64,000 nt of DNA, from contig NZ_CP150291.1 of NCBI RefSeq assembly GCF_038051985.1, positions 2,542,001-2,606,000 on the forward strand. The letters run 5' to 3'. This stretch comes from Solibacillus sp. FSL H8-0523 (GTDB taxonomy: Bacteria > Bacillota > Bacilli > Bacillales_A > Planococcaceae). Each line of letters opens with the position of its first letter. Position 1 is the first letter of the stretch. The notes beneath the pieces were generated by a model. That model saw only the letters and a program-made list of their open reading frames with translations. It was not told the DNA's origin and did no database searches. The position numbers and the translations under genes were made by a program. Below, in pieces: positions 1-64,000 of the stretch.

Positions 1-200
1 CCGATTCAACCTTTAGCGATCAAGTGAAATTCGAAGGCGAAGCAGTTTCAACACCGATAACAGGCTATTTATATTTCATTACAGATGCCGAATTCCCAAT
101 AAAAAAAGTAAATTTGATTACCCCTGCCCCTTTTAATAATGGCGATAAACGCTCAATTTCAAATCCATACGAAATTGAATTGAATCTCAAAACGAAATAA
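1..200 (+). CDS. C-terminal end of an unidentified protein (partial)
   Basis: An open frame enters from the left edge (first full codon at base 3) and ends at TAA 198-200, giving about 65 residues. The peptide ends NPYEIELNLKTK and contains TGYLYFITDAEFPIKKV. This alternating polar/hydrophobic pattern suggests a beta-rich, probably extracytoplasmic domain. A strong terminator follows immediately, which supports a real gene end. The antisense ORF over the same bases has no ribosome binding site and is treated as a shadow. I do not recognise the family. The C-terminus of the DUF4179-type anti-sigma protein at 14848-15975 is similar in style, but that is only an impression. Confidence 0.6.
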   Translation, partial: DSTFSDQVKFEGEAVSTPITGYLYFITDAEFPIKKVNLITPAPFNNGDKRSISNPYEIELNLKTK

Positions 201-204
201 TAGG

Positions 205-248
205 ATGGCGAATGCATGGAATAACATGGCATTCGCCATTTTTTATTT
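205..248 (+). terminator. Rho-independent terminator
   Basis: An 11-bp perfect stem (205-215 with 229-239, ATGGCGAATGC/GCATTCGCCAT) is followed by a T-rich tract. It ends the partial gene at the left edge. Confidence 0.85.
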
Positions 249-329
249 TCAGATAATTTATAAAACAAAACATTATTTTGTAGTATACTAGCAATCCAGA
301 TACAAAATTTTACACAAGGAGGTTTATCC

Positions 330-860
330 ATGGAACATTGGGATCTATATGATCAACACCGCAACAAAACTGGTAACATGATTACACGAGGCAGTGAAAT
401 GGCACCTAACGAGTTTCACCTCGTTGTACACGTTTGTATTTTTAATAAGCAAGGTGAAATGCTAATCCAGCAGCGCCAACCTTTTAAATACGGCTGGTCC
501 AACTATTGGGACGTAACATGTGGCGGTAGTGCAATTAGTGGCGATACGAGCCAGCAAGCCGCTTCACGAGAGTTATTTGAAGAACTCGGCATTACATATG
601 ATTTTGAAAATATCCGCCCTCAACTGACGATTAATTTTGAACGTGGATTTGACGATTGGTATTTAGTAGATTATGAAGTAAATCTAGATGAACTTGTGCT
701 TCAGCCCGAGGAAGTACAAGGAGCGAAGTGGGTATCAAGAGAGGAAATCCTACAAATGATTCGGGAAGATACATTCATTCCGTATTATGAGCATTTAATT
801 CACATGCTGTTTGATATGCGCCAAAACTACGGTACCATTACAAGAAGCTCGTTCAAGTAA
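330..860 (+). CDS. Nudix hydrolase (Idi/YfcD-like)
   Basis: A 176-residue Nudix protein that would hydrolyse a nucleoside-diphosphate-linked or isoprenoid-type diphosphate. The substrate cannot be read from the sequence. The N-terminus (EHWDLYDQHRNKTG) is that of the IDI-like Nudix subfamily, which includes isopentenyl-diphosphate isomerase and YfcD-type proteins. The Nudix box lies at about residues 66-88 and ends REL-F-EE-L-GI. In the usual GX5EX7REUXEEXGU pattern the first Glu is replaced by Asp, while the catalytic REXXEE core is intact. AAGGAGG at 316-322 is correctly spaced for ATG 330. It is a single gene, and its stop codon lies inside the following terminator. Confidence 0.85.
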   Translation: MEHWDLYDQHRNKTGNMITRGSEMAPNEFHLVVHVCIFNKQGEMLIQQRQPFKYGWSNYWDVTCGGSAISGDTSQQAASRELFEELGITYDFENIRPQLTINFERGFDDWYLVDYEVNLDELVLQPEEVQGAKWVSREEILQMIREDTFIPYYEHLIHMLFDMRQNYGTITRSSFK

Positions 861-880
861 TTTTGAACGAGTTTTTTGTT
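848..880 (+). terminator. Terminator overlapping the Nudix stop codon
   Basis: A 9-bp stem (CTCGTTCAA 848-856 with TTGAACGAG 863-871) is followed by TTTTTTG. The TAA stop of the Nudix gene lies in the loop. Confidence 0.85.
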
Positions 881-944
881 TTGATAATAAGTGGATACCA
901 CTGCCCAAATTAACTAGCGGCTTATTCATATGGCCTTCACCTTC

Positions 945-1478
945 TTATAATGTTTTGGTAATATCATCGTGTAATTTAGGCCATGTAATCGTATTGTTTT
1001 TCCAATCCTCATAAATAGCCGCAAACAACACCGAATCTGAAATGGTCCCATCATCGTTTTCCCAAGCATTTCGTAAATAGCCTTCTTTCACAAAATTGCC
1101 CTTTACGAAGCATTTTTGCATCGCGATATTATCTGCTCTTGTATAAGCTTCAATTCGAATTTTTGAAAGTTCACCAAATAAATAATCCTGAAGCCAGTGC
1201 AATACCTTTACACCTATTCCTTTGCCACGCACCTCTTCTATGAGTCGAATATCAAAGAGCGGAATCGTATCCTCAATATCATCTATGACAAGTACCCCAA
1301 CCTTTTGCTGTTGGTGAATAATCCAAAAGGTCTCTCTACCATCGCTATAATAGCCCTTTTTAATGGCATTTCGAATCGATTGATGATCAAGTTTAGCATT
1401 GGAATGATATGGCCAATCATTCGAACATAATAGCTCTACGAATTCGTCGGCTTCATTATTAAATTTTAGAATATTCAT
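945..1478 (-). CDS. GNAT family N-acetyltransferase
   Basis: This 177-residue protein has the GNAT fold and would transfer an acetyl group from acetyl-CoA to an amine. The acetyl-CoA pyrophosphate loop is visible as EVRGKGIGVKVL (R/Q-x-x-G-x-G), preceded by the beta-4 strand IPLFDIRLI. The later AMQKCFVKGNFVKEGYLRN is typical of RimJ/RimL-like members, so a small molecule or protein N-terminus are both possible substrates. I prefer ATG 1478, because GAGGTG at 1485-1490 sits 6 nt upstream of it. The longer GTG start at 1487 would lie inside that binding site. It lies 54 nt downstream of the amidohydrolase gene on the same strand and may be co-transcribed with it. Confidence 0.8.
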   Translation of the reverse strand: MNILKFNNEADEFVELLCSNDWPYHSNAKLDHQSIRNAIKKGYYSDGRETFWIIHQQQKVGVLVIDDIEDTIPLFDIRLIEEVRGKGIGVKVLHWLQDYLFGELSKIRIEAYTRADNIAMQKCFVKGNFVKEGYLRNAWENDDGTISDSVLFAAIYEDWKNNTITWPKLHDDITKTL

Positions 1479-1532
1479 TACTTTCACCTCATTACAAATT
1501 GTAGCATCATAAGATTTAAATGCTAAAAGCTA

Positions 1533-2870
1533 TCAGCTAATCTCTACATTTTTATCGAGTAATCCTAACTGCTTAAATTCCTTGATTAATGTATCTGTAT
1601 ACACTTCCAATGCTTCTTTTGTTGGAATTTGATCCAATAATTGAGCTCTATTATAATGCTTCCCGCCTTTTATCACGGCATCGATGTCCATTGTATGTTC
1701 AATGTTCACCAGAGGATCTGCATTTAATATCACAATATCCGCAATATAATTTTCTTTAAGCATTCCTAACTGATCGATTTTCAGCAGTTTACTTGCATTC
1801 ATTGTTGCTTGTTGTAATGCTTCTAACGGCGTAAATCCAGCTTCAACAAATAATTGTAACTCTCGGTGCAGCGCAAAGCCTGGATACGTAAAAATCCCTG
1901 CTGGTGTATCAGTACCTGGTACAACAATCCCTCCCATTTTGAAATACGTATAGGCAATTTTTTGAATCATTTTCGTTTGAATCCCAAATGATGTTTGCCC
2001 TTGCTTTGCTTGTGCTGCTGATTGCCAATTTGCTAAAAAATATGAACCCTTTTCCATATGAGTAATGACTTCATTATTTGGCTTCCAATAGTTTTCAGCT
2101 CGTCGCATTTGATCATATAACACCATTGTCGGACAAAGCTTGATATTATGTTCTAATAATTGGTGACAGATGGCTTCTATTTTTGCTGAATCAGGCTCAT
2201 CCCAGGCGATCGAATCCCAAACCTTTTGATCAGCAGACATTGTCCACTCTGGATAGATTGCCTGAATGATTCCTGAAGCATGCTCTAGCCAGTCAACTCC
2301 CATTTCAGCCACATCTAACGCATTTAGTTTTTTAGAATAAATAATATCTGTACTGACTTCTTTACCATATTTCCTTGCTTCATCTACAACAGCTTTCATC
2401 ATTTCTGACTCAAGCCATCCATACGTTTTTATAAAATCCGCGCCTAACTCTACTTGGCGTGCTACTTCTTTTTGCGCAAGTAAGGGATTATCTACATTAA
2501 TATTATAAGGGCTGTCATCGCCCCACAATCCTGGAGGGCCATCAATCATACGATCTGCCGATATGACTCTAGGCTCAGGTGCATCTGCTTTAGCTTCCAT
2601 AAAAGGCTTTAATTCAATCACACTTCCCGCTGTATTGCGAACTGTCGTCACACCTGCAGCGGTAAAATAATTGGCGAAATGCTTTTTAATATGAACATGC
2701 ATATCAATCAGCCCTGGAATCAACCACTTATTTTCACAATCAATCTCTAATTCATGCTCGACTTGTAAATGTGGACCGATTTTTTGAATATGCTGATTTT
2801 CTATAAAAAGATCCTGCTTCTTAAACTCACCTGTTTCTATATTTAAAACAAAACCATTTTTCAATAACAT
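1533..2870 (-). CDS. Metal-dependent amidohydrolase (imidazolonepropionase-like)
   Basis: About 445 residues of the amidohydrolase superfamily, a TIM-barrel metal hydrolase flanked by a small beta domain. The first metal motif HxH is at H58/H60 (PGLIDMHVH). The late catalytic Asp is in GTDTPAG, and the C-terminal segment KENYIADIVILNADPL closes the beta domain. The substrate is unknown. Related proteins hydrolyse cyclic amides, dipeptides and lactones. Start choice: GGAG at about 2880 is 8 nt from ATG 2870, while the ATG at 2876 and the GTG at 2879 are too close to it. The gene is divergent from the RRNPP-type regulator across a palindrome-rich spacer, so that regulator is a reasonable candidate to control it. 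Confidence 0.8.
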   Translation of the reverse strand: MLLKNGFVLNIETGEFKKQDLFIENQHIQKIGPHLQVEHELEIDCENKWLIPGLIDMHVHIKKHFANYFTAAGVTTVRNTAGSVIELKPFMEAKADAPEPRVISADRMIDGPPGLWGDDSPYNINVDNPLLAQKEVARQVELGADFIKTYGWLESEMMKAVVDEARKYGKEVSTDIIYSKKLNALDVAEMGVDWLEHASGIIQAIYPEWTMSADQKVWDSIAWDEPDSAKIEAICHQLLEHNIKLCPTMVLYDQMRRAENYWKPNNEVITHMEKGSYFLANWQSAAQAKQGQTSFGIQTKMIQKIAYTYFKMGGIVVPGTDTPAGIFTYPGFALHRELQLFVEAGFTPLEALQQATMNASKLLKIDQLGMLKENYIADIVILNADPLVNIEHTMDIDAVIKGGKHYNRAQLLDQIPTKEALEVYTDTLIKEFKQLGLLDKNVEIS

Positions 2871-2888
2871 GTTCATCACTCCAATTAT

Positions 2889-2940
2889 TTTAGTATGATT
2901 AAAATTTTAATCTAATTTAAATATTTTGTAAATACTAAAA
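2889..2940. promoter_or_regulatory. Palindromic operator candidate between divergent genes
   Basis: The divergent spacer holds a perfect 16-bp palindrome, GATTAAAATTTTAATC (2897-2912). It also has a wider inverted pair TTTTAGTA (2889-2896) and TACTAAAA (2933-2940). It is very AT-rich, so part of the symmetry could be chance. The position between the amidohydrolase and a Xre-type regulator suits an autoregulatory site. Confidence 0.45.
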
Positions 2941-2970
2941 ATTTGCTAAAATAAATATAGAGGTGAGGAA

Positions 2971-4200
2971 ATGAACGCTTTAGGCGAAAAAATAAAAGCA
3001 CGACGTAAACAGTTGGGCCTTACATTAAAACAATTAGCTGGTAATGATTTTTCGTATAGTTTATTAAGTCAAATTGAAAATAATAAAGCGAATCCATCGA
3101 TGGACACGCTTCAAAAATTGGCACAAAAACTAGATATGCCGATAAGTGAGCTCTTAAATAATCAAAGTTATATCGATTACAAATCACTTTTAAAAAAGTG
3201 CGAAAAGCTGTTTGTGATGGATTATGAATGGGATTTAGATCGATATGAGCAAATCAAAACTCAAATCGAGGAGGTATTAGAGGATTTAACGTTTCAACAA
3301 TACGAAGAAGTAAGGCTCGTTGAAATTTATTGTAATTGTAAATATCAGTTAGACAATGAACTTCCCCATGATTTATTTACACAAGTCACACATTTTTACG
3401 AGGAAATCGGAAACTATAATAAGTTCTTACAAGCAAAGCTATTTTTGATTGGCACTTTATTTAATCAACAAAAATACGAGCAATGTCAGGAACATTTAGA
3501 ACAATTAGCTGTATTTTTTGAAGAGAATCGTCACTTAATCGATACGTCTGTGTTACTCGATTACTTCCATATGCAGGCATTAATTTTTAGTGCAACTGGT
3601 GACTATGACCACGCTGTCCAATCACTAGAATACGGCATATCACTTGCAAAACAACATAGCCTATACAAAAAGCATGTCCGGTATTTACAATTAAGTTGTT
3701 TTGTTTATTCACAACTGCATGATGAAAAAAAAGTGTTTGAAACATTAACGAAATTCAAATATTATACCGAGTTTTCCGAAAACCTTTATGAGATTGGCTT
3801 TTATGACTATGCGAACTTTTTTGTACAAAATCGCTTCAGTAAGCATTCGATTACAGAATCACTAGTTTTATATATCGACGATGCGAAAAAATTATCGAAT
3901 TATACGATTTCGCCGATATTTACACAGGAGCTTGCTTATAGTTATTGGAAAACGAATGATTATGTAAAGGTTATTGAGACTTTAGAACATTACAGTATCC
4001 CTAACCATATTACGCATCCACTAGATGTTGCAGGCTGTTTAGAAATATTGGCAATCCGTGCTTACTGCTACAACGAGATTGGCAAGCGTGAACAAGCAAT
4101 TGAAGAAATTATCGATACTTATCAAAGAATAAAGCATTTTCCAAATTCTACGTTTAAGCATTCGATTGAGCATATTTATAAAAAGCTATTATTGCTTTAA
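2971..4200 (+). CDS. Xre-family regulator with TPR domain (RRNPP/PlcR-NprR-like)
   Basis: A 409-residue DNA-binding regulator. Residues 1-62 form a Xre-type helix-turn-helix (GEKIKARRKQLGLTLKQLAG, then SLLSQIENNKANPSMDTLQKLA). The rest is alpha-helical with degenerate TPR repeats, for example SATGDYDHAVQSLEYGISLA and EIGKREQAIEEIIDTYQRI. This is the layout of the peptide-responsive RRNPP group (PlcR, NprR, Rgg), in which the TPR domain binds a short signalling peptide. No secreted peptide precursor is visible beside it, so peptide control is inference. AGGTGAGG at 2961-2968 precedes ATG 2971. It converges on the nucleotidyltransferase gene. Confidence 0.8.
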   Translation: MNALGEKIKARRKQLGLTLKQLAGNDFSYSLLSQIENNKANPSMDTLQKLAQKLDMPISELLNNQSYIDYKSLLKKCEKLFVMDYEWDLDRYEQIKTQIEEVLEDLTFQQYEEVRLVEIYCNCKYQLDNELPHDLFTQVTHFYEEIGNYNKFLQAKLFLIGTLFNQQKYEQCQEHLEQLAVFFEENRHLIDTSVLLDYFHMQALIFSATGDYDHAVQSLEYGISLAKQHSLYKKHVRYLQLSCFVYSQLHDEKKVFETLTKFKYYTEFSENLYEIGFYDYANFFVQNRFSKHSITESLVLYIDDAKKLSNYTISPIFTQELAYSYWKTNDYVKVIETLEHYSIPNHITHPLDVAGCLEILAIRAYCYNEIGKREQAIEEIIDTYQRIKHFPNSTFKHSIEHIYKKLLLL

Positions 4201-4202
4201 AT

Positions 4203-4239
4203 AGAGGTAGCGGATTGATTTTCATAGTCCGCTACTTCT
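4203..4239. terminator. Bidirectional terminator between convergent genes
   Basis: AGAGGTAGCGGA (4203-4214) pairs with TCCGCTACTTCT (4228-4239) with one G-T pair. It sits between the stops of the regulator and the nucleotidyltransferase and just overlaps the latter's stop codon. Confidence 0.65.
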
Positions 4240-4960
4240 AAGTTGTTTTCCCCATTGAAAACCCTTCAAATAATCTGCCACCGTATGGTTGTAATACATT
4301 GTCTACGAATTCAATAATTTGAGTTTTATCTTTTGTTTCATAATAGCGATTCAATGCTTCAAAAAATTGAAAGGCGAGCTGTTCATCATGCGCTTTTAAT
4401 AAACGAAACACCCATTTAGAAGTCCCAAGCCACTTGCCATTTGTTCTTAAAATAAACTCACTCACTAATTCTGCCAATAGGTTTACAATAAAAAGTTCTT
4501 CCTGAATCGTTGAACAACCTATAAAATCATCTAAAACATCAGTAATAAAATAACGTTTACTATCAATTGTTTGATCCGTCCATCGCTGTGGACCGTTATC
4601 CAACACTTCCTGTGCGTCCTTTTTTAAGTCATCTACTATTCCATCATCTTTTATGACTATTCCTTCTGCCAGCATTTTTTGAATAGATGGTCTTGCTCTT
4701 TCGTAATCCATAGTAAAATACTTTTTATACGACGTTACATTATGTAGAAACACCTCAATAGGCCAACCGAAATCGACGAAAGATTCTCGATAAGAGTCTT
4801 TAAGTTCTCTATCAAACACAACAATATCTAGATCAGATGTTGCCGTAGCTTCACCACGAACGACACTTCCTGCTAATACTGCAGCTTGGCAATTAGGAAA
4901 ATACTTTTCAACAAATTGGCGAGCTGCATGAAGTGGCTCTATCATCACATTATTTTGCAT
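4238..4960 (-). CDS. Nucleotidyltransferase-domain protein (aminoglycoside adenylyltransferase-like)
   Basis: About 240 residues with an N-terminal minimal nucleotidyltransferase fold. The signature GS-x(9)-DxD is seen as AGSVVRGEATATSDLDIVV at about residues 31-49, with a third carboxylate likely in WPIEVFLH. The C-terminal half is helical. The family transfers an NMP group to a small molecule or protein. Members range from streptomycin/spectinomycin adenylyltransferases to proteins of unknown role, and this one cannot be assigned a substrate. AGGAGG lies 7 nt upstream of ATG 4960 and only 4 nt from the alternative GTG at 4963, so ATG is chosen. The roughly 290-bp region upstream carries no gene that I can see. 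Confidence 0.75.
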   Translation of the reverse strand: MQNNVMIEPLHAARQFVEKYFPNCQAAVLAGSVVRGEATATSDLDIVVFDRELKDSYRESFVDFGWPIEVFLHNVTSYKKYFTMDYERARPSIQKMLAEGIVIKDDGIVDDLKKDAQEVLDNGPQRWTDQTIDSKRYFITDVLDDFIGCSTIQEELFIVNLLAELVSEFILRTNGKWLGTSKWVFRLLKAHDEQLAFQFFEALNRYYETKDKTQIIEFVDNVLQPYGGRLFEGFSMGKTT

Positions 4961-5175
4961 CACTATTCCTCCTACTTTTGTTTATTTTTCGGTAAAATCA
5001 TAAAATATTTAAATGTATTATTTCTTACAAAACGAATAATATAATAACATACTTTGAATTCTCTTTTTCCACACAAGAGTGTTGTACTATCGCCACTTCA
5101 GAACACACCATACTCCCTCTCCAATCCATTCAATTCGCTAATTTTATAAGGATTTACATAAGAATACGCTTTTAC

Positions 5176-5205
5176 TTATCAAACATTTATAAAATCAAGT
5201 ATGAT
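5176..5205 (+). promoter_or_regulatory. Candidate sigma-A promoter for the dihydroxyacetone kinase
   Basis: TTATCA (5176-5181) and TATGAT (5200-5205) are separated by 18 bp, about 45 bp upstream of the start codon. Both boxes match only in part. Confidence 0.35.
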
Positions 5206-5252
5206 AATGACAAAGTTAAAAAATCCAATTCAATGAAAAATGAGGTATCTTT

Positions 5253-6989
5253 ATGAAAAAATTGATGAATAAGGCTGAAAATTTAGTCCATGAAATGTGC
5301 CGTGGCTTTGTCTTTGCACAGCCAGAATTACAATTTAATGAAAAGTATAAAATCATTCAAAAAAAGAACATCAACCATAATAAAGTAAGTTTAATCAGTG
5401 GTGGCGGTAGTGGTCATGAACCAGCACATGCAGGCTTTGTTGGACAAGGGATGTTAGATGCTGCTGTATGCGGTGATGTATTTGCCTCACCTTCGCAAAT
5501 TCAAGTCTACCAAGCAATTAAGGAGGTTGCTACAGACAAAGGTGTTTTAATGATTATTAAAAACTATAGTGGCGATATGATGAATTTCAAAAATGGCGCG
5601 GCTTTAGCGGCCGAGGATGGCATTTTAGTCGATTACGTAAAAGTGGCGGATGATATCGCTGTGGAAGATAGCCTTTATACAGTTGGTCGTCGCGGTGTTG
5701 CTGGTACTATATTCGTTCACAAAATTGCAGGTGCAGCGGCTGAACTTGGCTTTGATTTAGCTACCGTAAAAGAAATTGCACAAAAAGCAGCTGATCAAGT
5801 GCGTAGTATTGGCTTTGCCTTTACATCTTGTACCGTACCAGCAAAAGGCACACCTACATTTACACTAGCTGAAGATGAAATGGAGTACGGTGTCGGTATT
5901 CACGGTGAGCCAGGGATTCGTCGTGAAAAAATACAAGCAGCGGATGAATTGGCTACGCGCATGGTCAATGATTTATTAAAAGATTTAGGTGACGTTAAGG
6001 AAGTTACCGTATTAGTGAATGGCTTTGGTGCAACACCACTTCAAGAGCTATACGTATTGAATAACAAGGTCATTCGCGAGCTTGTAGGTCATGGTGTAAA
6101 CGTTCACCGTACATTTGTTGGCAACTACATGACAAGCATTGATATGGCGGGTGCTTCCCTTTCGATGTTAGCACTAGATACACAATTAAAAGATTTATTA
6201 AACGCAAAAAGTGCTGCCCCAGCTTTTAAAGTCGATGGCCCTGCTGACCCAATCGAAATCATGCAACAAGAAACAACAGGTTCAACTGAAGCAACCTATA
6301 CAGTTGAAACTCCCGTTGAATTTGCAAAAATCCAAAATGAACAATTCACACTCGGAAACATGCACTACTACATCGATAAAATGAGTGCTGTTATTATTGA
6401 AAACGAAGTACCTTTCTGCGAATTAGACGCACATGCTGGTGATGGCGATTTTGGTATGAGTGTGGCAAAGGGCTTTAAACAATTAAAACGTGAATGGGCA
6501 GAACTAACTAAGGCCGCATCTATGAGTGATTTTTTAAATAGTAGCTCGATGATTATTATGGAACATTGCGGGGGTGCATCTGGTCCAATTTGGGGCTCTG
6601 CCTTCCGCGCTGCAGCAAAAGCAATCGAAGGAAAAACGGTCTTATCTCTTTCTGACTTTGAACACATGCTACAAGCAGCTGTAAAAGGGATTCAAACGAC
6701 AGGCGAGCGTTCATTTGGACGTGGCGCAGTTGTCGGTGACAAAACATTAATCGATGCACTTGTGCCTTGTGTTGACGCATGGACGAAAGCTGTCGCGAGC
6801 AACAAAACATTTGCACAAAGCTTTACAGATGGTGCACAGGCAGCTGTTGAAGGCGCTGAGGCGACAAAAGACATCGTTGCACGAATGGGTCGTGCTGGTA
6901 CAGTTGGTGACCGTAGTTTAGGTCATCCCGATGCGGGTGCTTATGGTTTAGGTGTCATCTTTACACAATTAGCAAAAGACGCACAGTAA
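5253..6989 (+). CDS. dhaKL: Dihydroxyacetone kinase, fused DhaK-DhaL (ATP-dependent type)
   Basis: A 578-residue enzyme that phosphorylates dihydroxyacetone to DHAP in glycerol/triose metabolism in the cytoplasm. The N-terminal DhaK part (about 1-330) has SGGGSGHEPAHAGFVG and the catalytic histidine in GIHGEPG (H217) that forms a hemiaminal with dihydroxyacetone. The C-terminal DhaL part (about 365-578) has the nucleotide/Mg site DAHAGDGDFG (D392, D397, D399) and GGASGPIWGSAFRA. The fused arrangement marks the ATP-dependent class (Citrobacter freundii DAK is about 550 residues), not the PTS-dependent class with separate subunits. It stands alone, with no glycerol dehydrogenase or PTS gene beside it, and it ends at a strong terminator. 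Confidence 0.92.
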   Translation: MKKLMNKAENLVHEMCRGFVFAQPELQFNEKYKIIQKKNINHNKVSLISGGGSGHEPAHAGFVGQGMLDAAVCGDVFASPSQIQVYQAIKEVATDKGVLMIIKNYSGDMMNFKNGAALAAEDGILVDYVKVADDIAVEDSLYTVGRRGVAGTIFVHKIAGAAAELGFDLATVKEIAQKAADQVRSIGFAFTSCTVPAKGTPTFTLAEDEMEYGVGIHGEPGIRREKIQAADELATRMVNDLLKDLGDVKEVTVLVNGFGATPLQELYVLNNKVIRELVGHGVNVHRTFVGNYMTSIDMAGASLSMLALDTQLKDLLNAKSAAPAFKVDGPADPIEIMQQETTGSTEATYTVETPVEFAKIQNEQFTLGNMHYYIDKMSAVIIENEVPFCELDAHAGDGDFGMSVAKGFKQLKREWAELTKAASMSDFLNSSSMIIMEHCGGASGPIWGSAFRAAAKAIEGKTVLSLSDFEHMLQAAVKGIQTTGERSFGRGAVVGDKTLIDALVPCVDAWTKAVASNKTFAQSFTDGAQAAVEGAEATKDIVARMGRAGTVGDRSLGHPDAGAYGLGVIFTQLAKDAQ

Positions 6990-7051
6990 AAAAGCATTTG
7001 TTAGGACAGCTAACCTATTTTAATTTCATAGCAACTCTCTGTTTGCATACT

Positions 7052-7095
7052 AAAATACAATTTTTCTCTGTGGAGAAAAATTGTATTTTTTTGTT
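7052..7095 (+). terminator. Strong terminator, copy 1 of a repeated hairpin
   Basis: A 17-bp perfect stem (7052-7068 with 7073-7089, AAAATACAATTTTTCTC arm) with loop TGTG and a T run. An almost identical hairpin occurs at 9198-9237. Confidence 0.9.
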
Positions 7096-7264
7096 ATGTC
7101 GACTCTCTAGTAAAACCTTAATTATTTTCAATCTTTCAACATTTACTAATTAATTGAGTCGCCTACTTTGCTTTGTTACAATGGATTCTCGAGAAAGCTA
7201 ACGTTTTAAAGAATTTTTAAATCAATACCATTTCACTTTAGGCATGATTGAATGGAGGAAATAT

Positions 7265-8398
7265 ATGCAAACGATCAAACTCTTTTTTCAAACGATGCCT
7301 TTCAAACAGCGTGTCGCACTTATTTTGTTATTGTGTTTACTTATTGGATCCTTCTTATTTGTTCACTCCAACCACTCATTTTATGAACAAGATATTGCGC
7401 AAATTATTGAATCCAAGACGAAAAGCACCACTAACACAGAAGATATGTTTCAAAATAAAGATGTAATCGTTTCACAGCTTTTAATCGCTGAGTTAAAAAA
7501 CGGAGATCACAAGGGAGAACGGATTGAATTACAAAATGACTATTCCTATTCTCAGGGTTTTGATCAAAATTATGAAATCGGAACCGAAGTATTCGTCAGA
7601 CTTTCCAAAGATCCACAAGGCCCCTTAATGGGGATTATTGATGGAGTGAAACGGGATAAATATTTAGTTATGATTGGCTGGATTTTCGTATTGGTCCTCT
7701 TAGCTGTTGGGAAAAGACAAGGATTCTTTTCGATCATTAGCCTGGCTATTAATATCGGTATACTGTCGCTCGCTTTAGATTTGTATACGACCAGTCAAAA
7801 TCAAAGCTTACTTTGGATTTGTGTTATTTGCATCGTGCTCTTCACGGTAACTTCCTTGTTATTAGTGAATGGTATCAACGAGAAAACATTTGCTGCGATT
7901 ATCGCGACGCTTATCGGAACATTTTTGTCACTCGCGATTACGTTTATCGCCCTTAAAATTACTGGGGAAAATGGACTGCGCTACGAAGAATTACAATTTC
8001 TAACGCGTCCTTATAAAACGGTCTTTATGGCAGGGCTGTTTATTGGTTCATTAGGTGCCGTGATGGATGTGGCGATCACGATGTCTTCTTCGCTTTTTGG
8101 CTTATATGAAGAAAACCCACACATTTCAATAAAAGCTCTTACGAAATCCGGCATGGAAATCGGGAAAGATATTATGGGGACCATGACCAATATCTTATTT
8201 TTTGCCTATGTTAGTGGGTCCATCCCGATGCTCCTACTTTATTTTAAAAACGCATCGGCATTTGGCTACACACTCTCACTCAATTTATCATTAGAACTCG
8301 TTCGTGCTTTAGCTGGAGGCATTGGGATTGTCATCACCATCCCGATTGGACTTTATACCGCCCTATTTTTCATTCAGAGAAAGAAGGTTAAACAATGA
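7265..8398 (+). CDS. YibE/F-like multipass membrane protein (first of pair)
   Basis: About 377 residues of the YibE/F family (integral membrane proteins of unknown biochemical role). One membrane helix near residues 15-35 is followed by an extracytoplasmic stretch. At least seven helices follow, from about residue 140 to the end. The conserved loops GSLGAVMDVAITMSSSLFGLYEENP and SGMEIGKDIMGTMTNILFFAY are those of the family. GGAGG (7254-7258) is 6 nt from ATG 7265, so this is preferred over ATG 7244, which would put the binding site inside the gene. Its stop overlaps the start of the second gene (ATGA), so the two are translationally coupled and probably form one complex. Transport has been suggested for the family but is not shown here. 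Confidence 0.8.
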   Translation: MQTIKLFFQTMPFKQRVALILLLCLLIGSFLFVHSNHSFYEQDIAQIIESKTKSTTNTEDMFQNKDVIVSQLLIAELKNGDHKGERIELQNDYSYSQGFDQNYEIGTEVFVRLSKDPQGPLMGIIDGVKRDKYLVMIGWIFVLVLLAVGKRQGFFSIISLAINIGILSLALDLYTTSQNQSLLWICVICIVLFTVTSLLLVNGINEKTFAAIIATLIGTFLSLAITFIALKITGENGLRYEELQFLTRPYKTVFMAGLFIGSLGAVMDVAITMSSSLFGLYEENPHISIKALTKSGMEIGKDIMGTMTNILFFAYVSGSIPMLLLYFKNASAFGYTLSLNLSLELVRALAGGIGIVITIPIGLYTALFFIQRKKVKQ

Positions 8399-9177
8399 AT
8401 GCCATTGTGCTGTTAGCCATCATTCTATTTTTATTGATGTTTCTTGTAGGTGGGAAAAAAGGGATTCGTTCATTTGTTGCATTATTTTTGAATTTTATCG
8501 TGGTGATTGTGGCGCTGTTTTTTATGAACGTGCCAACATTAAATCCGGTTCTCATCACACTTGTAGCTTGTATTTTCATTAGCTACATTAACTTATTTTT
8601 TATAAACCAAATAAATGCAAAAACGAAAACCGCCTTTGTGTCAACAATCATCACGACCTTGCTGCTCGTGTTACTCATCACGTATATAACGAACAATGCT
8701 ATGATACAAGGTTTCGGTGAAGAAGAAACAGAAGAATTAGGTGCATTTTCACTGTATATTGGGATTGATTTTGTTAAGGTAGCCATCTCCGTTATCATTA
8801 TGAGTACGATTGGCGCGATTACTGATGCAGCAATGGCGATTTCTTCACCGATGCGCGAGCTTCATTATCATCAACCGCACATCGAGCGAAAAGCATTGTT
8901 TCGTTTTGGCTTAACTATCGGACGGGATATCATCGGAACAAGTGTCAATACATTGTTCTTTGCGTTTATCGGAAGTTATTTGGCCCTCATCATTTGGTTT
9001 AAAGATCTTGCCTATTCATTTGGGGATATCGTAAATTCAAAAATTTTTAGTGGGGAAATGATTACGATTTGCTGTGCAGCAATCGGTGTTATCTTAGTCA
9101 TTCCTGTTACTGCCTGGGTGACTTCGTATTTCTTAACCAAAAAATCTAGTGTACCTCGTCAACATGATTCTAATTAA
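8395..9177 (+). CDS. YibE/F-like multipass membrane protein (second of pair)
   Basis: A 260-residue partner of the preceding gene, with about six or seven membrane helices and the same family loop: STIGAITDAAMAISSPMREL, then FGLTIGRDIIGTSVNTLFFA. It lacks the extracytoplasmic insert of the first protein. The ATG overlaps the upstream stop by 4 nt. In Firmicutes these genes usually come in such tandem pairs, which suggests a heteromeric membrane complex. A terminator 20 bp downstream closes the two-gene operon. Confidence 0.8.
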   Translation: MNAIVLLAIILFLLMFLVGGKKGIRSFVALFLNFIVVIVALFFMNVPTLNPVLITLVACIFISYINLFFINQINAKTKTAFVSTIITTLLLVLLITYITNNAMIQGFGEEETEELGAFSLYIGIDFVKVAISVIIMSTIGAITDAAMAISSPMRELHYHQPHIERKALFRFGLTIGRDIIGTSVNTLFFAFIGSYLALIIWFKDLAYSFGDIVNSKIFSGEMITICCAAIGVILVIPVTAWVTSYFLTKKSSVPRQHDSN

Positions 9178-9197
9178 ACCATTTTACTTGGGAAAGA

Positions 9198-9242
9198 AAA
9201 AATACAATTTTTCTCCGTAGAGAAAAATTGTATTTTTGTTAG
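9198..9242. terminator. Bidirectional terminator, copy 2 of a repeated hairpin
   Basis: An 18-bp perfect stem (9198-9215 with 9220-9237) with loop CGTA. It lies between the convergent yibF-like gene and the chemoreceptor gene and has U-rich flanks on both strands. The arms match copy 1 at 7052-7089. Confidence 0.9.
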
Positions 9243-9244
9243 TA

Positions 9245-10930
9245 TTATACTTTAAATCGGTTAATTTCTTCATTTACAGCTAAAGCACCTTCGCTAAGTG
9301 ACTTCGCTACAGAGTTAATTTCATGCATTGTCGCTGTTTGTTCCTCAACTGCAGCTAGAATGACACTTGATTCCTCCGCTACGGTTGTTGCAGATTGCGC
9401 CATTTCTGAAACAGATGCAGCTACTTCTTCCGTACTTGCAGAAATTTCTTCTGATGATGCAGATACCTCTTGAATTTGAGTTGTCATATCAGTAATCGAT
9501 CCTACGATATTCATAAATGATGTTTGCGCATTTTGCACGTACGTAACACCCTGATCAATATTTTGTACCGTTACATTAACGCTCTCTTCGACTTCTTTCG
9601 TATCTTTTTGAATCAGAGCTGTTAACCCCGTAATTTTCGTCGCAGAGTTTTTCGATTCCTCAGCAAGCTTACGTACTTCGTCGGCTACGACCGCAAAACC
9701 CTTACCATGTTCACCTGCACGCGCTGCTTCAATCGCCGCATTTAAAGCAAGTAAATTTGTTTGATCTGTAATATCTGTAATGACTTTTGTAATGCTTTCG
9801 ATTTCAGCTGATTGTAAACTTAACTGCTTAATTTTCTCTTTTGTTTCATAAGATGACTGTTGAATAACCGTCATTTGCTGTTCAGCTGTTTCAAGTGTTT
9901 GACCACCTTCACGAGCAATGGCTTGCATGTCGACCGCTTGTGAATGTAATGATTGCGCTGCTTCAGCAATTCTTCCTACACCCTGTGCACTTTCATCAGT
10001 TGCAATGGCACAATCATTCCCCATAATCGCCGCTTGACTTCCACCTGTAGCGATCGCTTCCATACGTTCAGCAATATCTTTTGTCGCGATTGTTACTTCA
10101 TCAGTACTTGCGGCTAATTGCTCTGTAGCCGCAGTCGTATTTGAGACATTCATCGACACACTACTAATTAGTTCACGTAAATTCGCTTTCATCGTATTAA
10201 ACGTCTTAGCCAGTTCATTAATTTCATCTTTTGTATTGACGATAATATCCTGCTCTCGCAGGTCACCCGTTGCAATAACTTTTGCAGCGTCTGTTAAACG
10301 ATTTAGTGGCTTCGTAATATTCACTGTAATTCTATAAGCTAAGGCAATGGCTATAAGTGAAGCTATAATTGAAATGATGATTAACATTGTTATGCTAACA
10401 TTTGCATCGTCTGTTGTTTGTATACTTGTAGTATTCATTTCTGTCGATTGAAAATTAACAATATTATTAATCGACTGTTGAATTGCTTGATTTGCAGGCA
10501 CGGCAGAATTAAAAAGTACGCCTGTAGCCTTTTCAACCTGGTTACTATCTACATATTGAATGATTTCATCCACATAGCCGTTATAAAGAACTTGTTGCTC
10601 TTTGATGTTTTGAATTTCTTTTTGCATTTGCTCGTCAACAAAAAGTGGCTCAATTTCATTCATTATTTGTGAAACGGTTTCTTTGTATGTAGCAATATTT
10701 TCTAAATCTGCGTTGTCTTGACGAAGCACATACGAACGAATCGATAACCCTTGTAACGATGTGGCATTTTGAATTTTAGAAGCTTCAATTACTTTATAAG
10801 CACGATCATCTAGTAGATAAGTATAATCCTCATCTATTTTCGACATTTGGAATATAGAAAAAATTGCAATGCCGATAAGCAATAGCGTAATACTACTAAA
10901 GCTTAAAAATAGTTTTTTTCTAATTGACAT
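9245..10930 (-). CDS. Methyl-accepting chemotaxis protein
   Basis: About 561 residues: a membrane helix (about 8-28), an extracytoplasmic four-helix-bundle-like ligand domain rich in helix, a second membrane helix (about 180-203), a HAMP domain ([20 protein letters not shown]), and a long cytoplasmic signalling coiled coil. The signalling tip is recognisable in [20 protein letters not shown] and [17 protein letters not shown]. It senses a ligand outside the cell and controls CheA. I place the start at ATG 10930 because GGAGG lies about 11 nt upstream. A sigma-D-like promoter at 10983-11008 would also leave any longer start outside the transcript. Confidence 0.9.
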
Positions 10931-10982
10931 AGTCTCATAAAACCTCCAGTATTTATTAGGATTAATGGTATATCCGTATACT

Positions 10983-11008
10983 ATTTCGGCATAAATACTC
11001 AAATTTTA
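10983..11008 (-). promoter_or_regulatory. Sigma-D-type (motility) promoter
   Basis: Read on the minus strand: TAAA (11008-11005), 14 nt, then GCCGAAAT (10990-10983), one mismatch from the SigD -10 element GCCGATAT. It lies about 50 bp upstream of the chemoreceptor start and fits the known SigD control of chemotaxis genes. Confidence 0.6.
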
Positions 11009-11115
11009 ATAGATTTACTAGTTTTTTTGACACTTTCCCACTCTAAATCAGCTTGTTATTTATAAATCAATAGAATCATCTCAATAAATAATGAATTTAA
11101 ACGTTTCCCATTTCC

Positions 11116-11158
11116 AAAAAAATAGTAGTACAAACCGTATGCTTGGTTTGCACTACTA
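11116..11158 (-). terminator. Terminator of the sigma/LCP operon
   Basis: The stem AGTAGTACAAACC/GGTTTGCACTACT (11124-11136 with 11145-11157) has one mismatch. It is followed on the minus strand by a run of T (11116-11122). Confidence 0.75.
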
Positions 11159-11193
11159 CTGTCATAAGTATGTTGCAATGAAAAACAAATCTT

Positions 11194-12222
11194 TCAATCA
11201 AAAGTCGTTAACTCTTCTGCAACGCCCTTTAAAAAATCTTGTTCATATTGAATAGAGAAATGTTCATCAACCATTGTATAGTTCATACCATCGATTACAG
11301 TTACATTTTTTATGGCGTAACGATTCATTTCCTGTGCAGACAATTCTTCAATCGGGAAATTCGCTTCTACTTGAGCCAACAATTGATGTAATTGCATTGC
11401 AGACAATTCACTTTCCGCTTTTTTCAGTACAACATCTAGTAGCTTTATTAGATTTGATTCATCTAATTTGTCTAATTCTGAAGTAGACATTAGTAATGCG
11501 ACCACTTCCTCTCCGTTAAAACGATGCGTGCCTTTTTCCAGTTCAAATCCTACTTGCGTGATTGCGCGTATGTGCATATCTTCTTGCAAATTGTATTCGA
11601 TTCCATTTATGGATTCAATCAGCGCTGAAATTGTTTCTAGATCAATTACCGCATAATGATCAATGGGTATGTTGATTAGTTTTGAAACCGATGCTTTGAC
11701 ATTTTCAGCACCTCCAAAACGATAGGCAAACAGTAATTTATCGTACAATGCCGAACCATCCTCATTTTCTGAAACGGGTGCATAGGCGTCTTTTGGAATT
11801 GAAATTAGATTGACCTTCTTTTGATTTTTATTATAACTAACTAGCAGATTCAGATAGATTCGGTCTTCCATCTCTTTTGACTTAACTGTAATTAACGCGG
11901 TCTTAAATTCATCCTCATCAAGTACTGAATCACTAGCAACAGGGACGTTCGGCTGATCAAGGGCATTAGTATGATTCGTTTCTTCAGTAATATTTCCCGT
12001 AAGAATCGGTGGTAGAAATAAAAACAGACACACGCCAATCATCAATACAGCAACGGTAACAGGTACATACTTTTTAAATGCGTTATGTGATTTTTTTTGC
12101 GCTGGGTACTTGTATTCAAGTTTTCGAATTTGCTCAAATACTTCATTACGGTCTTCTTTTGTAAATGTTAGCTGTTGAGTAGACGAATGATGTAACGTTT
12201 CACGTAATCTCTTATCTTCCAT
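11194..12222 (-). CDS. Membrane protein with LCP (LytR-CpsA-Psr) domain, candidate anti-sigma factor
   Basis: A 342-residue protein. A cytoplasmic N-terminal part of about 50 residues precedes one membrane helix (about 52-74). An extracytoplasmic domain follows, with LCP features: LNLLVSYNKNQKKVNLISIPKDAY, a kinked helix region, then SISALIESINGIEYNL-like strands and LEKGTHRFNGEEVVALL. LCP enzymes attach glycopolymers to peptidoglycan. The gene overlaps the end of an ECF sigma gene by 11 nt, and its N-terminus is placed where an anti-sigma domain would be. The protein may therefore sense the envelope and restrain its sigma factor. That dual role is inference. Some arginines of classical LCP enzymes are not obvious, so activity is uncertain. 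Confidence 0.7.
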   Translation of the reverse strand: MEDKRLRETLHHSSTQQLTFTKEDRNEVFEQIRKLEYKYPAQKKSHNAFKKYVPVTVAVLMIGVCLFLFLPPILTGNITEETNHTNALDQPNVPVASDSVLDEDEFKTALITVKSKEMEDRIYLNLLVSYNKNQKKVNLISIPKDAYAPVSENEDGSALYDKLLFAYRFGGAENVKASVSKLINIPIDHYAVIDLETISALIESINGIEYNLQEDMHIRAITQVGFELEKGTHRFNGEEVVALLMSTSELDKLDESNLIKLLDVVLKKAESELSAMQLHQLLAQVEANFPIEELSAQEMNRYAIKNVTVIDGMNYTMVDEHFSIQYEQDFLKGVAEELTTFD

Positions 12223-12739
12223 GAAATTCAGCCTCCTTTAGGATGGATTCTAAACGTTGTTTTGCCCTTCTTAATCGTGTTTTCACTGTATTAACAGAGA
12301 TATCTAGCACTTGGGCGATTTCCTCTGACGTTAATGATTCATAGTAATACAAATACACCACTTCCCTGTACACTTTTGGTAGCGAATAAATCGTATCCTT
12401 GATTTCTGCCTGATCATACTTTTCTAACACGGCTTTTTCTGTTGATGGTAAAATCGATTTTGTCGTTTCATGGATAAAGCCTTTTACCTGCACCATTTTG
12501 TAATGCCAGCTTTTTAAATAATCCTTGCATTCATTAATCGTAATACGATAGAGCCATGTTTTTATTTGTGCATCCTGGCGAAAAGTTTCGAGCTTTTTAT
12601 AGCATTTTATAAACGTATTTTGTACTAGATCTTTTGCCACTTCTGCATCTTTCACATAAGAAAACGCTACTCTTACTAATTCATTGCCGTAGTCGATCAT
12701 TAGCTGTTCTAACATCTCGTCTTTTTCTTCACGATTCAT
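12212..12739 (-). CDS. ECF RNA polymerase sigma factor
   Basis: A 175-residue ECF sigma factor with region 2 (AKDLVQNTFIKCYKKLETF, KTWLYRITINECKDYLKS) and region 4 (PKVYREVVYLYYYESLTSEEIAQVL, then VNTVKTRLRRAKQRL as the -35 reading helix-turn-helix). There is no region 3, as usual for group IV. GGGGAGGG lies 6 nt before ATG 12739. It overlaps the downstream LCP-domain gene and is probably held by that protein at the membrane. An ECF-like promoter upstream suggests autoregulation. Confidence 0.9.
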   Translation of the reverse strand: MNREEKDEMLEQLMIDYGNELVRVAFSYVKDAEVAKDLVQNTFIKCYKKLETFRQDAQIKTWLYRITINECKDYLKSWHYKMVQVKGFIHETTKSILPSTEKAVLEKYDQAEIKDTIYSLPKVYREVVYLYYYESLTSEEIAQVLDISVNTVKTRLRRAKQRLESILKEAEFHGR

Positions 12740-12782
12740 GCTGAAGCCCTCCCCCTTCTCTCTATTTCAAATTCTGCTATTA

Positions 12783-12809
12783 GACGAGCACCAATTCAAA
12801 ATAGGTTCA
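12783..12809 (-). promoter_or_regulatory. Candidate ECF-type autoregulatory promoter
   Basis: On the minus strand TGAACC (12809-12804) and CGTC (12786-12783) are 17 bp apart, close to the TGAAAC-N16/17-CGTC pattern of Bacillus ECF promoters. It lies about 45 bp before the sigma gene. Confidence 0.4.
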
Positions 12810-12948
12810 ATTTCTAAAAGATATGTAAATATTTAGTTCATTTCTGCAAAATGGATTCAAACCACAAAAAGTTTATTATTCAAAAAAAAGGATATTTTAT
12901 TAACTATAGAGAAATAATTAATCATCAATAAAAAGGGGGTTATTTATT

Positions 12949-13614
12949 TTGTCTAAATTCTTTTCAGATTTGCCAACGAAAGAAACTACAATCTTTAATC
13001 ATCGTGGAAATAAAATTATAACAGCGGATAAAGAAATTGAGATTTTAGCTAGGTTTGATGAACCATTAATCGTTGTGCTCGGTTCGGTGCTCGATCATGA
13101 TGAGTGTGATGCATTAATCGAATTGTCAAAAAATCATCTTAAACGTTCAAAAATTGGCTCTTCACGAGAATTAAGTGACATTCGAACAAGTAGCGGTGCA
13201 TTTTTAAATGTTCCTGATAACGAAGTCATTAAACGAATTGAAAAGAGACTGGCTTCTATTATTGATATCCCTACCGAGCATGGGGAGGGCTTACATATTT
13301 TAAATTACCAACCTGGACAAGAATACAAAGAGCATTACGATTATTTCGCATCAACGAGTAAAGCGGCGAGCAACAACCGAATTGCCACTTTTGTCTTATA
13401 CTTAAATGATGTGGAAGAAGGCGGTCAAACATCTTTCCCAAAATTAAATCTATCCGTCTCCCCCAAAAAAGGGATGGCCGTATACTTTGAATACTTTTAC
13501 AATGATAGCGCACTAAATGAATTAACATTGCACGGCGGCGCTCCTGTGATTCAAGGAGAAAAATGGATTGCTACCCAATGGATTCGCCGTCAAAAAATCA
13601 GTAATCTTGATTAA
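12949..13614 (+). CDS. Prolyl 4-hydroxylase-like Fe(II)/2-oxoglutarate dioxygenase
   Basis: A 221-residue protein of the P4H family, close in size to the Bacillus anthracis enzyme (about 216 residues). The Fe(II) ligands appear as H129-x-D131 (EHYDYF) and H195 (TLHGGAP). K205 (GEKWIATQW) binds the 2-oxoglutarate carboxylate. NNRIATFVLYLNDVEEGGQTSF is the typical core strand and loop. It would hydroxylate proline, or a related residue, in a peptide or protein. The natural bacterial substrates are poorly known. The start is TTG 12949, with GGGGG at 12935-12939. No partner gene is adjacent. Confidence 0.85.
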   Translation: MSKFFSDLPTKETTIFNHRGNKIITADKEIEILARFDEPLIVVLGSVLDHDECDALIELSKNHLKRSKIGSSRELSDIRTSSGAFLNVPDNEVIKRIEKRLASIIDIPTEHGEGLHILNYQPGQEYKEHYDYFASTSKAASNNRIATFVLYLNDVEEGGQTSFPKLNLSVSPKKGMAVYFEYFYNDSALNELTLHGGAPVIQGEKWIATQWIRRQKISNLD

Positions 13615-13633
13615 CCTATAGTAACAGTAACCA

Positions 13634-13684
13634 ATTTTAAAACCTGCTCAAAATGTTTGAGATACGTGATTTGCAGACAGTAAT
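13634..13684 (+). repeat. Imperfect direct repeat, copy 1
   Basis: The core TTTTAAAACCTGCTCAAAAT with about 25 further bp matches 16466-16515 at roughly three quarters of positions. The two copies bracket the second ECF sigma segment. Confidence 0.45.
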
Positions 13685-13783
13685 TTAAATCACAATGAAT
13701 TTGGTCCCGAAGATTTTATTGTTTGTCTGTTAAAAAAAGTATAACTCGAGCTGGATAAAAAATGTTTCTTTATACAGTCAATG

Positions 13784-13805
13784 TTCCCAAACACCGGTTT
13801 GGGAA
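13784..13805. repeat. Inverted repeat in a long intergenic region
   Basis: TTCCCAAAC (13784-13792) and GTTTGGGAA (13797-13805) form a 9-bp perfect stem with a 4-nt loop but no T tract. Related TTGGGAAC/GTTCCCAAA fragments recur near 14076 and 16088. The region 13615-14285 otherwise holds only a small ORF and a terminator. Confidence 0.5.
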
Positions 13806-13933
13806 TGTTACACTTAACAAAAATATCCATTTTTTAAAATAAGGTAGATTGGGTATGCGAAATCATGCAGATTGTATTTGTTATTTTAATTTGAGTTATA
13901 CCGAGTATCTTACTTACAAGTATATATTTAAAA

Positions 13934-14062
13934 ATGCAAAAAGAAGTACAACAGCAATTTAAAAGTGAATTTAAACAGCCTTTAGTATTTATTTGTGTGG
14001 CATTAATAGTTATAGGTTTTTTAGTATTTATTTTCTTAGGCATGACCGTGTCTAACTTTTAG
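13934..14062 (+). CDS. Small single-pass membrane protein (42 aa), possibly truncated
   Basis: An ATG-initiated ORF of 42 codons. A charged, glutamine-rich start (MQKEVQQQFKSEFKQ) is followed by a clear membrane helix (LVFICVALIVIGFLVFIFLGM) and a short tail. There is no convincing ribosome binding site. In the same frame, a short hydrophobic stretch upstream (from ATG 13865) is cut off by a TGA at 13892-13894. Read through, the two parts would make a two-helix protein of about 65 residues, so this may be a decayed gene. The 18-bp-stem terminator 28 bp downstream supports a transcription unit. Family unknown. Confidence 0.4.
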   Translation: MQKEVQQQFKSEFKQPLVFICVALIVIGFLVFIFLGMTVSNF

Positions 14063-14089
14063 GGGGCACTTCAAGCTTGGGAACCTTTC

Positions 14090-14136
14090 AAACAGCGACA
14101 AACACTGTTAAATCAGTGTTTGTCGCTGTTTTTATA
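14090..14136 (+). terminator. Strong rho-independent terminator
   Basis: An 18-bp perfect stem (14090-14107 with 14114-14131), loop TTAAAT, then a T run. Confidence 0.85.
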
Positions 14137-14285
14137 GAAAATGACACTCTGTAACGCTGCGAAAAATAATTATAGATATACATGTATTTGCTAACTTGAG
14201 ACTTTATAATATAAAAAAATTTTTTTCATAGTGTCACAAATGCCCATTGATTTCAGTTATATATGTTAGAAAGGAGGGAAACATT

Positions 14286-14876
14286 TTGACTGTACTGAAT
14301 AAATCCAAGAAAATTGCCGATTTAGATATAAAAACTATCGTGGAACAAGTTCAAACAGGTAATATCCAGGCCTATACAGAAATAATTCAATGCTTTCAAA
14401 AACCCATCTATACTTATTGTTACTATTTGTTAGGCAGCAAAGAAGATGCTGAGGATGCTTCACAAGATATTTTTATAAAGGGATTAGAGAATATTCATAA
14501 TTTTTCTTATAATACTTCTTTTAAAGGATGGCTTTATAAAATTGCCCATCATCACTGTATTGACTTAATAAAAAAGAAAAATAAAGGATACAAATTTTGG
14601 ACAGTTTTTAAGAAGGAACATACAAATCAGACTCACATACAAGAATCTAGCTATGACAACATCATTCATGAGTTATTGGAAAAATTAAATATGGACGAAA
14701 AAAGGATTCTACTTCTCCGATCCATAGAGGAATATAGTTTTGATGAGATTGCTTCTATTATGGGACTTAAGACAACTACTGTACGAAAAAAATATGAACG
14801 ACTACGTAAAAAATTGATGAAGGAAAATACGTTAGGAGGGGATATTTATGGACACTCGTTCAAAACTGGAGGATAA
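14286..14876 (+). CDS. ECF RNA polymerase sigma factor
   Basis: About 196 residues from TTG 14286, chosen because AAGGAGGG (14271-14278) lies 7 nt upstream. The longer ATG at 14247 has no binding site. Region 2 is DAEDASQDIFIKGLENIHNF with FKGWLYKIAHHHCIDLI. Region 4 is MDEKRILLLRSIEEYSFDEIASIMGL with TTTVRKKYERLRKKL. The lysine-rich linker is unusual. It overlaps the DUF4179 anti-sigma gene by 29 nt, the normal arrangement of a sigma/anti-sigma pair. Base composition is more AT-rich than in neighbouring conserved genes. Confidence 0.88.
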   Translation: MTVLNKSKKIADLDIKTIVEQVQTGNIQAYTEIIQCFQKPIYTYCYYLLGSKEDAEDASQDIFIKGLENIHNFSYNTSFKGWLYKIAHHHCIDLIKKKNKGYKFWTVFKKEHTNQTHIQESSYDNIIHELLEKLNMDEKRILLLRSIEEYSFDEIASIMGLKTTTVRKKYERLRKKLMKENTLGGDIYGHSFKTGG

Positions 14877-15975
14877 GGAGTTAGCTCAGATAGAAAGATT
14901 TATTCGGGAAACACCGATAGAAGTTGATTTAGTTAATCGTACTATGAAAAATTATGAAAGTAAACGTAACACAAAGCAACCAAAAAGTTTTAGAACTCAT
15001 ATGAAAATACGTCAAAAGCTGATGATAATGACAACCTCTATAGCAATGATTTTTAGTTTGATTATTATTACGGGTTTAATTTCGCCAGCGATGGCAGCGA
15101 CGATTAAAGAAGTGCCTATATTATCATCTATTTTTAAACTTGCAAGGGATCTAGGTCTACAAGCAGCGGATGAAAAAGGGCTCTCATCAAAATTGAATAC
15201 AAGCGTTACGCATGAAGGCTTTACATTAAATGTAACAGAAGTAGTGTATGACGGTACACGTGTTGCAATTGGGATTGAACGCCATCATAAAGAAGGTGGA
15301 AATTCAAAAGAAAGTCTATCAGATCAAATGAGTAATATTGAATTTTTACTAAATGGTGAACCACTGAATCACACCAATTTTAGTGGTGTTTTTATACAAC
15401 CAAGTAAGGATAATAATTCCACAATTTTTGAATTTTCAGATTTGAAAAATCAAGGTGGAGGTCCTTTCCCAAAGCAGTTTAATTTGACATTATCCACTAC
15501 TATAACAGGGATTTCTGAATCTTTTAAAATCGATATTCCAGTAAGTGATATTGGTAACTATGTAAACCTACAACCTAATGTAAGTAGAAAATACAATAAT
15601 ATTCAGTTTACTATTGAACAAATTATGCTAACTCCTATTACAACTAGTATAACGACAAGAACGGCCTTGCTTGATAAATCAACTTCTGTAGATTCCCGGC
15701 AAAGAATGAGTATCGAAGTTTTTGATGAACAAGGGCATAAACTAAAACTAAATACTGGCAATGGCCGCCGTGAAACAAATAAAGGAAATAGCGATTTCAT
15801 TATGGATTTACGGTTAAATCCATTTGAAACCTTACCTAAAGCCATTACAATCAAACCGTATATCCATCTATATAATGACTACTCAAAAGGAACATTTCAA
15901 GAGGATGAAAAAGGTGACCCGATAATTCAATACATTCCAGAACTAGAAATAACAATACCAATTAACTCAAAATAA
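14848..15975 (+). CDS. DUF4179-type anti-sigma factor, membrane protein
   Basis: A 375-residue protein. A short cytoplasmic N-terminus (1-55) would bind the sigma factor, one membrane helix spans about 58-80, and a large extracytoplasmic part follows. Just after the helix comes the DUF4179 signature (AATIKEVPILSSIFKLARDLGLQAADEKG, then LNTSVTHEGFTLNVTEVVYDGTRVAIGI, given here as separate pieces of one domain). The C-terminus is beta-rich, like DUF5643. AGGAGGGG precedes ATG 14848. The overlap with the upstream sigma gene implies co-translation. What it senses outside the cell is unknown. Confidence 0.85.
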   Translation: MDTRSKLEDKELAQIERFIRETPIEVDLVNRTMKNYESKRNTKQPKSFRTHMKIRQKLMIMTTSIAMIFSLIIITGLISPAMAATIKEVPILSSIFKLARDLGLQAADEKGLSSKLNTSVTHEGFTLNVTEVVYDGTRVAIGIERHHKEGGNSKESLSDQMSNIEFLLNGEPLNHTNFSGVFIQPSKDNNSTIFEFSDLKNQGGGPFPKQFNLTLSTTITGISESFKIDIPVSDIGNYVNLQPNVSRKYNNIQFTIEQIMLTPITTSITTRTALLDKSTSVDSRQRMSIEVFDEQGHKLKLNTGNGRRETNKGNSDFIMDLRLNPFETLPKAITIKPYIHLYNDYSKGTFQEDEKGDPIIQYIPELEITIPINSK

Positions 15976-16117
15976 TAGTGCTCCGTTAGATTTATAAGCA
16001 GATTACTTCACTCAAGACGGATAAGATTTAGAAGGTCAATTCAGTAGAACTAAAATTTATAAAATATACGAAAACAAACCTAATAAACGTTCCCAAATCA
16101 AAGTTTGGTTCCGTCAC

Positions 16118-16163
16118 AAAAAGCTCTAAAACGTTGTTAAATCAACATTTAGAGCTTTTTTAG
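16118..16163 (+). terminator. Terminator downstream of the sigma/anti-sigma pair
   Basis: A 13-bp stem (16118-16130 with 16148-16160, AAAAAGCTCTAAA arm) with an inner GTTGTTAAATCAAC hairpin and a T run. The inner loop resembles that of the terminator at 14090. The rest of 15976-16506 has only the small ORF listed next and a direct repeat. Confidence 0.8.
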
Positions 16164-16199
16164 TGTCATATTGTTTATACACTTTTTTATGCACTTTCT

Positions 16200-16364
16200 T
16201 CAAATGTCTCCATTTTCAGTATCATCTTTAGTTTGCATAAGTTGAACTTTTGGCTTGTAGTCCGTCCTATGAGCATCTTTGATACCCTTAATGTTAAGCT
16301 TGTAGGATTCATCATTTTTTATTTTTTTAAATACTATTTTATTAGCGACAACGATAAAAGTCAT
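16200..16364 (-). CDS. Small ORF of 54 codons, probable gene remnant
   Basis: The minus-strand ORF from ATG 16364 to TGA 16200 reads as plausible protein: a short hydrophobic start (MTFIVVANKIVF), then a charged stretch (KKIKNDESYKLNIKGIKD) and QLMQTKDDTENGD. A stop codon lies directly before the ATG and no ribosome binding site is present. It may be the C-terminal scrap of a larger, lost gene and not an active one. Family not recognised. Confidence 0.3.
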   Translation of the reverse strand: MTFIVVANKIVFKKIKNDESYKLNIKGIKDAHRTDYKPKVQLMQTKDDTENGDI

Positions 16365-16465
16365 TTAAAGAATTTTCTATTATAAAGGGTGGCTTAATTT
16401 TTAATCAAAGGAAGTTAACTCTTGTCATTTACTTGTAAAATGAGATTGCATTTTGTAATGACAAA

Positions 16466-16515
16466 ATTTAAAACCCGCTCAAAATATTTAACATTGTGAT
16501 TTACGCTTAATAGTC
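16466..16515 (+). repeat. Imperfect direct repeat, copy 2
   Basis: ATTTAAAACCCGCTCAAAAT and following bases match 13634-13684. The repeat runs into the 3' end of the SgrR-like gene. Confidence 0.45.
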
Positions 16516-18153
16516 TTTATAAAAGATTCTTCGATAATTTACTCGGCCGTGTTGATCGAATTCAACATGCTTATACGGTGTATCTTCCCTTACGTAAAAA
16601 TAGTGCTTTCGGTGAGAAATAAATTTCAACGTATATTCGTCAACCAACAGTTGCTCAATTTGCTTAAAGCAAGCTAAGCCCTCTTTCTGACTCGTCGCTT
16701 GCTGTAACAAGTACTCGGCTATTTGACGGGATTCTGGAAGTAAAAAATTAAAGAATATTTGAGGCTCACTTGAATACATCATAAAATACGCTAGTAGCAA
16801 ATTATCACTTAGCGCATTGCCTCCCACAAAAATGTCAATTTTCTGTTCAATTTTTTCATGTGCATGCTTTAAGTCAATACATACTGTTCTACTCTCAATG
16901 CCTTGTTCTAAAAGTAGCTGCTGGATAGGTTCCACTCTATATAAATGATTTACACCTTGACGTATTTCCTGATAGCCGATGACGAGTGGTCTTGAAAAAT
17001 ATGGCTTTTTCGTTTTTTCTACAGGTAATTTATTTGATTGTCCCACGAGCCAGCTCCCTGCAAGCGTTTCTCGCTCATGATCAACAATACACCGCATTGG
17101 TTCTATTAGATGCCAAATATAAGCGCGCTTGTCCCTGTCTGTTAGCTCTCCATAAGTACTATTTAAGGCAAAAAAATCAGCGCCTTGTTCTTGTGAAATA
17201 ATCTCTCGATACGGGACATCCGTCTGAAATATAAAGTTACTCACTACGTCGGCTTCAAAGTCTTGATAAATAAGTTCAACGGCATCAATCCATGGGCGCT
17301 GCTTAAAATATCGTGTAAATGTTTGCAATCGCATTCGTTCATTTGTATGTGTAACGAGTTGGAAAGGCCCACAACCAATCGTTGGCTCCTGCCCTTTATA
17401 AAAAACAGAAAATCGAATGCTTGCTAAAAAATTGGGTAATATCGTAAGTGGTTTATGTAATGTAATCGAAAAGGTGTACCGCCCTAAAATTTGCATCGAT
17501 TCAATCGTAAATACATTTTTATAATAAGATTTCACATAGCGTATCGACTCCACTGCATCACTAGCCGTTAACTCCTCTAAATTGTGAAATAATACGCCTT
17601 TTCGAAGAACAAAATGCCATGTTCTATAATCTTCCGAGTTATAGTCAAAAAGAAGATTTGATTCAATCTCGCTGCGTTCATTGATGATAAATAACGACTC
17701 ATGTATTTGCTCTAAAATATGCATGTCGTGGCGCGAAATCGCTTTTAATGGATCTAAAAACAATTCTACAAAATACATTGGCTGAACAAAAACATGCTCC
17801 TCATTCAATGCATGCAAGCCAAATTGCGCATTCATCCATGCTTGAATACTGGGATTTTGCTGCAATTCAACATCCTTTACAAGCTGAAATACTTCTTCAT
17901 ATTTTTTCTGAAGCCAAAGCTGTTGTAATACTTGAATGACCGCATCTGTCTTTGATTGACAAAGCGTCAAAAACGGTTTTTTTCCACGCCCTTGGGATGT
18001 TTCCCAAAGCACCTTTTGCTGTTGTTGTAACTGCTTTATGACAATTTTGGCATAGCGCTCTGAACAATGCCATATCGAAGCTAATTGTTCAATTGATGTT
18101 TCTGTTCTTTTGAGCTCTTCGAAGTACTGATGTAAAACTAAATTATAGTGCAC
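16507..18153 (-). CDS. SgrR-like regulator: DNA-binding domain fused to a solute-binding (SBP_bac_5-type) domain
   Basis: 548 residues. The N-terminal part (about 1-110) is a winged helix of the SgrR_N type (HQYFEELKRTETSIEQLAS, SERYAKIVIKQLQQQQKVLW). The rest resembles a periplasmic oligopeptide-type binding protein used inside the cell as a ligand sensor (MYFVELFLDPLKAIS; FVLRKGVLFHNLEELTASDAVESIRYV; GCGPFQL). No signal peptide is present, as expected for a cytoplasmic regulator. GTG 18153 follows GGAGG with 6 nt spacing. It is divergent from an MFS exporter, the standard partner of such regulators, and probably controls it. Confidence 0.82.
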   Translation of the reverse strand: MHYNLVLHQYFEELKRTETSIEQLASIWHCSERYAKIVIKQLQQQQKVLWETSQGRGKKPFLTLCQSKTDAVIQVLQQLWLQKKYEEVFQLVKDVELQQNPSIQAWMNAQFGLHALNEEHVFVQPMYFVELFLDPLKAISRHDMHILEQIHESLFIINERSEIESNLLFDYNSEDYRTWHFVLRKGVLFHNLEELTASDAVESIRYVKSYYKNVFTIESMQILGRYTFSITLHKPLTILPNFLASIRFSVFYKGQEPTIGCGPFQLVTHTNERMRLQTFTRYFKQRPWIDAVELIYQDFEADVVSNFIFQTDVPYREIISQEQGADFFALNSTYGELTDRDKRAYIWHLIEPMRCIVDHERETLAGSWLVGQSNKLPVEKTKKPYFSRPLVIGYQEIRQGVNHLYRVEPIQQLLLEQGIESRTVCIDLKHAHEKIEQKIDIFVGGNALSDNLLLAYFMMYSSEPQIFFNFLLPESRQIAEYLLQQATSQKEGLACFKQIEQLLVDEYTLKFISHRKHYFYVREDTPYKHVEFDQHGRVNYRRIFYKDY

Positions 18154-18165
18154 AGGTTGCCTCCT

Positions 18166-18212
18166 AAAAGGTGAACTTTATTTTCAAAATCATCACTTTT
18201 TGTTCTCCTTTT
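18166..18212. promoter_or_regulatory. Inverted repeat between the SgrR-like and MFS genes
   Basis: AAAAGGTGAAC (18166-18176) and GTTCTCCTTTT (18202-18212) are complementary at 10 of 11 positions, with a 25-bp spacer. Position and symmetry suit an operator for the divergent pair. Confidence 0.4.
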
Positions 18213-18246
18213 TGTATTTTACACTATTTTACAAGGAGGAGCTGCT

Positions 18247-19434
18247 ATGAATTTATATCATCATCAAACATTCCAAAAGATATTCGCAATTAATGTGTTA
18301 TCCAATGTCTCATCTGTTATTTTTACATTTATTGTTCCCATCATTTTATATGAGTACACAAAATCTGCATTTGCGATGAGCATGATGCGTATGATGGAAT
18401 TTTTACCAAATGTGCTATTAGGTATGCTCATTGGTGTATTTGTCGACCGAATGAATCGTCGCCTTGTGCTGCAATATGCAAATGCGACGCGTATCGTTAT
18501 TGCGGCATTATTTGTGTTTGTACTAACTAGCCAAGAACTCTCCCTTTGGACACTTTATGTGCTCGGTTTTTTACTTTCTAGCCTAGGCTATATGATTGGT
18601 AGTGCGACAAATGCGATTTTGCCACAGCTATTTGACAAGGAATATATGACCGATATTCAATCAAAATTTGCAATGATTTATACGCTTATTTCAATTATTG
18701 GGCCTGGCATACTCGGTGCAATGCTGTTGTGGGTCGCAAACGATGTGTTTTTATGGCTGTTTTTAGCATGCCATATTCTAACAACGATCATCGTACAATT
18801 TGTCGAAAAAGTACCCACACCTATACGTCAACAATCAACGATTATTCAGGATTTAAAAGAAGGAATCGTTGAACTTATTGGTAACCGATCGCTCTTCATT
18901 CAAACCTGGACTATTTTTTTCGGTAACTTTGCTTCATCACTTATTATTGGAGTATTGACGTTTTATGCACTAGACCAGCTCCATTTAACGAAAAAAGAGC
19001 TAGGTCTGATGTTAACCATTGCTGCTTGTGGCGGGATTTTAGGCGCTAAGATTATTCATCCGTTACGCAAAAAATTGCGACGCGGTCAAATATATACATA
19101 TAGCACATTTGCGGAAGTGTTTATTTTAGCTTTGATGTTTTTTGCCAATCAGTGGATTATGTTAGGAATCTTGCTTGGCTTACGGACAGCTATTTCCACA
19201 ATGACGAATATTGTTTATTTAGCACTACGTCAGGAAACAACTCCGAATCATTTACTCGGACGTGTTGCAGGTACTTCTTCTATGATTATGAAGCTCGCGC
19301 TACCTGTTGGCTTGTTTATTGGCGGGATTTGGGCAGATACGTTACCAATTCCACCGATATTTTTAATTAGTGCACTGATCATTTTATTTAATGTTTTCTT
19401 ATTGATGAAAGTAAAGTTTACTACGGTTGAATAA
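18247..19434 (+). CDS. MFS transporter (DHA3-like exporter)
   Basis: A 395-residue major facilitator protein with 12 likely helices. The loop 2-3 motif is GVFVDRMNRRLVLQYANATR (variant of GxxxDRxxRR). Such exporters remove drugs or metabolites by proton antiport. AAGGAGG precedes ATG 18247. It is divergent from the SgrR-like regulator gene, so a sugar or peptide derivative is a possible substrate, by analogy to SgrR/SetA. It ends at a bidirectional terminator. Confidence 0.85.
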   Translation: MNLYHHQTFQKIFAINVLSNVSSVIFTFIVPIILYEYTKSAFAMSMMRMMEFLPNVLLGMLIGVFVDRMNRRLVLQYANATRIVIAALFVFVLTSQELSLWTLYVLGFLLSSLGYMIGSATNAILPQLFDKEYMTDIQSKFAMIYTLISIIGPGILGAMLLWVANDVFLWLFLACHILTTIIVQFVEKVPTPIRQQSTIIQDLKEGIVELIGNRSLFIQTWTIFFGNFASSLIIGVLTFYALDQLHLTKKELGLMLTIAACGGILGAKIIHPLRKKLRRGQIYTYSTFAEVFILALMFFANQWIMLGILLGLRTAISTMTNIVYLALRQETTPNHLLGRVAGTSSMIMKLALPVGLFIGGIWADTLPIPPIFLISALIILFNVFLLMKVKFTTVE

Positions 19435-19478
19435 TTAATTTTATGTCTTTTCCTTTGTAGATTTCAATTGTTTCTTGT

Positions 19479-19519
19479 CCACACAAAAAGCAAGCTAGAG
19501 TCGCTTGCTTTTTGTGTGG
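19479..19519. terminator. Bidirectional terminator between convergent genes
   Basis: A 16-bp perfect stem: CCACACAAAAAGCAAG (19479-19494) with CTTGCTTTTTGTGTGG (19504-19519). Confidence 0.8.
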
Positions 19520-19529
19520 CTATTTTAAA

Positions 19530-20150
19530 TTACATGTATGTAGATGGCTTCACCTGATTGACCTCAATACCAGCATTTTCAAGCTTACAAATGCCTTCTT
19601 CAACAATTAAATTTTTGAAAGCTGTCAGTACTGGTTCAAAATCGGTATGCTTATCTAACATAAAGAGCATCTCAAACTCAATCGGCAGCCACGTTTCAAT
19701 ATCAGCCTCGTTATGTTGTATTTGCGCTTCTAATTTATCTAAAGCATTTGCAACTTTCGCTTCATACGTTGCTTTATGCTCAAATTCAAACCAGAGATCA
19801 TAAAATAATTGACCTGTTCTCCCACCCATCAAGTCTCGAATTTTTTCAATTGCTCTGATTTCATTTTCCATTTTCAACTGCTTCGCTTCAGCGTTATTCA
19901 TCGTAGCAAAAGCAGGAATATCTGTAGCATACGCCTCGACAAGGTCATGAATAATAATCATTTTTAGCATTTTTTCGCTATCAACCTTTTTCGGTAATGA
20001 CGATTCAAGGGCCATTGCCATTAATGCAACACGCCACGTATGCTCGGCCACACTTTCTCTGCGTCCATCAGAAAGCCAGCTATGTCTTAATTCTCGTTTT
20101 AATGCTTCTCCAAGTTTTATTAGCTGTAATGCGTTCTTTAACTTTTCCAC
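19530..20150 (-). CDS. HD-domain phosphohydrolase (YfbR/HDDC2-like)
   Basis: 206 residues with the HD metal site: ESVAEHTWRVALMA (first His), IIIHDLVEAYATDIPAF (the HD pair) and ALDKLEAQIQHNE (final Asp). This matches the HD subfamily that holds the 5'-deoxynucleotidase YfbR and HDDC2, so hydrolysis of dNMPs is likely but not certain. GTG 20150 is preceded by AAGGTGA. It is convergent with the MFS gene. Confidence 0.8.
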   Translation of the reverse strand: MEKLKNALQLIKLGEALKRELRHSWLSDGRRESVAEHTWRVALMAMALESSLPKKVDSEKMLKMIIIHDLVEAYATDIPAFATMNNAEAKQLKMENEIRAIEKIRDLMGGRTGQLFYDLWFEFEHKATYEAKVANALDKLEAQIQHNEADIETWLPIEFEMLFMLDKHTDFEPVLTAFKNLIVEEGICKLENAGIEVNQVKPSTYM

Positions 20151-20267
20151 TTTGTCACCTTTTTCTATTCTTTTTAATAATCAAATTATAACAGACAATA
20201 AAGATGTTCAGAGAAAAACGCTGGTAATTTAAACAGCTGCTTCGCGGTGATATACTTACTTATACAA

Positions 20268-20307
20268 ACGTAAAGGCCTGCTCAAATGTTAATTTGAACA
20301 GACCTTT
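20268..20307 (-). terminator. Terminator of the penicillin-binding protein gene
   Basis: AAAGGCCTGCTCAAAT (20272-20287) pairs with ATTTGAACAGACCTTT (20292-20307) with two G-U type positions, 5 bp after the gene end. Confidence 0.7.
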
Positions 20308-20312
20308 AAATG

Positions 20313-22508
20313 TTATTCATTCACAGTTTCAACTGCTTGGTCTTCATCTAACTTCTCCGTTGATGCTCTCATAATCGGCATGGTTACTTTACTAGTTGTT
20401 ACACCTTCTGTGGCATATTTTTTCTTTAATTCGAAATAAGCATCCAGTAGATCTCGTGCTGTTTCATTTCCTTGTGGGAAATACGTATCAAAATCAGTTG
20501 TTGCCCATGGATAGATGATGGCGTAGGCGATTTCAGGATCCTCAAATGGTGCATAACCAACGTGGACAAAATTAATTGTATCCGTTCCATACTTTTCTTC
20601 TTGTGGTCCGTAGTAAACTACTTGCGCTGTACCGGTTTTACCAGCTGCTGTATAGTCAGCCGTTGCGAATTGTCTGCGTGCTGACCCACCACCACCAAAA
20701 TAAACCCGGCGTAAGCCTTCTTGAACATGTGCGATTTCCTCTTCACTATTTTCAATACGGTTTAAAATTGTTGGTGTCACTTCATCTACTACCTGGCCTA
20801 AATGCTCACCGTCTTTTGAAGGCTTGCGAATTTCTTTTAACAAACGAGGTTGAATCCGGTAGCCACCATTGGCAATTGTTGAAATATATTGTGCTAGTTG
20901 GAGTGGAGTATACGTATCAAACTGCCCAATCGCTAAGTTAAGCATTTTCACATCTGTATCTGGATCGGCTTGATACCCTAATGTTTCACCTGGTAAGTCA
21001 ACACCGGTTGGCACGCCTAAACCAAACTGCGCATATTCATTACGCATCGTTTGTAGAGTCCCTTTAGCTAAACTAAAACGCATCCCTGGGGCATATGTGC
21101 GGCCACCAACACCCATGGCAATTTTAAACATGTAAACGTTAGATGATTTCTCTAATGCCGTTAAATCGTCTAACATGACACTTCCAAATTTATTAAATAA
21201 CGTATTCAGTGTAATGTTACCGATTTTCATTGGGGCATCGAGCATCACCGTTCCCGGCTCAATGACGCCTTCGTTATAGCCCATCAAAACCGTTGCTGCC
21301 TTGACAGTTGATCCTGCTTCATACGCGGTTGTAAAGGTGCCATATGAATAATCGATTACATATTGTTCATTGGTTTCTTCATTCTTTTCAATTTTCTTAC
21401 CGACAACGGATAGAAGCTCCCCTGTTTTTGGGTTCATTGCGACTAAAAATGCACGGTCTAATAGGTCGGATTGTCCAAATGATTTTAGTTCAAGTAATTT
21501 TCTTTCTAAAATGGCATCTGCCTTTTGTTGAAACTCAATATCAATTGTAGCAACTAAGTCTTTACCGGGCTCCCCATCAAAAGTGGTCATCATTTCGACA
21601 ACCTGGCCTTTTTTATTCGTTAAGTTTTTGACGACCGATTTCTCGCCTTGTAAAATTTCCTCATACTGTGCTTCGAAATAACTTTCGCCAACCCGGTCAT
21701 TACGTGAATAATCCCGCGCTAAATAGAAGTTTAAATCCGATTTCGGAACACCCTTACTTGGTACCGTTGTGCGACCTAAAATCGCGAGCGGCGTCAAACG
21801 CACGCGCTTCCAATCGGTCGTCGTATTAACGCCAGGTAGATCAGGCAGCATTTCCGATACACGGGCAAATTCTTCGGTAGTTACATTTTCACCTTTAATA
21901 ATTTGAGGAGATAAATTGTAGCCAATCATCATCTCTCGGTAAATAGCGAGCACTTCTAACTCCTTATCCGTTAGAGCGGCTAGTTCTGCCTCGGTAATTC
22001 GCTCACGAACGCGACGATCATGCTCTGCATTGACGGCTTTCGTCTCGATATCCTCGTCTGCATCACGGAAGGCTTTCATTTCTTCTTTAGTCACCTTTTC
22101 TTTCGCTTCTTCAGGATGGATTAAAATCCAATAATCCAGCTTATCGCGGTACGTTATTTTATTTAATGGCTGATCCATTAACTTAGATAGTTTCTGCGCA
22201 ATTTCTAACATTTCAGCAGTTTTCGTCGTTTGCATCTTCGTATAAGTAATCGCATTTTCCGGCTGATTATCTACTAAAATACGACCATAGCGATCAAAAA
22301 TACGACCACGCGGTACACTCGTATTCACACGTACTTCTTCTGTACGCTCAAGCTCTCTTACATATTCTTCGCCCTTTACGATTTGCAAATAGCCTAGACG
22401 AAAAATTAATAATGAAAACATAAAAAATACCGCAAAGAAAAGAAGATTCATACGGAATGTAATTACCGCGAGATGTTTTGTATTTTGCTTGACTTGTAAT
22501 TTTCGCAT
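20313..22508 (-). CDS. Class B penicillin-binding protein (transpeptidase, PbpA/PbpH-like)
   Basis: A 731-residue bitopic membrane protein that cross-links peptidoglycan. One N-terminal membrane helix (about 22-42) is followed by the dimerisation domain (PRGRIFDRYGRILVDN, LGRTTVPSKGVP) and the transpeptidase domain. The three active-site motifs are present: SxxK in EAGSTVKAA, SxN in KSSNVYM, KTG in AAGKTGTAQV. The length and the long insert with DYSRNDRVGESYFEAQYEE fit the PbpA/PbpH group of Bacillus (about 700-730 residues), which acts in side-wall elongation. AGGAGA precedes ATG 22508. It is a single gene. Confidence 0.9.
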   Translation of the reverse strand: MRKLQVKQNTKHLAVITFRMNLLFFAVFFMFSLLIFRLGYLQIVKGEEYVRELERTEEVRVNTSVPRGRIFDRYGRILVDNQPENAITYTKMQTTKTAEMLEIAQKLSKLMDQPLNKITYRDKLDYWILIHPEEAKEKVTKEEMKAFRDADEDIETKAVNAEHDRRVRERITEAELAALTDKELEVLAIYREMMIGYNLSPQIIKGENVTTEEFARVSEMLPDLPGVNTTTDWKRVRLTPLAILGRTTVPSKGVPKSDLNFYLARDYSRNDRVGESYFEAQYEEILQGEKSVVKNLTNKKGQVVEMMTTFDGEPGKDLVATIDIEFQQKADAILERKLLELKSFGQSDLLDRAFLVAMNPKTGELLSVVGKKIEKNEETNEQYVIDYSYGTFTTAYEAGSTVKAATVLMGYNEGVIEPGTVMLDAPMKIGNITLNTLFNKFGSVMLDDLTALEKSSNVYMFKIAMGVGGRTYAPGMRFSLAKGTLQTMRNEYAQFGLGVPTGVDLPGETLGYQADPDTDVKMLNLAIGQFDTYTPLQLAQYISTIANGGYRIQPRLLKEIRKPSKDGEHLGQVVDEVTPTILNRIENSEEEIAHVQEGLRRVYFGGGGSARRQFATADYTAAGKTGTAQVVYYGPQEEKYGTDTINFVHVGYAPFEDPEIAYAIIYPWATTDFDTYFPQGNETARDLLDAYFELKKKYATEGVTTSKVTMPIMRASTEKLDEDQAVETVNE

Positions 22509-22863
22509 ATTCAGTCTCCTTTTCTAACCATTGAAAGCAAATTCCCAGTGTTAAAAAGCAGTAGTTCTGTATAGTAACGTTAATTGAGTTTGTGCAGGCA
22601 CTTACGATTTATTTTATATTCATTGAAACTGTAGGGTGATTACTATATGCTTTATTCATTGCGATAATCCACAAAAAGAAATTTTACCCAATTTCAATAA
22701 CTAATATAACATTATTTTACATTAAATTTTATTAAAAGTAACAGATTCGACTTAAGGAAAAATCTGTAAAATTGACTTTCTTGAAAAAGTGAGCCCTAAT
22801 TCCATTAAGTATCACTAATAATTTATACCATTTATTTACCAACTGTTGCGGGAGGCAAAGTTA
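22509..22863. other. Intergenic region without a recognised gene
   Basis: About 350 bp of AT-rich DNA between the divergent penicillin-binding protein and nucleotidyltransferase genes. It must hold both promoters. I see no convincing -10/-35 pair, hairpin or small ORF. Confidence 0.6.
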
Positions 22864-23415
22864 ATGAGTTTTGAATTAACATTAAATAATCTTTTAAAAT
22901 GGGATGCACACCTCTCATCCATTTTAAAAACAGTAGAAACACTTGATTTACATGATTGCTGGATTGCCGCTGGTATTATTAGAAATAAAGTTTGGGATTC
23001 ATTACATAACATCAAAACTGAAACAAATGACATTGATGTCATTTATTTTGATGAAGCGGATACTTCAATTCAAGCCGAAAAAATACTAGAAGCTAAGTTA
23101 AATAAGTTAATGCCTAATCAGCCATGGTCAGTTAAAAATCAAGCACGTATGCATTTGAAAAATAACTTACCACCATATCTTTGTTCATTTGACGGGGTTG
23201 CTAATTTCCCTGAAACACCCACGGCCATCGCTGCACGAATTAAACAAAATAAAATAGAATTAATGGCCCCGTATGGAATACAGGATTTATTTACTTACCA
23301 AGTAAGACCTACTCCTAACTACACGAAGGGTTCACCATTGCATCCTATTTATTTACAAAGAGTCCAAGAAAAAAATTGGGAACAGACTTGGAACAGGTTA
23401 AGAATCATCGTTTAA
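22864..23415 (+). CDS. Nucleotidyltransferase family protein (NTP_transf_6/DUF925-like)
   Basis: About 183 residues. The motif ETNDIDVIYFDEAD carries the DxD-like acidic pair of this nucleotidyltransferase-like family, preceded by CWIAAGIIRNKVWDSL, its usual helical start. TPTAIAARIKQNKIELMAPYGIQDLF is also typical. Function in the family is unknown. I choose ATG 22864 because GGGAGG (22850-22855) is 8 nt upstream. The TTG at 22846 lies before the binding site. Confidence 0.75.
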   Translation: MSFELTLNNLLKWDAHLSSILKTVETLDLHDCWIAAGIIRNKVWDSLHNIKTETNDIDVIYFDEADTSIQAEKILEAKLNKLMPNQPWSVKNQARMHLKNNLPPYLCSFDGVANFPETPTAIAARIKQNKIELMAPYGIQDLFTYQVRPTPNYTKGSPLHPIYLQRVQEKNWEQTWNRLRIIV

Positions 23416-23507
23416 AATCTCCCTTGAAAAAGTGGTCTATACAGGAGTATTCCCCATCTAAATAGCCTAATGTCATAATTTTAATTACCTATTTTAAAGG
23501 AGTTCAT

Positions 23508-24395
23508 ATGAAAAAAGTAAACGTCTTACATATCGATGCATTTAGTTCCATTCCTAATATGGGAAATCCAGCGGGTGTCGTTTTAAATGGAGAAGATTAT
23601 TGTGATGAGGAAATGCAATACATTGCCAAACAAATAGGGTTTAACGAAACAGCATTTTTAGTACCCTCAAAGCTTGCCGATTATCGAATTCGCTATTTTA
23701 CACCAGGACATGAAATGAACTTATGCGGGCATGCAACAATGGGCACGGTATATGCCATGCAGCAACAAGGCTTGTTACAGAAAGCATCATTTACAATTGA
23801 AACTAATGCGGGTGTATTACCGATTGAATGTTTTTCGGTTAACAATCAACTATCCTTAAAAATGCAGCATGCCAAGCCACAATTCAAAAAATTTACAGGC
23901 TCTGTTGAGAAATTAGCAGCGTCCATTGGTATTTCAGTTGAAGAAATTGATCACACATTACCAATTGTTTATGGCAGTACTGGCACTTGGACACTTATTA
24001 TTCCTATAAAAAAACTACAAAGCTTTTCAAAAATGATACCGACTACAGGTGATTTCCCTGAAATTTTAGTTGATTTACCAACTTCTTCAGTTCATCCTAT
24101 ATGCTTTGAGGTGAGAGATGCTGATAATGATATGCATGCGCGACATTTTTCTTCTCCCTATTCAGGAACAATTGAGGATGCAGTAACTGGAACCGGCTCT
24201 GGTGTCATGGGGGCTTATTACAAAACATTTGTTGAGCCTTCACTTCACTTGCCAGTCACATTAAAAGTGGAACAAGGCCATGAAATGAATAAGGACGGGC
24301 TCGTATATGTACATCTAGAGGAAATTGCGCAGGAAATAAGCATTTCTATTTCGGGCACAGCGGTTTTTGTTAGAGCTATTGAGTTGACGCTTTAG
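23508..24395 (+). CDS. PhzF family isomerase-like protein
   Basis: A 295-residue PhzF-fold protein (two diaminopimelate-epimerase-like halves). The conserved glutamate is in IGFNETAF (E47), followed by RIRYFTPGHEMNLCGHATMG, and the second half has EDAVTGTGSGVMGAY. PhzF isomerises a phenazine precursor, but most homologues outside phenazine clusters have unknown substrates, and no phenazine genes are present here. AAAGGAG precedes ATG 23508. It is monocistronic with a terminator downstream. Confidence 0.88.
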   Translation: MKKVNVLHIDAFSSIPNMGNPAGVVLNGEDYCDEEMQYIAKQIGFNETAFLVPSKLADYRIRYFTPGHEMNLCGHATMGTVYAMQQQGLLQKASFTIETNAGVLPIECFSVNNQLSLKMQHAKPQFKKFTGSVEKLAASIGISVEEIDHTLPIVYGSTGTWTLIIPIKKLQSFSKMIPTTGDFPEILVDLPTSSVHPICFEVRDADNDMHARHFSSPYSGTIEDAVTGTGSGVMGAYYKTFVEPSLHLPVTLKVEQGHEMNKDGLVYVHLEEIAQEISISISGTAVFVRAIELTL

Positions 24396-24407
24396 TACAT
24401 TGACAAG

Positions 24408-24445
24408 AGCCTGCTCAGCTCTAAATCCGGAGCAGGCTATTTCTT
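24408..24445. terminator. Terminator between convergent genes
   Basis: AGCCTGCTC (24408-24416) pairs with GAGCAGGCT (24430-24438) and a T-rich segment follows. Confidence 0.75.
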
Positions 24446-24451
24446 CGAATA

Positions 24452-25198
24452 TTAGTAAAATATCTGAGTGTTTTCGATCCAACAATCCCTATTAATTGAA
24501 CTTGAATTTTTATGATTAAGTTCAACTTGTACATTAAAAGTTTCATCTTTTTTGAAGACTAGGACTTGACTGTTTTCTAAGTGGATGGTAATCTGATTCT
24601 CCTCTAAAAGGCTATTTTCAAAAACAGTTTTTAACATTTCAAAATCAGATACTGAAAAAGGGCCATTTACTTGAATCCGCTTAATACCCGTAATATTATT
24701 TTTGCTAGAATTAGGAACCATATACTTTTGTAAATTTAATTTTACTTTTTCATTCTTCATTTGTTGAAATCCGATTTGCATTGGGACATTTTGAAAAAAA
24801 TTCAAATAACTATTATACCAAGGCAGCGTTTTAGAAATAAAGTTAAAAAGAAATTTTATTTCTATACTTTCAGGAGGTGAAATTGCTACTCCTTTCGCTT
24901 CCAGTTTTTTCACCAGATGATTCAAATTCGTGACATCTAACATTAAACAGATTAGGCCTCGTTCGCCATTATTGAAAGCATTAACCCATTCTCTTTTCCA
25001 ACCTCCTCCATCCCTTTTTTTTATAGAAATCATCTCAAAATACTCTTTACCAATCCATATATTTGTAGCTTTAAAACCTCGTGTACCTTTTCCTTTTTTA
25101 GGATCATACAGTAATCCCATTTCTCTAATATTTTGTGTACGTGTGCCCTCGCTTTGATAATCCTCACTAACATTCAATACTAAATGATCAAATTTCAT
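24452..25198 (-). CDS. VOC (glyoxalase-like) superfamily protein
   Basis: A 248-residue protein starting MKFDHLVLNVSEDY, the first strand of a glyoxalase/bleomycin-resistance fold. GTRGFKATNIWIGKEYFEMISI and GLICLMLDVTNLNHLVKKLEAKG follow, as in Glyoxalase_3-like proteins. The metal ligands are not fully clear, so enzymatic activity is uncertain. The promoter region carries an 18-bp operator shared with the upstream PadR regulator gene, so the gene is most likely controlled by that PadR protein and may bind or modify the same ligand. Confidence 0.7.
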   Translation of the reverse strand: MKFDHLVLNVSEDYQSEGTRTQNIREMGLLYDPKKGKGTRGFKATNIWIGKEYFEMISIKKRDGGGWKREWVNAFNNGERGLICLMLDVTNLNHLVKKLEAKGVAISPPESIEIKFLFNFISKTLPWYNSYLNFFQNVPMQIGFQQMKNEKVKLNLQKYMVPNSSKNNITGIKRIQVNGPFSVSDFEMLKTVFENSLLEENQITIHLENSQVLVFKKDETFNVQVELNHKNSSSINRDCWIENTQIFY

Positions 25199-25228
25199 TA
25201 TATATCCCCCTTATTCACTCAATATTAA

Positions 25229-25246
25229 ATACTTAACGTTGAGTAT
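25229..25246. promoter_or_regulatory. Operator copy 1 (PadR site candidate)
   Basis: ATACTTAACGTTGAGTAT, an almost perfect palindrome, lies 30 bp upstream of the VOC gene. It matches the site before the padR gene at 16 of 18 positions. Confidence 0.65.
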
Positions 25247-25289
25247 ATTACTAAAATTAAATTCCCTCTAGTTTATAGAGAGAATATTT

Positions 25290-25820
25290 TCATTTTGATA
25301 AAGCTAATACATCTTTTATAAACAAAATTTGACGTTGAACGATATCAATCATATTTTCAGATACTAAGGAAACAAGCGGCAACAATTCTCCAGAAAGATA
25401 CTCTCTTTTTACTGACAATCCTTGTGTAATTAAATCAAGCTCTTTCTCTAACTTTACTAATTGCTCATTTAACGCTTTTTCAGCTCGATCTTGTGGAAGA
25501 TTTTCAATAAATGATAAACCTGCATAAAGGGAAAGTGGATATGGTACTCCTGAGGATTGAATGGCATTAAAAGTTAAGATTTTCAATTGTTCTTTCCCTA
25601 AATCTGTAATGTTATAAATTACTTTTTGCCGATGACCAACACTTTCGACTTTTTGTATTTCAATAAATTCCTCTTTCTCTAATTTTTTTAACGCATGATA
25701 TATTGAACCAACCTGTACACCGGACCATCTCTCAGCTTCATTTTCTTGCAGCATCAATTGAATATCATAACCCGACATAGGTTGTACATTTAGTGCACCT
25801 AAAACAAGGAGTTGAGTCAA
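25290..25820 (-). CDS. PadR family transcriptional regulator
   Basis: About 176 residues. An N-terminal winged helix (LTQLLVLGALNVQPMSGYDI; GSIYHALKKLEKEEFIEI; RQKVIYNITDLGKEQL) and a C-terminal helical dimerisation part are typical of PadR subfamily 2. The best start is TTG 25820: CGGAGG lies about 9 nt upstream and the protein then begins in the standard PadR way. The longer frame reads through this leader. An 18-bp operator just upstream indicates autorepression. It is followed by the VOC gene under an equivalent site. Confidence 0.85.
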   Translation of the reverse strand: MTQLLVLGALNVQPMSGYDIQLMLQENEAERWSGVQVGSIYHALKKLEKEEFIEIQKVESVGHRQKVIYNITDLGKEQLKILTFNAIQSSGVPYPLSLYAGLSFIENLPQDRAEKALNEQLVKLEKELDLITQGLSVKREYLSGELLPLVSLVSENMIDIVQRQILFIKDVLALSK

Positions 25821-25841
25821 AATAATAAACCTCCGATTAAA

Positions 25842-25859
25842 ATACTTTACATTGAGTAT
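25842..25859. promoter_or_regulatory. Operator copy 2 (PadR autoregulation candidate)
   Basis: ATACTTTACATTGAGTAT lies 22 bp before the padR start and differs from copy 1 at two positions. Confidence 0.65.
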
Positions 25860-26007
25860 CTTAATTTCATTATCCAAATTTGTCAATAAATAACTTTAAT
25901 TAAAATTACTCAAAACAGATCGGGTAACATTTTCTACAAAGCCTTTATCCGATCTAACAGATAAAGGCTTCAAAGTTCAAAGACTACATCAAATACTATT
26001 TAGATTA

Positions 26008-26814
26008 TCATTTTACTTTCTTCCCAATAAAGAGTAAGTGTGAAGACATGCCTAACATATAAGGATCGGATGCTTTACTAATAATTAAATTTAGGACCTC
26101 TCCCTCTACTCCCTTAGCTCGCCAATAATCCCAATGATCATTATCCATAGTTGTTGCTATATTCGAACCTATTAATTGGATCGTTTGAAAACCATGCGAC
26201 TCCATAAATGGTTCAATATCTTTAATTTCAAAATAGTATGCTCCTGTAAAGCGATTGGCATCTGAATGATTAAAGCAGCCTGTCTCAGAAAAGTGCTGAA
26301 TGGCCTCTATGTTATCATTAGGTCTCCAAACATCAGGACGTATTAATGAATTAAAAATGTGTTTTGTTCTAGGCATAAAGGCAACAAATACAATGCCATC
26401 TTTTTTAGTCACTCGATTTAATTCATTTATCGCCATATGTCGATCATCTTCATTTTGTAAATGATACATTGGCCCAAGCATTAAAGTTGCATCAAATTGC
26501 TCATCGGGAAGTGGTACAAGATTGCATGCATCTGCGACTAAAAAATCTTTAAACTGCTGCTCTAGATTTAATTCAATTGCTTTTTCCTTTGCCATTGCAA
26601 CTAAATTCGGCGTCAAATCTGACAATGTTACATGAAACCCTTCTTTAGCCAGTGCCATTGAATATTTCCCTGGACCGGCACCATTATCTAAAATGTGTCC
26701 GCTACTTGGTAAATATTTTTTAATATAATGCCAATTTACTTTATACTCGATAGGTTCTCTATCTAAACGACCCCACTCGTCAAATTGCTGATAGTAATCT
26801 ATAAGTTCTTTCAT
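26008..26814 (-). CDS. Class I SAM-dependent methyltransferase
   Basis: A 268-residue Rossmann-fold methyltransferase. Motif I is HILDNGAGPGKYSMALA, motif II FHVTLSDLTPNLVAMAKEKA, motif III/IV FDATLMLGPMYHL. GPMYHLQNEDDRHMAINELNRV resembles small-molecule methyltransferases of Bacillus. The substrate is unknown. GGGGGAATAAA precedes ATG 26814. An 11-bp stem without a clear T tail (25939-25970) lies downstream. Confidence 0.85.
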   Translation of the reverse strand: MKELIDYYQQFDEWGRLDREPIEYKVNWHYIKKYLPSSGHILDNGAGPGKYSMALAKEGFHVTLSDLTPNLVAMAKEKAIELNLEQQFKDFLVADACNLVPLPDEQFDATLMLGPMYHLQNEDDRHMAINELNRVTKKDGIVFVAFMPRTKHIFNSLIRPDVWRPNDNIEAIQHFSETGCFNHSDANRFTGAYYFEIKDIEPFMESHGFQTIQLIGSNIATTMDNDHWDYWRAKGVEGEVLNLIISKASDPYMLGMSSHLLFIGKKVK

Positions 26815-26873
26815 TTTATTCCCCCATAATTACAAACTTTTTTATAATAGATTAATGTTGCTACTAGTTTAAT

Positions 26874-28805
26874 TTACAAATTCATGATTATCGGTAGTTT
26901 TTTCTGTTCAATCTCCTCTTTTACCTGCTGAATAAATGCAGCGATAGACATTTTGAATAAGCCTTCTTGCTTGTACGCTCGAACAGAAACTGTTTCCGTT
27001 TGCTGTTCTTCATCCCCTAAAACAAGGATATAGGGTACCTTTTGCATCCCAGCATCTCGAATTTTCCGACCGAGTTTTTCATTTCGTTGATCTACTGCTA
27101 CACGAATACCTTCCTCACGTAAAGCCCCTGCCACTATGTCCACATACTCTTTGTGCACCGTTGAAACACCAATGAGTTGCACTTGTTTTGGTGCGAGCCA
27201 CAACGGGAAAGCACCACCAAAATGCTCAATTAAAATACCTAAGAAGCGATCAATCGAACCAAATACAGCTCGGTGAATGACAACAGGACGCAACTTTTCG
27301 TTGTCTTCGTTAATATATGTTAAATCAAATTTCTCTGGCAGTTGAAAATCCAATTGCACCGTTGCACATTGATGGCTACGTTTAATCGCATCTTTAATGT
27401 GAATATCAATTTTAGGTCCATAAAATGCCCCGTCACCCTCATTGATTTTGTACGGGAAGCCTAACCGTTTTAACACGTTTTCTAGTGCCTGCTCTGCCTT
27501 GTCCCACAGTGCAAGCTCACCCATATAATCATCTGGACGTGTAGATAATTCAATGTCATATTCAAAACCAAATACTTTGTAGACATGGTCAATGATTTGC
27601 AAAGCTAATGCAATTTCATCTTCAATTTGCTCCGGTGTTACGAAAATATGGGCGTCATCTTGGCAAAATGTACGCACGCGTAGTAAACCATTTAACGCTC
27701 CACTAAATTCATGACGATGTACTTGTCCAAACTCTGCCATACGAATCGGTAGGTCTCGATACGAATGCAGGTCGTTTTTGTAAATGAGCATATGGCCCGG
27801 ACAGTTCATTGGCTTTAGTGCAAACTTTTGCTCATCTACTTGTGTGAAATACATGTTTTCTTTATAGTGATGCCAATGACCCGATTGTTCCCACAGGCGT
27901 TGATTCATCATGAGTGGTGTACGTACTTCTTTGTAATCATACGTTGTTTGCAAATTACGTAAAAAGCTTTCGAGTTCATTGCGAATAATTTGGCCATTTG
28001 CTAAATAAAACGGCATCCCTGGTGCCTCTTCAGAAAACATGAAAAGCTCCAATTCTTTCCCGAGTTTCCGGTGATTACGTTTTTCTGCTTCTTCTAGGAA
28101 GACGAAATAATCTTGCATAGCTTCCTTTGTGGCAAAGGCTACACCATAAATGCGTTGCAACATCTGATTATTGCTATCTCCACGCCAATACGCACCTGAA
28201 ATATTTATCAGTCTAAAATGCTGCAGCTTATTAGTCGTCGGTACATGTGGTCCTCTACATAAATCGACAAACTCTCCTTGCTCGTAAACTGTGACCAATT
28301 CATTTTCAGGAATTGCTTCAAGTAACTCTAGCTTTAAATAATCGTGTGCGAAAATGTGTCCTGCTTCTTCTCGTGTTACTGCCTTACGAACAACTACATG
28401 ATTTTCACTCACGATTTTTTTCATTTCGCGTTCAATTAACTGTAAGTCCTCTGGTACAAGTGTATGACTCATTTCGATATCATAATAAAAGCCATTTTCA
28501 ATGACAGGTCCAACCCCGAATTTCGCATCAGGGTATAAACGTTTGACTGCCTGTGCCAGTAAATGGGCTGTTGAATGACGAAGTACCTCTAATCCTTCCT
28601 TTGACGATGCATCATACAGCGAAATTTCAGCGTCCACTAGAATTGGTCGTGTCAAATCGGTTGTCGTCGTATTTACACTTCCCGCTATTGATTTTTTTGC
28701 TAAGCTCGGGCTAATTGACTGGGCAATTTCGGTTAGCGTAACACCTTTGGCAAAAGATTTTTGTTCGCCATTTGGAAATTGAATTGTTACTTCTTGATTT
28801 GACAT
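26874..28805 (-). CDS. thrS: Threonyl-tRNA synthetase
   Basis: A 643-residue class II synthetase that charges tRNA-Thr. Domains in order: TGS (1-62), editing/SAD domain with HSTAHLLAQAVKRLYP and YDIEMSHTL, catalytic core (motif 2 region MAEFGQVHRHEFSGALNGLLRVRTF, zinc ligand in MNCPGHM, motif 3 VVIHRAVFGSIDRFLGILIEH), and a C-terminal anticodon-binding domain. The length matches the family. Expression is controlled by a T-box leader directly upstream. The RBS AAGGAGAGG precedes ATG 28805. Confidence 0.97.
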   Translation of the reverse strand: MSNQEVTIQFPNGEQKSFAKGVTLTEIAQSISPSLAKKSIAGSVNTTTTDLTRPILVDAEISLYDASSKEGLEVLRHSTAHLLAQAVKRLYPDAKFGVGPVIENGFYYDIEMSHTLVPEDLQLIEREMKKIVSENHVVVRKAVTREEAGHIFAHDYLKLELLEAIPENELVTVYEQGEFVDLCRGPHVPTTNKLQHFRLINISGAYWRGDSNNQMLQRIYGVAFATKEAMQDYFVFLEEAEKRNHRKLGKELELFMFSEEAPGMPFYLANGQIIRNELESFLRNLQTTYDYKEVRTPLMMNQRLWEQSGHWHHYKENMYFTQVDEQKFALKPMNCPGHMLIYKNDLHSYRDLPIRMAEFGQVHRHEFSGALNGLLRVRTFCQDDAHIFVTPEQIEDEIALALQIIDHVYKVFGFEYDIELSTRPDDYMGELALWDKAEQALENVLKRLGFPYKINEGDGAFYGPKIDIHIKDAIKRSHQCATVQLDFQLPEKFDLTYINEDNEKLRPVVIHRAVFGSIDRFLGILIEHFGGAFPLWLAPKQVQLIGVSTVHKEYVDIVAGALREEGIRVAVDQRNEKLGRKIRDAGMQKVPYILVLGDEEQQTETVSVRAYKQEGLFKMSIAAFIQQVKEEIEQKKLPIIMNL

Positions 28806-28837
28806 ACTACCTCTCCTTTTCTTTTTTTGATAAATAA

Positions 28838-29075
28838 AAAAAGCATATACTCATCCGCAAAGGGACGAATATATGCTTTGAATACCCGTGGTTCCACCCA
28901 AATTCCTACTGCATGTAATGCCAGTAGCTCATTGATACAGATAACGCCTGTACACGTCACTAGTTTCCTAGCACAGCTCCAAGGGAGTAAATCGAATTGT
29001 CCAATCAGGAAACTTTCAGCCGGTGATTTCCCTTTCTGTTGACCTTCACGAAAACGATTCATATCCTCTTCATTG
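28838..29075 (-). promoter_or_regulatory. T-box riboswitch controlling thrS
   Basis: Read on the minus strand, the leader has the T-box core GGTGGAACCACGGGT (28886-28900 region). It is followed by a terminator, an AAAGCATATATTCGTCC arm pairing with GGATGAGTATATGC, and a T run near 28840. Stem I includes a GCTGAAAGTTTCCT segment. An ACC triplet at 29024-29022 is well placed as the threonine specifier. Uncharged tRNA-Thr should favour the antiterminator. ORFs in this stretch are not genes. Confidence 0.9.
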
Positions 29076-29160
29076 CTTTTTAAATTGAAATTATTACTTA
29101 ATCTATCTCATAATGAAAATATTGTCAATTTGTTTTTGAATATACTGAAAATAAAATTAG

Positions 29161-29189
29161 AAAAGGGCACGGAAATATCCCGTACCCTT
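29161..29189 (-). terminator. Terminator of the HEAT-repeat gene
   Basis: On the minus strand AAGGGTACGG and CCGTGCCCTTTT form a stem with one G-U pair and a T-rich tail. Confidence 0.8.
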
Positions 29190-29208
29190 CATCAACTATT
29201 CACAAAAA

Positions 29209-29661
29209 TTATCGTTGTGTTCGTGTTGTTTCCCACATATCTTTTAGCCACGCATCGAAATCTGCGCCTTTTTCGCCTTCATATGTGTTGAAAATATCGC
29301 TACGCATTTTTTCTAACTTCACCTTGAAATCCTCATATGCGTGGTCTTTTGGTAAACTTTTCTTAATACGAACGAAAATTTTACGCTGATCTTTAAATAA
29401 TCCGCCGATAATTGGTTCGAACGGCTCAGCTTTAACGCCTCTTTTATTTAAAATATGCGTTGCTGCTTCACGAACTTTTGTTACTAAATCCGCTTTTGCT
29501 ACATATTTTAAAATTTTAGTTGCTTCGTCTTCTTTAATTTTCCCTAATTCATTTACCGCGTTTAAACGTGCTTCCCAGTCGGCTTTACGATTTACCGCTT
29601 TTTTCAGCTCATCAAAATTTTCAGGCAGTTGGCTCACTGCTTCTTGGTTGTTATTACTCAC
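29209..29661 (-). CDS. HEAT-repeat protein of unknown function
   Basis: A 150-residue, highly charged helical protein. The segment WEARLNAVNELGKIKEDEA, then VTKVREAATHIL, reads as two HEAT repeats, a fold that normally mediates protein-protein contact. The C-terminal half (IKKSLPKDHAYEDFKVKLEKM) is also helical. No catalytic motif or signal peptide. GTG 29661 follows AAGGGG. It is its own small transcription unit between the GGDEF gene and thrS. Confidence 0.65.
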   Translation of the reverse strand: MSNNNQEAVSQLPENFDELKKAVNRKADWEARLNAVNELGKIKEDEATKILKYVAKADLVTKVREAATHILNKRGVKAEPFEPIIGGLFKDQRKIFVRIKKSLPKDHAYEDFKVKLEKMRSDIFNTYEGEKGADFDAWLKDMWETTRTQR

Positions 29662-29763
29662 TATGTTATCCCCTTAATCATCGCTTCGTTAAGCAAATGA
29701 TGAATTTCAATACTCGAACCTTTATTATAACACGAAAACAGCTGTTTAATCAGCTATTATTAA

Positions 29764-31158
29764 TTATTCTATTAAATACACTTGTGCACGGCCGTTTTGC
29801 TTCGCTGTATATAAGGCTTGGTCAGCTCGTTCGAACCACTCACTAAATGAAGATTTTCCATCCCAAGTAGCAACTCCTATGCTCAGTGTACATGCTACAT
29901 GCACTTGATCATCTGCTACTGACAAAGGGCTAATGCACCTGTGGAATTGATCGAACTGCTCGCGTAATGAGTCCTTGCTATTTATCCAAACAACAAATTC
30001 ATCGCCACCAAAACGCATTATTTTCGCGTCATAATGTGCAAAAGTCTCCTCTAGCTTCTTGGCTAACGTTTGAATGGCAACGTCACCAAAGGCATGACCG
30101 TATGTATCATTCACTTCTTTAAAACGGTCCATATCTAAAACAACACAATATTTATAGTTCGCCTGCAGCTTCATAAAAGCCGCTTGGTTTTCATCAAAGT
30201 AGCGGCGATTATAACATTGGGTCAAGGAGTCCAAGTAGGCAATCCGTTTCGATTCGTGTACTTGCAATTTTGCATTCGCTTCCGCAACTTTTTGATTTAG
30301 CTCTTTTTGGTGCAATGCTTTGTAGAGCGCGGTTAATTTCTTCGCATAATCAAGGCTATCGATTTCATAATCAAATTTCGTTGATAGCGCCAACACGTCT
30401 TCCAATAACTTAATTAAAAGCGTGTGATCAAATAGTTGTTCTGCCTGTTCAATCATTATTTTAAGACGAGCAAACGCACTCATATCATGGTTCACATGAA
30501 GTGCGTACACTTCTTTATAATATAAATAAAACATTTCTTCGCGATGGAATCCTTCTAATGATACATGTTCAAGCCAATTAAGCGGTTGTTGCATTTCGTC
30601 ATATTTATTCAAACCAGCTAAAATCGCGAGGCCATTTATTTTAAATGCGAAATAGGCTAATCGCATCCCTTGTATATCAGGTTCATGAAATAACGATTCG
30701 AACTGTTTAAAATGACGATACCCCAACTCGAATTCGTTTAAAGTATCATAAATATGTAGTTTATTACCTATAGCCATTAAATAATACGGGTGGTTATTTA
30801 ATTTTTGAGCGAGCTGTGCCATCTTATCTAGCATTTCGATTGCCTCTTGATAGAGCTCTAACTGCAATTTCACCGTAGCCATTAAATTATAATAACTTAA
30901 ATAATCGACATCGCTACCGTATCGCTCGCAGTAAAATAAATAATCATCACTATATTCTACCACTTGATGCATTTGTCCCATCAATACGAGTACACCACAA
31001 ATATCTTTGTAGGACGTTAATAAATGCGGATATTCTTGCATGATTTTGCATTCTTCAATTAAATTTGTATACTGCAATAGCGCTTCCTGGAATTGTCCTT
31101 TCGATGCCAGTATCTTCGCTTCTGTTAATAATTGTTCACAAGTCAATTTTGTCTCCAA
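29764..31158 (-). CDS. TPR-GGDEF diguanylate cyclase
   Basis: About 464 residues: an N-terminal cytoplasmic array of TPR-like helices (1-290; for example EALLQYTNLIEECK and YQEAIEMLDKMAQLAQKLN), a short linker, and a C-terminal GGDEF domain with LDSLTQCYNRRYFDE and the active site RFGGDEF. It should make cyclic di-GMP. The RxxD inhibitory site five residues before GGDEF is not seen, so product feedback may be absent. The best start is TTG 31158 with AGGGGTG 6 nt upstream. The GTG at 31167 lies within that site. The TPR part probably senses a protein partner. Confidence 0.85.
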   Translation of the reverse strand: METKLTCEQLLTEAKILASKGQFQEALLQYTNLIEECKIMQEYPHLLTSYKDICGVLVLMGQMHQVVEYSDDYLFYCERYGSDVDYLSYYNLMATVKLQLELYQEAIEMLDKMAQLAQKLNNHPYYLMAIGNKLHIYDTLNEFELGYRHFKQFESLFHEPDIQGMRLAYFAFKINGLAILAGLNKYDEMQQPLNWLEHVSLEGFHREEMFYLYYKEVYALHVNHDMSAFARLKIMIEQAEQLFDHTLLIKLLEDVLALSTKFDYEIDSLDYAKKLTALYKALHQKELNQKVAEANAKLQVHESKRIAYLDSLTQCYNRRYFDENQAAFMKLQANYKYCVVLDMDRFKEVNDTYGHAFGDVAIQTLAKKLEETFAHYDAKIMRFGGDEFVVWINSKDSLREQFDQFHRCISPLSVADDQVHVACTLSIGVATWDGKSSFSEWFERADQALYTAKQNGRAQVYLIE

Positions 31159-31313
31159 TGCTATCACCCCTATTTATTACAGTTAATTATAAAGCAATAA
31201 CTTAAATGGGAATAGAAGGGAAAGGTAACTACATTATTTCAATTATTTTACATTTATGCAATGAAACAGTTAAAAATTACTATCATTTGATTGTATACGC
31301 TTGATTTATACTA

Positions 31314-31949
31314 CTAGATCAATTTATTCATGTATTCTTTTAAAGCGGTAACGGGGCTCAGTACTTCGTTTCCTGACAGCTTACTATAAATCGACGCGAT
31401 TCGAGACATTGATAGTTGTGCGACCACTACCGCATTTTCATAAGCATCCAATTCTAAAAGTGTCATCAGCACTTTTTGATCGTGCCTTAATGTATCCCCA
31501 GCTAAATACCAGTCAAATACATCAGGAATATGAAGTACCTCTACCTCAACTTCTTCCGAGACAAATTGACGGAAGCGTTGCATTGTTCCTCGAATTGTCT
31601 CTTTATTTGTAAAGAGCATTTTGATGGGATTGTGAATGCCCTTCAACTGTTCATATAAAACTTCATCAATTTTTAAAATGGGAATGTGCGTAGTTACGTT
31701 GATTTCATCTAATAAAGCAACATAATTTGTGCATGTCACAAATAATAATGCTGGCTCCTGTAACATCAGCTTATTTAGCTTTTCTACTACGTACGCTTTT
31801 TGCAATTCAAGTGGCTGCTTTGCTCGAATCATCGACAGTAAATGCGTATCCACTTCATGCTTAATATCAAAAGGCATTTCTTTCATTTCTCGGTCAATAA
31901 TTTCGATGTTCGCTTCTGTGGCATGCAAACAAATCATTCGGGGACGCAT
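31314..31949 (-). CDS. Asp/Glu racemase-like protein
   Basis: A 211-residue protein with the fold signatures of the Asp/Glu/hydantoin racemase family. The first catalytic cysteine is in FVTCTNYVALL (about C73). The second half ends AVVVAQLSMSRIAS, where the usual second cysteine is replaced. A one-cysteine enzyme cannot do standard two-base racemisation, so it may be a decarboxylase-like or binding relative. GAAGGAG precedes ATG 31949. It lies next to the GGDEF gene but with a 146-bp gap. Confidence 0.65.
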   Translation of the reverse strand: MRPRMICLHATEANIEIIDREMKEMPFDIKHEVDTHLLSMIRAKQPLELQKAYVVEKLNKLMLQEPALLFVTCTNYVALLDEINVTTHIPILKIDEVLYEQLKGIHNPIKMLFTNKETIRGTMQRFRQFVSEEVEVEVLHIPDVFDWYLAGDTLRHDQKVLMTLLELDAYENAVVVAQLSMSRIASIYSKLSGNEVLSPVTALKEYMNKLI

Positions 31950-32139
31950 GAACTAACACTCCTTCACTACAGTTACTCTTATCGTAGCACTAAATGAGCA
32001 CTTTTGCTTTACTAGGGCACTCATAATTTTAAATTGAAATGAATTTGTCCGTTCCTATCTCTGCTCAAACTCCTCTTGCCACATACAGAACGTATGCTCT
32101 ATAATTAATTTGGATAAAATTTCTATTAAGGAGCCGTTT

Positions 32140-32700
32140 ATGAGACCTACACTAACTATAAATTTACACGTTAATGACTTTTCGAATTACTACTGGCTAA
32201 AAGAAGAACTGCAACAATTTTGCCGTGAACATGGCCTCAGTACATCTGGCTCCAAAGACGCTATTACAAATAGAATTAAAATCTTTTTACAAACAGGTGA
32301 AATTGTAAAACCACAGCGTATCCGCACTAGTAAAAATATAATTCCTGATCAAGAATTAAGCTTAGAAACGATTATTGTACCAGGCCATAAATGTAGTCAA
32401 AACGTACGTTATTTTTTCAAAAAGCAAATCCCTAACTTCCATTTCTCAACCTTTATTCAAAATTTCTTAAAAGAAAATATCGGGAAAACGTATCTAGACG
32501 TAATTAATGCATGGCATGAAGAACAACTACGTTTTAAAAATCCGTTGTACAAAAAAGAAATTGCACCTCAATTTGAATATAACCAATTTACGCGTGATTT
32601 CTTTGCAGATCCTGCGAATCAAGGGAAAACCAAAAAGGACGCAATCCATGCTTGGAACACTAAAAAATCGCAGCCTGGAGACAACAAGTATAAATCTTAG
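32140..32700 (+). CDS. SAP-domain protein (DUF6434-like)
   Basis: About 186 residues. The N-terminal part contains a SAP motif (YYWLKEELQQFCREHGLSTSGSKDAITNRIKIFL), a helix-extended-loop-helix associated with nucleic acid binding. The C-terminal half repeats a module: STFIQNFLKENIGKTYLDVINAW and TRDFFADPANQGKTKKDAIHAW. ATG 32140 is chosen because AAGGAG (32128-32133) precedes it. Function is unknown. A small DNA-associated role is possible. Confidence 0.75.
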   Translation: MRPTLTINLHVNDFSNYYWLKEELQQFCREHGLSTSGSKDAITNRIKIFLQTGEIVKPQRIRTSKNIIPDQELSLETIIVPGHKCSQNVRYFFKKQIPNFHFSTFIQNFLKENIGKTYLDVINAWHEEQLRFKNPLYKKEIAPQFEYNQFTRDFFADPANQGKTKKDAIHAWNTKKSQPGDNKYKS

Positions 32701-32774
32701 TGGACATGTGCTCTAGGTTTCAACGAACTAGGTTAAGTTTATCGGATAAATCCAGCCTTCCTAAAAAGATCCAT

Positions 32775-32808
32775 TAGAAAAAGCGCCCAAATAACTCGAG
32801 CGCTTTCG
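32775..32808 (-). terminator. Terminator downstream of the ASCH gene
   Basis: On the minus strand GAAAGCGCTCGAG pairs with TTTGGGCGCTTTTTC. A 34-bp near-copy occurs at 36026-36059. Confidence 0.75.
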
Positions 32809-32812
32809 TAAA

Positions 32813-33253
32813 TTATTTAGGAAATACCTTTTCAAATCGGTCACAAACCGTGAGCATGTCTTCGGTAAATTCCATTTGATATTCCGGCAATATACGACCG
32901 AAAAATGCGATGTGAGCATCTTTCCATTCGTCGTATGTCCCTTCCCCTTCCGCTAATGCAAAATCAACGGGTACTTCGTTAAATGGATAAATTTCGATTG
33001 AATACGTTTTTATGATGGCAACTGGCTCATCTTTACTATTTAATACAATTTGATAATCGCCGACTTTTGGAAGTGGTTCTCCTTCCAGTTCATAAAGCGG
33101 AAAACTCGAACAAGTGGCGGTTTTCGTTCCTTCAACAACTAAACTTGCTAACCAATCTGCTTTTTCGCCAAATTGAAATGCTTCTGTATAACGTAGATCT
33201 TGTAAACCTTCTAGCTCGCAAAATTGCTGCCAATAGGTTTCGATTTTATTCAT
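32813..33253 (-). CDS. ASCH-domain protein
   Basis: A 146-residue protein of the ASCH (PUA-like) fold. Recognisable blocks are FGEKADWLASLVVEGTKTATCSS, PKVGDYQIVLNSKDEPVAIIKTYSIEI and EGEGTYDEWKDAHIAFF. The fold binds RNA or modified nucleosides. Some relatives are N4-acetylcytidine amidohydrolases, and K/T/E residues of that site appear present. The ATG lies inside the end of the ABC-F gene (8-nt overlap) with GGGAG upstream, so the two are translationally coupled. A link to ribosome rescue or RNA is plausible but inferred. The 3' end of this gene has a decayed copy at 36060-36116. Confidence 0.8.
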   Translation of the reverse strand: MNKIETYWQQFCELEGLQDLRYTEAFQFGEKADWLASLVVEGTKTATCSSFPLYELEGEPLPKVGDYQIVLNSKDEPVAIIKTYSIEIYPFNEVPVDFALAEGEGTYDEWKDAHIAFFGRILPEYQMEFTEDMLTVCDRFEKVFPK

Positions 33254-34862
33254 CACGTAACTCCCTTTGTTTTGTTTTAGCCCATTCGAATGGACCGTTA
33301 TGAAGGGTTAATTGCTGATTTTCTAGCCACGCTGTCTTCGTAAACAGCTTTTGTAAAAAGTAACGGTCATGGCTAATCGCAAGTATCGTCCCATCGAATT
33401 TTTCAAGTGCTTCTTCGAGTGCCTCTCGCGCTTCAATATCTAAATGATTTGTCGGTTCATCTAACACGAGGACATTACATCGTTGCACCATCAATTGTGC
33501 TAAACGTAGTCTCATCTTTTCCCCGCCGCTCAGCTGTTCAACTTTTTTAAACACATCATGGCCGTAAAACAAAAATTGTGCTAACAAGTGCCTCGCGTCG
33601 TATTCTGTCAACGATACCTCATGACGAAATGCATCAATTAAACGCTCTTTTCCATTAAATTGATTAAACTGCTGCGCGAGATAACCAATTTTCAAATTAC
33701 TTCCTTGCTGCACTTCACCATCTAATGGTTGTAATTCTCCGAGTAAAATCTTTAGTAACGTAGATTTCCCTGTCCCATTATTTCCTACAATCGCTAAACG
33801 GTCTTTATACAGCACAGGCAAATTTACGTCCATAAATAAGAAATCATGTTCAAAGCCGTGTGAAACATTACGTAATGAAAATACTTCTTTACCAGAGCGC
33901 TCTTCTGATGTTAATTGTAAGTTCATTTGACGCTCTGTTTTTGGCTTCTTCACTAACTCGATACGTGCGAGCATTTTTTCCATTGCCTTTGCTTTTCTAT
34001 ATAAATCAGGATTCGGTGGGGATGCTTCATTTGCCCATTGACGTAAACGACGGATGGCTTCTTTTATTTTTTGAATCTTCTTTTGCTGTTCCTGATATTG
34101 TGCAAACTGTTGCGCGATTTTTGCCTCTTTATTTTGAATATATTGATCGTAGTTTCCTTTGCTAACCCAAATCTCTCCATCTTCAATTTCAACTACCTTT
34201 TGGACAATTCGATTTAAAAATGTACGGTCATGAGAAATAACAATGACTGTCCCTTTAAAATAATGTAAATAATCTTCTAACCACTCTATCGCTGCTAAAT
34301 CAAGATGGTTTGTCGGTTCATCAAGTAATAAAATGTCCGGTTGCTTTAGTAAAATTTGCGCAAGCATGACTTTCGTTTTTTCACCACCACTTAGCGCGTC
34401 AAATGATTGCTCTAGTAGCGATGTTAGTTTCAACCCGTTAGCAATCGAAGCGATTTTTGCCTCAATTTCATAACCACCAGCCACTTGATATTGCTCGAGT
34501 ACCTCACCGTACAATGCTAATACTTTATCAGATAGATCTATGGCCATTTTTTGTTCCAATGCAGATAGTCGTTCTTTCATTTCGTGTAATTTTGTAAATG
34601 CTTGTGAAAGTACGTCAAATACTTTGATTTCTTTAAAGTTTGGGATTTGATGTAGGTAACCGATTGTTTGTCCCTTTGCTTTAACAATACGACCTTCATC
34701 TAGGGATTCAATACCCGCTAAAACTTTAAATAAGGTAGTTTTTCCACAACCATTTCGTCCAACGATTGCAACGCGTTCCCCAGTATTTACTTCGAATGAC
34801 AGATTAGTAAAGATGGTGTTGCCACCTAATGTTTTTGTAATATTTTCTGCTTTTAATTGCAT
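33246..34862 (-). CDS. ABC-F family ATPase (translation factor type)
   Basis: A 538-residue protein with two ABC domains and no membrane helix. First domain: Walker A GRNGCGKTT, signature LSGGEKTKV, Walker B ILLLDEPTNHLD. Second domain: GNNGTGKST, LSGGEKMRLRLAQLM, VLVLDEPTNHLD. The charged inter-domain linker (about residues 240-320, KIAQQFAQYQEQQKKIQKI) is the arm that enters the ribosomal E/P site in this family. It may relieve stalling or protect from ribosome-targeting antibiotics. The upstream region holds a 43-codon leader ORF, a terminator and a hairpin over the RBS, an arrangement known for antibiotic-inducible ABC-F genes. Confidence 0.88.
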   Translation of the reverse strand: MQLKAENITKTLGGNTIFTNLSFEVNTGERVAIVGRNGCGKTTLFKVLAGIESLDEGRIVKAKGQTIGYLHQIPNFKEIKVFDVLSQAFTKLHEMKERLSALEQKMAIDLSDKVLALYGEVLEQYQVAGGYEIEAKIASIANGLKLTSLLEQSFDALSGGEKTKVMLAQILLKQPDILLLDEPTNHLDLAAIEWLEDYLHYFKGTVIVISHDRTFLNRIVQKVVEIEDGEIWVSKGNYDQYIQNKEAKIAQQFAQYQEQQKKIQKIKEAIRRLRQWANEASPPNPDLYRKAKAMEKMLARIELVKKPKTERQMNLQLTSEERSGKEVFSLRNVSHGFEHDFLFMDVNLPVLYKDRLAIVGNNGTGKSTLLKILLGELQPLDGEVQQGSNLKIGYLAQQFNQFNGKERLIDAFRHEVSLTEYDARHLLAQFLFYGHDVFKKVEQLSGGEKMRLRLAQLMVQRCNVLVLDEPTNHLDIEAREALEEALEKFDGTILAISHDRYFLQKLFTKTAWLENQQLTLHNGPFEWAKTKQRELRDE

Positions 34863-34866
34863 CTTT

Positions 34867-34967
34867 CTACGCTCTCCTTGGCGTAGCTAAAAAACACAAA
34901 AAAGACTGCTCATTAACGAAGCAGTCTTTCCTAAAATCGTGAAAAGAATGAGGTTAATTAGCTACGC
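34867..34967 (-). promoter_or_regulatory. Attenuator-like leader of the ABC-F gene
   Basis: On the minus strand the RBS AAGGAG lies in the loop of CTACGC/GCGTAG (34886-34867). The sequence TTAGCTACGC (34890-34881) can instead pair perfectly over 10 bp with GCGTAGCTAA (34967-34958), which includes the stop codon of the leader ORF. An intrinsic terminator lies between the two. Ribosome position on the leader could therefore choose between folds. Confidence 0.6.
34901..34929 (-). terminator. Intrinsic terminator within the ABC-F leader
   Basis: A 10-bp perfect stem AAAGACTGCT/AGCAGTCTTT, followed on the minus strand by TTTGTGTTTTTT, lies between the leader ORF and the ABC-F start. It is a likely attenuator. 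Confidence 0.8.
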
Positions 34968-35093
34968 ATTATTTTTAATTTTTCTAAAAAAGGGCAGACT
35001 TATCCCGTTAGTAGCCAAATCAAAAGTAATGACACGTGCAAAATACATAGCTGTATCTACATTTACACCTGTCTCCATAGCTAAATTTTTCAT
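34962..35093 (-). CDS. 43-codon leader ORF upstream of ABC-F
   Basis: ATG 35093 is preceded by a near-perfect ribosome binding site (GGAGGTGAGGAGA) and runs 43 codons to TAG 34962-34964. The peptide starts MKNLAMETGVNVDTAMYFAR and ends FFRKIKNNA. The strong SD and the position before a terminator and ABC-F gene point to a regulatory leader peptide. A free-standing small protein is the alternative. No similarity is recognised. Confidence 0.6.
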   Translation of the reverse strand: MKNLAMETGVNVDTAMYFARVITFDLATNGISLPFFRKIKNNA

Positions 35094-35199
35094 TCTCCTC
35101 ACCTCCGTCCATTTTAATTATTTCAATATTACCATATTTCAGTAAAAATAAATACTAAAAATGTAATTTTGTATGAGTCTATAGTTTCCTTAATATAAA

Positions 35200-35236
35200 A
35201 AACAGGCTGCCCTCATTTGTTGGCATCACCTGTTTA
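35200..35236 (-). terminator. Terminator of the LysE-type gene
   Basis: On the minus strand AAACAGG-TGATGCC pairs with GGCAG-CCTGTTT (bulged) and a T run follows. Confidence 0.65.
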
Positions 35237-35267
35237 ATAAAGTACACTCTTTTAAAGCTTCTATCCG

Positions 35268-35921
35268 TTAAACTATTGCTTTTAAATCGAGAAAAAATTC
35301 ATAAATAAAATAACAACCAAAGCCAAATAATAACAACCCGGCAATAATAGAAGTCCATTTTATCATCTTTCGATTCATTACTTTTCTTGTCAATGAGACA
35401 ATCGTTAAAAGACCAATATCATGTAGTAAAATACCTGATAAAATTCCTAACGCAACTATTAAAAATTGATGGCTATTCTCGCCTACATAGGAATCGGCTA
35501 AAACCGCGCCAAATACCGATATCCAAAACACTAAGTTCCCTGGTGAAACAGCGACTAATAAGCCATTTCGGTACGTAGAAAACAAGGATTTATTCACTTT
35601 TTCTCCCGCTAAGGTGATATCTTTTTCTGCATTTTTAATAGAATCAAAGGCAAGTATAAATAAAAAGATTGCCCCAACAATCCACAGCGGCAGTTGGATG
35701 TATGGTAGCGCTAAAAATTTTGCTACCCCTAAATATAACGCGAAAATTAACGCCAAATCAATCGTCATCCCGCCTAGCCCTACAGCCCAGCCATGCATAA
35801 AACCATTTTTCAATCCTTGTTTCGTCATCTCAACTGTAATAGCCCCTACAGGCATTGCAATAGCTAATCCCACCATTACATAGGCAAAATACAAACTCAT
35901 GTAACCACTTCTTCCAAGCAT
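35268..35921 (-). CDS. LysE family amino acid exporter
   Basis: A 217-residue integral membrane protein with about six helices. The N-terminal signature AIAMPVGAITVEMTKQGLKNGF corresponds to the PxGPxxxxxxxxGxxxG-like motif of LysE/RhtB exporters, and VSPGNLVFWISVFGAVL matches the central conserved segment. It would export an amino acid or derivative. The start may be ATG 35921 (AAGGA very close) or ATG 35900 (MSLYFAYV), which gives a more standard N-terminus. Confidence 0.82.
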   Translation of the reverse strand: MLGRSGYMSLYFAYVMVGLAIAMPVGAITVEMTKQGLKNGFMHGWAVGLGGMTIDLALIFALYLGVAKFLALPYIQLPLWIVGAIFLFILAFDSIKNAEKDITLAGEKVNKSLFSTYRNGLLVAVSPGNLVFWISVFGAVLADSYVGENSHQFLIVALGILSGILLHDIGLLTIVSLTRKVMNRKMIKWTSIIAGLLLFGFGCYFIYEFFLDLKAIV

Positions 35922-36025
35922 GATTCCTTCTTACGTCCGTTTCATAAATATTATTATATTTGAATATTTATGAATTTTCAAGTTACTGCAAATTACAATA
36001 AATTAGTTCTTTTATGTGCATCTAA

Positions 36026-36116
36026 TAGAAAAAGCACCCGAATAACTCGAGTGCTTTGACCATGTGGATTCGGAAACCTCTTTTCAAACCGTTAGCAATT
36101 TCCTGTATATTCTTTA
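36026..36116 (-). pseudogene. Relic of a second ASCH gene 3' end plus its terminator
   Basis: On the minus strand bases 36113-36071 read KEYTGNC-stop-RFEKRFPN, matching EFTEDMLTVCDRFEKVFP at the C-terminus of the intact ASCH gene, with a short deletion and an internal stop. Bases 36059-36026 match that gene's terminator at 29 of 34 positions. Only the last ~20 codons and the terminator remain, directly downstream of the acyltransferase gene. It now probably acts only as a terminator. Confidence 0.6.
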
Positions 36117-37094
36117 TCATTTAATTTTTCCACTTAAAATCTTGCTGAAGAGTGGAAGCGCAAGTACAGCAATGGTTAGGAATACAAACAAAAAGAAGAA
36201 ATAATAGTTACCTAATTGTAGCCATTGTTCGTAAATAGGCAGTTGTCGAAAAGTCTGCACAGCAGCAAGGTGAAATAAATAAATGGCCATTGTACGTTGC
36301 CCAATTACGGTCCAACTATATTTCTTTGTCGGTACAGCTGCTAAAAAAGCAATCATCGCGACTCCACAAATCATATAAATAGTCAGTCGGTTTAACATCC
36401 CGTTACCAAAAATAAACGGTTCTAATTCAATATATGGCAACCTTCCAAATAACCATTCTCGCCAAGAGGTATCATTCATCACATACATACTGATAAATAT
36501 GAGGACAAGTACGATAACGCCAATTAGCTTTCCTCTTTTCCCCGCCTTTTTTAATGGATCAACGGACAAATGATAGCCTGCTATAAAAAAGACAAAGAAA
36601 TAAACTGTACGTGACAACGAAAATAGTTCATTAATAAATGGCAGTTCACCCGCGATTAATGAAATAACTAAAGCCACCACAATCATCCATTTTGATCGTG
36701 TGAAAAAAGGCAACAGTACACGCCAACAAAATAAACTGACTAAAAACCACAATCCCCAACGTAAGTTCTCAAAAAAATTGAACGTAACGCTAAGTTCTAA
36801 AACATATATATAATACGCCGTATAAAGAAATTGGAAAATAAAATACGGAAGTACGACCGATTTTATAAGCTTCCACCAATCTCTTTTCGTACGTAACACC
36901 TTTGCATAATAGCCCGTTACAAAGATAAATGCCGGCATATGGAACGTATAAATGAACATGTATAAGCTATCCATCCAGCGTGTTTCTCCAAGCATGCCTG
37001 ATAGTGTGTGTCCCAACACAACACCGACAATTAACAGCGCTTTCGCATTATCAAAATACGCATCGCGCCCTCCAGCAGTTAACTGCTTGTCCAT
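36117..37094 (-). CDS. Acyltransferase family (AT3-type) membrane protein
   Basis: About 325 residues with roughly ten membrane helices. The N-terminal motif RDAYFDNAKALLIVGVVLGHTL carries the catalytic-type histidine of the acyltransferase-3 family, followed by MFIYTFHMPAFIFVTGYYAK. Members O-acylate sugars of the cell surface. The acceptor here is unknown. ATG 37094 is preferred, with AGAAGGAAG upstream. The longer start at 37136 adds residues without a binding site. No glycan biosynthesis genes are adjacent. Confidence 0.82.
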   Translation of the reverse strand: MDKQLTAGGRDAYFDNAKALLIVGVVLGHTLSGMLGETRWMDSLYMFIYTFHMPAFIFVTGYYAKVLRTKRDWWKLIKSVVLPYFIFQFLYTAYYIYVLELSVTFNFFENLRWGLWFLVSLFCWRVLLPFFTRSKWMIVVALVISLIAGELPFINELFSLSRTVYFFVFFIAGYHLSVDPLKKAGKRGKLIGVIVLVLIFISMYVMNDTSWREWLFGRLPYIELEPFIFGNGMLNRLTIYMICGVAMIAFLAAVPTKKYSWTVIGQRTMAIYLFHLAAVQTFRQLPIYEQWLQLGNYYFFFLFVFLTIAVLALPLFSKILSGKIK

Positions 37095-37287
37095 ATTAAA
37101 AACTTCCTTCTTTAAAAAAATTACATGTGCTATCATAACAATTCATCGACCAATACGAAACCTTTTTGCTTAAAGTGTTTCATTTCCGAATCCCCAAACT
37201 AAATCGATTATTCAGAACTAACTAACAAATTGACTTATAGTAATTTTTCGTATAATCTAATGCTTATTTCAAAAAATTAAATAGTTT

Positions 37288-37437
37288 CTTATCATGAGAG
37301 ATGGAGGGACAGGCCCTTTGAAGTCTCGGCAGCGGAATTTTTCTATGCCAAATCCTGCAAGAGTGCGTTCTTGAAAGATAAGATGAGTATATGAATGACT
37401 ACATGCCTCTTCTTATTTAGTTAAGAAGAGGCTTTTT
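37288..37437 (+). promoter_or_regulatory. SAM-I (S-box) riboswitch with terminator
   Basis: P1 pairs CTTATC (37288-37293) with GATAAG (37377-37382). The core GAGAGATGGAGGGAC, AGGCCC, TGAAG and CGGCAGC segments match the S-box consensus, including the kink-turn. A terminator follows: 11-bp stem 37405-37415 with 37422-37432 plus TTTTT. SAM binding should stop transcription of the downstream transporter. Confidence 0.93.
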
Positions 37438-37476
37438 GTATGTATTAATTATGATTTGAACGTGAAGGAGACAGTC

Positions 37477-38760
37477 ATGCAAAAAGGAAATCCGTGGGCA
37501 CTTGTCCCATTTGTTGTGTTTTTAATTTTATTTATCGGTTCAGGTATTGTGCTTGATGATTTTTATGCCTTTCCGGTAATTGTCGCGATTACAATCGCAA
37601 GTGTTGTCGCCATTGTCATGAATCGCAAAGAACCATTTGCTAAAAAAATTGATATTTTTACAAAAGGTGCTGGCAACCCGAATGTGATGTTAATGGTACT
37701 GATTTTCCTACTAGCGGGGGCGTTTTCAGAAACCGCGAAAGGCATGGGGGCGATTGATGCAACCGTGAACTTTGCGTTATCAGTTATACCGCAAAATTTA
37801 CTTGTTGTCGGGCTGTTTGTCATCGCCTGCTTTATTTCACTGGCGATGGGGACTTCAGTTGGTACGATTGTCGCCCTTGCACCAATTGGCTTAGGCATTG
37901 CGGAGCAAACGGATATTTCAATACCACTATTAATGGCAACAGTCATTGGTGGTGCTATGTTTGGGGATAACTTATCGTTTATTTCAGATACAACGATCGC
38001 ATCGGTTCGTTCTCAAGGAGCAGAAATGAAGGACAAATTTAAAGTGAACTTTTTCATCGTGCTACCTGCTGCAATTGTTACTTGTATCATTTTAGCGGTG
38101 TTAACAGTAGATGCCTCTGCTCACATCGAATATGCTAGCTTTGAATGGTATAAGGTGATTCCGTATATTTTTGTTATTGTCTTTGCGTTAATTGGTTTGA
38201 ATGTCTTTGCTGTATTAGCGAGTGGCATCGGTTTAGCTGGGATGATCGGCTTCATCGATGGTAGCTATTCAATTATGGAATTTGTGCAAGCGATTGGCAC
38301 AGGAATGAGCAACATGTTTGAAATGGCGTTTTTAGCGATTTTAATCGGTGGGATGGTTGAAGTTATTCGTCATAATGGTGGGATTGATTTCATCGTCCAT
38401 CTAGCAACTCGCAAAATCAAATCAAAAAAAGATGCGGAATTTGCGATGGCTGGACTTGTGGGTTTAACAGACCTCTCAACAGCAAATAATACAATCGCCA
38501 TTATGATTGCAGGCCCTTTAGCTAAAAATATTGCCGAGAAGTATGAGATCGAACCGCGCAAATCAGCAAGTATCGTTGATATTTTCTCATGTGTTGTACA
38601 AGGGATTATCCCATACGGTGCACAGTTCTTAGTCGCAGCAAGTGTTGCAGGCATCTCCCCTATTTTAATGATGCAGCATTCGTATTACTCGATTTTAGTT
38701 GGGGTATGTGGTGTGATTGCAATTTTAATCGGTTATCCTAAGGCAAAAACGCAGAAATAA
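37477..38760 (+). CDS. NhaC-family transporter, probable methionine transporter (MetT-like)
   Basis: About 427 residues with 11-12 membrane helices, of the Na+/H+ antiporter NhaC superfamily (SLAMGTSVGTIVALAPIG; GGAMFGDNLSFISDTTIAS; GLVGLTDLSTANNTIAI). The S-box riboswitch ahead of it places the gene in the methionine/SAM regulon. S-box-linked NhaC-type proteins have been proposed as methionine transporters (MetT). Start ATG 37477 has GAAGGAG just upstream. The TTG at 37456 precedes that site. A terminator follows, so it is monocistronic. Confidence 0.82.
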   Translation: MQKGNPWALVPFVVFLILFIGSGIVLDDFYAFPVIVAITIASVVAIVMNRKEPFAKKIDIFTKGAGNPNVMLMVLIFLLAGAFSETAKGMGAIDATVNFALSVIPQNLLVVGLFVIACFISLAMGTSVGTIVALAPIGLGIAEQTDISIPLLMATVIGGAMFGDNLSFISDTTIASVRSQGAEMKDKFKVNFFIVLPAAIVTCIILAVLTVDASAHIEYASFEWYKVIPYIFVIVFALIGLNVFAVLASGIGLAGMIGFIDGSYSIMEFVQAIGTGMSNMFEMAFLAILIGGMVEVIRHNGGIDFIVHLATRKIKSKKDAEFAMAGLVGLTDLSTANNTIAIMIAGPLAKNIAEKYEIEPRKSASIVDIFSCVVQGIIPYGAQFLVAASVAGISPILMMQHSYYSILVGVCGVIAILIGYPKAKTQK

Positions 38761-38768
38761 TAATAGAT

Positions 38769-38806
38769 TCCGTAAACGAGTGAAAGCTTGTTTGCGGATT
38801 TTTTTA
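38769..38806 (+). terminator. Terminator of the MetT-like gene
   Basis: The stem TCCGTAAACGAG/CTTGTTTGCGGA (38769-38780 with 38787-38798) has two G-U pairs and is followed by a T run. Confidence 0.85.
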
Positions 38807-38882
38807 TTTCCTAAAATTTTTTTGAACTTTTCTGAACGCTCATTTGTATAGTTAGTAAATAGACAAAATTGGGGGTTTTTAC

Positions 38883-39596
38883 ATGTTGCAATTACACGAA
38901 GTAAATAAGGCCTATGCGTCACATTCAGTACTCCAAAATGTATCCATTACATTCGAGTTGGGGCAATGTTATTTGTTGCTGGGTGAAAACGGTGCTGGTA
39001 AATCGACATTATTTAAATGCATTGTTGGAGACGAGTCCATCAATTCTGGCATGATTACATGTAACGGCGAACAAAACGTTGCCGACTTAACCGCTTTGCA
39101 ATACCAGTTTTTTGATAGCTATAGCTTTTTAAAAGTTAAAGAAGTCATCTCATTATTTACAAAGCTTCTTAACAGCCCTGCTTCTGTTGAAGAACTGTAT
39201 GACATCTTAGATATAGCAAACTTTGAAAAAACGCTTATTAAAAATTGTTCTGGTGGTCAAAGAAAAGCACTTTCTCTCTATTTAGCGTTTTTATTGAATA
39301 AGCCCGTTGTTTTATTAGATGAACCATTTGCAGATTTAGATTTAAAAAAGAAAAAGCAGCTGATTGGCTATTTACAAAATGAAGTAGAAAACGGCAAATG
39401 CTTACTCATCATAAGCCATGAAATTGCTGGATTTGAGCCCTTATTTGATGTCGTTTGTATCATGAAGGATGGCCGGTTTATCGAAGTTGGTTCTTCGGAA
39501 GAACTGCAAAAGAAATATGTGAACCCTATTTTTCCTGGGTTAGAAGGGGTTTATTTTGAAATTACAGGTCAAGTTTTAGGGGGCAAAATTCGATGA
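38883..39596 (+). CDS. ABC transporter ATP-binding protein
   Basis: A 237-residue ATPase: Walker A GENGAGKST, a Q-loop region around LQYQFFDSYSF, a signature seen as CSGGQRKALSLYLAF, Walker B VVLLDEPFADLD, and a switch histidine in LLIISHE. The signature begins NCSGGQ, not LSGGQ. It is the first gene of a five-gene operon (permease, small membrane protein, ECF sigma factor, small membrane protein) with 4-nt overlap to the permease. Two TGAAC motifs about 50 bp upstream could be ECF promoter elements, but spacing is not convincing. Confidence 0.85.
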   Translation: MLQLHEVNKAYASHSVLQNVSITFELGQCYLLLGENGAGKSTLFKCIVGDESINSGMITCNGEQNVADLTALQYQFFDSYSFLKVKEVISLFTKLLNSPASVEELYDILDIANFEKTLIKNCSGGQRKALSLYLAFLLNKPVVLLDEPFADLDLKKKKQLIGYLQNEVENGKCLLIISHEIAGFEPLFDVVCIMKDGRFIEVGSSEELQKKYVNPIFPGLEGVYFEITGQVLGGKIR

Positions 39597-40339
39597 TGCA
39601 AATTACAAAAAGCTTTATTTTAGAATCCATTCGCAACACAGGTGTCTTTGTCGGTAATATTGTAACACCATTTATTTTCATTTTATGCTCGTGGGGCTGT
39701 ACGCTCGCGATAAAGGATAGCCCTGAAACACTTGACTTCATGATTAAAGGTCAATTTTTGCCCATTTCGATTATGTTGCTCGTGTTTGCATTTGCCTTTT
39801 CACTGACGACTGTCTATTTAGCGGATTTACGCGCGAATAACACGTTACACTGGTTAAAACGCACGAGTATATTACCGACAACCTATTTTATCGGGATTGG
39901 AATTGGTGTATTTTTATTAATGAACGGCGCGCTTATTGCTGTACTAATTGGTTATGCGTTATTAATTTCAATATCATGGAAGGCACTTGTGACGATCATC
40001 ATCATTTGTAATTTTGTGTTCCTTGCAATATATCCACTATGCTTTATCGTTGCCGGTGTAACAAAAAACGGCAAAACCGCGCAAAGTATGCTAACACCTG
40101 TGATGATCCTATTCATGTTTTCAATTACGATGCCGTCTCTATTTATAACGCTTAGCGACAAACAACCACAAGACTACTACGTCTTTTTAGCATGGAACCC
40201 AATGCTGTATTTAACAGATACATTGCAAGTTCAGCTTCAGCTCCATAGCGAAACATGGTTACCAATTTACCAATACGCCATCATTTTAAGTGTTGTTTGT
40301 GCATGCTTGACTGTGATTGCAAAAAAACTATATAGATAG
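39593..40339 (+). CDS. ABC transporter permease
   Basis: A 248-residue protein with six predicted membrane helices (for example TPFIFILCSWGCTLAI, ISIMLLVFAFAFSLTTVYL, LFMFSITMPSLFITL), of the ABC-2 type. TVYLADLRANNTLHWLKRTSILP is the cytoplasmic loop typical of ABC-2 exporters. It pairs with the overlapping ATPase gene. The substrate is unknown. Antimicrobial peptide, lipid or antibiotic export are usual for such two-component exporters. Confidence 0.8.
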   Translation: MMQITKSFILESIRNTGVFVGNIVTPFIFILCSWGCTLAIKDSPETLDFMIKGQFLPISIMLLVFAFAFSLTTVYLADLRANNTLHWLKRTSILPTTYFIGIGIGVFLLMNGALIAVLIGYALLISISWKALVTIIIICNFVFLAIYPLCFIVAGVTKNGKTAQSMLTPVMILFMFSITMPSLFITLSDKQPQDYYVFLAWNPMLYLTDTLQVQLQLHSETWLPIYQYAIILSVVCACLTVIAKKLYR

Positions 40340-40350
40340 GACGGATTCGT

Positions 40351-40737
40351 ATGGGTTTAGGATTTATTATTTCGTTAGTTGCTATCGGGATTTGGACGAT
40401 CATCATTTTATCGATTATGATTCCATTCAATAAAAAATACGTGGTGCGCAACAAAGTGACGAATAAAATCGATTATGAAAAAACAAAAATCTATTTACGC
40501 TGGAATGTCTTTGATACGTTAACACTCGTTCTAGCTATTTATACAATCCTTTGTGTGCAGGCATTGAATATGCTACTATCATTTGAACAGACAATAGAAA
40601 ATCCCTTCGTCCAATTTTTTGTTAACCAATCTCAAGCATGGGTTATTGTCATTGTTGCCTATTTAATTACAAGAATTTCTTCCACATTAAAATGCATAAA
40701 AGCTCAGTTTGGTGATTTCAATGAACGAGACGAATGA
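40351..40737 (+). CDS. Small membrane protein of the ABC/ECF operon
   Basis: A 128-residue protein with three likely membrane helices (about 5-26, 53-78, 92-112) and a charged loop (KKYVVRNKVTNKIDYEKTK). No known family is recognised. It lies 11 nt after the permease and overlaps the sigma gene by 17 nt, so it is part of the same expression unit. Confidence 0.65.
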   Translation: MGLGFIISLVAIGIWTIIILSIMIPFNKKYVVRNKVTNKIDYEKTKIYLRWNVFDTLTLVLAIYTILCVQALNMLLSFEQTIENPFVQFFVNQSQAWVIVIVAYLITRISSTLKCIKAQFGDFNERDE

Positions 40738-41260
40738 ACAATTGATGGAGCAGCTTCAACATGGTCATGTCGATGCATTATCGATCATTTATGAGCGTCT
40801 TCACGAACCGCTGTATTGTTTTTTATTTCGTTACACAAAAGACGAGCAGCTAAGTGTTGATATCGTGCACGATGCATTTGAAATGCTGCAAAAGAAAAAC
40901 CAAGATTACCAACGAAAAAAAGGAACGGTTAAATCTTATCTTTTTCAAATTGGCTATCGCCTGCTTATGAACAAATTAAATCGTCGCAAACGTTGGCAAA
41001 CGCTCTTACCGTTTCTAGTACCTACAGAAAAAAAGCAGCTGCAAACGGAAGAAACGCTCGTCATTCAAGCAGCGATTTCGAATTTACCTGATAAACAACG
41101 GGCCGTCATTTTGCTCGCCTATTACGACGATTTACCAATGGACGACATTGCACAAATTTTAAGCATCCCTGTAGGTACCGTAAAATCTCGACTACATCAT
41201 GCGATGAAAACACTCAAGCTTGAATTAAAGGAGGCTTTTGGTCATGAAAGAGGATATTAA
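40721..41260 (+). CDS. ECF RNA polymerase sigma factor
   Basis: About 179 residues from ATG 40721. Region 2: LSVDIVHDAFEMLQKKNQDY and GTVKSYLFQIGYRLLMNKLN. Region 4: LPDKQRAVILLAYYDDLPMDDIAQIL, then PVGTVKSRLHHAMKTLK. The start lies within the previous gene, with a GGTGA segment as a modest binding site. It is followed by a small one-helix membrane protein that overlaps it by 17 nt and is the probable anti-sigma factor. The operon structure suggests that this sigma factor drives its own ABC exporter. Confidence 0.87.
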   Translation: MNETNEQLMEQLQHGHVDALSIIYERLHEPLYCFLFRYTKDEQLSVDIVHDAFEMLQKKNQDYQRKKGTVKSYLFQIGYRLLMNKLNRRKRWQTLLPFLVPTEKKQLQTEETLVIQAAISNLPDKQRAVILLAYYDDLPMDDIAQILSIPVGTVKSRLHHAMKTLKLELKEAFGHERGY

Positions 41261-41489
41261 AGACGAGGAGCTGGCAAAATGGCTCGATGATTATGAAGTG
41301 AAGGTGCCGACAAAAAAACTCGCAATCAAACAAACACCCTTCCAACGCTTCATTCGTTTTTTAGGCTCACCTGCGCCGGATCCATTAGAAAAGCTATCTG
41401 ACAGTGCTGGGGGCTTTCATTTTTTAAAGCTCTTCCCATTGGCAGCAGGCGTATTTTTTGCCATCCTACAAAGCTTTTTACTATTTTGA
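41244..41489 (+). CDS. Small single-pass membrane protein, candidate anti-sigma factor
   Basis: An 81-residue protein: a charged cytoplasmic N-terminus (KEDIKDEELAKWLDDYEVKVP) and one C-terminal membrane helix (FLKLFPLAAGVFFAILQSFLLF). AAGGAGG (41228-41234) precedes ATG 41244. The position after an overlapping ECF sigma gene suggests that the acidic N-terminus binds the sigma factor. There is almost no extracytoplasmic part, so a signal would have to come from within the membrane or from the ABC transporter. Confidence 0.65.
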   Translation: MKEDIKDEELAKWLDDYEVKVPTKKLAIKQTPFQRFIRFLGSPAPDPLEKLSDSAGGFHFLKLFPLAAGVFFAILQSFLLF

Positions 41490-41515
41490 CAGCATTTTTA
41501 TAATCCAATTACTTC

Positions 41516-41553
41516 GTCATCACTAGTGTATGTTCACAAGTGATGACTTTTTT
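41516..41553 (+). terminator. Terminator of the ABC/ECF operon
   Basis: GTCATCACT (41516-41524) pairs with AGTGATGAC (41539-41547), followed by a T run. Confidence 0.82.
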
Positions 41554-41699
41554 ATTCCTAAAATGTCATTTATAAATCGCACGCCAAACGCTCAATATGA
41601 TTGAAAATAATAAATACAATCCTACATTAGCGTTATGTATTTCATTAGCAAAGGCGTTACATACCGATTTGAATACATTATTTTGGGAGGTTGAGAACG

Positions 41700-42200
41700 A
41701 TGAAAAACCAAATCTTTAACCATTTCATTGGAGCAATTGATGCACGAGATGAATACCAACAACAGGAAATCTACAAGGAGCTTGCCTTTAGCGGGATTAT
41801 TCTTTATTACCTTTTGATGTTGCTTATGGGAACGAGCCTCATCATAGATCTTTTGCAGCAAACCTTTTCACTCATCACACCAATTTTACTTATTGTTACA
41901 ATTGGCTATTCCGGTTTTCTAATGAAGCGCCTTAACAAAAAGGAATTGATGGCAACAGATTGTGCAACGCCTGAAGAATATGAAATGAACGTGCATAGAT
42001 TGAAACGCTCATCTACGCTTGCAGGCATTAGCTGGGGATTAATGATGTTATTATGGATGGAATATTTAATGCCGCTCATCTCACGCGAGGAAATAAGCTT
42101 TTCATGGGCTGGCGTAATTAGCTGGGGTATCGGTGGTGTTCTTTTTGGCGTAGCGATGTATTTTATTGCGAAATCTAAACTAGAAAAGCATTATGAGTAA
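41700..42200 (+). CDS. DUF3278-like membrane protein
   Basis: A 166-residue protein with four membrane helices in two pairs (about 30-75 and 110-158) separated by a charged loop (KRLNKKELMATDCATPEEYEM). This resembles DUF3278 proteins of Firmicutes, of unknown function and often encoded beside Xre-type regulators. GGGAGG (41685-41690) is 9 nt before ATG 41700. No regulator is adjacent here. Confidence 0.65.
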   Translation: MKNQIFNHFIGAIDARDEYQQQEIYKELAFSGIILYYLLMLLMGTSLIIDLLQQTFSLITPILLIVTIGYSGFLMKRLNKKELMATDCATPEEYEMNVHRLKRSSTLAGISWGLMMLLWMEYLMPLISREEISFSWAGVISWGIGGVLFGVAMYFIAKSKLEKHYE

Positions 42201-42240
42201 TACGAGAAAGCTTAAATGAAACTACTAATTCCTAAATAGA

Positions 42241-42290
42241 AAACCCCGAACAGGCCCATTTTTAACTAGCCACTCGTCGGGGTTTCATTT
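42241..42290. terminator. Bidirectional terminator closing the eight-gene operon
   Basis: AAACCCCGA (42241-42249) pairs with TCGGGGTTT (42277-42285), with T-rich flanks on both sides. It separates the DUF3278-like gene from the convergent 15-kb operon. Confidence 0.75.
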
Positions 42291-42316
42291 TACCGTCTTC
42301 CTTACACATTCTCTAC

Positions 42317-43678
42317 TTAAGACAATTGGTAATCATATGAAAACTTATGTTGGATGACATCTTTTGATAACTGCTTTAATACAGAGCTAAAATCCTTTTC
42401 TTTTTGTTGTTGCAAATACGCCTCGATTGCTTGTAGTTGCTCGGCATCCGTTTTGACTGTCGCTACTTTTACACTCGGCATTTCTTCCACTTGTTTCGGC
42501 AGTTCAATGATCGGTTGCTCTAGTTCAGCACTTGGTTGTTGTTGGAACAGTTCTAACTGTTGCTTCAATTGCTCAATTTCGAGCGCTTGCTGCTCGGCCA
42601 GTTTTTCACCGTATTGTTTTTGCATTTGCAATAAATCTACATTTGCCAATGCCTCTTCATTTTGTGCCTTCAAATGCTGTACCTTTTCTAGTAATAACTG
42701 CTTTTCTTCTTGCTCAAATTGTAGCTCCCCTTTTAACTGTGCGAGTGATTCGTCAAACTGTAATTGTTGCTCCGTACTTTGTTCTAAAATGTGCAGGTAT
42801 TGCTGTTCAAACATTTGTTTTTGCTCTGTCATCTGTTCGAGTGCTTCAAGCTGCTCATCGCTTTCTGCTAACAGCTGCTCGTACTGTGACGTTGCTTGCT
42901 CTACTTGTTCTACTGTATTCTCGTGCTCTGTTTGTAGGATAGCCACTCGCTGTTCTAGTTGCGCATTGGCCTCTTGCTGCTGTTGCTGTACGTGTTGCGC
43001 GTCGTTTAAGTTGGTCTTTAATGCTTCTACACTAGACTGAAGCTCCTGTAGTTGTTCCTCGTATGCTTGTTTTTCATCATGGAAACGTACTGTTTGTTGC
43101 GCAAACTGCTCCATTTGCTGTTCGTTCTCGGCTAATTGTTGTTGGAGCTGTGTCGAAAATTGTTGCTGCTCTGTTAACAGTGCTGAGATTTGCTCAACTG
43201 ATTGCTGCTCTTTTGCAAGCTGTGCTTCTAGCGCTGTACAGTGCGTTTGCGATTGTTCGACTGTCGTTTCATGCAGGCTGATTTCCTGCTTTAGTTGAAT
43301 GATCCGTTGCTCTGCTTCTGCTTGCTGCTCTTTCACCTGCTGTTGCTCTAGTTGAAGCTTTTCATTTGTTGCGTTTAGAGAACGTAAGGCATTGCGCAGA
43401 TCGGTCAATTTTTGCTCGTTTCCCTGGTGAAGCTGTTGATGATGAAGCAGTTCCGTTTTTTTTCGCTTCAGCTCCGTTTGAAGTGTTTCTAGCTGGGCTG
43501 TCACCTGAGGATTTTGCTGAAGCTGTTCGTTTTCCGCTTTGACTTTTAATAAATTTCGATTTAAAAGATCCAGTGCCATTTGTAGCTGTGAAGAAAGCTT
43601 TGTTTGCTTTTCAAGCAGTAGTTTTTGTTGATCAAAATCTGCCTTTAGCTTTGCATAATCCATTATTTGTCCGTTCAT
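42317..43678 (-). CDS. Glutamine-rich coiled-coil protein (operon gene 8)
   Basis: A 453-residue protein that is almost entirely coiled coil (about residues 10-390), very rich in Gln, Glu and Leu (KQTKLSSQLQMALDLLNR; LEQRVAILQTEHENTVEQVE). A short C-terminal tail (about 400-453) may be globular (AIEAYLQQQKEKDFSSVLK). There is no enzyme motif, signal peptide or membrane helix. ATG 43678 has a perfect AAGGAGGTG site. It is the last gene of the operon, 12 nt after the HelD-like gene. It mirrors the first gene of the operon and could act as a scaffold or long tether. Low-complexity sequence makes homology searches unreliable. Confidence 0.75.
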   Translation of the reverse strand: MNGQIMDYAKLKADFDQQKLLLEKQTKLSSQLQMALDLLNRNLLKVKAENEQLQQNPQVTAQLETLQTELKRKKTELLHHQQLHQGNEQKLTDLRNALRSLNATNEKLQLEQQQVKEQQAEAEQRIIQLKQEISLHETTVEQSQTHCTALEAQLAKEQQSVEQISALLTEQQQFSTQLQQQLAENEQQMEQFAQQTVRFHDEKQAYEEQLQELQSSVEALKTNLNDAQHVQQQQQEANAQLEQRVAILQTEHENTVEQVEQATSQYEQLLAESDEQLEALEQMTEQKQMFEQQYLHILEQSTEQQLQFDESLAQLKGELQFEQEEKQLLLEKVQHLKAQNEEALANVDLLQMQKQYGEKLAEQQALEIEQLKQQLELFQQQPSAELEQPIIELPKQVEEMPSVKVATVKTDAEQLQAIEAYLQQQKEKDFSSVLKQLSKDVIQHKFSYDYQLS

Positions 43679-43690
43679 CAAGACACCTCC

Positions 43691-46537
43691 TTATGAAAAT
43701 ACATATAAGTTATGGAGCGCTCGACTGGCAGCCACATATTTTAACCTCGTATCGTATGGATCCTTTACTTCAAAGCGTGTACCACGGAAAATGATTACGG
43801 TATCAAATTCAAGCCCTTTCGCTAATACCGGTGTCGTAATAATCACTTGCGCGTTTGCCTGCTCGATGCCGATTTGTAAATGAATCGCCTCATTTTCTAG
43901 CTTCTCATGCAGATTCTTTGCTTCACGATTGGTCTTGGCAATAATGGCGATTTTACTATCTTTTGATTGCTCAGCAATGCATTGCCTCACTAAATCTGCA
44001 ATGCCTGGGTAAATCAGCATCCCTGGTTTCACAACCGTTTGTACTTTGTCGCCATTTCTAAATGTTAAAACAGGTAAATTGTATTTCCCTTCGCTAAACG
44101 GGCGAATAATATCATTACAGTAGGTCACGATTTGATTTGTTGAGCGATAGGTTGCCTTTAATTCATAATAGCTAAACGGTCCAATCGCTTGTTCAAAATC
44201 CGACCAACTACGAAGCTGACTGCTTGGTGTTAAATTTTGTCCTAAGTCACCCATTAGCATAATCTGCTCCGTTAATGCGTTAAATACGTCCATTTCAAAC
44301 GCGGTATAATCTTGCGCTTCGTCGACAATTAAATATTGGAATGGTTTTTCGTCGCTCGCTGTCAGCCACTGATGAATTACGAAAAGTGGTGCTAAATCAT
44401 GCTTTTCAATCTGTGTGTACGCTGCAAGTAAATCCTGATAATTCACTTGCAACTGTGCGTTATAGCCAAATTCATCGTGAATAATTTGCATATAAATATC
44501 ATCTACACAAAGATTATAATAGCGCTCAATTTGCGCAAACGCCTCTTCAAAATGTAGCGCTACCGCTGGGCGAGTCGCTTGATTTACGTTATAGTCAGAA
44601 AATGAAAGTTGTTGCCCTTCATAAGTAAGCGCGATGGCCTTCGCGTATTGTTGCGCCATTTGTTGCTTCACACATGTTTCCATGAATGATGTTAATTCTT
44701 TGCGATACGTTGTTTTTTCCATGAGCCATAGTTGATCAATATCTTGTATATATATCGTTTGCACATCCAGTAAATAGGCTTGGATCTCCTCAAATGAAAC
44801 AAAAGATTTGGCGTTAAATAAGGAGCTGATTTGCGCCCATTTAAATTGCTTTTCAAACAGCTCATTATATAGAAGTGCCTTTTCCGTAAGCTTTTTCGCT
44901 GTTTCTTCACGTACGACAAATAAGGGTGTAAGCGCTTCGATATCATGTTTACGCTTTTGTTCAATTGCTTGTTGCAGCTGCTTTTTTGCCTCTTTTAAAT
45001 TAAACTTTAAGGATTCTACTTTTTCAGATGCCGCTTTTTTTAGGCGCATTTCACGTTTTTCTTCATCCGTAATCAGCATTGCTTTTTTATAACTATTACT
45101 CTCTGAAATAGGACGATAATCCTCCTGTTTTAAAAATTTCATCTGCTGCTCAATGGTCAGTACCTTGGCACAGTACTGCTCAATTACATCATTTGTGAGG
45201 AGTAAGTGCTTCTGTTGTTGCAAATCGGTTAAAAAATGCGCGACTTCGTCCATAATGATTTTTTCTGTTGCATCAAAAATGGTCGCGGCTTCCTTCGCCT
45301 TGTCACGAATCGCTTGCTGTACGTAGTGCTTAAGTGCTTCCTTACTCTTCCCAAAATGGGGCTGCTGATGTACAAAATGAGCGATTTCTATAGCACTCAC
45401 ACTATACTTCCCTACCTGAATGGTATGCAAAAATGGGGCCAAATTACTTGTAATATATTTTGCGTATTGTTCAATATAGCGCTTGAATTCAAAGGAGCCT
45501 TTTAATTGACGCATTTCCGTATAATGCTCAAATGCTTGTAACGCTTGCGCCTTGCCTTCGTTTGCACTTAAATCATTGACTTCTGAAAAAATCATGCGAT
45601 CGATTTCTTCAATTGGGCGACGTAGTAACATGACTTGCTCTAAATAAAGCTTCAATGTCGTTTGTACAATATCTTTTTCGCCAAGCTCAGGCAATACATT
45701 TTCAACATGCTTTAAAAACAGGGGGTTAGGACCAAAAACCGCTAATTTTTTCGCCTGTAAATGCGGATGCTCATACAATAAATAGCTTAAACGATGCAGC
45801 GCGATAACGGATTTCCCACTTCCTGCTGAACCCTGTACAACAATGGCATTTTCGAGCGGTAGGCTAACAAGTTCGTATTGCTCCGCCTGTAACGTTTCCA
45901 CTAACGACTTCATTTCTGCGCCGCGCTTTTCTGCTAAGTTCTTCACGAGCAGTTCATCAATCGCTAGTTTTTCGGTTTGGAGCGGATGCAGTTCTTTTAA
46001 TTGCCCGCCCTCAATATCAATATTGCGGTAGCGCTCAAGCTCTACATCATAGCCATCAATCCGATACCGCTTCCCGAAGTTTTTCTCGTAATAGAGCTTG
46101 GCAATTGGGTTACGCCAGGAAATCGTTGCCGATGCAATGTCCTCATTTCCAATGTAAATCGTTTCCCCTAAACGCGCGTGATCTTTCACAAAATCGATAC
46201 GAGCAAAATAGGGATTATCCACTAATGCCGCCGCTTCCTTAATACGGCTATCGCCCATATGTAAAGCTAAATCATCTTCCTCGTAATAGCGGCGGATTCT
46301 TTTGCCACCGCCCGCATTTTCAAGGGCTATCGTTAAATTTGTTTTTATTCCTTCTACGGTTTTGTTTACACGGTCAAGCTCATACTTATAGGTAGCGGGT
46401 AAATAATTGGCTTTACATTTTTTATCCAGCTCTTTTCGAATTTGTTCCTCTAAGCCATCTACCGCTTCTTCTAACAATTCATCTTGGTACTCATTATGTT
46501 CTTCTATCATTAACTGCATTTGCTGTTTATGTTCCAC
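43691..46537 (-). CDS. HelD-like superfamily 1 helicase/ATPase (operon gene 7)
   Basis: A 948-residue SF1A protein. The helical N-terminus (1-60) resembles the HelD arm. Walker A is VVQGSAGSGKSVIALHRLS (about 232-250), followed by the HelD-type FGPNPLFLKHVENVLPELG. A long helical insert (about 330-640) comes next, then motif II VDEAQDYTAF (about 737), motif III MLMGDLGQNLTP, and motif VI YVAASRALHNLYVF at the end. HelD removes stalled RNA polymerase from DNA. This member is longer than the Bacillus protein (774 residues) and sits in an operon with McrB/DUF2357 genes, so it may act on invading nucleic acid or transcription complexes. GTG 46537 follows AGGAAGTG. Confidence 0.82.
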   Translation of the reverse strand: MEHKQQMQLMIEEHNEYQDELLEEAVDGLEEQIRKELDKKCKANYLPATYKYELDRVNKTVEGIKTNLTIALENAGGGKRIRRYYEEDDLALHMGDSRIKEAAALVDNPYFARIDFVKDHARLGETIYIGNEDIASATISWRNPIAKLYYEKNFGKRYRIDGYDVELERYRNIDIEGGQLKELHPLQTEKLAIDELLVKNLAEKRGAEMKSLVETLQAEQYELVSLPLENAIVVQGSAGSGKSVIALHRLSYLLYEHPHLQAKKLAVFGPNPLFLKHVENVLPELGEKDIVQTTLKLYLEQVMLLRRPIEEIDRMIFSEVNDLSANEGKAQALQAFEHYTEMRQLKGSFEFKRYIEQYAKYITSNLAPFLHTIQVGKYSVSAIEIAHFVHQQPHFGKSKEALKHYVQQAIRDKAKEAATIFDATEKIIMDEVAHFLTDLQQQKHLLLTNDVIEQYCAKVLTIEQQMKFLKQEDYRPISESNSYKKAMLITDEEKREMRLKKAASEKVESLKFNLKEAKKQLQQAIEQKRKHDIEALTPLFVVREETAKKLTEKALLYNELFEKQFKWAQISSLFNAKSFVSFEEIQAYLLDVQTIYIQDIDQLWLMEKTTYRKELTSFMETCVKQQMAQQYAKAIALTYEGQQLSFSDYNVNQATRPAVALHFEEAFAQIERYYNLCVDDIYMQIIHDEFGYNAQLQVNYQDLLAAYTQIEKHDLAPLFVIHQWLTASDEKPFQYLIVDEAQDYTAFEMDVFNALTEQIMLMGDLGQNLTPSSQLRSWSDFEQAIGPFSYYELKATYRSTNQIVTYCNDIIRPFSEGKYNLPVLTFRNGDKVQTVVKPGMLIYPGIADLVRQCIAEQSKDSKIAIIAKTNREAKNLHEKLENEAIHLQIGIEQANAQVIITTPVLAKGLEFDTVIIFRGTRFEVKDPYDTRLKYVAASRALHNLYVFS

Positions 46538-46548
46538 GCGATCACTTC

Positions 46549-47217
46549 CTATATTTTCACTTTACTTTTCTCTTCCCTTACTAAAACAACGGTTGCAGGC
46601 TTTGCACACGGATGATTTTTCAGAGTAGGATGCACAGTATAAAGCAAACGACACATTTCACTCCATTTTGCATAAGGAACACCCGATTGTTGAATAATGT
46701 TGTCCATAAAATCACTAAACTGTAAGGGTCCCCATTGCTGTTCGAAAACACGCAGATGACCTGTTTGAATGGCCCCTTGCAGCTTTGGCTTATATTCTGC
46801 TAATAAGACAGACCCAATAAATTCGGTTGCCCCTGCTTCACCAAAGCCGATTTCATCATTCTTGTAATACTGATGAATGAGCGCAGACAGCTCGTTCGTT
46901 GAAAATTGTTGCATAAAATCAGGTAAATCAGTTGCAGGTGCGGGTAAAGAGATGCGCTTACCTTCAAGCTTTATTTGCTGAACAGGTTGCCTAATAGCTT
47001 GTTCGTAGCTTTTATTGGCCTTGTGCTTTACATAGAAAATGTAACCGACAATTGCTGAAAGTATTAAAAATAAAATAGCCCCCATTGCAGAACTCGTAAA
47101 AATTGTTAACACCGTTTGAAAAGCCCATGTACTAATTGAAAAAATTGTATTTAAAATAAAGCGAATAATCAGTAGGGCAATAATCGTCAGCCCTACCCAC
47201 TTTAGTATATGATTCAT
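46549..47217 (-). CDS. Two-pass membrane protein of unknown family (operon gene 6)
   Basis: A 222-residue protein with two N-terminal membrane helices (about 7-27 and 40-62, including AILFLILSAIVGYIFYV) and a cytoplasmic domain of about 150 residues. That domain has FMQQFSTNELSALIHQYYKND and GEAGATEFIGSVLLAEYKPKL, and ends in a basic tail. No family is recognised. Its ATG overlaps the stop of the DUF2357 gene (ATGA), so it is made together with it. It could anchor the complex at the membrane or form the effector. Confidence 0.72.
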   Translation of the reverse strand: MNHILKWVGLTIIALLIIRFILNTIFSISTWAFQTVLTIFTSSAMGAILFLILSAIVGYIFYVKHKANKSYEQAIRQPVQQIKLEGKRISLPAPATDLPDFMQQFSTNELSALIHQYYKNDEIGFGEAGATEFIGSVLLAEYKPKLQGAIQTGHLRVFEQQWGPLQFSDFMDNIIQQSGVPYAKWSEMCRLLYTVHPTLKNHPCAKPATVVLVREEKSKVKI

Positions 47218-49358
47218 GGTGACACCTCTAGATTGCACGTTGTACGCTGCATCGCATCACAGCGTTTACAGATTCGATGTGCTTTTGATTGTTGCTGGCA
47301 ATCGCCACAGTTAGCACAGACGGTAAAAAAACTTGTCCCTAAATGGGCATTTTCACATAAGTTGTTTAACCCCATTGTTGCATTGATGTTTTCCTTTTCA
47401 AACAGCCAATTCACATCTGATTTTGTTTGCGCTGCTAGTTGTTGCTCTTCCGTTAAGTAAACATCGTCCTTCATACTTTTCTTTTGCATTTTATACAAAG
47501 GTGCACCGCATTTACATGTACGTGTGCCCCACTCACAGCGACAGAGTGGATTCCCACAAACATATTCGCCTTCATTTGTTTCGTGCCCATCTGCGCCGCA
47601 CATAAAGCAAAAGGATTGGACGCCTATTTTATAAAGCTGTAAACGAATGAAGCGCTTAAACAGTTGCTTATTAAAATCCGCTGTACTATAAGGAAATACC
47701 CCATATTTCATCGCACCAAATGCCTGAAACTTCTCAGCAGATATAAAATTCGTACCCAGCGTCATGACTAAATGTAGCTTTTCATAAGGCATTGACTTGA
47801 AGTAATCATCCTTTGTTTTTGCTGGGTAAACGACCATAACAGTTGGCATTTGTACGTTTGTTATGAGCTCTTTTCGCTTATTTTTATTTTCGATGAAAAC
47901 GGATTGTTCCGTATAGGTATAGAGCGCTTCAATTTGCGCCTCTGTTACATATTTATGCAATTGAAAAAGGGTCGGTAAAAAGCGGCTCACTTCGACTTTC
48001 TTTGTCTGTTCATGCTGTACAGTAAAAGTGATTTTTTGTCCACTTCTTTCGATCGTGAGCTTCACGCCAAACTGGGCATGATGCAGAGAAAACGTGACCG
48101 CCTCTTTTGAAAAAATATAAGCATTTAGTTCTTCGCCAAGCTTTAATGTCAATGGCCCATCGTGTACAAAACCTTCTTGCTGGAGCTGATGGAGCATTGT
48201 AAATAATACTTCGTCTGCATAGTACGTCTGGTAATCAATGCTATCATTTAGTTTAAAGGTTTTATCCATCATGGCGCGCATATAGTGATTGTAAAAACGA
48301 TACAGCGTGCCGTAATCTTTGTTGTAAAGAAGCACTTGGTTTGGCACAACATAGCCCTGAATAAACTTTAAACCGCGAAACGTTTTAATTGTTTTACGAA
48401 CTAAATTATATAGGCCTGTCAGCTGACTGAGTGCTTGCGAGAAGAGTTCTTCATATTCAAGTAATTGCATGCTTTCTAGTTCTGCATCGAAACGCAAAAT
48501 ATCTAACTCAATTTTTAACTCATTACTAGCAAGTTTGGTTTGAATCGTTAATACATTATCTTTCAGCTCTTTTATGACTTTGCGCATCTCACGCTCCAAC
48601 TGATCAGCAAACGTATAAATAAAGCGATTTTCATAAATATCAATCGATTCCTCATGTACTTCCTTTAATAACTGCTGCGGAACGGGACGCGCCATGGTCG
48701 ACTTCGCCCACGTTGTTGTATCCTTCATAAAATGCTGAATCGTACGTGGTGTAATCACATCAAGCTCCGCTGCATTGACCAGCATTTCTTCAGTCGTTAG
48801 CTTCACTTTCGGCTTACGTAAAATTTGCTGTAAGTGTAAGGTAATTTCTTTACGAAACACATAAAACCAAATAGCATCCGGGTCATCTATTTTTAAGCGG
48901 TCTTGTAGTTGCTTGAATGAGACCTGCCAATCCTCATCACTATAAAACTCCGCCAGTTCAATTTCGGATTCATCGTAGACGTCCACATAGTCTTGTACCT
49001 TTTGCTGCCACAATAAATATTGGTCACGCAGCTGCTCCAAATAACCGGCACTTGGTAATAGTGCTGGGTCCACAGTGATGTGAAATAACGCTTCATGCGC
49101 TTCTTCTTCAATCGTATAGTGAACGGTTACCGTCAGTAAAGGCTTCGTTGGCATTAATGTAAAGTCAAAATGTGCCACAGGCTGTAAAAATGTATGGAGC
49201 AGGTCATCATTGACATAAACCTTTTCCGGCTTCACTTGCGGCAAAAATTGTAGCTGAAATAACGTACGATAAATGTGCGGCAATTCGGTCCCTTCATACG
49301 GGGCAAATTCATTATCGAGCCAGCTATCTTTCATTCGTAAAATGACATTACTTGGCAT
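47214..49358 (-). CDS. DUF2357/McrC-like protein with zinc-ribbon tail (operon gene 5)
   Basis: A 714-residue protein. The N-terminal half matches the DUF2357 region that replaces the McrC N-terminus in many McrBC relatives. The key block is ESIDIYENRFIYTFADQLE at about 238-256, a variant of the PENRF motif. In the usual nuclease position I do not find a clear PD-(D/E)xK core; only VMVVYPAKTKDD is reminiscent. The C-terminus (583-714) has 14 cysteines in CxxC-type pairs (CFMCG; YVCGNPLCRC; CKCG; VCANCGDC; ICKRC), which suggests two or more zinc ribbons. It overlaps the McrB-like gene by 11 nt, the standard coupling of McrB and McrC. Confidence 0.75.
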   Translation of the reverse strand: MPSNVILRMKDSWLDNEFAPYEGTELPHIYRTLFQLQFLPQVKPEKVYVNDDLLHTFLQPVAHFDFTLMPTKPLLTVTVHYTIEEEAHEALFHITVDPALLPSAGYLEQLRDQYLLWQQKVQDYVDVYDESEIELAEFYSDEDWQVSFKQLQDRLKIDDPDAIWFYVFRKEITLHLQQILRKPKVKLTTEEMLVNAAELDVITPRTIQHFMKDTTTWAKSTMARPVPQQLLKEVHEESIDIYENRFIYTFADQLEREMRKVIKELKDNVLTIQTKLASNELKIELDILRFDAELESMQLLEYEELFSQALSQLTGLYNLVRKTIKTFRGLKFIQGYVVPNQVLLYNKDYGTLYRFYNHYMRAMMDKTFKLNDSIDYQTYYADEVLFTMLHQLQQEGFVHDGPLTLKLGEELNAYIFSKEAVTFSLHHAQFGVKLTIERSGQKITFTVQHEQTKKVEVSRFLPTLFQLHKYVTEAQIEALYTYTEQSVFIENKNKRKELITNVQMPTVMVVYPAKTKDDYFKSMPYEKLHLVMTLGTNFISAEKFQAFGAMKYGVFPYSTADFNKQLFKRFIRLQLYKIGVQSFCFMCGADGHETNEGEYVCGNPLCRCEWGTRTCKCGAPLYKMQKKSMKDDVYLTEEQQLAAQTKSDVNWLFEKENINATMGLNNLCENAHLGTSFFTVCANCGDCQQQSKAHRICKRCDAMQRTTCNLEVSP

Positions 49359-51324
49359 TACGCTTCACCTTCTCTATCGCGCGGATAGTGGATGATGTGG
49401 CGCCTACTTTTTGTGCTTCTGCTAAGCGAATAATAGCATCCATCGCGAGTTCAAATTCCTCGTCATAACTTGGCATAATTTTCGGGACAATTTTTGAAAC
49501 GATTTGTAAATCAATCGCCTCTTTCACATTCCAATTATTCGCCGCATAGGTTTGCATAAACGTACGCATATGACGACGCGGACGATTCCCAATTTCTAAA
49601 TACAGTTGTTCGCTTAAAATTTGAAGCACTTCCTGAAGTGGGCGGCTTTGTTGGGTAACATCTACTTTTTGAATCGTAGCCATCGCCGCTTTAAAGTCGC
49701 TAAAGCTGACACTTGGCATCGCTTCAATGCGCTCCATATCCCCCACTTTATTGCTAAGTGCTGCTTGGAAATCAAGCACTTGGGCGCGGTCATAAATTTT
49801 GTCACTTAATGTATACGTTGACTCATCTTCGTTGATTGTCCCAATGAAAAATACGTTTGGCGGAATACGCAGTTTATTGCCATCAATAATATAATCTGCT
49901 AAATCTCCTGACGTACGTCCAATCGTGTCGAATAGTTCAACGACTTGCTTGGATTGCTCTAACTCTAGCTTCGAGTTAAAGTCAGAGAAATAATATTCCA
50001 CACGCGCTAAGTTCATTTCATCAAGCACAATGAAGTAGAATTTATCGCGGTTCTCAGGTAACTGTGCTTTAAATAGCTCCTCTGTAAATTGAGTGGCCAT
50101 GAAGCGATCGTTGAAATGATTATAAAATCCAATTAAATCTGTTTTGCTTTTCCAGTTTGGCTGAACCGCAATCGTTTCGCAAATACCGCCTAATGCGTGC
50201 GCTACAATTTTCGGTAAACTTGTTTTCCCTGTTCCTGATAAACCTTTTAAAATAATAAAACGTGTACTACGCATTGCAGCTAAGAAGCCATGAATCATAG
50301 CCGATGAAAATTCATAATTCCCTTGTGTTGCCGCATGTAAAATACGCTCTACTGCCTGGCCATCACCTGGATACTTCGTTAAATTCGAAGCTGTTTTGGC
50401 GCTCTTTTCAATTAGTACTTGGAAGCTTTCAAACATTCGACTTTCGTCTGCAATTGCATCTTTTTCTTTCTTTTGTAAACGTTGAAGTTCTGCTTCTAAG
50501 CTACGTAAACGAATTTCATAAAATGCGCTCTTATGCTCCGCCGTCGTGACGCGCTCTGCTTGTTCGCGGTAAAGCTCCGCTTGCTCACGCGTTCGAGCAA
50601 GCTCACTTTGCAGCGTTTTGTTTTGCCCCTCTACTGCATACATGCGCGTACTCATTGCTTCGTAATCCTCTTTTAATTGCTCGATGCGTGCCCATTCGAC
50701 TTCGGATTGGCGGTAAATGCGTACCATTTCATCGCGGCGCTCGAGCTCTGTTTTCAGTAGGGTATTTTCAGATTCTAGCTGTGCTGTATGATCGATCCGA
50801 TTTTGAAGCTGTGATTTTTCTTCCTGCAAACGTCTCGTTAGCGCAACAATACTTTCATAAGAAGCTTTGACACGCGTTAGCTCGGCTTGAGTTGTTATCG
50901 CATCAGCTAATGAAAAATCCTGCTTAAGCTTTTGAAATTGTACGCGCTCTTGCTCAATTTCCTCTTGCACCGCTAATAGTTCCTCACGCTCTTCGTCTAA
51001 CGCCTGTAGCTTTTGTTTAAAGCCTTGCTGTTCCTTTAACAGTTTTTGCTCTGCCACCGCTCGTTGCTTTTCGAGCTCGCGCTTTTGCTTCGTATGCTCG
51101 GCGTTGCTATCTTTTAGCTTCACTTTTTCAATCACTAACGTTTCCTTTACATCCGCCAATTGATTCGTTAGTTTTTCAATCTTAACTTCTAGTTCAATTT
51201 TCGAATTACGCAGTGTTTCTAATTGCTGTTCTTTCACTTCATACTTTCCAAAGAGCAGCGCAAATTCATCTTCTAAAAATTGAATTTTTTCTGCTTGTGC
51301 TCCTTCTAGCTGCTTAACTTCCAA
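49348..51324 (-). CDS. Coiled-coil McrB-like AAA+ NTPase (operon gene 4)
   Basis: A 658-residue protein. Residues 1-310 form a long coiled coil (EVKQLEGAQAEKIQFLEDEF; EREELLAVQEEIEQERVQFQ). The AAA+ domain has Walker A GLSGTGKTSLPKIVAHALG (about 360), TDLIGFYNHFND, Walker B FIVLDEMNLARVEYYFSDF (about 433) and sensor 1 FFIGTINEDESTYTLSDKIYDRA (about 488). The last two are hallmarks of the McrB/MoxR-like clade. It would assemble into a hexamer and drive the DUF2357 partner. Whether it uses GTP, as McrB does, or ATP cannot be read. The TTG start abuts the stop of the preceding gene and its GGAGGG lies in that gene's last codons. Confidence 0.85.
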   Translation of the reverse strand: MEVKQLEGAQAEKIQFLEDEFALLFGKYEVKEQQLETLRNSKIELEVKIEKLTNQLADVKETLVIEKVKLKDSNAEHTKQKRELEKQRAVAEQKLLKEQQGFKQKLQALDEEREELLAVQEEIEQERVQFQKLKQDFSLADAITTQAELTRVKASYESIVALTRRLQEEKSQLQNRIDHTAQLESENTLLKTELERRDEMVRIYRQSEVEWARIEQLKEDYEAMSTRMYAVEGQNKTLQSELARTREQAELYREQAERVTTAEHKSAFYEIRLRSLEAELQRLQKKEKDAIADESRMFESFQVLIEKSAKTASNLTKYPGDGQAVERILHAATQGNYEFSSAMIHGFLAAMRSTRFIILKGLSGTGKTSLPKIVAHALGGICETIAVQPNWKSKTDLIGFYNHFNDRFMATQFTEELFKAQLPENRDKFYFIVLDEMNLARVEYYFSDFNSKLELEQSKQVVELFDTIGRTSGDLADYIIDGNKLRIPPNVFFIGTINEDESTYTLSDKIYDRAQVLDFQAALSNKVGDMERIEAMPSVSFSDFKAAMATIQKVDVTQQSRPLQEVLQILSEQLYLEIGNRPRRHMRTFMQTYAANNWNVKEAIDLQIVSKIVPKIMPSYDEEFELAMDAIIRLAEAQKVGATSSTIRAIEKVKRNAK

Positions 51325-52812
51325 TTATTTTCCCTCCAAAAATTGAATGATTGCATAGGCTTGCTGCTTTGTTTTTTGTAATAGCTCATAATAAGCGCTA
51401 GGCGACATTTGGAATAGTGTTTCATCATGATGGCTACCTGTTTTATTGCGAAGCTCTACAAGCTGCTCATACATCGGCAACACATGCGCCTGTTCTATCA
51501 AGCGTTTTTGCCATTGTCTCTGCTCTAGTTCATCTGCTAATAGCAACAAGGCCATAAAATCACGGTTGCCGTACACATGCAGCGATTGTCCTTGCTCGAG
51601 CTTTATCATTTGCTGCGCAATTTTTTTCATATTACGTAAAATAGCTGCCGGTAACGTATGTCCCATACTATAAACGATTGTTTCGATGACTTTATCTAAT
51701 GTTTTTTGCTCATACGCTTGCTTCCAGTGACGCGGTGCTTGTAATGTACGCTTTGTCTCTATTAGCTCCTGCATGACGGCTTCAATGGCTAAGTTGTAAT
51801 TATTAATATACGCTGCTCGCAGTGCGGGGTTGTGACGTTCACCTTGTTCAGCTTCAATGAGCACTTTTTCACCAAGCTGTAAGTATTCAAGGACCGCTTG
51901 TGAGACGGTTGTGCCTTGTAAGCCAGCCTCCACTCGGTCCAAAATCGAAACTTGGCCAATAGACCCCATCATTTCTTGCTCTAAACTTGCCTGATTGGTT
52001 TCAATAAGCCACTCAATCGCCAGCTTGCCTTGGTCTTGGTTTTCAATAATGGAATAAAGTAGTGCCGATTTTTCATTTGTAAATGGAGAGATCGCAATTG
52101 CTGGCGTGTATGTACCTTGTTCATCGTAAAAGAGCTGCTCCAATTTTAAACGAATCGGTAAATACGCTCTTTTCGTAAAGGCAAAGCTTTTCTTTTCAGC
52201 ACGGATTTCCTTGGTGATGGCGTTTTCTACAGGTACTTCTTCAATGACCGCGCCGTCTTCAAAAAACTTCTTTTTAATTTCATTATAGTTATAGACAGCC
52301 CGCTTCATTTGCTCATCACATTTAACATCTTCGTAGTAGGCTTTCGTGCACTCTGTATTGCCGTCAATCTGTAAATCCAGTGTTTGCTCATAAGAAAAGA
52401 GCAATTCGTCCTCATGTACATATTCAAAAAATTGGCCACGTACTTCATCGAAAAACATGACGCCTTCTTTATATTCATAACTTGTGCTGTCAACTTCCTT
52501 ATCCTTCGCTTCAAAGTAATCATGTTGCTTCACGATTAAATTTTTCAATAATAAATCATCCATTTCTGCTGCCAGAATACTTTTCCAAGCAGGTGGCAAT
52601 TGCAGTTTTGTCATCAGCTCGTCAATACGATATTGCTTTATTTTACACAGCTTCAGTATGGTTTCACTAATAATCGACAACTGCTGCTGTTCCACGCTCC
52701 AGTACTTTACTGGAACAACCGTTACCGGATAATATACGTATAAACTATCAGTCGTTTTGGCCTGTCTATTTTTTTTACTAGAGAAGCTCAATTCTACGAT
52801 GTTCGTCAACAT
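51325..52812 (-). CDS. Candidate HEPN-type effector with winged-helix-like region (operon gene 3)
   Basis: About 495 residues, mostly helical, of no family I recognise. Residues about 45-95 (LCKIKQYRIDELMTKLQL, MDDLLLKNLIVK) look like a winged helix. The C-terminal helical bundle contains VELRNKTGSHHDE, i.e. R455-N-x4-H461, which fits the RX4-6H active-site motif of HEPN ribonucleases, with a polar residue after Arg as usual. HEPN RNases are common toxic effectors in prokaryotic immunity. ATG 52812 has GAGGAG 7 nt upstream. The gene overlaps the end of the helicase gene by 35 nt. The HEPN assignment is a motif-level inference. Confidence 0.6.
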   Translation of the reverse strand: MLTNIVELSFSSKKNRQAKTTDSLYVYYPVTVVPVKYWSVEQQQLSIISETILKLCKIKQYRIDELMTKLQLPPAWKSILAAEMDDLLLKNLIVKQHDYFEAKDKEVDSTSYEYKEGVMFFDEVRGQFFEYVHEDELLFSYEQTLDLQIDGNTECTKAYYEDVKCDEQMKRAVYNYNEIKKKFFEDGAVIEEVPVENAITKEIRAEKKSFAFTKRAYLPIRLKLEQLFYDEQGTYTPAIAISPFTNEKSALLYSIIENQDQGKLAIEWLIETNQASLEQEMMGSIGQVSILDRVEAGLQGTTVSQAVLEYLQLGEKVLIEAEQGERHNPALRAAYINNYNLAIEAVMQELIETKRTLQAPRHWKQAYEQKTLDKVIETIVYSMGHTLPAAILRNMKKIAQQMIKLEQGQSLHVYGNRDFMALLLLADELEQRQWQKRLIEQAHVLPMYEQLVELRNKTGSHHDETLFQMSPSAYYELLQKTKQQAYAIIQFLEGK

Positions 52813-55800
52813 AACCACACTCCTCTATATATTCATATACGTCATTAAACATTTTCGATTTGCGTAACGTTTTCACATCGCCCACAACAATTAATAACGA
52901 TCTCGCACGCGAAATGGCCACATTTAATCGATTAGGGGAACGTAAAAAACCTAAAGCACGACTTTCTTGTTTAAAGTCGTTACTGCGCACCGTTGATAAA
53001 ATAACAATGTCACTTTCCTTCCCTTGAAACGCATCCACTGTGCCAACAGCGACTTGCTTTTCTAAGCCGTGATTTTGCAATTGCTTTTTCAAGTAGTTTA
53101 GCTGCTCCGCATAAAACGTAATGATACTAATGTTGCCAATATTTTTTGCGTCTTTCACAAGCTGTTTTACAAGCTTAATAACGGCCTTTGCCTCTGCTTC
53201 ATTCACATAACGACGGGATTCACCACCTGCTTCAAACGGTACATTTACCCAAGCTAAATGGTAACCATCATAAACGCCGCTCGTATTTGCTAGAGCATCT
53301 TCAGGTAAGCCGTGCTGTAACCCTTCTGGATAAAATAAACGGCTCACTAATCGTCCAATCTGTGGATGCATACGGAATTGCTTTCTTAGCATCACTTTCT
53401 TCGATGCCGGTAACTCTTTATACAGGCGTTCAAACAAACTTTGACTATAAATGACATCAAATTGTTCCGCATCCATTTCTAGTTGCTGCTCAAAGTCTGG
53501 CTCTAAAATATGAGGCAACTGCTTATGATCCCCTACTAAAATCACTTTCTTACCAAGCGTCATCGGAATTAATAAATCAAGCGGATTCGCGCGTGCCGCC
53601 TCATCAACAATGACCGCATCAAAAATGGCGTCGTACATGCCGTGGCGTTTTGCTACGGTTTGCTGACAAGTTGCGCCCTTTACTTGCGCATAACGCCCGA
53701 TTACTTCTGCAAGCTGCAGCGGATTTGCTGAAATCTCCATTGCATATTGCTTTAAAATTTCTTGCTCTTCGCTAAGAGTAATTTGCTTTGACTGTTGCTT
53801 TAACGCTTGTAATTCAACAATACTTCGACGTAGCGCTTCTTGCACAATATGGTCATCCGTTACCAGTACGGTTGTTTGGATTTGTTCTGTACATAGCTTG
53901 CATAGCGCTGTAATCGTTTGCTCAAGTTGCTCGGCTAACGCTTCATTATTTTTTAGAAGTACCATTTTACGGCGTACATTTTTTAGTTGCTCTAAAAGCG
54001 GCTCCATTGTCATTTTCATTTGCTCACTAAACGCCACTTTGGCCTCTCTATAAAAAGCATGCCATGCTTCTACATCCGCCGATGTTTTGACTGCGCCGTT
54101 TTTAGGTAACGTTTCGTACATGGCACTATAGGGCGAAGCTTGCGGCTCGTTTACCGTAAGAGGGAGTGCCATCGTTAAATCTAGTAAAATCAAAAAGACA
54201 TCGGTTGGAATGTCTGCATCTGCCTTTAAGCGCTCTACATATTGCGTAATTTGCTGCACTGTCTGTTCATGTAATGGCTGAGATTCAAACTGTTGTAGGT
54301 CCAGCAACAGCTGCTCGATATACGTTTGTTCTTGATCTTCATAACTTGTGACATTTAAAATCGGTGTGGCCATTTTTTTCGTAATGTCTTGATACGTCGC
54401 AAGCAATTGTTGCTGATACGTTTCCCCGCCATAACGGTGTGATAACATGCCGTGCTCTGTTAAGCCTTGCATGGCGTTATCTACGGCTAAATGTTGGTAC
54501 GATGTAATTAAAATTTCAGACTGCTTTAGCTCAATTAAACACTTCATAATCGTTTGAATAACAGATGTTTTACCCGTGCCAGGTGGTCCTTGAATGAGTA
54601 CTAAATCATTGGTATTAAGTGCGGCTTTGATCGCATTCTCTTGCGGGATATCCGGCATTTTGCCATTTACTAGCGTACTCACACTATGTAGTGGAAATGA
54701 ATATTTCATCGATTCAATATTTAAAACACTTGCAGGGTTACTTAAATAATCCGCTAAATTTGGTAATACGGCCGTACGCGCTAATGTTTTCTCAAGCGCT
54801 TTTTTTCGGCGACGTTGCGCAACTTCCTCTAGTTGATTACTTACTTTAAGTACACCTGACGGATCAAAGGGCTTTTCCTCATACAAATCATCAAATGAAA
54901 AATCAATTTCTGCGTTGCGCCCATTAAGCAGTCGCAGTAGCCCAATTCGATAAGGACTATTTCGTACTTCTGTTTGAACCGTCACTTGCCCGACATGCTG
55001 TTGCCATTGCTCAAGCGCTTGCCCAGTGGCTAGTTCAAAAATGACTTTACCGTATGAAATTTTATAGGATACATAGCGTAATGGCTGACAACTCGCCACA
55101 ATGTCATTCATTTTTTGCTGTTCAAAAGCCATATACGCATTCCACTCATTTAAATAGCTTTTCTCACTTTCAAAATAGAGTGGAAACGGCTTTTCAACTG
55201 TAACGTTTGCCTCTTGATAGGCTTGTGTTGAATCAAAAAACTGGACATTCGTTAAAAAAAACTTAGCCTGCAATAGCAGCCCCATTTTTTCAGCTTCTTT
55301 ATAAGCAATCTTTTCTTCTTTAAGCGCGTATAGCTGGTCTTCCTCCCAATTTAAAATCAGCGTATTTGCCCGGCCATTTTCTTTGGCACTAAATAAGTAA
55401 AAATGCTGGGTCTTCGGGTGTTGCGCAACATAGGCGTACATCCCTGCATCTGCAAATGGATTGTCCCCTTGTAAATAGTGTTCCTTTTGAATGGGCTTGT
55501 CTATTTTTGATAAATTAATGGCAATCGATGCGCGGTCGATTATTTTTTGCGTCGGACGTGCAATCGTAACGGCAATATTTTGCCCATTTACATCTTCTAC
55601 CCACGCATAATAGTCTACATCTAATTGCAGTAAATGGTTTACGACATTTATTTCTTGACGATTTAATACGTTACCAATAGCCTTTAGACCTTGCATAGCA
55701 ACAAACATGTCTTTTCTATGCTCAAATGTTACGCGTTCCCCTATATTTAAGTCAGACGCGATGACTTCTGCATACAATGTAACAGTTTGCAAATCTCCAT

Positions 55801-55819
55801 TGCCTTTTACTCGATACAT
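52778..55819 (-). CDS. Upf1-like superfamily 1 helicase (operon gene 2)
   Basis: A 1013-residue SF1B-type helicase. The N-terminal 380 residues are a mixed domain with beta segments and no obvious known motif. Walker A VLIQGPPGTGKTSVIQTIM is at about 410. A long insertion with coiled coil (about 460-700) follows, then motif II AVIVDEAARANPLDLL (about 737), motif III VILVGDHKQLPH (about 763), motif IV-like KQFRMHPQIGRLVSRLFYP, motif V GTVDAFQGKESDIVILSTVRS (about 930) and motif VI RLNVAISRARSLLIVVGD (about 970). Upf1-like helicases act on RNA or single-stranded DNA and occur in several defence systems. It lies 12 nt after gene 1. Confidence 0.87.
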   Translation of the reverse strand: MYRVKGNGDLQTVTLYAEVIASDLNIGERVTFEHRKDMFVAMQGLKAIGNVLNRQEINVVNHLLQLDVDYYAWVEDVNGQNIAVTIARPTQKIIDRASIAINLSKIDKPIQKEHYLQGDNPFADAGMYAYVAQHPKTQHFYLFSAKENGRANTLILNWEEDQLYALKEEKIAYKEAEKMGLLLQAKFFLTNVQFFDSTQAYQEANVTVEKPFPLYFESEKSYLNEWNAYMAFEQQKMNDIVASCQPLRYVSYKISYGKVIFELATGQALEQWQQHVGQVTVQTEVRNSPYRIGLLRLLNGRNAEIDFSFDDLYEEKPFDPSGVLKVSNQLEEVAQRRRKKALEKTLARTAVLPNLADYLSNPASVLNIESMKYSFPLHSVSTLVNGKMPDIPQENAIKAALNTNDLVLIQGPPGTGKTSVIQTIMKCLIELKQSEILITSYQHLAVDNAMQGLTEHGMLSHRYGGETYQQQLLATYQDITKKMATPILNVTSYEDQEQTYIEQLLLDLQQFESQPLHEQTVQQITQYVERLKADADIPTDVFLILLDLTMALPLTVNEPQASPYSAMYETLPKNGAVKTSADVEAWHAFYREAKVAFSEQMKMTMEPLLEQLKNVRRKMVLLKNNEALAEQLEQTITALCKLCTEQIQTTVLVTDDHIVQEALRRSIVELQALKQQSKQITLSEEQEILKQYAMEISANPLQLAEVIGRYAQVKGATCQQTVAKRHGMYDAIFDAVIVDEAARANPLDLLIPMTLGKKVILVGDHKQLPHILEPDFEQQLEMDAEQFDVIYSQSLFERLYKELPASKKVMLRKQFRMHPQIGRLVSRLFYPEGLQHGLPEDALANTSGVYDGYHLAWVNVPFEAGGESRRYVNEAEAKAVIKLVKQLVKDAKNIGNISIITFYAEQLNYLKKQLQNHGLEKQVAVGTVDAFQGKESDIVILSTVRSNDFKQESRALGFLRSPNRLNVAISRARSLLIVVGDVKTLRKSKMFNDVYEYIEECGYVDEHRRIELL

Positions 55820-55831
55820 ACGATCCCTACT

Positions 55832-57301
55832 TTATTGATTATTTAAGAGCTCTAAATATTGTTGTACTACCTTTTCATTATTTTTGCGGAAGTACTCTAA
55901 TCTATGTTCTGTGTCTGCTAGCTTTTTCTCTAGTGCAACGATTTCCTCGTTACGCCCCTCGGTTGCTGTTGGTTGTGCTGTTTGTTGCCTACGCTGGGTC
56001 ATTAGCTCATTGATATGCGCCTTGAGCTTGGCTGTATCCGTATCGTATTTCTCTTTTAAACGCTCAAATGCTTGTTGTACGTCGCCATTTGCACCCGACC
56101 CGGAAAGTTCTCCCTCCAGTATCGCAACCTTTTGCTGAAGCGCCTGTATAGTTGCATCCTTCGCCTCAAGCTGCTCTTTTTCTAGCTGTTCAAATTGTTC
56201 CTGTAGCGTGTTGTTTTTTATTTGAAGCGCCGTCATTTGTACTTGCAAGGTTTCTCTCTGCTGTTCAAGCTGTACTACCATTTCTTGTAACGCTTCTGCT
56301 GATTGTAAATCAACTGTTTCCGACGTTGCTTTCTGACCAAACATTTTCATATTTTGCTTTGTTGCATGAAGTAGCTTGTCGCCCACTGACGATAAAATGT
56401 TCGTCACATCTGCCCGACTATGTTGCGCGCTTTCCATCTGCTCCGTTAACTGCTTATTAAGTGCGATTTGTTGGTGTAATTCATGCGCTGCTTGTTTCTT
56501 TGCCTCCGTTAGCGCTTCATTTTGCGCTTGTAACTCTTTCATTTCCGTCTGCTGTTGCAGCACCGTGCTTTGTTGTTGCGCTGCATTTTGCTCAAGCGAC
56601 TGCGTAACTGCTAGCGCTTGCATTAAACGGTGCTGGCTATCGGCAAGCGCTTCTTGTAACGCTTGCTCCTGTTGTTGCAATAGATCTTGGTCTTTTAGGA
56701 GTTGCTCAAATTTACTTCGCAACGTTACATTTATCTCTGCCAGTTGGTTTAGGTCATTTTTCTGCGCTACGCTCATTTGTTCAAGTGACCGTAGTGTTTC
56801 ATTTGCTAAAATAGATGCCAACTGCGATTGCTCTAGTTCTTGCTGTAACGTTTCATGCTGTTGTACAAGGTGGTCCATTTGCACTTTATAGCCTTGCTCT
56901 ATTTCCTTGACTTGCGCAGCAATTTTTTCCTCTATTCGACGATGCGCAGTTAAAAAATAATCTGGATATTTTTTTGGGAAATGATTGTGTAAAAGTTCCG
57001 CGACAGTAAATTGAAATTCTGCACAGGACTGCGCGATTTCTATGTAGGCCGTTTTCATATTTTGTATATTTTCAATGGTCGCGATTTTTGTCACATCCAC
57101 CTCAAACTGAGTTGTTAAAACAGGTTGGAGTGTTTGCTTCCATTGTAATTGCTGTTCCATTAGTTCAGCTGAAAATTGCGGATTTTTCATTTCATCGATG
57201 AGTTGCTCATATAAAGCTGTATAAAAGGAAGCAACAAATGATTCAAATATTTCAATGACATACGGTTGCATCATTTGCTGTTCTTGTAATTGATTGTTCA
57301 T
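55832..57301 (-). CDS. Glutamine-rich coiled-coil protein (operon gene 1)
   Basis: 489 residues. The N-terminal 125 residues appear globular and helical (VIEIFESFVASFYTALYEQL; VAELLHNHFPKKYPDYFL). The remaining 360 form a near-continuous glutamine-rich coiled coil (LEQQRETLQVQMTALQIK), with a KATSE-type break near 300 and a tail LEYFRKNNEKVVQQYLELL. No enzyme motif. GAGGGA precedes ATG 57301. It is the first gene of the 15-kb operon. Together with gene 8 and the N-terminus of gene 4, it makes three long coiled coils in one operon. Confidence 0.75.
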   Translation of the reverse strand: MNNQLQEQQMMQPYVIEIFESFVASFYTALYEQLIDEMKNPQFSAELMEQQLQWKQTLQPVLTTQFEVDVTKIATIENIQNMKTAYIEIAQSCAEFQFTVAELLHNHFPKKYPDYFLTAHRRIEEKIAAQVKEIEQGYKVQMDHLVQQHETLQQELEQSQLASILANETLRSLEQMSVAQKNDLNQLAEINVTLRSKFEQLLKDQDLLQQQEQALQEALADSQHRLMQALAVTQSLEQNAAQQQSTVLQQQTEMKELQAQNEALTEAKKQAAHELHQQIALNKQLTEQMESAQHSRADVTNILSSVGDKLLHATKQNMKMFGQKATSETVDLQSAEALQEMVVQLEQQRETLQVQMTALQIKNNTLQEQFEQLEKEQLEAKDATIQALQQKVAILEGELSGSGANGDVQQAFERLKEKYDTDTAKLKAHINELMTQRRQQTAQPTATEGRNEEIVALEKKLADTEHRLEYFRKNNEKVVQQYLELLNNQ

Positions 57302-57345
57302 TTCATCCCTCGCTCGTAGATATATTAGACTATCTATTCTTTATT

Positions 57346-57351
57346 ATTATA
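57346..57351 (-). promoter_or_regulatory. -10 box candidate of the eight-gene operon
   Basis: A perfect TATAAT lies on the minus strand about 45 bp upstream of gene 1. The best -35 match, TTGGCA at 57377-57372, is 20 bp away, which is too long, so an activator or another sigma factor may be needed. The spacer 57302-57460 holds no other gene. Confidence 0.4.
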
Positions 57352-57460
57352 CACCAATATTCTCTTAAAATTGCCAATGCACACTACATTCTAGAAAATC
57401 TGTTTGTTATTGTTTGCGCTATTTGAAATATAAACTATTTTAAATTTATAGAAAATAAAA

Positions 57461-57511
57461 AAACGGTATATGAAAAATCACCCTTTAAAGTGACGCTTTC
57501 ACATACCGTTT
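57461..57511 (-). terminator. Terminator of the MarR/MFS operon
   Basis: AAACGGTATATGAAA (57461-57475) pairs with TTTCACATACCGTTT (57497-57511) with one imperfect position. An inner ATCACCCTTT/AAAGTGA hairpin and a T run on the minus strand are also present. Confidence 0.8.
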
Positions 57512-57514
57512 GAT

Positions 57515-58699
57515 TTAACCTACATACAAATGATCTTTTCGACCATGCAGGAAATAATATAAAATTAAAAATACGAAAATAAAAATCCCTAAACCGAAAT
57601 ACATGTTACCATAACCAATAATCGGCTCTAAATACCCTAAGAAGTACGGCCCAAAGCCTAAACCAATATCAAGCCCGATAAAGTAAGTTGATGTGGCAAG
57701 CCCCATTTTTTCCGGTGTGGTTACTTTAATTGCAAGCGCTTGGAAAGTTGAGGCTACATTCCCGTAACCAATCCCAATAATCGCTCCTGCAAGTAGTAAT
57801 GTAAACGATGAATGTGCTGTACTTAATAATAGTAAACCTACTGCAAATAGCACTATCCCTGGATACATAATCATGTTTGCACCTTTTAAATCCATTAAAC
57901 GCCCTGTAAATGGACGTGTTACGAGTACTGCCACCGCATAGACAAAGAAGAACAAACTTGATGCTGCCACAACGTCACGTTCCTCAGCAAAGAAGTTAAT
58001 AAACGATAAAATCCCTGCATAGCCAAACGCAAATAGCATAATTAAAATCCCAATTGGTAACGCCTTTAAATCAATAAAGTCCCCAATATGAAAGCCTTTA
58101 TTCGCTGACACACTTGTAGTTCTTGTCGGCATCGCAATTTTTGTTGTAAAGGCAGCGACGAAAGCAAATAGCCCTAACCCACAACAAATCATGAAAATCA
58201 CAAAATACGAAATATGTTGTGCTAGCATTAAACCTAAAAATGGGCCAATCGCCGTCGCTAAGGTCGTGCTCATACTATAATAGCCAATGCCCTCCCCTTT
58301 ACGTGTTGCCGGTAAAATTTGTGCAATAATGGTACCTGTCGCTGTTGAGGCAATCCCGACCGCAATCCCATTCACTAAGCGAATAACTAATAGCGCCCCA
58401 ATACCTGCTGGGATTACATATAAGAGCAGCGTACAAGCAAATAACGCGAGCCCAATCAGTAAGATTTTTTTCGAACCTACACTTTGAATTACTCTACCTG
58501 TTAGTAAGCGCCCAATGAGTGCCCCAACAATGTAAATCCCTGAAATCAATCCAGCCTGCGCAGTCGAAGCATGTAATTCTTTTACTGCATACGGTGCAAT
58601 TGTGACGATTAACAAATAGAAAATCATAATAATAATAAAATTGACAATCGCAATCGTCACAAAATTTCTCGTCCATAATGGTTCTTTTTTCGAACTCAT
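57515..58699 (-). CDS. MFS transporter (DHA1-like efflux)
   Basis: A 394-residue protein with 12 membrane helices. The loop 2-3 motif is GRLLTGRVIQSVGSKKIL and helix 4-5 has VRLVNGIAVGIASTATGTII. These are typical of drug efflux or metabolite MFS proteins. It is co-transcribed with a MarR regulator 8 nt upstream, so inducible export of a small toxic compound is likely. AGGTGG precedes ATG 58699. Confidence 0.87.
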   Translation of the reverse strand: MSSKKEPLWTRNFVTIAIVNFIIIMIFYLLIVTIAPYAVKELHASTAQAGLISGIYIVGALIGRLLTGRVIQSVGSKKILLIGLALFACTLLLYVIPAGIGALLVIRLVNGIAVGIASTATGTIIAQILPATRKGEGIGYYSMSTTLATAIGPFLGLMLAQHISYFVIFMICCGLGLFAFVAAFTTKIAMPTRTTSVSANKGFHIGDFIDLKALPIGILIMLFAFGYAGILSFINFFAEERDVVAASSLFFFVYAVAVLVTRPFTGRLMDLKGANMIMYPGIVLFAVGLLLLSTAHSSFTLLLAGAIIGIGYGNVASTFQALAIKVTTPEKMGLATSTYFIGLDIGLGFGPYFLGYLEPIIGYGNMYFGLGIFIFVFLILYYFLHGRKDHLYVG

Positions 58700-58707
58700 C
58701 TTTCCAC

Positions 58708-59136
58708 CTACTCTTTTTCTAATAAACGTGCACGAACCGTTTCAAGTACGCGCTGTGCCGTGGCGAGCTCCTCGTCAGAAAACCCATCCACCAGTGCTAG
58801 CTCAAATTGTGTAATCTGCACTTGTAATGCCTCATACACGGCTCGGCCTGTCGTTGTAATGACAATATCCTTTTTGCGTCGATCCATTGGCGAAACATGT
58901 AATTCGATAAATTCGAGTTTCACTAACGATTTGAGTGCCCGTGTCACATTTGCTTGATCCATATTTAAAAATTGACCTACTTCTGTTAATGACCACGACG
59001 GTTCATTGATAAACAAATAAAAGAGTGCCCATTCCGGTCTACGTAGCTCATGCTGTTCTAAATACGTATTCAATTGCCGTGCAAACGGATGAAAGGTTAA
59101 TACTAAATCAAAAAACAAATGCTTTTGTACACGCAT
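58708..59136 (-). CDS. MarR family transcriptional regulator
   Basis: A 142-residue winged-helix repressor: WSLTEVGQFLNMDQANVTRAL (recognition helix), LVKLEFIELHVSPMDRRKKDIVITTTG (wing, with the DRR motif), and N/C-terminal dimerisation helices. GAGGTGGG precedes ATG 59136. A perfect palindrome sits just downstream of a good promoter in front of the gene, which indicates autorepression of the MarR/MFS operon. Confidence 0.9.
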   Translation of the reverse strand: MRVQKHLFFDLVLTFHPFARQLNTYLEQHELRRPEWALFYLFINEPSWSLTEVGQFLNMDQANVTRALKSLVKLEFIELHVSPMDRRKKDIVITTTGRAVYEALQVQITQFELALVDGFSDEELATAQRVLETVRARLLEKE

Positions 59137-59157
59137 ACGCCCACCTCACAAATTTAG

Positions 59158-59208
59158 TTGTCATTGACAAGTATTTTAGATTATAAACCTGTTTACCGAA
59201 AAAAACAA
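59158..59208 (-). promoter_or_regulatory. Promoter and MarR operator
   Basis: On the minus strand TTGTTT (59208-59203), 17 bp, TATAAT (59185-59180), with the expected transcription start near 59172. The perfect palindrome TTGTCATTGACAA (59158-59170) directly follows the start point, a classic repressor position. Confidence 0.75.
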
Positions 59209-59290
59209 TTTCATTTAGCCAAATCAAATGAATTATTTTCACATGTATTCCGTAATGAGCTATCTATGATTAAACGCTTAATACACAAAA

Positions 59291-59328
59291 AAATACCTAA
59301 ACCTTCATTCGAAGTACCTTAGGTATTT
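59291..59328 (-). terminator. Terminator of the flavoprotein operon
   Basis: AAATACCTAA (59291-59300) pairs with TTAGGTATTT (59319-59328), with an inner ACCTTC/GAAGT hairpin and a T run on the minus strand. Confidence 0.82.
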
Positions 59329-59345
59329 TGATTGTTTTCTACTAT

Positions 59346-60191
59346 TTAAATTGATGCTGTAGCGCGAACAGATAGCCCAAAATCTAACTCAGCACTTGCT
59401 TGTTTCAAGTTATAATAGCCTCTTAACTTTTCAACAATTTCTGCCGGGGGTTTTTCATTATAATAGCCTACACGTGTCATCGTCATACCGCTTACTCGTT
59501 GTAAATCGACAAGCGATTCACACATTTTAATACCTGTGCCAAAGGAATCGATAATCGGTACATTGCCGATATGGTGAATATGATGTGTAGCTAGGAAAAT
59601 ATTCATCGGCCCCTCGCCTGGAATGATGACATCCGCGCCCTGCGCAATTGCTTTTTCAGCGGCTTCCGTAAATTTATCGATAATTGGCTGAGGGTTTTTA
59701 TAGCCTTCCATAATATCGTAAAAGCCGATATCAGCCTGTACAATCGGTCCAAGCTTTTGCGCTAAACCGTATTGCTGTGCATTGAAACGCAGCTGATCTG
59801 CTAATGGCGCCAGGAAATTGACAATGCCGATTTTAGCACCTAGCATGGACGCCATATGCATCGACGCGTGTCCATAACCAATAACGGGAATATCCACTAG
59901 AGCACGGGCCTCAATTAAGCCGACGTCCGGAATCGTACCAATGAATACCGCATCATAGCCAGCTTTTTCTGCGATCAATGCATTCCGAATAAACTGCTCC
60001 TTATGCAAGCTTTGCAAATAATTATACGTAATATAGTGCCCCGGATAATTTTCTGGGTACGTATCATTCGTCATGCCATGTAGTACGACATCTACATCTG
60101 GACGTGCAATTTTTAAAATATGCTGAATGACAGCATCCCTGTATTCCGGAATGCCTTCAATCGATGTTAAGCTTTGGTGCCAAATTTTCAT
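59346..60191 (-). CDS. Asp/Glu (hydantoin) racemase-like protein lacking both cysteines
   Basis: A 281-residue protein with the two-domain racemase fold. The strand-loop blocks YDAVFIGTIPDVGLIEARALVDIPVIGYGHA and GADVIIPGEGPMNIFL sit where the family has its catalytic cysteines. Both are replaced, by Thr/Ile and Glu-Gly, so the usual racemisation cannot occur. It may bind a substrate of the pathway or use another chemistry. The ATG overlaps the stop of the upstream flavoprotein gene (ATGA). It is the last gene of the operon. Confidence 0.75.
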   Translation of the reverse strand: MKIWHQSLTSIEGIPEYRDAVIQHILKIARPDVDVVLHGMTNDTYPENYPGHYITYNYLQSLHKEQFIRNALIAEKAGYDAVFIGTIPDVGLIEARALVDIPVIGYGHASMHMASMLGAKIGIVNFLAPLADQLRFNAQQYGLAQKLGPIVQADIGFYDIMEGYKNPQPIIDKFTEAAEKAIAQGADVIIPGEGPMNIFLATHHIHHIGNVPIIDSFGTGIKMCESLVDLQRVSGMTMTRVGYYNEKPPAEIVEKLRGYYNLKQASAELDFGLSVRATASI

Positions 60192-61567
60192 TTCAGTACC
60201 TCCTGCTTGTTAGCTTGTAATGCCGTTCTTGCCGCTATACGACCAAAAATGGCCGCTTTTCCTAGTGAGCTGCCGGTCATATAACCTGCCCCATGGAAAC
60301 CTCCCACCATTTCACCAGCTGCATATAAGCCTCTAATCGGCTCGCCAAAAGGATTGATGACATGCGTATGTTCATCCACTTGGACCCCCGCGTACGTAGC
60401 CAACATTGCAGTCGCTGTTTCCATTACATAAAATGGAGCTGTTTCAATCGCTGTTGGTGTGCCGAATTTATGTGTGAGAGACGTACGGCCAAATGCTGTG
60501 TCTTGCCTTTGTTTCACATCAGTATTATACGTAGAAATCGTTAGTTGCAACATATCTACAGGTAGACCTACTTTTTTTGCTAATTGTTCAATTGTTTCAA
60601 AACTTTCAATTAAACCTTCACTGAAAAGTAAATCAAAGTCATATAGTGCATCATTTGCGACACCTTTATCCATCACGGTTTGATCCCAAACTTGATACGT
60701 TTGGCAATTCGTTTGTTGTAGCGCTGCATCACCAAGCAACTTATAGGAAATCGATTCATTCACGAAACGCTTTCCTTGTTCATTGACGATAATGCCGCCT
60801 TTATAAAACGTATGTGCTTGCCTTTTTTTATCATTGGTAGACGTTGGATGGAAACCGTATGTGCCTTTCAAGTGCGTAAAGTCTTCCAGCCATGCACCCG
60901 CCGATGCAGCAAGCTTAATACCGTCACCACTATTACCGGCACCACCAAGGCGAACGGTATTGGCTAATTGCGGGGCAAACTGTGCCAGCAGCTCTTCACT
61001 TTGAGAGAAGCCGCCTGCTGTTAACAGGACGCCATAATCTGTATAAAGCTCGAATTGCTCACCGTTTTCTTCATACACAACCCCAACTACTTGCTCATTT
61101 TTTTTTACTAAACGTACAACGGGCGCATTAGTTTTAATGATTACACCATTTGCTTCAGCATTTGAGCGTAACTGGCCAATTGCCTGACTAGGGATTATTG
61201 TATGGCCACGCGGATTGGAATGTCCGCTTACGGCTTGGCATGTTTGAAATTGTACACCTTGATTTACAAGCCAGTTGTATGTAGCGAGCTGATGTTTACC
61301 GTACGCTTCAATGAGTGTACGTTTATTTTTATAATGACCAACAGCCATAAAGTCTTCCATTAAGCTTTCTATTGAATCTTCTATTCCGAGCTTTTTTTGA
61401 AAGTCTGTTTCGGCAAAGGCCATAAAACAACCGCTTAATAAAGAGCTACCGCCAATTTCAGCTTGTTTTTCCAATACAATCACCTTTGCACCAGCAGTAG
61501 AAGCCTCTACCGCTGCGCAAAGCCCTGCCATACCCGCACCAACAATTATAAGATGGTCACGGTTCAT
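60188..61567 (-). CDS. FAD-dependent oxidoreductase (fumarate reductase/dehydrogenase flavoprotein family)
   Basis: 459 residues. The dinucleotide-binding motif is DHLIIVGAGMAGLCAAVEAS at the N-terminus. EKQAEIGGSSLLSGC, the helical cap domain, TFYKGGIIVNEQGKRFVNES and the C-terminal GLYAAGEMVGGFHGAGYMTGSSL complete the FAD_binding_2 pattern. Relatives reduce or oxidise C-C bonds next to carboxyl or keto groups. A second, related flavoprotein is encoded at the right edge of the same operon. AAGGAGG precedes ATG 61567. Confidence 0.87.
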   Translation of the reverse strand: MNRDHLIIVGAGMAGLCAAVEASTAGAKVIVLEKQAEIGGSSLLSGCFMAFAETDFQKKLGIEDSIESLMEDFMAVGHYKNKRTLIEAYGKHQLATYNWLVNQGVQFQTCQAVSGHSNPRGHTIIPSQAIGQLRSNAEANGVIIKTNAPVVRLVKKNEQVVGVVYEENGEQFELYTDYGVLLTAGGFSQSEELLAQFAPQLANTVRLGGAGNSGDGIKLAASAGAWLEDFTHLKGTYGFHPTSTNDKKRQAHTFYKGGIIVNEQGKRFVNESISYKLLGDAALQQTNCQTYQVWDQTVMDKGVANDALYDFDLLFSEGLIESFETIEQLAKKVGLPVDMLQLTISTYNTDVKQRQDTAFGRTSLTHKFGTPTAIETAPFYVMETATAMLATYAGVQVDEHTHVINPFGEPIRGLYAAGEMVGGFHGAGYMTGSSLGKAAIFGRIAARTALQANKQEVLK

Positions 61568-61572
61568 CCGTA

Positions 61573-62019
61573 TTACGCCTCCTTAACTGTTTCAGCTAAT
61601 ATTTCAAGTGCCGCTTCGCAAACTTGCATATCATGTGTGTAGTGACCACCACTTACACCGATGCCTCCGATGCACTCACCATTTAATTGAATTGGGTAGC
61701 CTCCTCCAAAAATAACAAGACGATTTGTATGAACAATCCCTGCCAATAGTGGCGGATCGTCTTTTAAACGGTCATACCATTCATGTGTGGCACGATTATA
61801 GGCTGCTGCCGAGAACGCTTTGTTTTGAGCGATTTCTAATGCTAATACCGGTGCACCGTCCATAGCCGAGAACGCTTTTAAATTCCCCGCTTTGTCTACG
61901 ATGGAAATCGCAAACTTCATGCCCAGCTCTTTCCCTTTTTCCTCTGCCTTATCCAGCATTTTTTTTGCTAAGTCCAAAGTTACTGTGTTTTGTTGGAATG
62001 AATACGTTAATTCTGTCAT
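61573..62019 (-). CDS. GlcG/HbpS family protein
   Basis: A 148-residue protein of the heme-degrading/GlcG/HbpS-like fold: LDLAKKMLDKAEEKGKELGMKFAISIVD, KAFSAAAYNRATHEW, and NGECIGGIGVSGGHYTHDMQVCEAAL. Members occur in catabolic operons as accessory or cofactor-binding proteins, often without proven activity. It lies 5 nt before the flavoprotein gene on the same strand. Confidence 0.82.
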   Translation of the reverse strand: MTELTYSFQQNTVTLDLAKKMLDKAEEKGKELGMKFAISIVDKAGNLKAFSAMDGAPVLALEIAQNKAFSAAAYNRATHEWYDRLKDDPPLLAGIVHTNRLVIFGGGYPIQLNGECIGGIGVSGGHYTHDMQVCEAALEILAETVKEA

Positions 62020-62040
62020 TTTAATTTCCCCATTTCATTA

Positions 62041-62775
62041 TTATTTTGCTAAACCTACTGGTGCTCCAAAACCGAATGCTTCTACTGAAGTAGCCGTTAT
62101 TGCGCGGCTCTTCGGTAATACTAAATCGACAATAACATTGGCAATATCGATAGCATCTAACCAGCCGTCTTTATTTAAATTTGCTCCAAGTTCATTTGTC
62201 ATTTGTGTATCAACCGGTCCCGGACATACAGCATTAACTCGTATACCGTATGGCTTTAACTCTTCTCCTAATGCTTTGGAGAATCCAATTACCGCATGTT
62301 TGGAAGATATGTAGGCGCTACGGTTTGGACCACCTTTAGTCCCCCATATTGAAGAAATATTGATGATTGCCCCTGTACGTCTTTCAATCATCGATGGAAC
62401 GGTTTCATAGCAGAAGTAATAAGGTCCATGAACGTTAATATCATGTATTTTAATCCATTCTTCCGGTGCTGTTTCTGTAAACGGCTTTAATGCCATCGCC
62501 CCTGCATTATTGATCAATATATCTACAGGTCCAAGCTCTGCTGTGACAACCGCTACAGCTTCCTTGACTTGTGCATAATCCGAAACATCACATTTAATAC
62601 CGATTGAGGCTACATGATATGTTTCTTGAATCAGTCGCTGTACTTCCGCACATTCCTGTTCGTTACGTGCACAAACAGCCACTTTCGCACCTTTTGAAGC
62701 TAATAATAAGGCCGATTCTCTGCCGATGCCTCGACCTCCGCCTGTGACAAGCGCTACTTTACCTTGTAATTCCAT
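62041..62775 (-). CDS. Short-chain dehydrogenase/reductase
   Basis: A 244-residue classical SDR: cofactor motif VTGGGRGIGRESALLLA, NNAGAM, catalytic Ser in INISSIWG, and YISSKHAV with the Tyr-x-x-x-Lys pair. The basic residue after strand 2 (CARNEQE) favours NADP(H). It is placed between the two flavoprotein genes and would oxidise or reduce a pathway alcohol/ketone. GGGGG precedes ATG 62775. Confidence 0.9.
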   Translation of the reverse strand: MELQGKVALVTGGGRGIGRESALLLASKGAKVAVCARNEQECAEVQRLIQETYHVASIGIKCDVSDYAQVKEAVAVVTAELGPVDILINNAGAMALKPFTETAPEEWIKIHDINVHGPYYFCYETVPSMIERRTGAIINISSIWGTKGGPNRSAYISSKHAVIGFSKALGEELKPYGIRVNAVCPGPVDTQMTNELGANLNKDGWLDAIDIANVIVDLVLPKSRAITATSVEAFGFGAPVGLAK

Positions 62776-62784
62776 AAGAGCCCC

Positions 62785-64000
62785 CTATTGATAAGACTTT
62801 TCCGTTTCTGCGATGTAACGCACAGCATCATAGCCTGCACGGCGACCGAATACTAAGCAGCGCAGAACCGATGTACCACCCGGATATTTGCCGTAATATA
62901 CGCCCGAAGTTTCACCAACAGCATATAGTCCTGGAATCGCTACTTGATCACCTGTTACGACCCGGCCATTTAAATCTGTAGCTAAACCGCCATTTGTAAA
63001 TACATTGCAGCAAATAATCGGATACGCTATGAAAGGCCCTTTGTTAATCGGAATGGACCAGTTCGATTTATTGAGTGCTAAGCCTGTTGTTGCAAGTCCA
63101 TCAACACGGCTATAAATAAATTCACCTGTCGGACAGGCTGCATTAAATTCATTTACCGTATGTTTTAAGTTTTCTACGTTTACACCTATTTGGGAAGCAA
63201 TATCCTCTATCGTTTCTCCTACGATAGCCGGGATGTCTGTTTGCAGCGCCTCTTCGTAATTCGGAATATCATACATTTTTTGATCGGTAATCATGTAGGC
63301 TATATGGTCTTCACATTCGTAAAAAATTTTACGTGCTACTTCCTCATACTGCTCATCGATTGTTGTAACCCCTTCATCTGTAAAGCGTTTACCTTGCTTA
63401 TTCACTAGAATCGCATATGGGAACAACATTACGCCCGCTTCTTCACGTTTACTTCGCGGATCTACTGTTTCTGCGTGGAAAGCATCAAATTGCCCTTTAC
63501 CGGCAGCACCGATATTCATTGCCATACGGATTGCCTCACCTTTGTTAAACAAGCCGCCTTCAGATACCGGCGGAATTTTATATGCATCACGGCCAATATA
63601 TTGCGCCATCATTTCCTTATTTCCTTGGAAGCCACCTGCACCTAAAATAACCGCTTTTGTTTTCAGCAAGATCGATGCCCCATCAACCGTGCGCACTTTA
63701 ATGCCGTTTACTGCCCCTTCATCACCCAGCGTTAAGTCCCATGCCGTTGTTTCGTAGATGATTTCCACACCTAAAGCACGCGCACGTAAAGTTAGCGCAT
63801 CAATAATGGCACGCCCTCCGCCAACTGGTAATAATCGCGGCTTTGATGCTGTTAAAAACATCGTTGGCAGAAAGTCGAAATCAACGCCTTTAGACTCTAC
63901 CCAACGTAATGTCTCTCCCGCTTCGTCACGTAATGTTTCCGCATATGCACGGTCCATAAATGAGTCGGAAAATGAGACCATATCCTCGACGATGCCGTCA
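62785..64000 (-). CDS. FAD-dependent oxidoreductase, N-terminus outside the window
   Basis: The frame is open to the right edge (..DGIVEDMVSF), so the N-terminal FAD motif is missing from view and no start can be given. The visible ~405 residues show LLPVGGGRAIIDALTLRARALGVEI, TKAVILGAGGFQGNKEMMAQ, ILVNKQGKRFTDEGVTT and the C-terminal GLYAVGETSGVYYGKYPGGTSVLRCLVFG. The same FAD_binding_2 family as the gene at 60188-61567, but clearly diverged. It is 9 nt upstream of the SDR gene. Confidence 0.85.
   Translation of the reverse strand, partial: DGIVEDMVSFSDSFMDRAYAETLRDEAGETLRWVESKGVDFDFLPTMFLTASKPRLLPVGGGRAIIDALTLRARALGVEIIYETTAWDLTLGDEGAVNGIKVRTVDGASILLKTKAVILGAGGFQGNKEMMAQYIGRDAYKIPPVSEGGLFNKGEAIRMAMNIGAAGKGQFDAFHAETVDPRSKREEAGVMLFPYAILVNKQGKRFTDEGVTTIDEQYEEVARKIFYECEDHIAYMITDQKMYDIPNYEEALQTDIPAIVGETIEDIASQIGVNVENLKHTVNEFNAACPTGEFIYSRVDGLATTGLALNKSNWSIPINKGPFIAYPIICCNVFTNGGLATDLNGRVVTGDQVAIPGLYAVGETSGVYYGKYPGGTSVLRCLVFGRRAGYDAVRYIAETEKSYQ

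Follow-up and report, generated by a model that had tools for sequence, protein, structure and literature searches.

CoCoNuTs are predicted RNA-cutting antiviral systems that were described from sequence (Bell et al. 2024, PMC11090510). In that account, the CnuE protein of Type II systems consists of an elongated wHTH and one HEPN domain, CnuH carries SmpB-like and RNase-toxin-like domains at its N terminus, CnuC combines an Ig-like N-domain with an inactivated PD-(D/E)xK fold, and a TerY-P triad is common without being called core. The same paper describes a separate coiled-coil protein, CnuA, for Type III-B, notes that some related or adjacent genes encode parts that span the membrane (an FtsB-like fusion in CoCoPALM, ShdA, and a four-span protein), and proposes a stress role for Pseudo-Type I-B. 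Druantia I and II are counted as a fourth CoCoNuT group in a 2025 preprint that shares some of these authors (PMC12458937).

A second family of interest here is HelD, which strips stalled RNA polymerase from DNA and recycles it; in class II HelD, a different insertion carries the acidic tip (Newing et al. 2020, PMC7749167). The terms HelD, UvrD, and RNA polymerase gave 0 matches in the main text of the CoCoNuT paper (PMC11090510), HelD gave 0 matches in the YprA preprint (PMC12458937), and no link between HelD and CoCoNuTs was found in the literature searched. Here we describe an operon in which genes that match the core of a Type II CoCoNuT are followed by a HelD-like gene.

RESULTS

The window is a stretch of 64,000 nucleotides from Solibacillus sp. 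FSL H8-0523 (contig NZ_CP150291.1). Its ORF list holds eight closely packed ORFs, all on the minus strand at 42317-57301 (~15 kb), given here in transcription order with two accompanying features:

g8, 55832..57301, minus strand: opens the operon; 489-aa coiled-coil protein rich in Q/E/L, in which the N-terminal ~115 aa are conserved
g7, 52778..55819, minus strand: 1013-aa UPF1-like SF1 helicase (CnuH)
g6, 51325..52818, minus strand: 497-aa CnuE-like effector with the HEPN motif RNKTGSH at its C terminus
g5, 49348..51324, minus strand: 658-aa coiled-coil McrB-like GTPase (CnuB) whose NxD motif is NED
g4, 47214..49358, minus strand: 714-aa CnuC/McrC-like protein with DUF2357 and, towards its C terminus, cysteine pairs (zinc ribbons); a PD-(D/E)xK is not recognisable
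g3, 46549..47217 (ORF to 47238), minus strand: two-pass membrane protein with a soluble tail of ~150 aa
g2, 43691..46537, minus strand: 948-aa HelD-like SF1 motor that belongs to a separate clade and has an enlarged clamp-arm region
g1, 42317..43681, minus strand: 454-aa Q-rich coiled-coil protein; last gene of the operon
Terminator-like hairpin and U-run 3' of g1, 42238..42286 (approximate, counted by hand), minus strand: from folding against shuffles
Stretch missing from the sister genome G001, 42221..57512, no strand: from comparison of the flanks

From g8 to g1, the intergenic distances are 12, -41, 0, -11, -25, 11, and 9 nt. Translation of g3 probably starts at 47217, with an ATG that shares the sequence ATGA with the stop of g4, and the g3 relative P0011 begins at the residue of this same ATG. 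G+C content is similar across the operon genes and lowest in g3. A pattern scan of both strands of 41500-58000 found fewer terminator-like sites (12) than the shuffle mean of 15.8, and directly after g1 lies a hairpin with a U-run (z -2.2; 5 of 200 shuffles fold equally well) that the pattern scan did not pick up. The preliminary description had claimed eight one-strand genes that overlap or lie 0-12 nt apart with no internal terminator, and the strand and the close packing are borne out. The ORFs are real genes, with relatives of g4-g8 in other genera (g8 by its N terminus only) and relatives of g2 and g3 in Solibacillus sp. FSL W8-0372.

The match of g7-g4, in order and by profile, to the Type II CoCoNuT core CnuH-CnuE-CnuB-CnuC is well supported by protein comparisons, and we refer to these four genes as the putative core. 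In Pfam, g7 matched AAA_11 (1.8e-30) and AAA_12 (1.4e-51); against five Type II CnuH proteins it aligned over residues 189-986 (hhalign, E 5e-104), with residues 1-188 not aligning to these references. Residues R457, N458, and H463 of g6 fall in columns invariant in 6 of 6 aligned proteins; one of these, from L014 (a divergent CoCoNuT found within the genus), has them spaced more closely by one residue. When L014 was included, the g6 alignment matched five Type II CnuE proteins with a probability of 98.9 and E 3.9e-17 (hhalign). L014 bears TerY-P itself, and the profile comparison was therefore repeated without it; the profile of the four close relatives then gave a weaker match that still holds and is nearly full-length for g6 (probability 97.3, E 1.9e-11), and mismatched controls gave probabilities of 0.07 and 0.05. 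No HEPN match was obtained in Pfam or PDB for either the g6 protein or its alignment.

For g5, the PADLOC match was PDC-M26A (4.5e-54), a literature search on PDC-M26 returned nothing, and the Pfam AAA_5 score fell under its cut-off. The NED of g5 corresponds to an NxD found in 15 of 16 aligned GTPases, the remaining one being E. coli McrB with NTAD. Coiled-coil-like regions were defined throughout by Pro/Gly-free composition runs together with a heptad-power test, not by a dedicated coiled-coil predictor; by this measure the g5 N terminus has E/K/Q/L-rich runs at 27-100 and 102-232 (composition), with heptad power significant in few windows only. DUF2357 (PF09823) was matched by g4 at 3.5e-10 (40 bits versus a cut-off of 23.3), no PDDEXK match was found in Pfam, and the alignment to five Type II CnuC proteins (hhalign, E 1.8e-19) covered columns 172-362 only, the DUF2357 region; the C-terminal cysteine pairs line up in the alignment. 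A Pfam match to Hsp70 (CnuD) was absent from all eight proteins. In the McrB tree, the window sequence falls in a group of four (support 81/99) that is separate from the Type I/III rows and whose join with Type II is not settled.

Several family assignments in the preliminary description thus stand: DUF2357, UPF1-like, and HelD-like by profile, and McrB by motif alignment and PADLOC, while the HEPN-like label agrees with motif and profile but not with Pfam or PDB. Compared with Type II CoCoNuTs (PMC11090510), the operon shares the CnuH-CnuE-CnuB-CnuC order with short gaps or overlaps, an NxD GTPase with an N-terminal coiled coil, a CnuE with one HEPN motif, and a CnuC with DUF2357, cysteine pairs, and no recognisable active nuclease. 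The order of the window core is also that of Type II loci on plasmids. Unlike Type II, the operon is without the TerY-P triad, and the 15 flanking ORFs scanned gave no kinase, PP2C, or VWA match; it also adds a coiled-coil gene at its 5' end (g8) and a membrane protein, a HelD-like motor, and a coiled coil at its 3' end (g3-g1).

The 5' gene g8 has Pro/Gly-free helical runs at 138-306 and 323-396, and its residues 7-120 are 47% identical to a Caryophanon latum gene at the same place (0 of 60 block shuffles as good). A Type III-B CoCoNuT on a Rhizobium plasmid (L066, typed by gene content only) likewise has a separate gene in the CnuA position, but there it lies between CnuH and CnuB, whereas the window coiled coils stand at the operon ends; the window also differs from Type III-B in having a HEPN CnuE and no Hsp70 (CnuD) match. 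By position and make-up only, g8 may be called CnuA-like. At the other end, g1 has a coiled-coil-like run at 88-317 and an N terminus resembling that of the coiled-coil gene after CnuC in L014 (37% over 76 aa, E 4e-8, 0 of 60 shuffles as good). Detectable similarity was absent between g1 and g8 (28 of 60 shuffles as good) and between the N terminus of the HelD-like protein P0020 and g1 or g8 (13 of 60 and 21 of 60), so we claim no common origin for these coiled coils.

Two spans in g3, as had been proposed, are borne out by hydrophobic peaks at 11-29 and 52-70 of the 229-aa ORF. Relatives of g3 were found only in its own species and in Solibacillus sp. FSL W8-0372 (80%), a search within the genus giving only weak matches in other genomes, the best of which scored 0.0015 and contained stops. 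The HelD-like and membrane proteins had both been put forward as foreign to CoCoNuTs; for HelD this agrees with its absence from the CoCoNuT main text, but that paper does report membrane-spanning parts among relatives and neighbours, which makes g3 less novel than first thought.

With HelD proteins (PMC7749167), g2 shares the SF1 1A and 2A domains, Walker A and B, a segment around a conserved Trp that sits between the arm and the 1A domain, and a split 1A; W141 (W137 in B. subtilis HelD) is invariant in 13 of 13 rows of the g2 alignment A4. It matched HelD_BACSU (6.6e-69) at 232.6 bits, under the equivalog cut-off of 419, and PDB 6wvk (HelD; 7.8e-51), and in PHROGs g2 alone was named, as DNA helicase and PhoH-like. 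In other respects g2 is unlike HelD: its Walker A (at 235) and Walker B (DEAQD, at 739) lie 504 aa apart, and its clamp arm is longer at an estimated ~420 aa versus 247 aa in B. subtilis HelD (PMC7749167). The Asp pair at the acidic tip of the secondary-channel arm (D56/D57 of B. subtilis HelD) was not seen in g2, where non-acidic residues align to it, but this region aligns poorly; some ordinary HelD rows are likewise without the exact pair, and for these reasons contact of g2 with RNA polymerase is uncertain.

A HelD tree of 43 rows placed g2 in a clade of 27 (support 100/100) that excludes the ordinary HelD rows. This tree used a loose motif pattern that retained all 43; a stricter one let through only 34, and seven of the nine rows lost were ordinary HelD. 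Most clade members (18 of 27) are longer, often with coiled-coil-like N termini. Long composition runs were present in 10 of the 17 listed HelD-like proteins P0020-P0036 and absent from P0020 and from the HelD-like proteins of the loci L064 and L065; the heptad-power test is too blunt for most of these fused N termini. Ordinary HelD-type genes are present in the window genome besides g2.

L064 (genome G166, same family) was the only further HelD-McrBC neighbourhood found. There, a member of the HelD-like clade is encoded a short way upstream of an McrB with NxD and an McrC with a nuclease; 337 bp separate its ORF from the one that follows, and the HelD-like gene, a gene with a coiled-coil-like run, McrB, and McrC are on one strand within about 9 kb. 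This locus differs from the window in several ways: its HelD-like protein is ~300 aa longer at the N terminus than g2, its McrB is without the long coiled-coil-like run of g5 and falls on the Type I/III side of the McrB tree, and its McrC, unlike g4, retains a PD-(D/E)xK match. No CnuH or CnuE match was found in L064. In L065, the gene for another member of the HelD-like clade sits beside GajA and GajB (Gabija) and KwaB.

Occurrence of the operon is sparse. Counting the own genome, g4 was present in 2 of 16 genomes of the genus, 4 of 200 of the family, and 5 of 261 of the order, one divergent relative being among the last five. The core is also present in Caryophanon latum, Kurthia huakuii, and Lysinibacillus sp. 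B2A1, and appears to belong to a Caryophanaceae (Planococcaceae) lineage; relatives of g4-g7 in other genera have 28-66% identity, and those of g8 match by the N terminus only, g8 being clearly found only in L009 and L011. The core stands without g1-g3 in L010 and L011, and the L009 contig stops 335 bp beyond g4. Conversely, Solibacillus sp. FSL W8-0372 has relatives of g2 (83%) and g3 (80%) and no g4 relative among the matches listed, and a g2 relative (45%) occurs in Lysinibacillus sp. 38-6, a genome absent from those named as having g4 relatives. The complete set of eight was found in no genome examined besides the window species, so the expectation that all eight genes co-occur elsewhere is borne out for the core only. 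The likeness to CoCoNuTs drawn earlier thus holds for the core, with its NxD motif, coiled-coil-like CnuB N terminus, nuclease-less DUF2357 protein, and CnuE, CnuH, and CnuC profiles, and not for the eight genes as a fixed set; g3-g1 look like a tightly coupled add-on of the window lineage.

As to whether the locus is variable or fixed, a choice the preliminary description had posed, it is variable: in place of 42221..57512, the sister genome G001 has 511 bp with a small HIT-family gene between the same flanks. A fixed housekeeping locus is ruled out by this empty site. In L009, L014, and L065, relatives have neighbours linked to defence or mobility (L014 being an island that carries PP2C, a kinase, and an integrase), and no recognised defence gene was seen in the 15 flanking ORFs scanned around the window operon.

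Wider searches returned little. A scan of genome contigs gave no relative with the single g4 protein and two with the g5 alignment, viral-contig scans gave no match, and a plasmid collection yielded one partial match for g2 and none for P0020 or g6. Among the matches listed for 398 genomes of the class, g4 had no accepted relative outside its own genome, the g2 alignment A4 found its own genome only, and the L064 HelD-like protein found none; these are weak negatives, since only one or two candidates per genome were among those matches. A g4 candidate in G386 was rejected as a short frame with a stop (5.5e-4).

DISCUSSION

We consider it fairly probable that this operon is a Type II-like CoCoNuT core (g7-g4) without TerY-P, with its own 5' coiled coil g8, extended by the add-on g3-g1, and acting as an RNA-cutting defence. 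The role in nucleic-acid-targeting defence that was proposed earlier is, here too, an inference. One different reading is that two defence systems are neighbours, a CoCoNuT (g8-g4) and an independent membrane-HelD-coiled-coil unit (g3-g1) that share a transcript and act separately. The loci where the core lacks g1-g3, the two genomes with g2 relatives and no g4 relative noted, and the HelD-like gene adjoining Gabija and KwaB in L065 all fit such an arrangement, yet the ATGA overlap of g4 and g3, the similar G+C across the genes (g3 being lowest), the g1-like coiled coil after CnuC in L014, and the HelD-like gene close upstream of McrBC in L064 argue for a closer bond, and we regard two separate systems as possible but doubtful.

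Less likely still, and in our judgment improbable, is a role outside immunity, such as stress-linked turnover of host RNA or clearing of transcription complexes, with the HEPN protein as a regulated RNase. The recycling of stalled RNA polymerase by HelD proteins (PMC7749167), the stress role proposed for Pseudo-Type I-B (PMC11090510), and the lack of a recognised defence gene in the flanking ORFs scanned are in its favour; rare and patchy occurrence, the alternative gene at the same site, the ordinary HelD-type genes that the window genome has as well, and the defence or mobile surroundings of relatives speak against it. PADLOC also raised the name of another system, matching its MkoA to g7 at 5e-116 and its MkoB to g6 at 3e-5. 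Mokosh pairs an MkoA helicase with an MkoB partner. The MkoB match spans g6 residues 25-95 only (71 residues), while the alignment of g6 with Type II CnuE runs over almost its full length, and the operon includes McrB and McrC genes with NxD and DUF2357 marks. The MkoA score of g7 probably reflects a shared UPF1-like helicase family, and we set aside a Mokosh-type system as highly improbable on account of the short MkoB match and the nearly end-to-end kinship of g6 with CnuE.

If the operon is a CoCoNuT-type defence with an add-on, coiled coils would join CnuB, CnuC, g8, and g1 into one assembly, in which the CnuB GTPase, stimulated by CnuC, would sense or move on the target. The UPF1-like CnuH would engage RNA and pass it to the HEPN RNase CnuE, which would cut viral or host RNA and halt infection. 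Engaging RNA polymerase, the HelD-like motor would make transcripts accessible, set them free, or clear the template for the complex, and g3 would anchor the assembly at the membrane. More speculatively, the HelD-like clade might be a branch of the RNA polymerase recycling motor that has adapted to defence and partners with McrBC or CoCoNuT systems, so that transcribing RNA polymerase is directly coupled to an immune complex that cuts RNA or DNA; in the window lineage, motor and coiled coil would be the separate genes g2 and g1, and g3 would tie the complex to the membrane. We offer this tentatively, as a suggestion that may well prove wrong.

No experimental test of a Type II CoCoNuT was found in the literature searched, and a chromosomal Type II-like CoCoNuT in a Bacillales relative, with its HEPN motif kept, is a good subject for one. 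If the HelD-like clade works with McrBC-type systems, there would be a link between bacterial immunity and the clearing of stalled RNA polymerase; such a partnership, if true, would hint at the way in which RNA-targeting immunity locates foreign transcripts.

Results

The eight genes, transcribed from g8 to g1 (a coiled coil, CnuH, CnuE, CnuB, CnuC, a membrane protein, a HelD-like protein, and a second coiled coil), are packed as tightly on one strand as the preliminary description had proposed, with successive intergenic gaps of 12, -41, 0, -11, -25, 11, and 9 nt:

57301 down to 42317, minus strand: eight ORFs, g8 to g1 (ORF scan)
about 42238-42286, minus strand: hairpin followed by a U-run, 3' of g1, absent from the pattern-scan list

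The true start of g3 is probably ATG 47217 rather than a GTG, because this ATG and the g4 stop share the sequence ATGA, and the start of the g3 relative P0011 agrees with it. Terminator-like sites across the operon region showed no excess over chance (12, versus 15.8 in shuffles, both strands), and per-gene G+C was even, at 38.8 to 41.9%.

The original family assignments for the core, g7 to g4, hold. The sequence of g7, a UPF1-like SF1 helicase, places Walker A and Walker B about 320 residues apart. The assignment of g5 as a coiled-coil McrB-like protein stands, based on McrB Walker A and DEMN motifs in the motif alignment, an NxD motif, NED, where E. coli McrB has NTAD (NxxD), and, by a composition test, some 230 N-terminal residues poor in Pro and Gly and rich in E, K, Q, and L. 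Apart from E. coli McrB, every protein in the GTPase alignment (15 rows) has the short NxD form. The proposed DUF2357 partner of g5, g4, exceeds the Pfam cut-off for that domain and has C-terminal cysteine pairs partly common to Type II CnuC in the alignment. A Pfam scan found no PD-(D/E)xK match in g4, in contrast to the McrC of locus L064 from another genome (G166), which has a PDDEXK_7 match (8.8e-9).

The HEPN-like claim for g6 is supported by residues and profiles rather than by Pfam, which gave no match. At the C terminus, all six aligned proteins, a Nostoc plasmid CnuE among them, share an Arg, an Asn, and a His; spacing of the motif is one residue shorter in the protein of L014, a divergent CoCoNuT locus of the same genus, than in other g6 relatives. 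For the CnuE of five plasmid Type II systems, the invariant columns listed include the His but neither the Arg nor the Asn. A profile of g6 and three close relatives matched these five at E 1.9e-11 (probability 97.3), or E 3.9e-17 (98.9) with L014 added; for mismatched controls the probability was 0.05 and 0.07%. The corresponding comparisons of g4 with plasmid CnuC (E 1.8e-19, DUF2357 region) and g7 with plasmid CnuH (E 5e-104, residues 189-986) rely, like that of g6, on plasmid systems that we typed by annotated gene order after the account in the CoCoNuT paper (Bell et al. 2024, PMC11090510). The reference order is VWA, PP2C, kinase, helicase, unnamed, AAA, and DUF2357; one locus is only close to it, and some genes in these loci carry only hypothetical annotation.

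Both the gene order and the presence of just one HEPN motif agree with a Type II CoCoNuT. No TerY-P genes were found among 15 flanking ORFs scanned, an arrangement that the CoCoNuT paper allows for a few Terrabacterial systems (PMC11090510). A 16-row GTPase tree grouped the four close relatives (81/99) separately from Type I and III rows but does not settle whether this group joins the Type II rows. Given this fit, the missing TerY-P genes, and the tree, we call the core Type II-like.

Searches with g4 (E <= 1e-3), our own genome being counted each time, gave 2 genomes out of 16 in the genus, 4 out of 200 in the family, and 5 out of 261 in the order; one of these genomes, G006, holds the divergent L014 system. 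At least nine relatives, own species included, emerged from a protein search that scored the best 8000 candidates. All 16 genus genomes contain a helicase frame of 1253 to 1288 aa, and only G000 and G006 match g7 beyond it. One g4 relative (P0005, 47%) is labeled Yersinia enterocolitica in a third-party assembly; it is likely a misassigned contig, since the other named g4 relatives are all Caryophanaceae.

The expectation that all eight genes travel together held for the core in three clear relatives, Caryophanon latum (L009) and Kurthia huakuii (L010), both of NCBI family Caryophanaceae, and Lysinibacillus sp. B2A1 (L011), but not for g1 to g3, which had no match in L010 or L011. The L009 contig stops 335 bp past g4, and no close g2 match to that genome appeared among the order matches listed (three candidates per genome in the rows shown). 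L009 has a match to g8, as does L011 along 24 residues; in L010 just 194 bases of contig precede g7, too few to show a g8. In L011 (2438-6633), g7 lies in two frames and g8 in two short ones, either a decaying copy or assembly errors, and an ISL3-type transposase gene lies downstream of the core. A Cas3-like gene with HD and helicase domains (L009:1636-4356) lies about 5 kb before the Caryophanon latum core.

The chromosomal site is variable, which contradicts a fixed, conserved locus. Genome G001 matches the window up to 42220 and from 57513, and between these flanks has 511 bp with a 133-aa HIT-family gene; in G002 a HIT-family gene adjoins the same transporter. Operon genes were absent (E <= 1e-5) from all four fetched sister loci (L056 to L059), two of which matched left-flank DNA, the L056 match ending at 38805. 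Flanking genes have transport, regulatory, and metabolic roles. Because a HIT gene occupies the same flanks in G001 and the sister loci lack the operon, the locus is accessory: the operon replaced a small gene or was replaced by one. An ABC transporter, an ECF-type sigma factor, and small genes (38883-42220) adjoin the operon; matching DNA was found in L057, but none in L056, which carries different small genes between the flanks. Variability at the locus therefore reaches beyond the operon.

Discussion

In the add-on, g3 to g1, g3 has one relative outside its own species (80%), in Solibacillus sp. FSL W8-0372, where g2 is found at 83%; no g4 from this strain was among the at least nine relatives, though that search would have missed a g4 that is broken or very short. 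The HelD-like description of g2 stood as a resemblance (7.8e-51 to B. subtilis HelD in PDB), but at 232.6 bits g2 falls short of the HelD equivalog cut-off of 419. A tree of 43 cores placed it in a long-stemmed clade of 27 rows (support 100/100); outside it fell 12 HelD rows, of which the genus supplied three, plus four rows of UvrD type. A 34-row tree agrees. Eighteen clade members have 1152 to 1412 aa, eight including g2 have 948 to 972, and one has 862.

Long coiled-coil-like runs were found by composition in 10 of 17 listed proteins (P0020 to P0036), and the 1412-aa P0020 is sister to the short branch. As g1 is a separate coiled-coil gene immediately downstream of g2, a fused coiled coil and motor may have split into g1 and g2, which we offer only as a suggestion because g1 has no detectable similarity to the P0020 N terminus.

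Close g2 matches (E <= 1e-45) occur in 3 of 261 order genomes: our own, G166, and G243. In G166 (L064:7937-16646), a HelD-like gene, a 346-aa coiled-coil-like gene starting 337 bp after it, McrB (NxD), and McrC with a nuclease match stand in a row, possibly a HelD-McrBC system without CnuH or CnuE. In G243 (L065:9560-19714), the HelD-like gene adjoins a partial PDC-S26 match, GajB, GajA, and KwaB, a small defense cluster that belongs to a different genome of this family. Defense genes thus lie beside both other clade members with readable surroundings, and McrBC beside one, two loci being few. The divergent L014 (103-17706) reads PP2C, kinase, CnuH, CnuE, CnuB, CnuC, and coiled coil, with a phage-type integrase further on; its last coiled-coil gene resembles g1 at the N terminus (E 4e-8, a similarity that none of 60 shuffles equalled). 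Two divergent loci thus have a coiled coil following CnuC.

Judging from what is known of these families, CnuB and CnuC would form a GTP-driven sensor, CnuH would act as an RNA helicase, CnuE as a HEPN RNase, and the coiled coils as a scaffold. B. subtilis HelD reaches into RNA polymerase by two arms (PMC7749167). A role of g2 at RNA polymerase is possible, as it keeps both Walker motifs and the Trp linking arm and motor (W141, unchanged in all 13 aligned rows), while the acidic tip pair was not seen, in a poorly aligned region; its clamp-arm region is longer than in B. subtilis HelD. The two hydrophobic spans of g3 lead us to guess that it may attach the complex to the membrane, and membrane-spanning neighbors have precedents in the CoCoNuT paper (PMC11090510). 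The main text of that paper has no mention of HelD, UvrD, or RNA polymerase, and, the HelD structure paper aside, we found no paper in the literature searched that joins HelD to phage defense.
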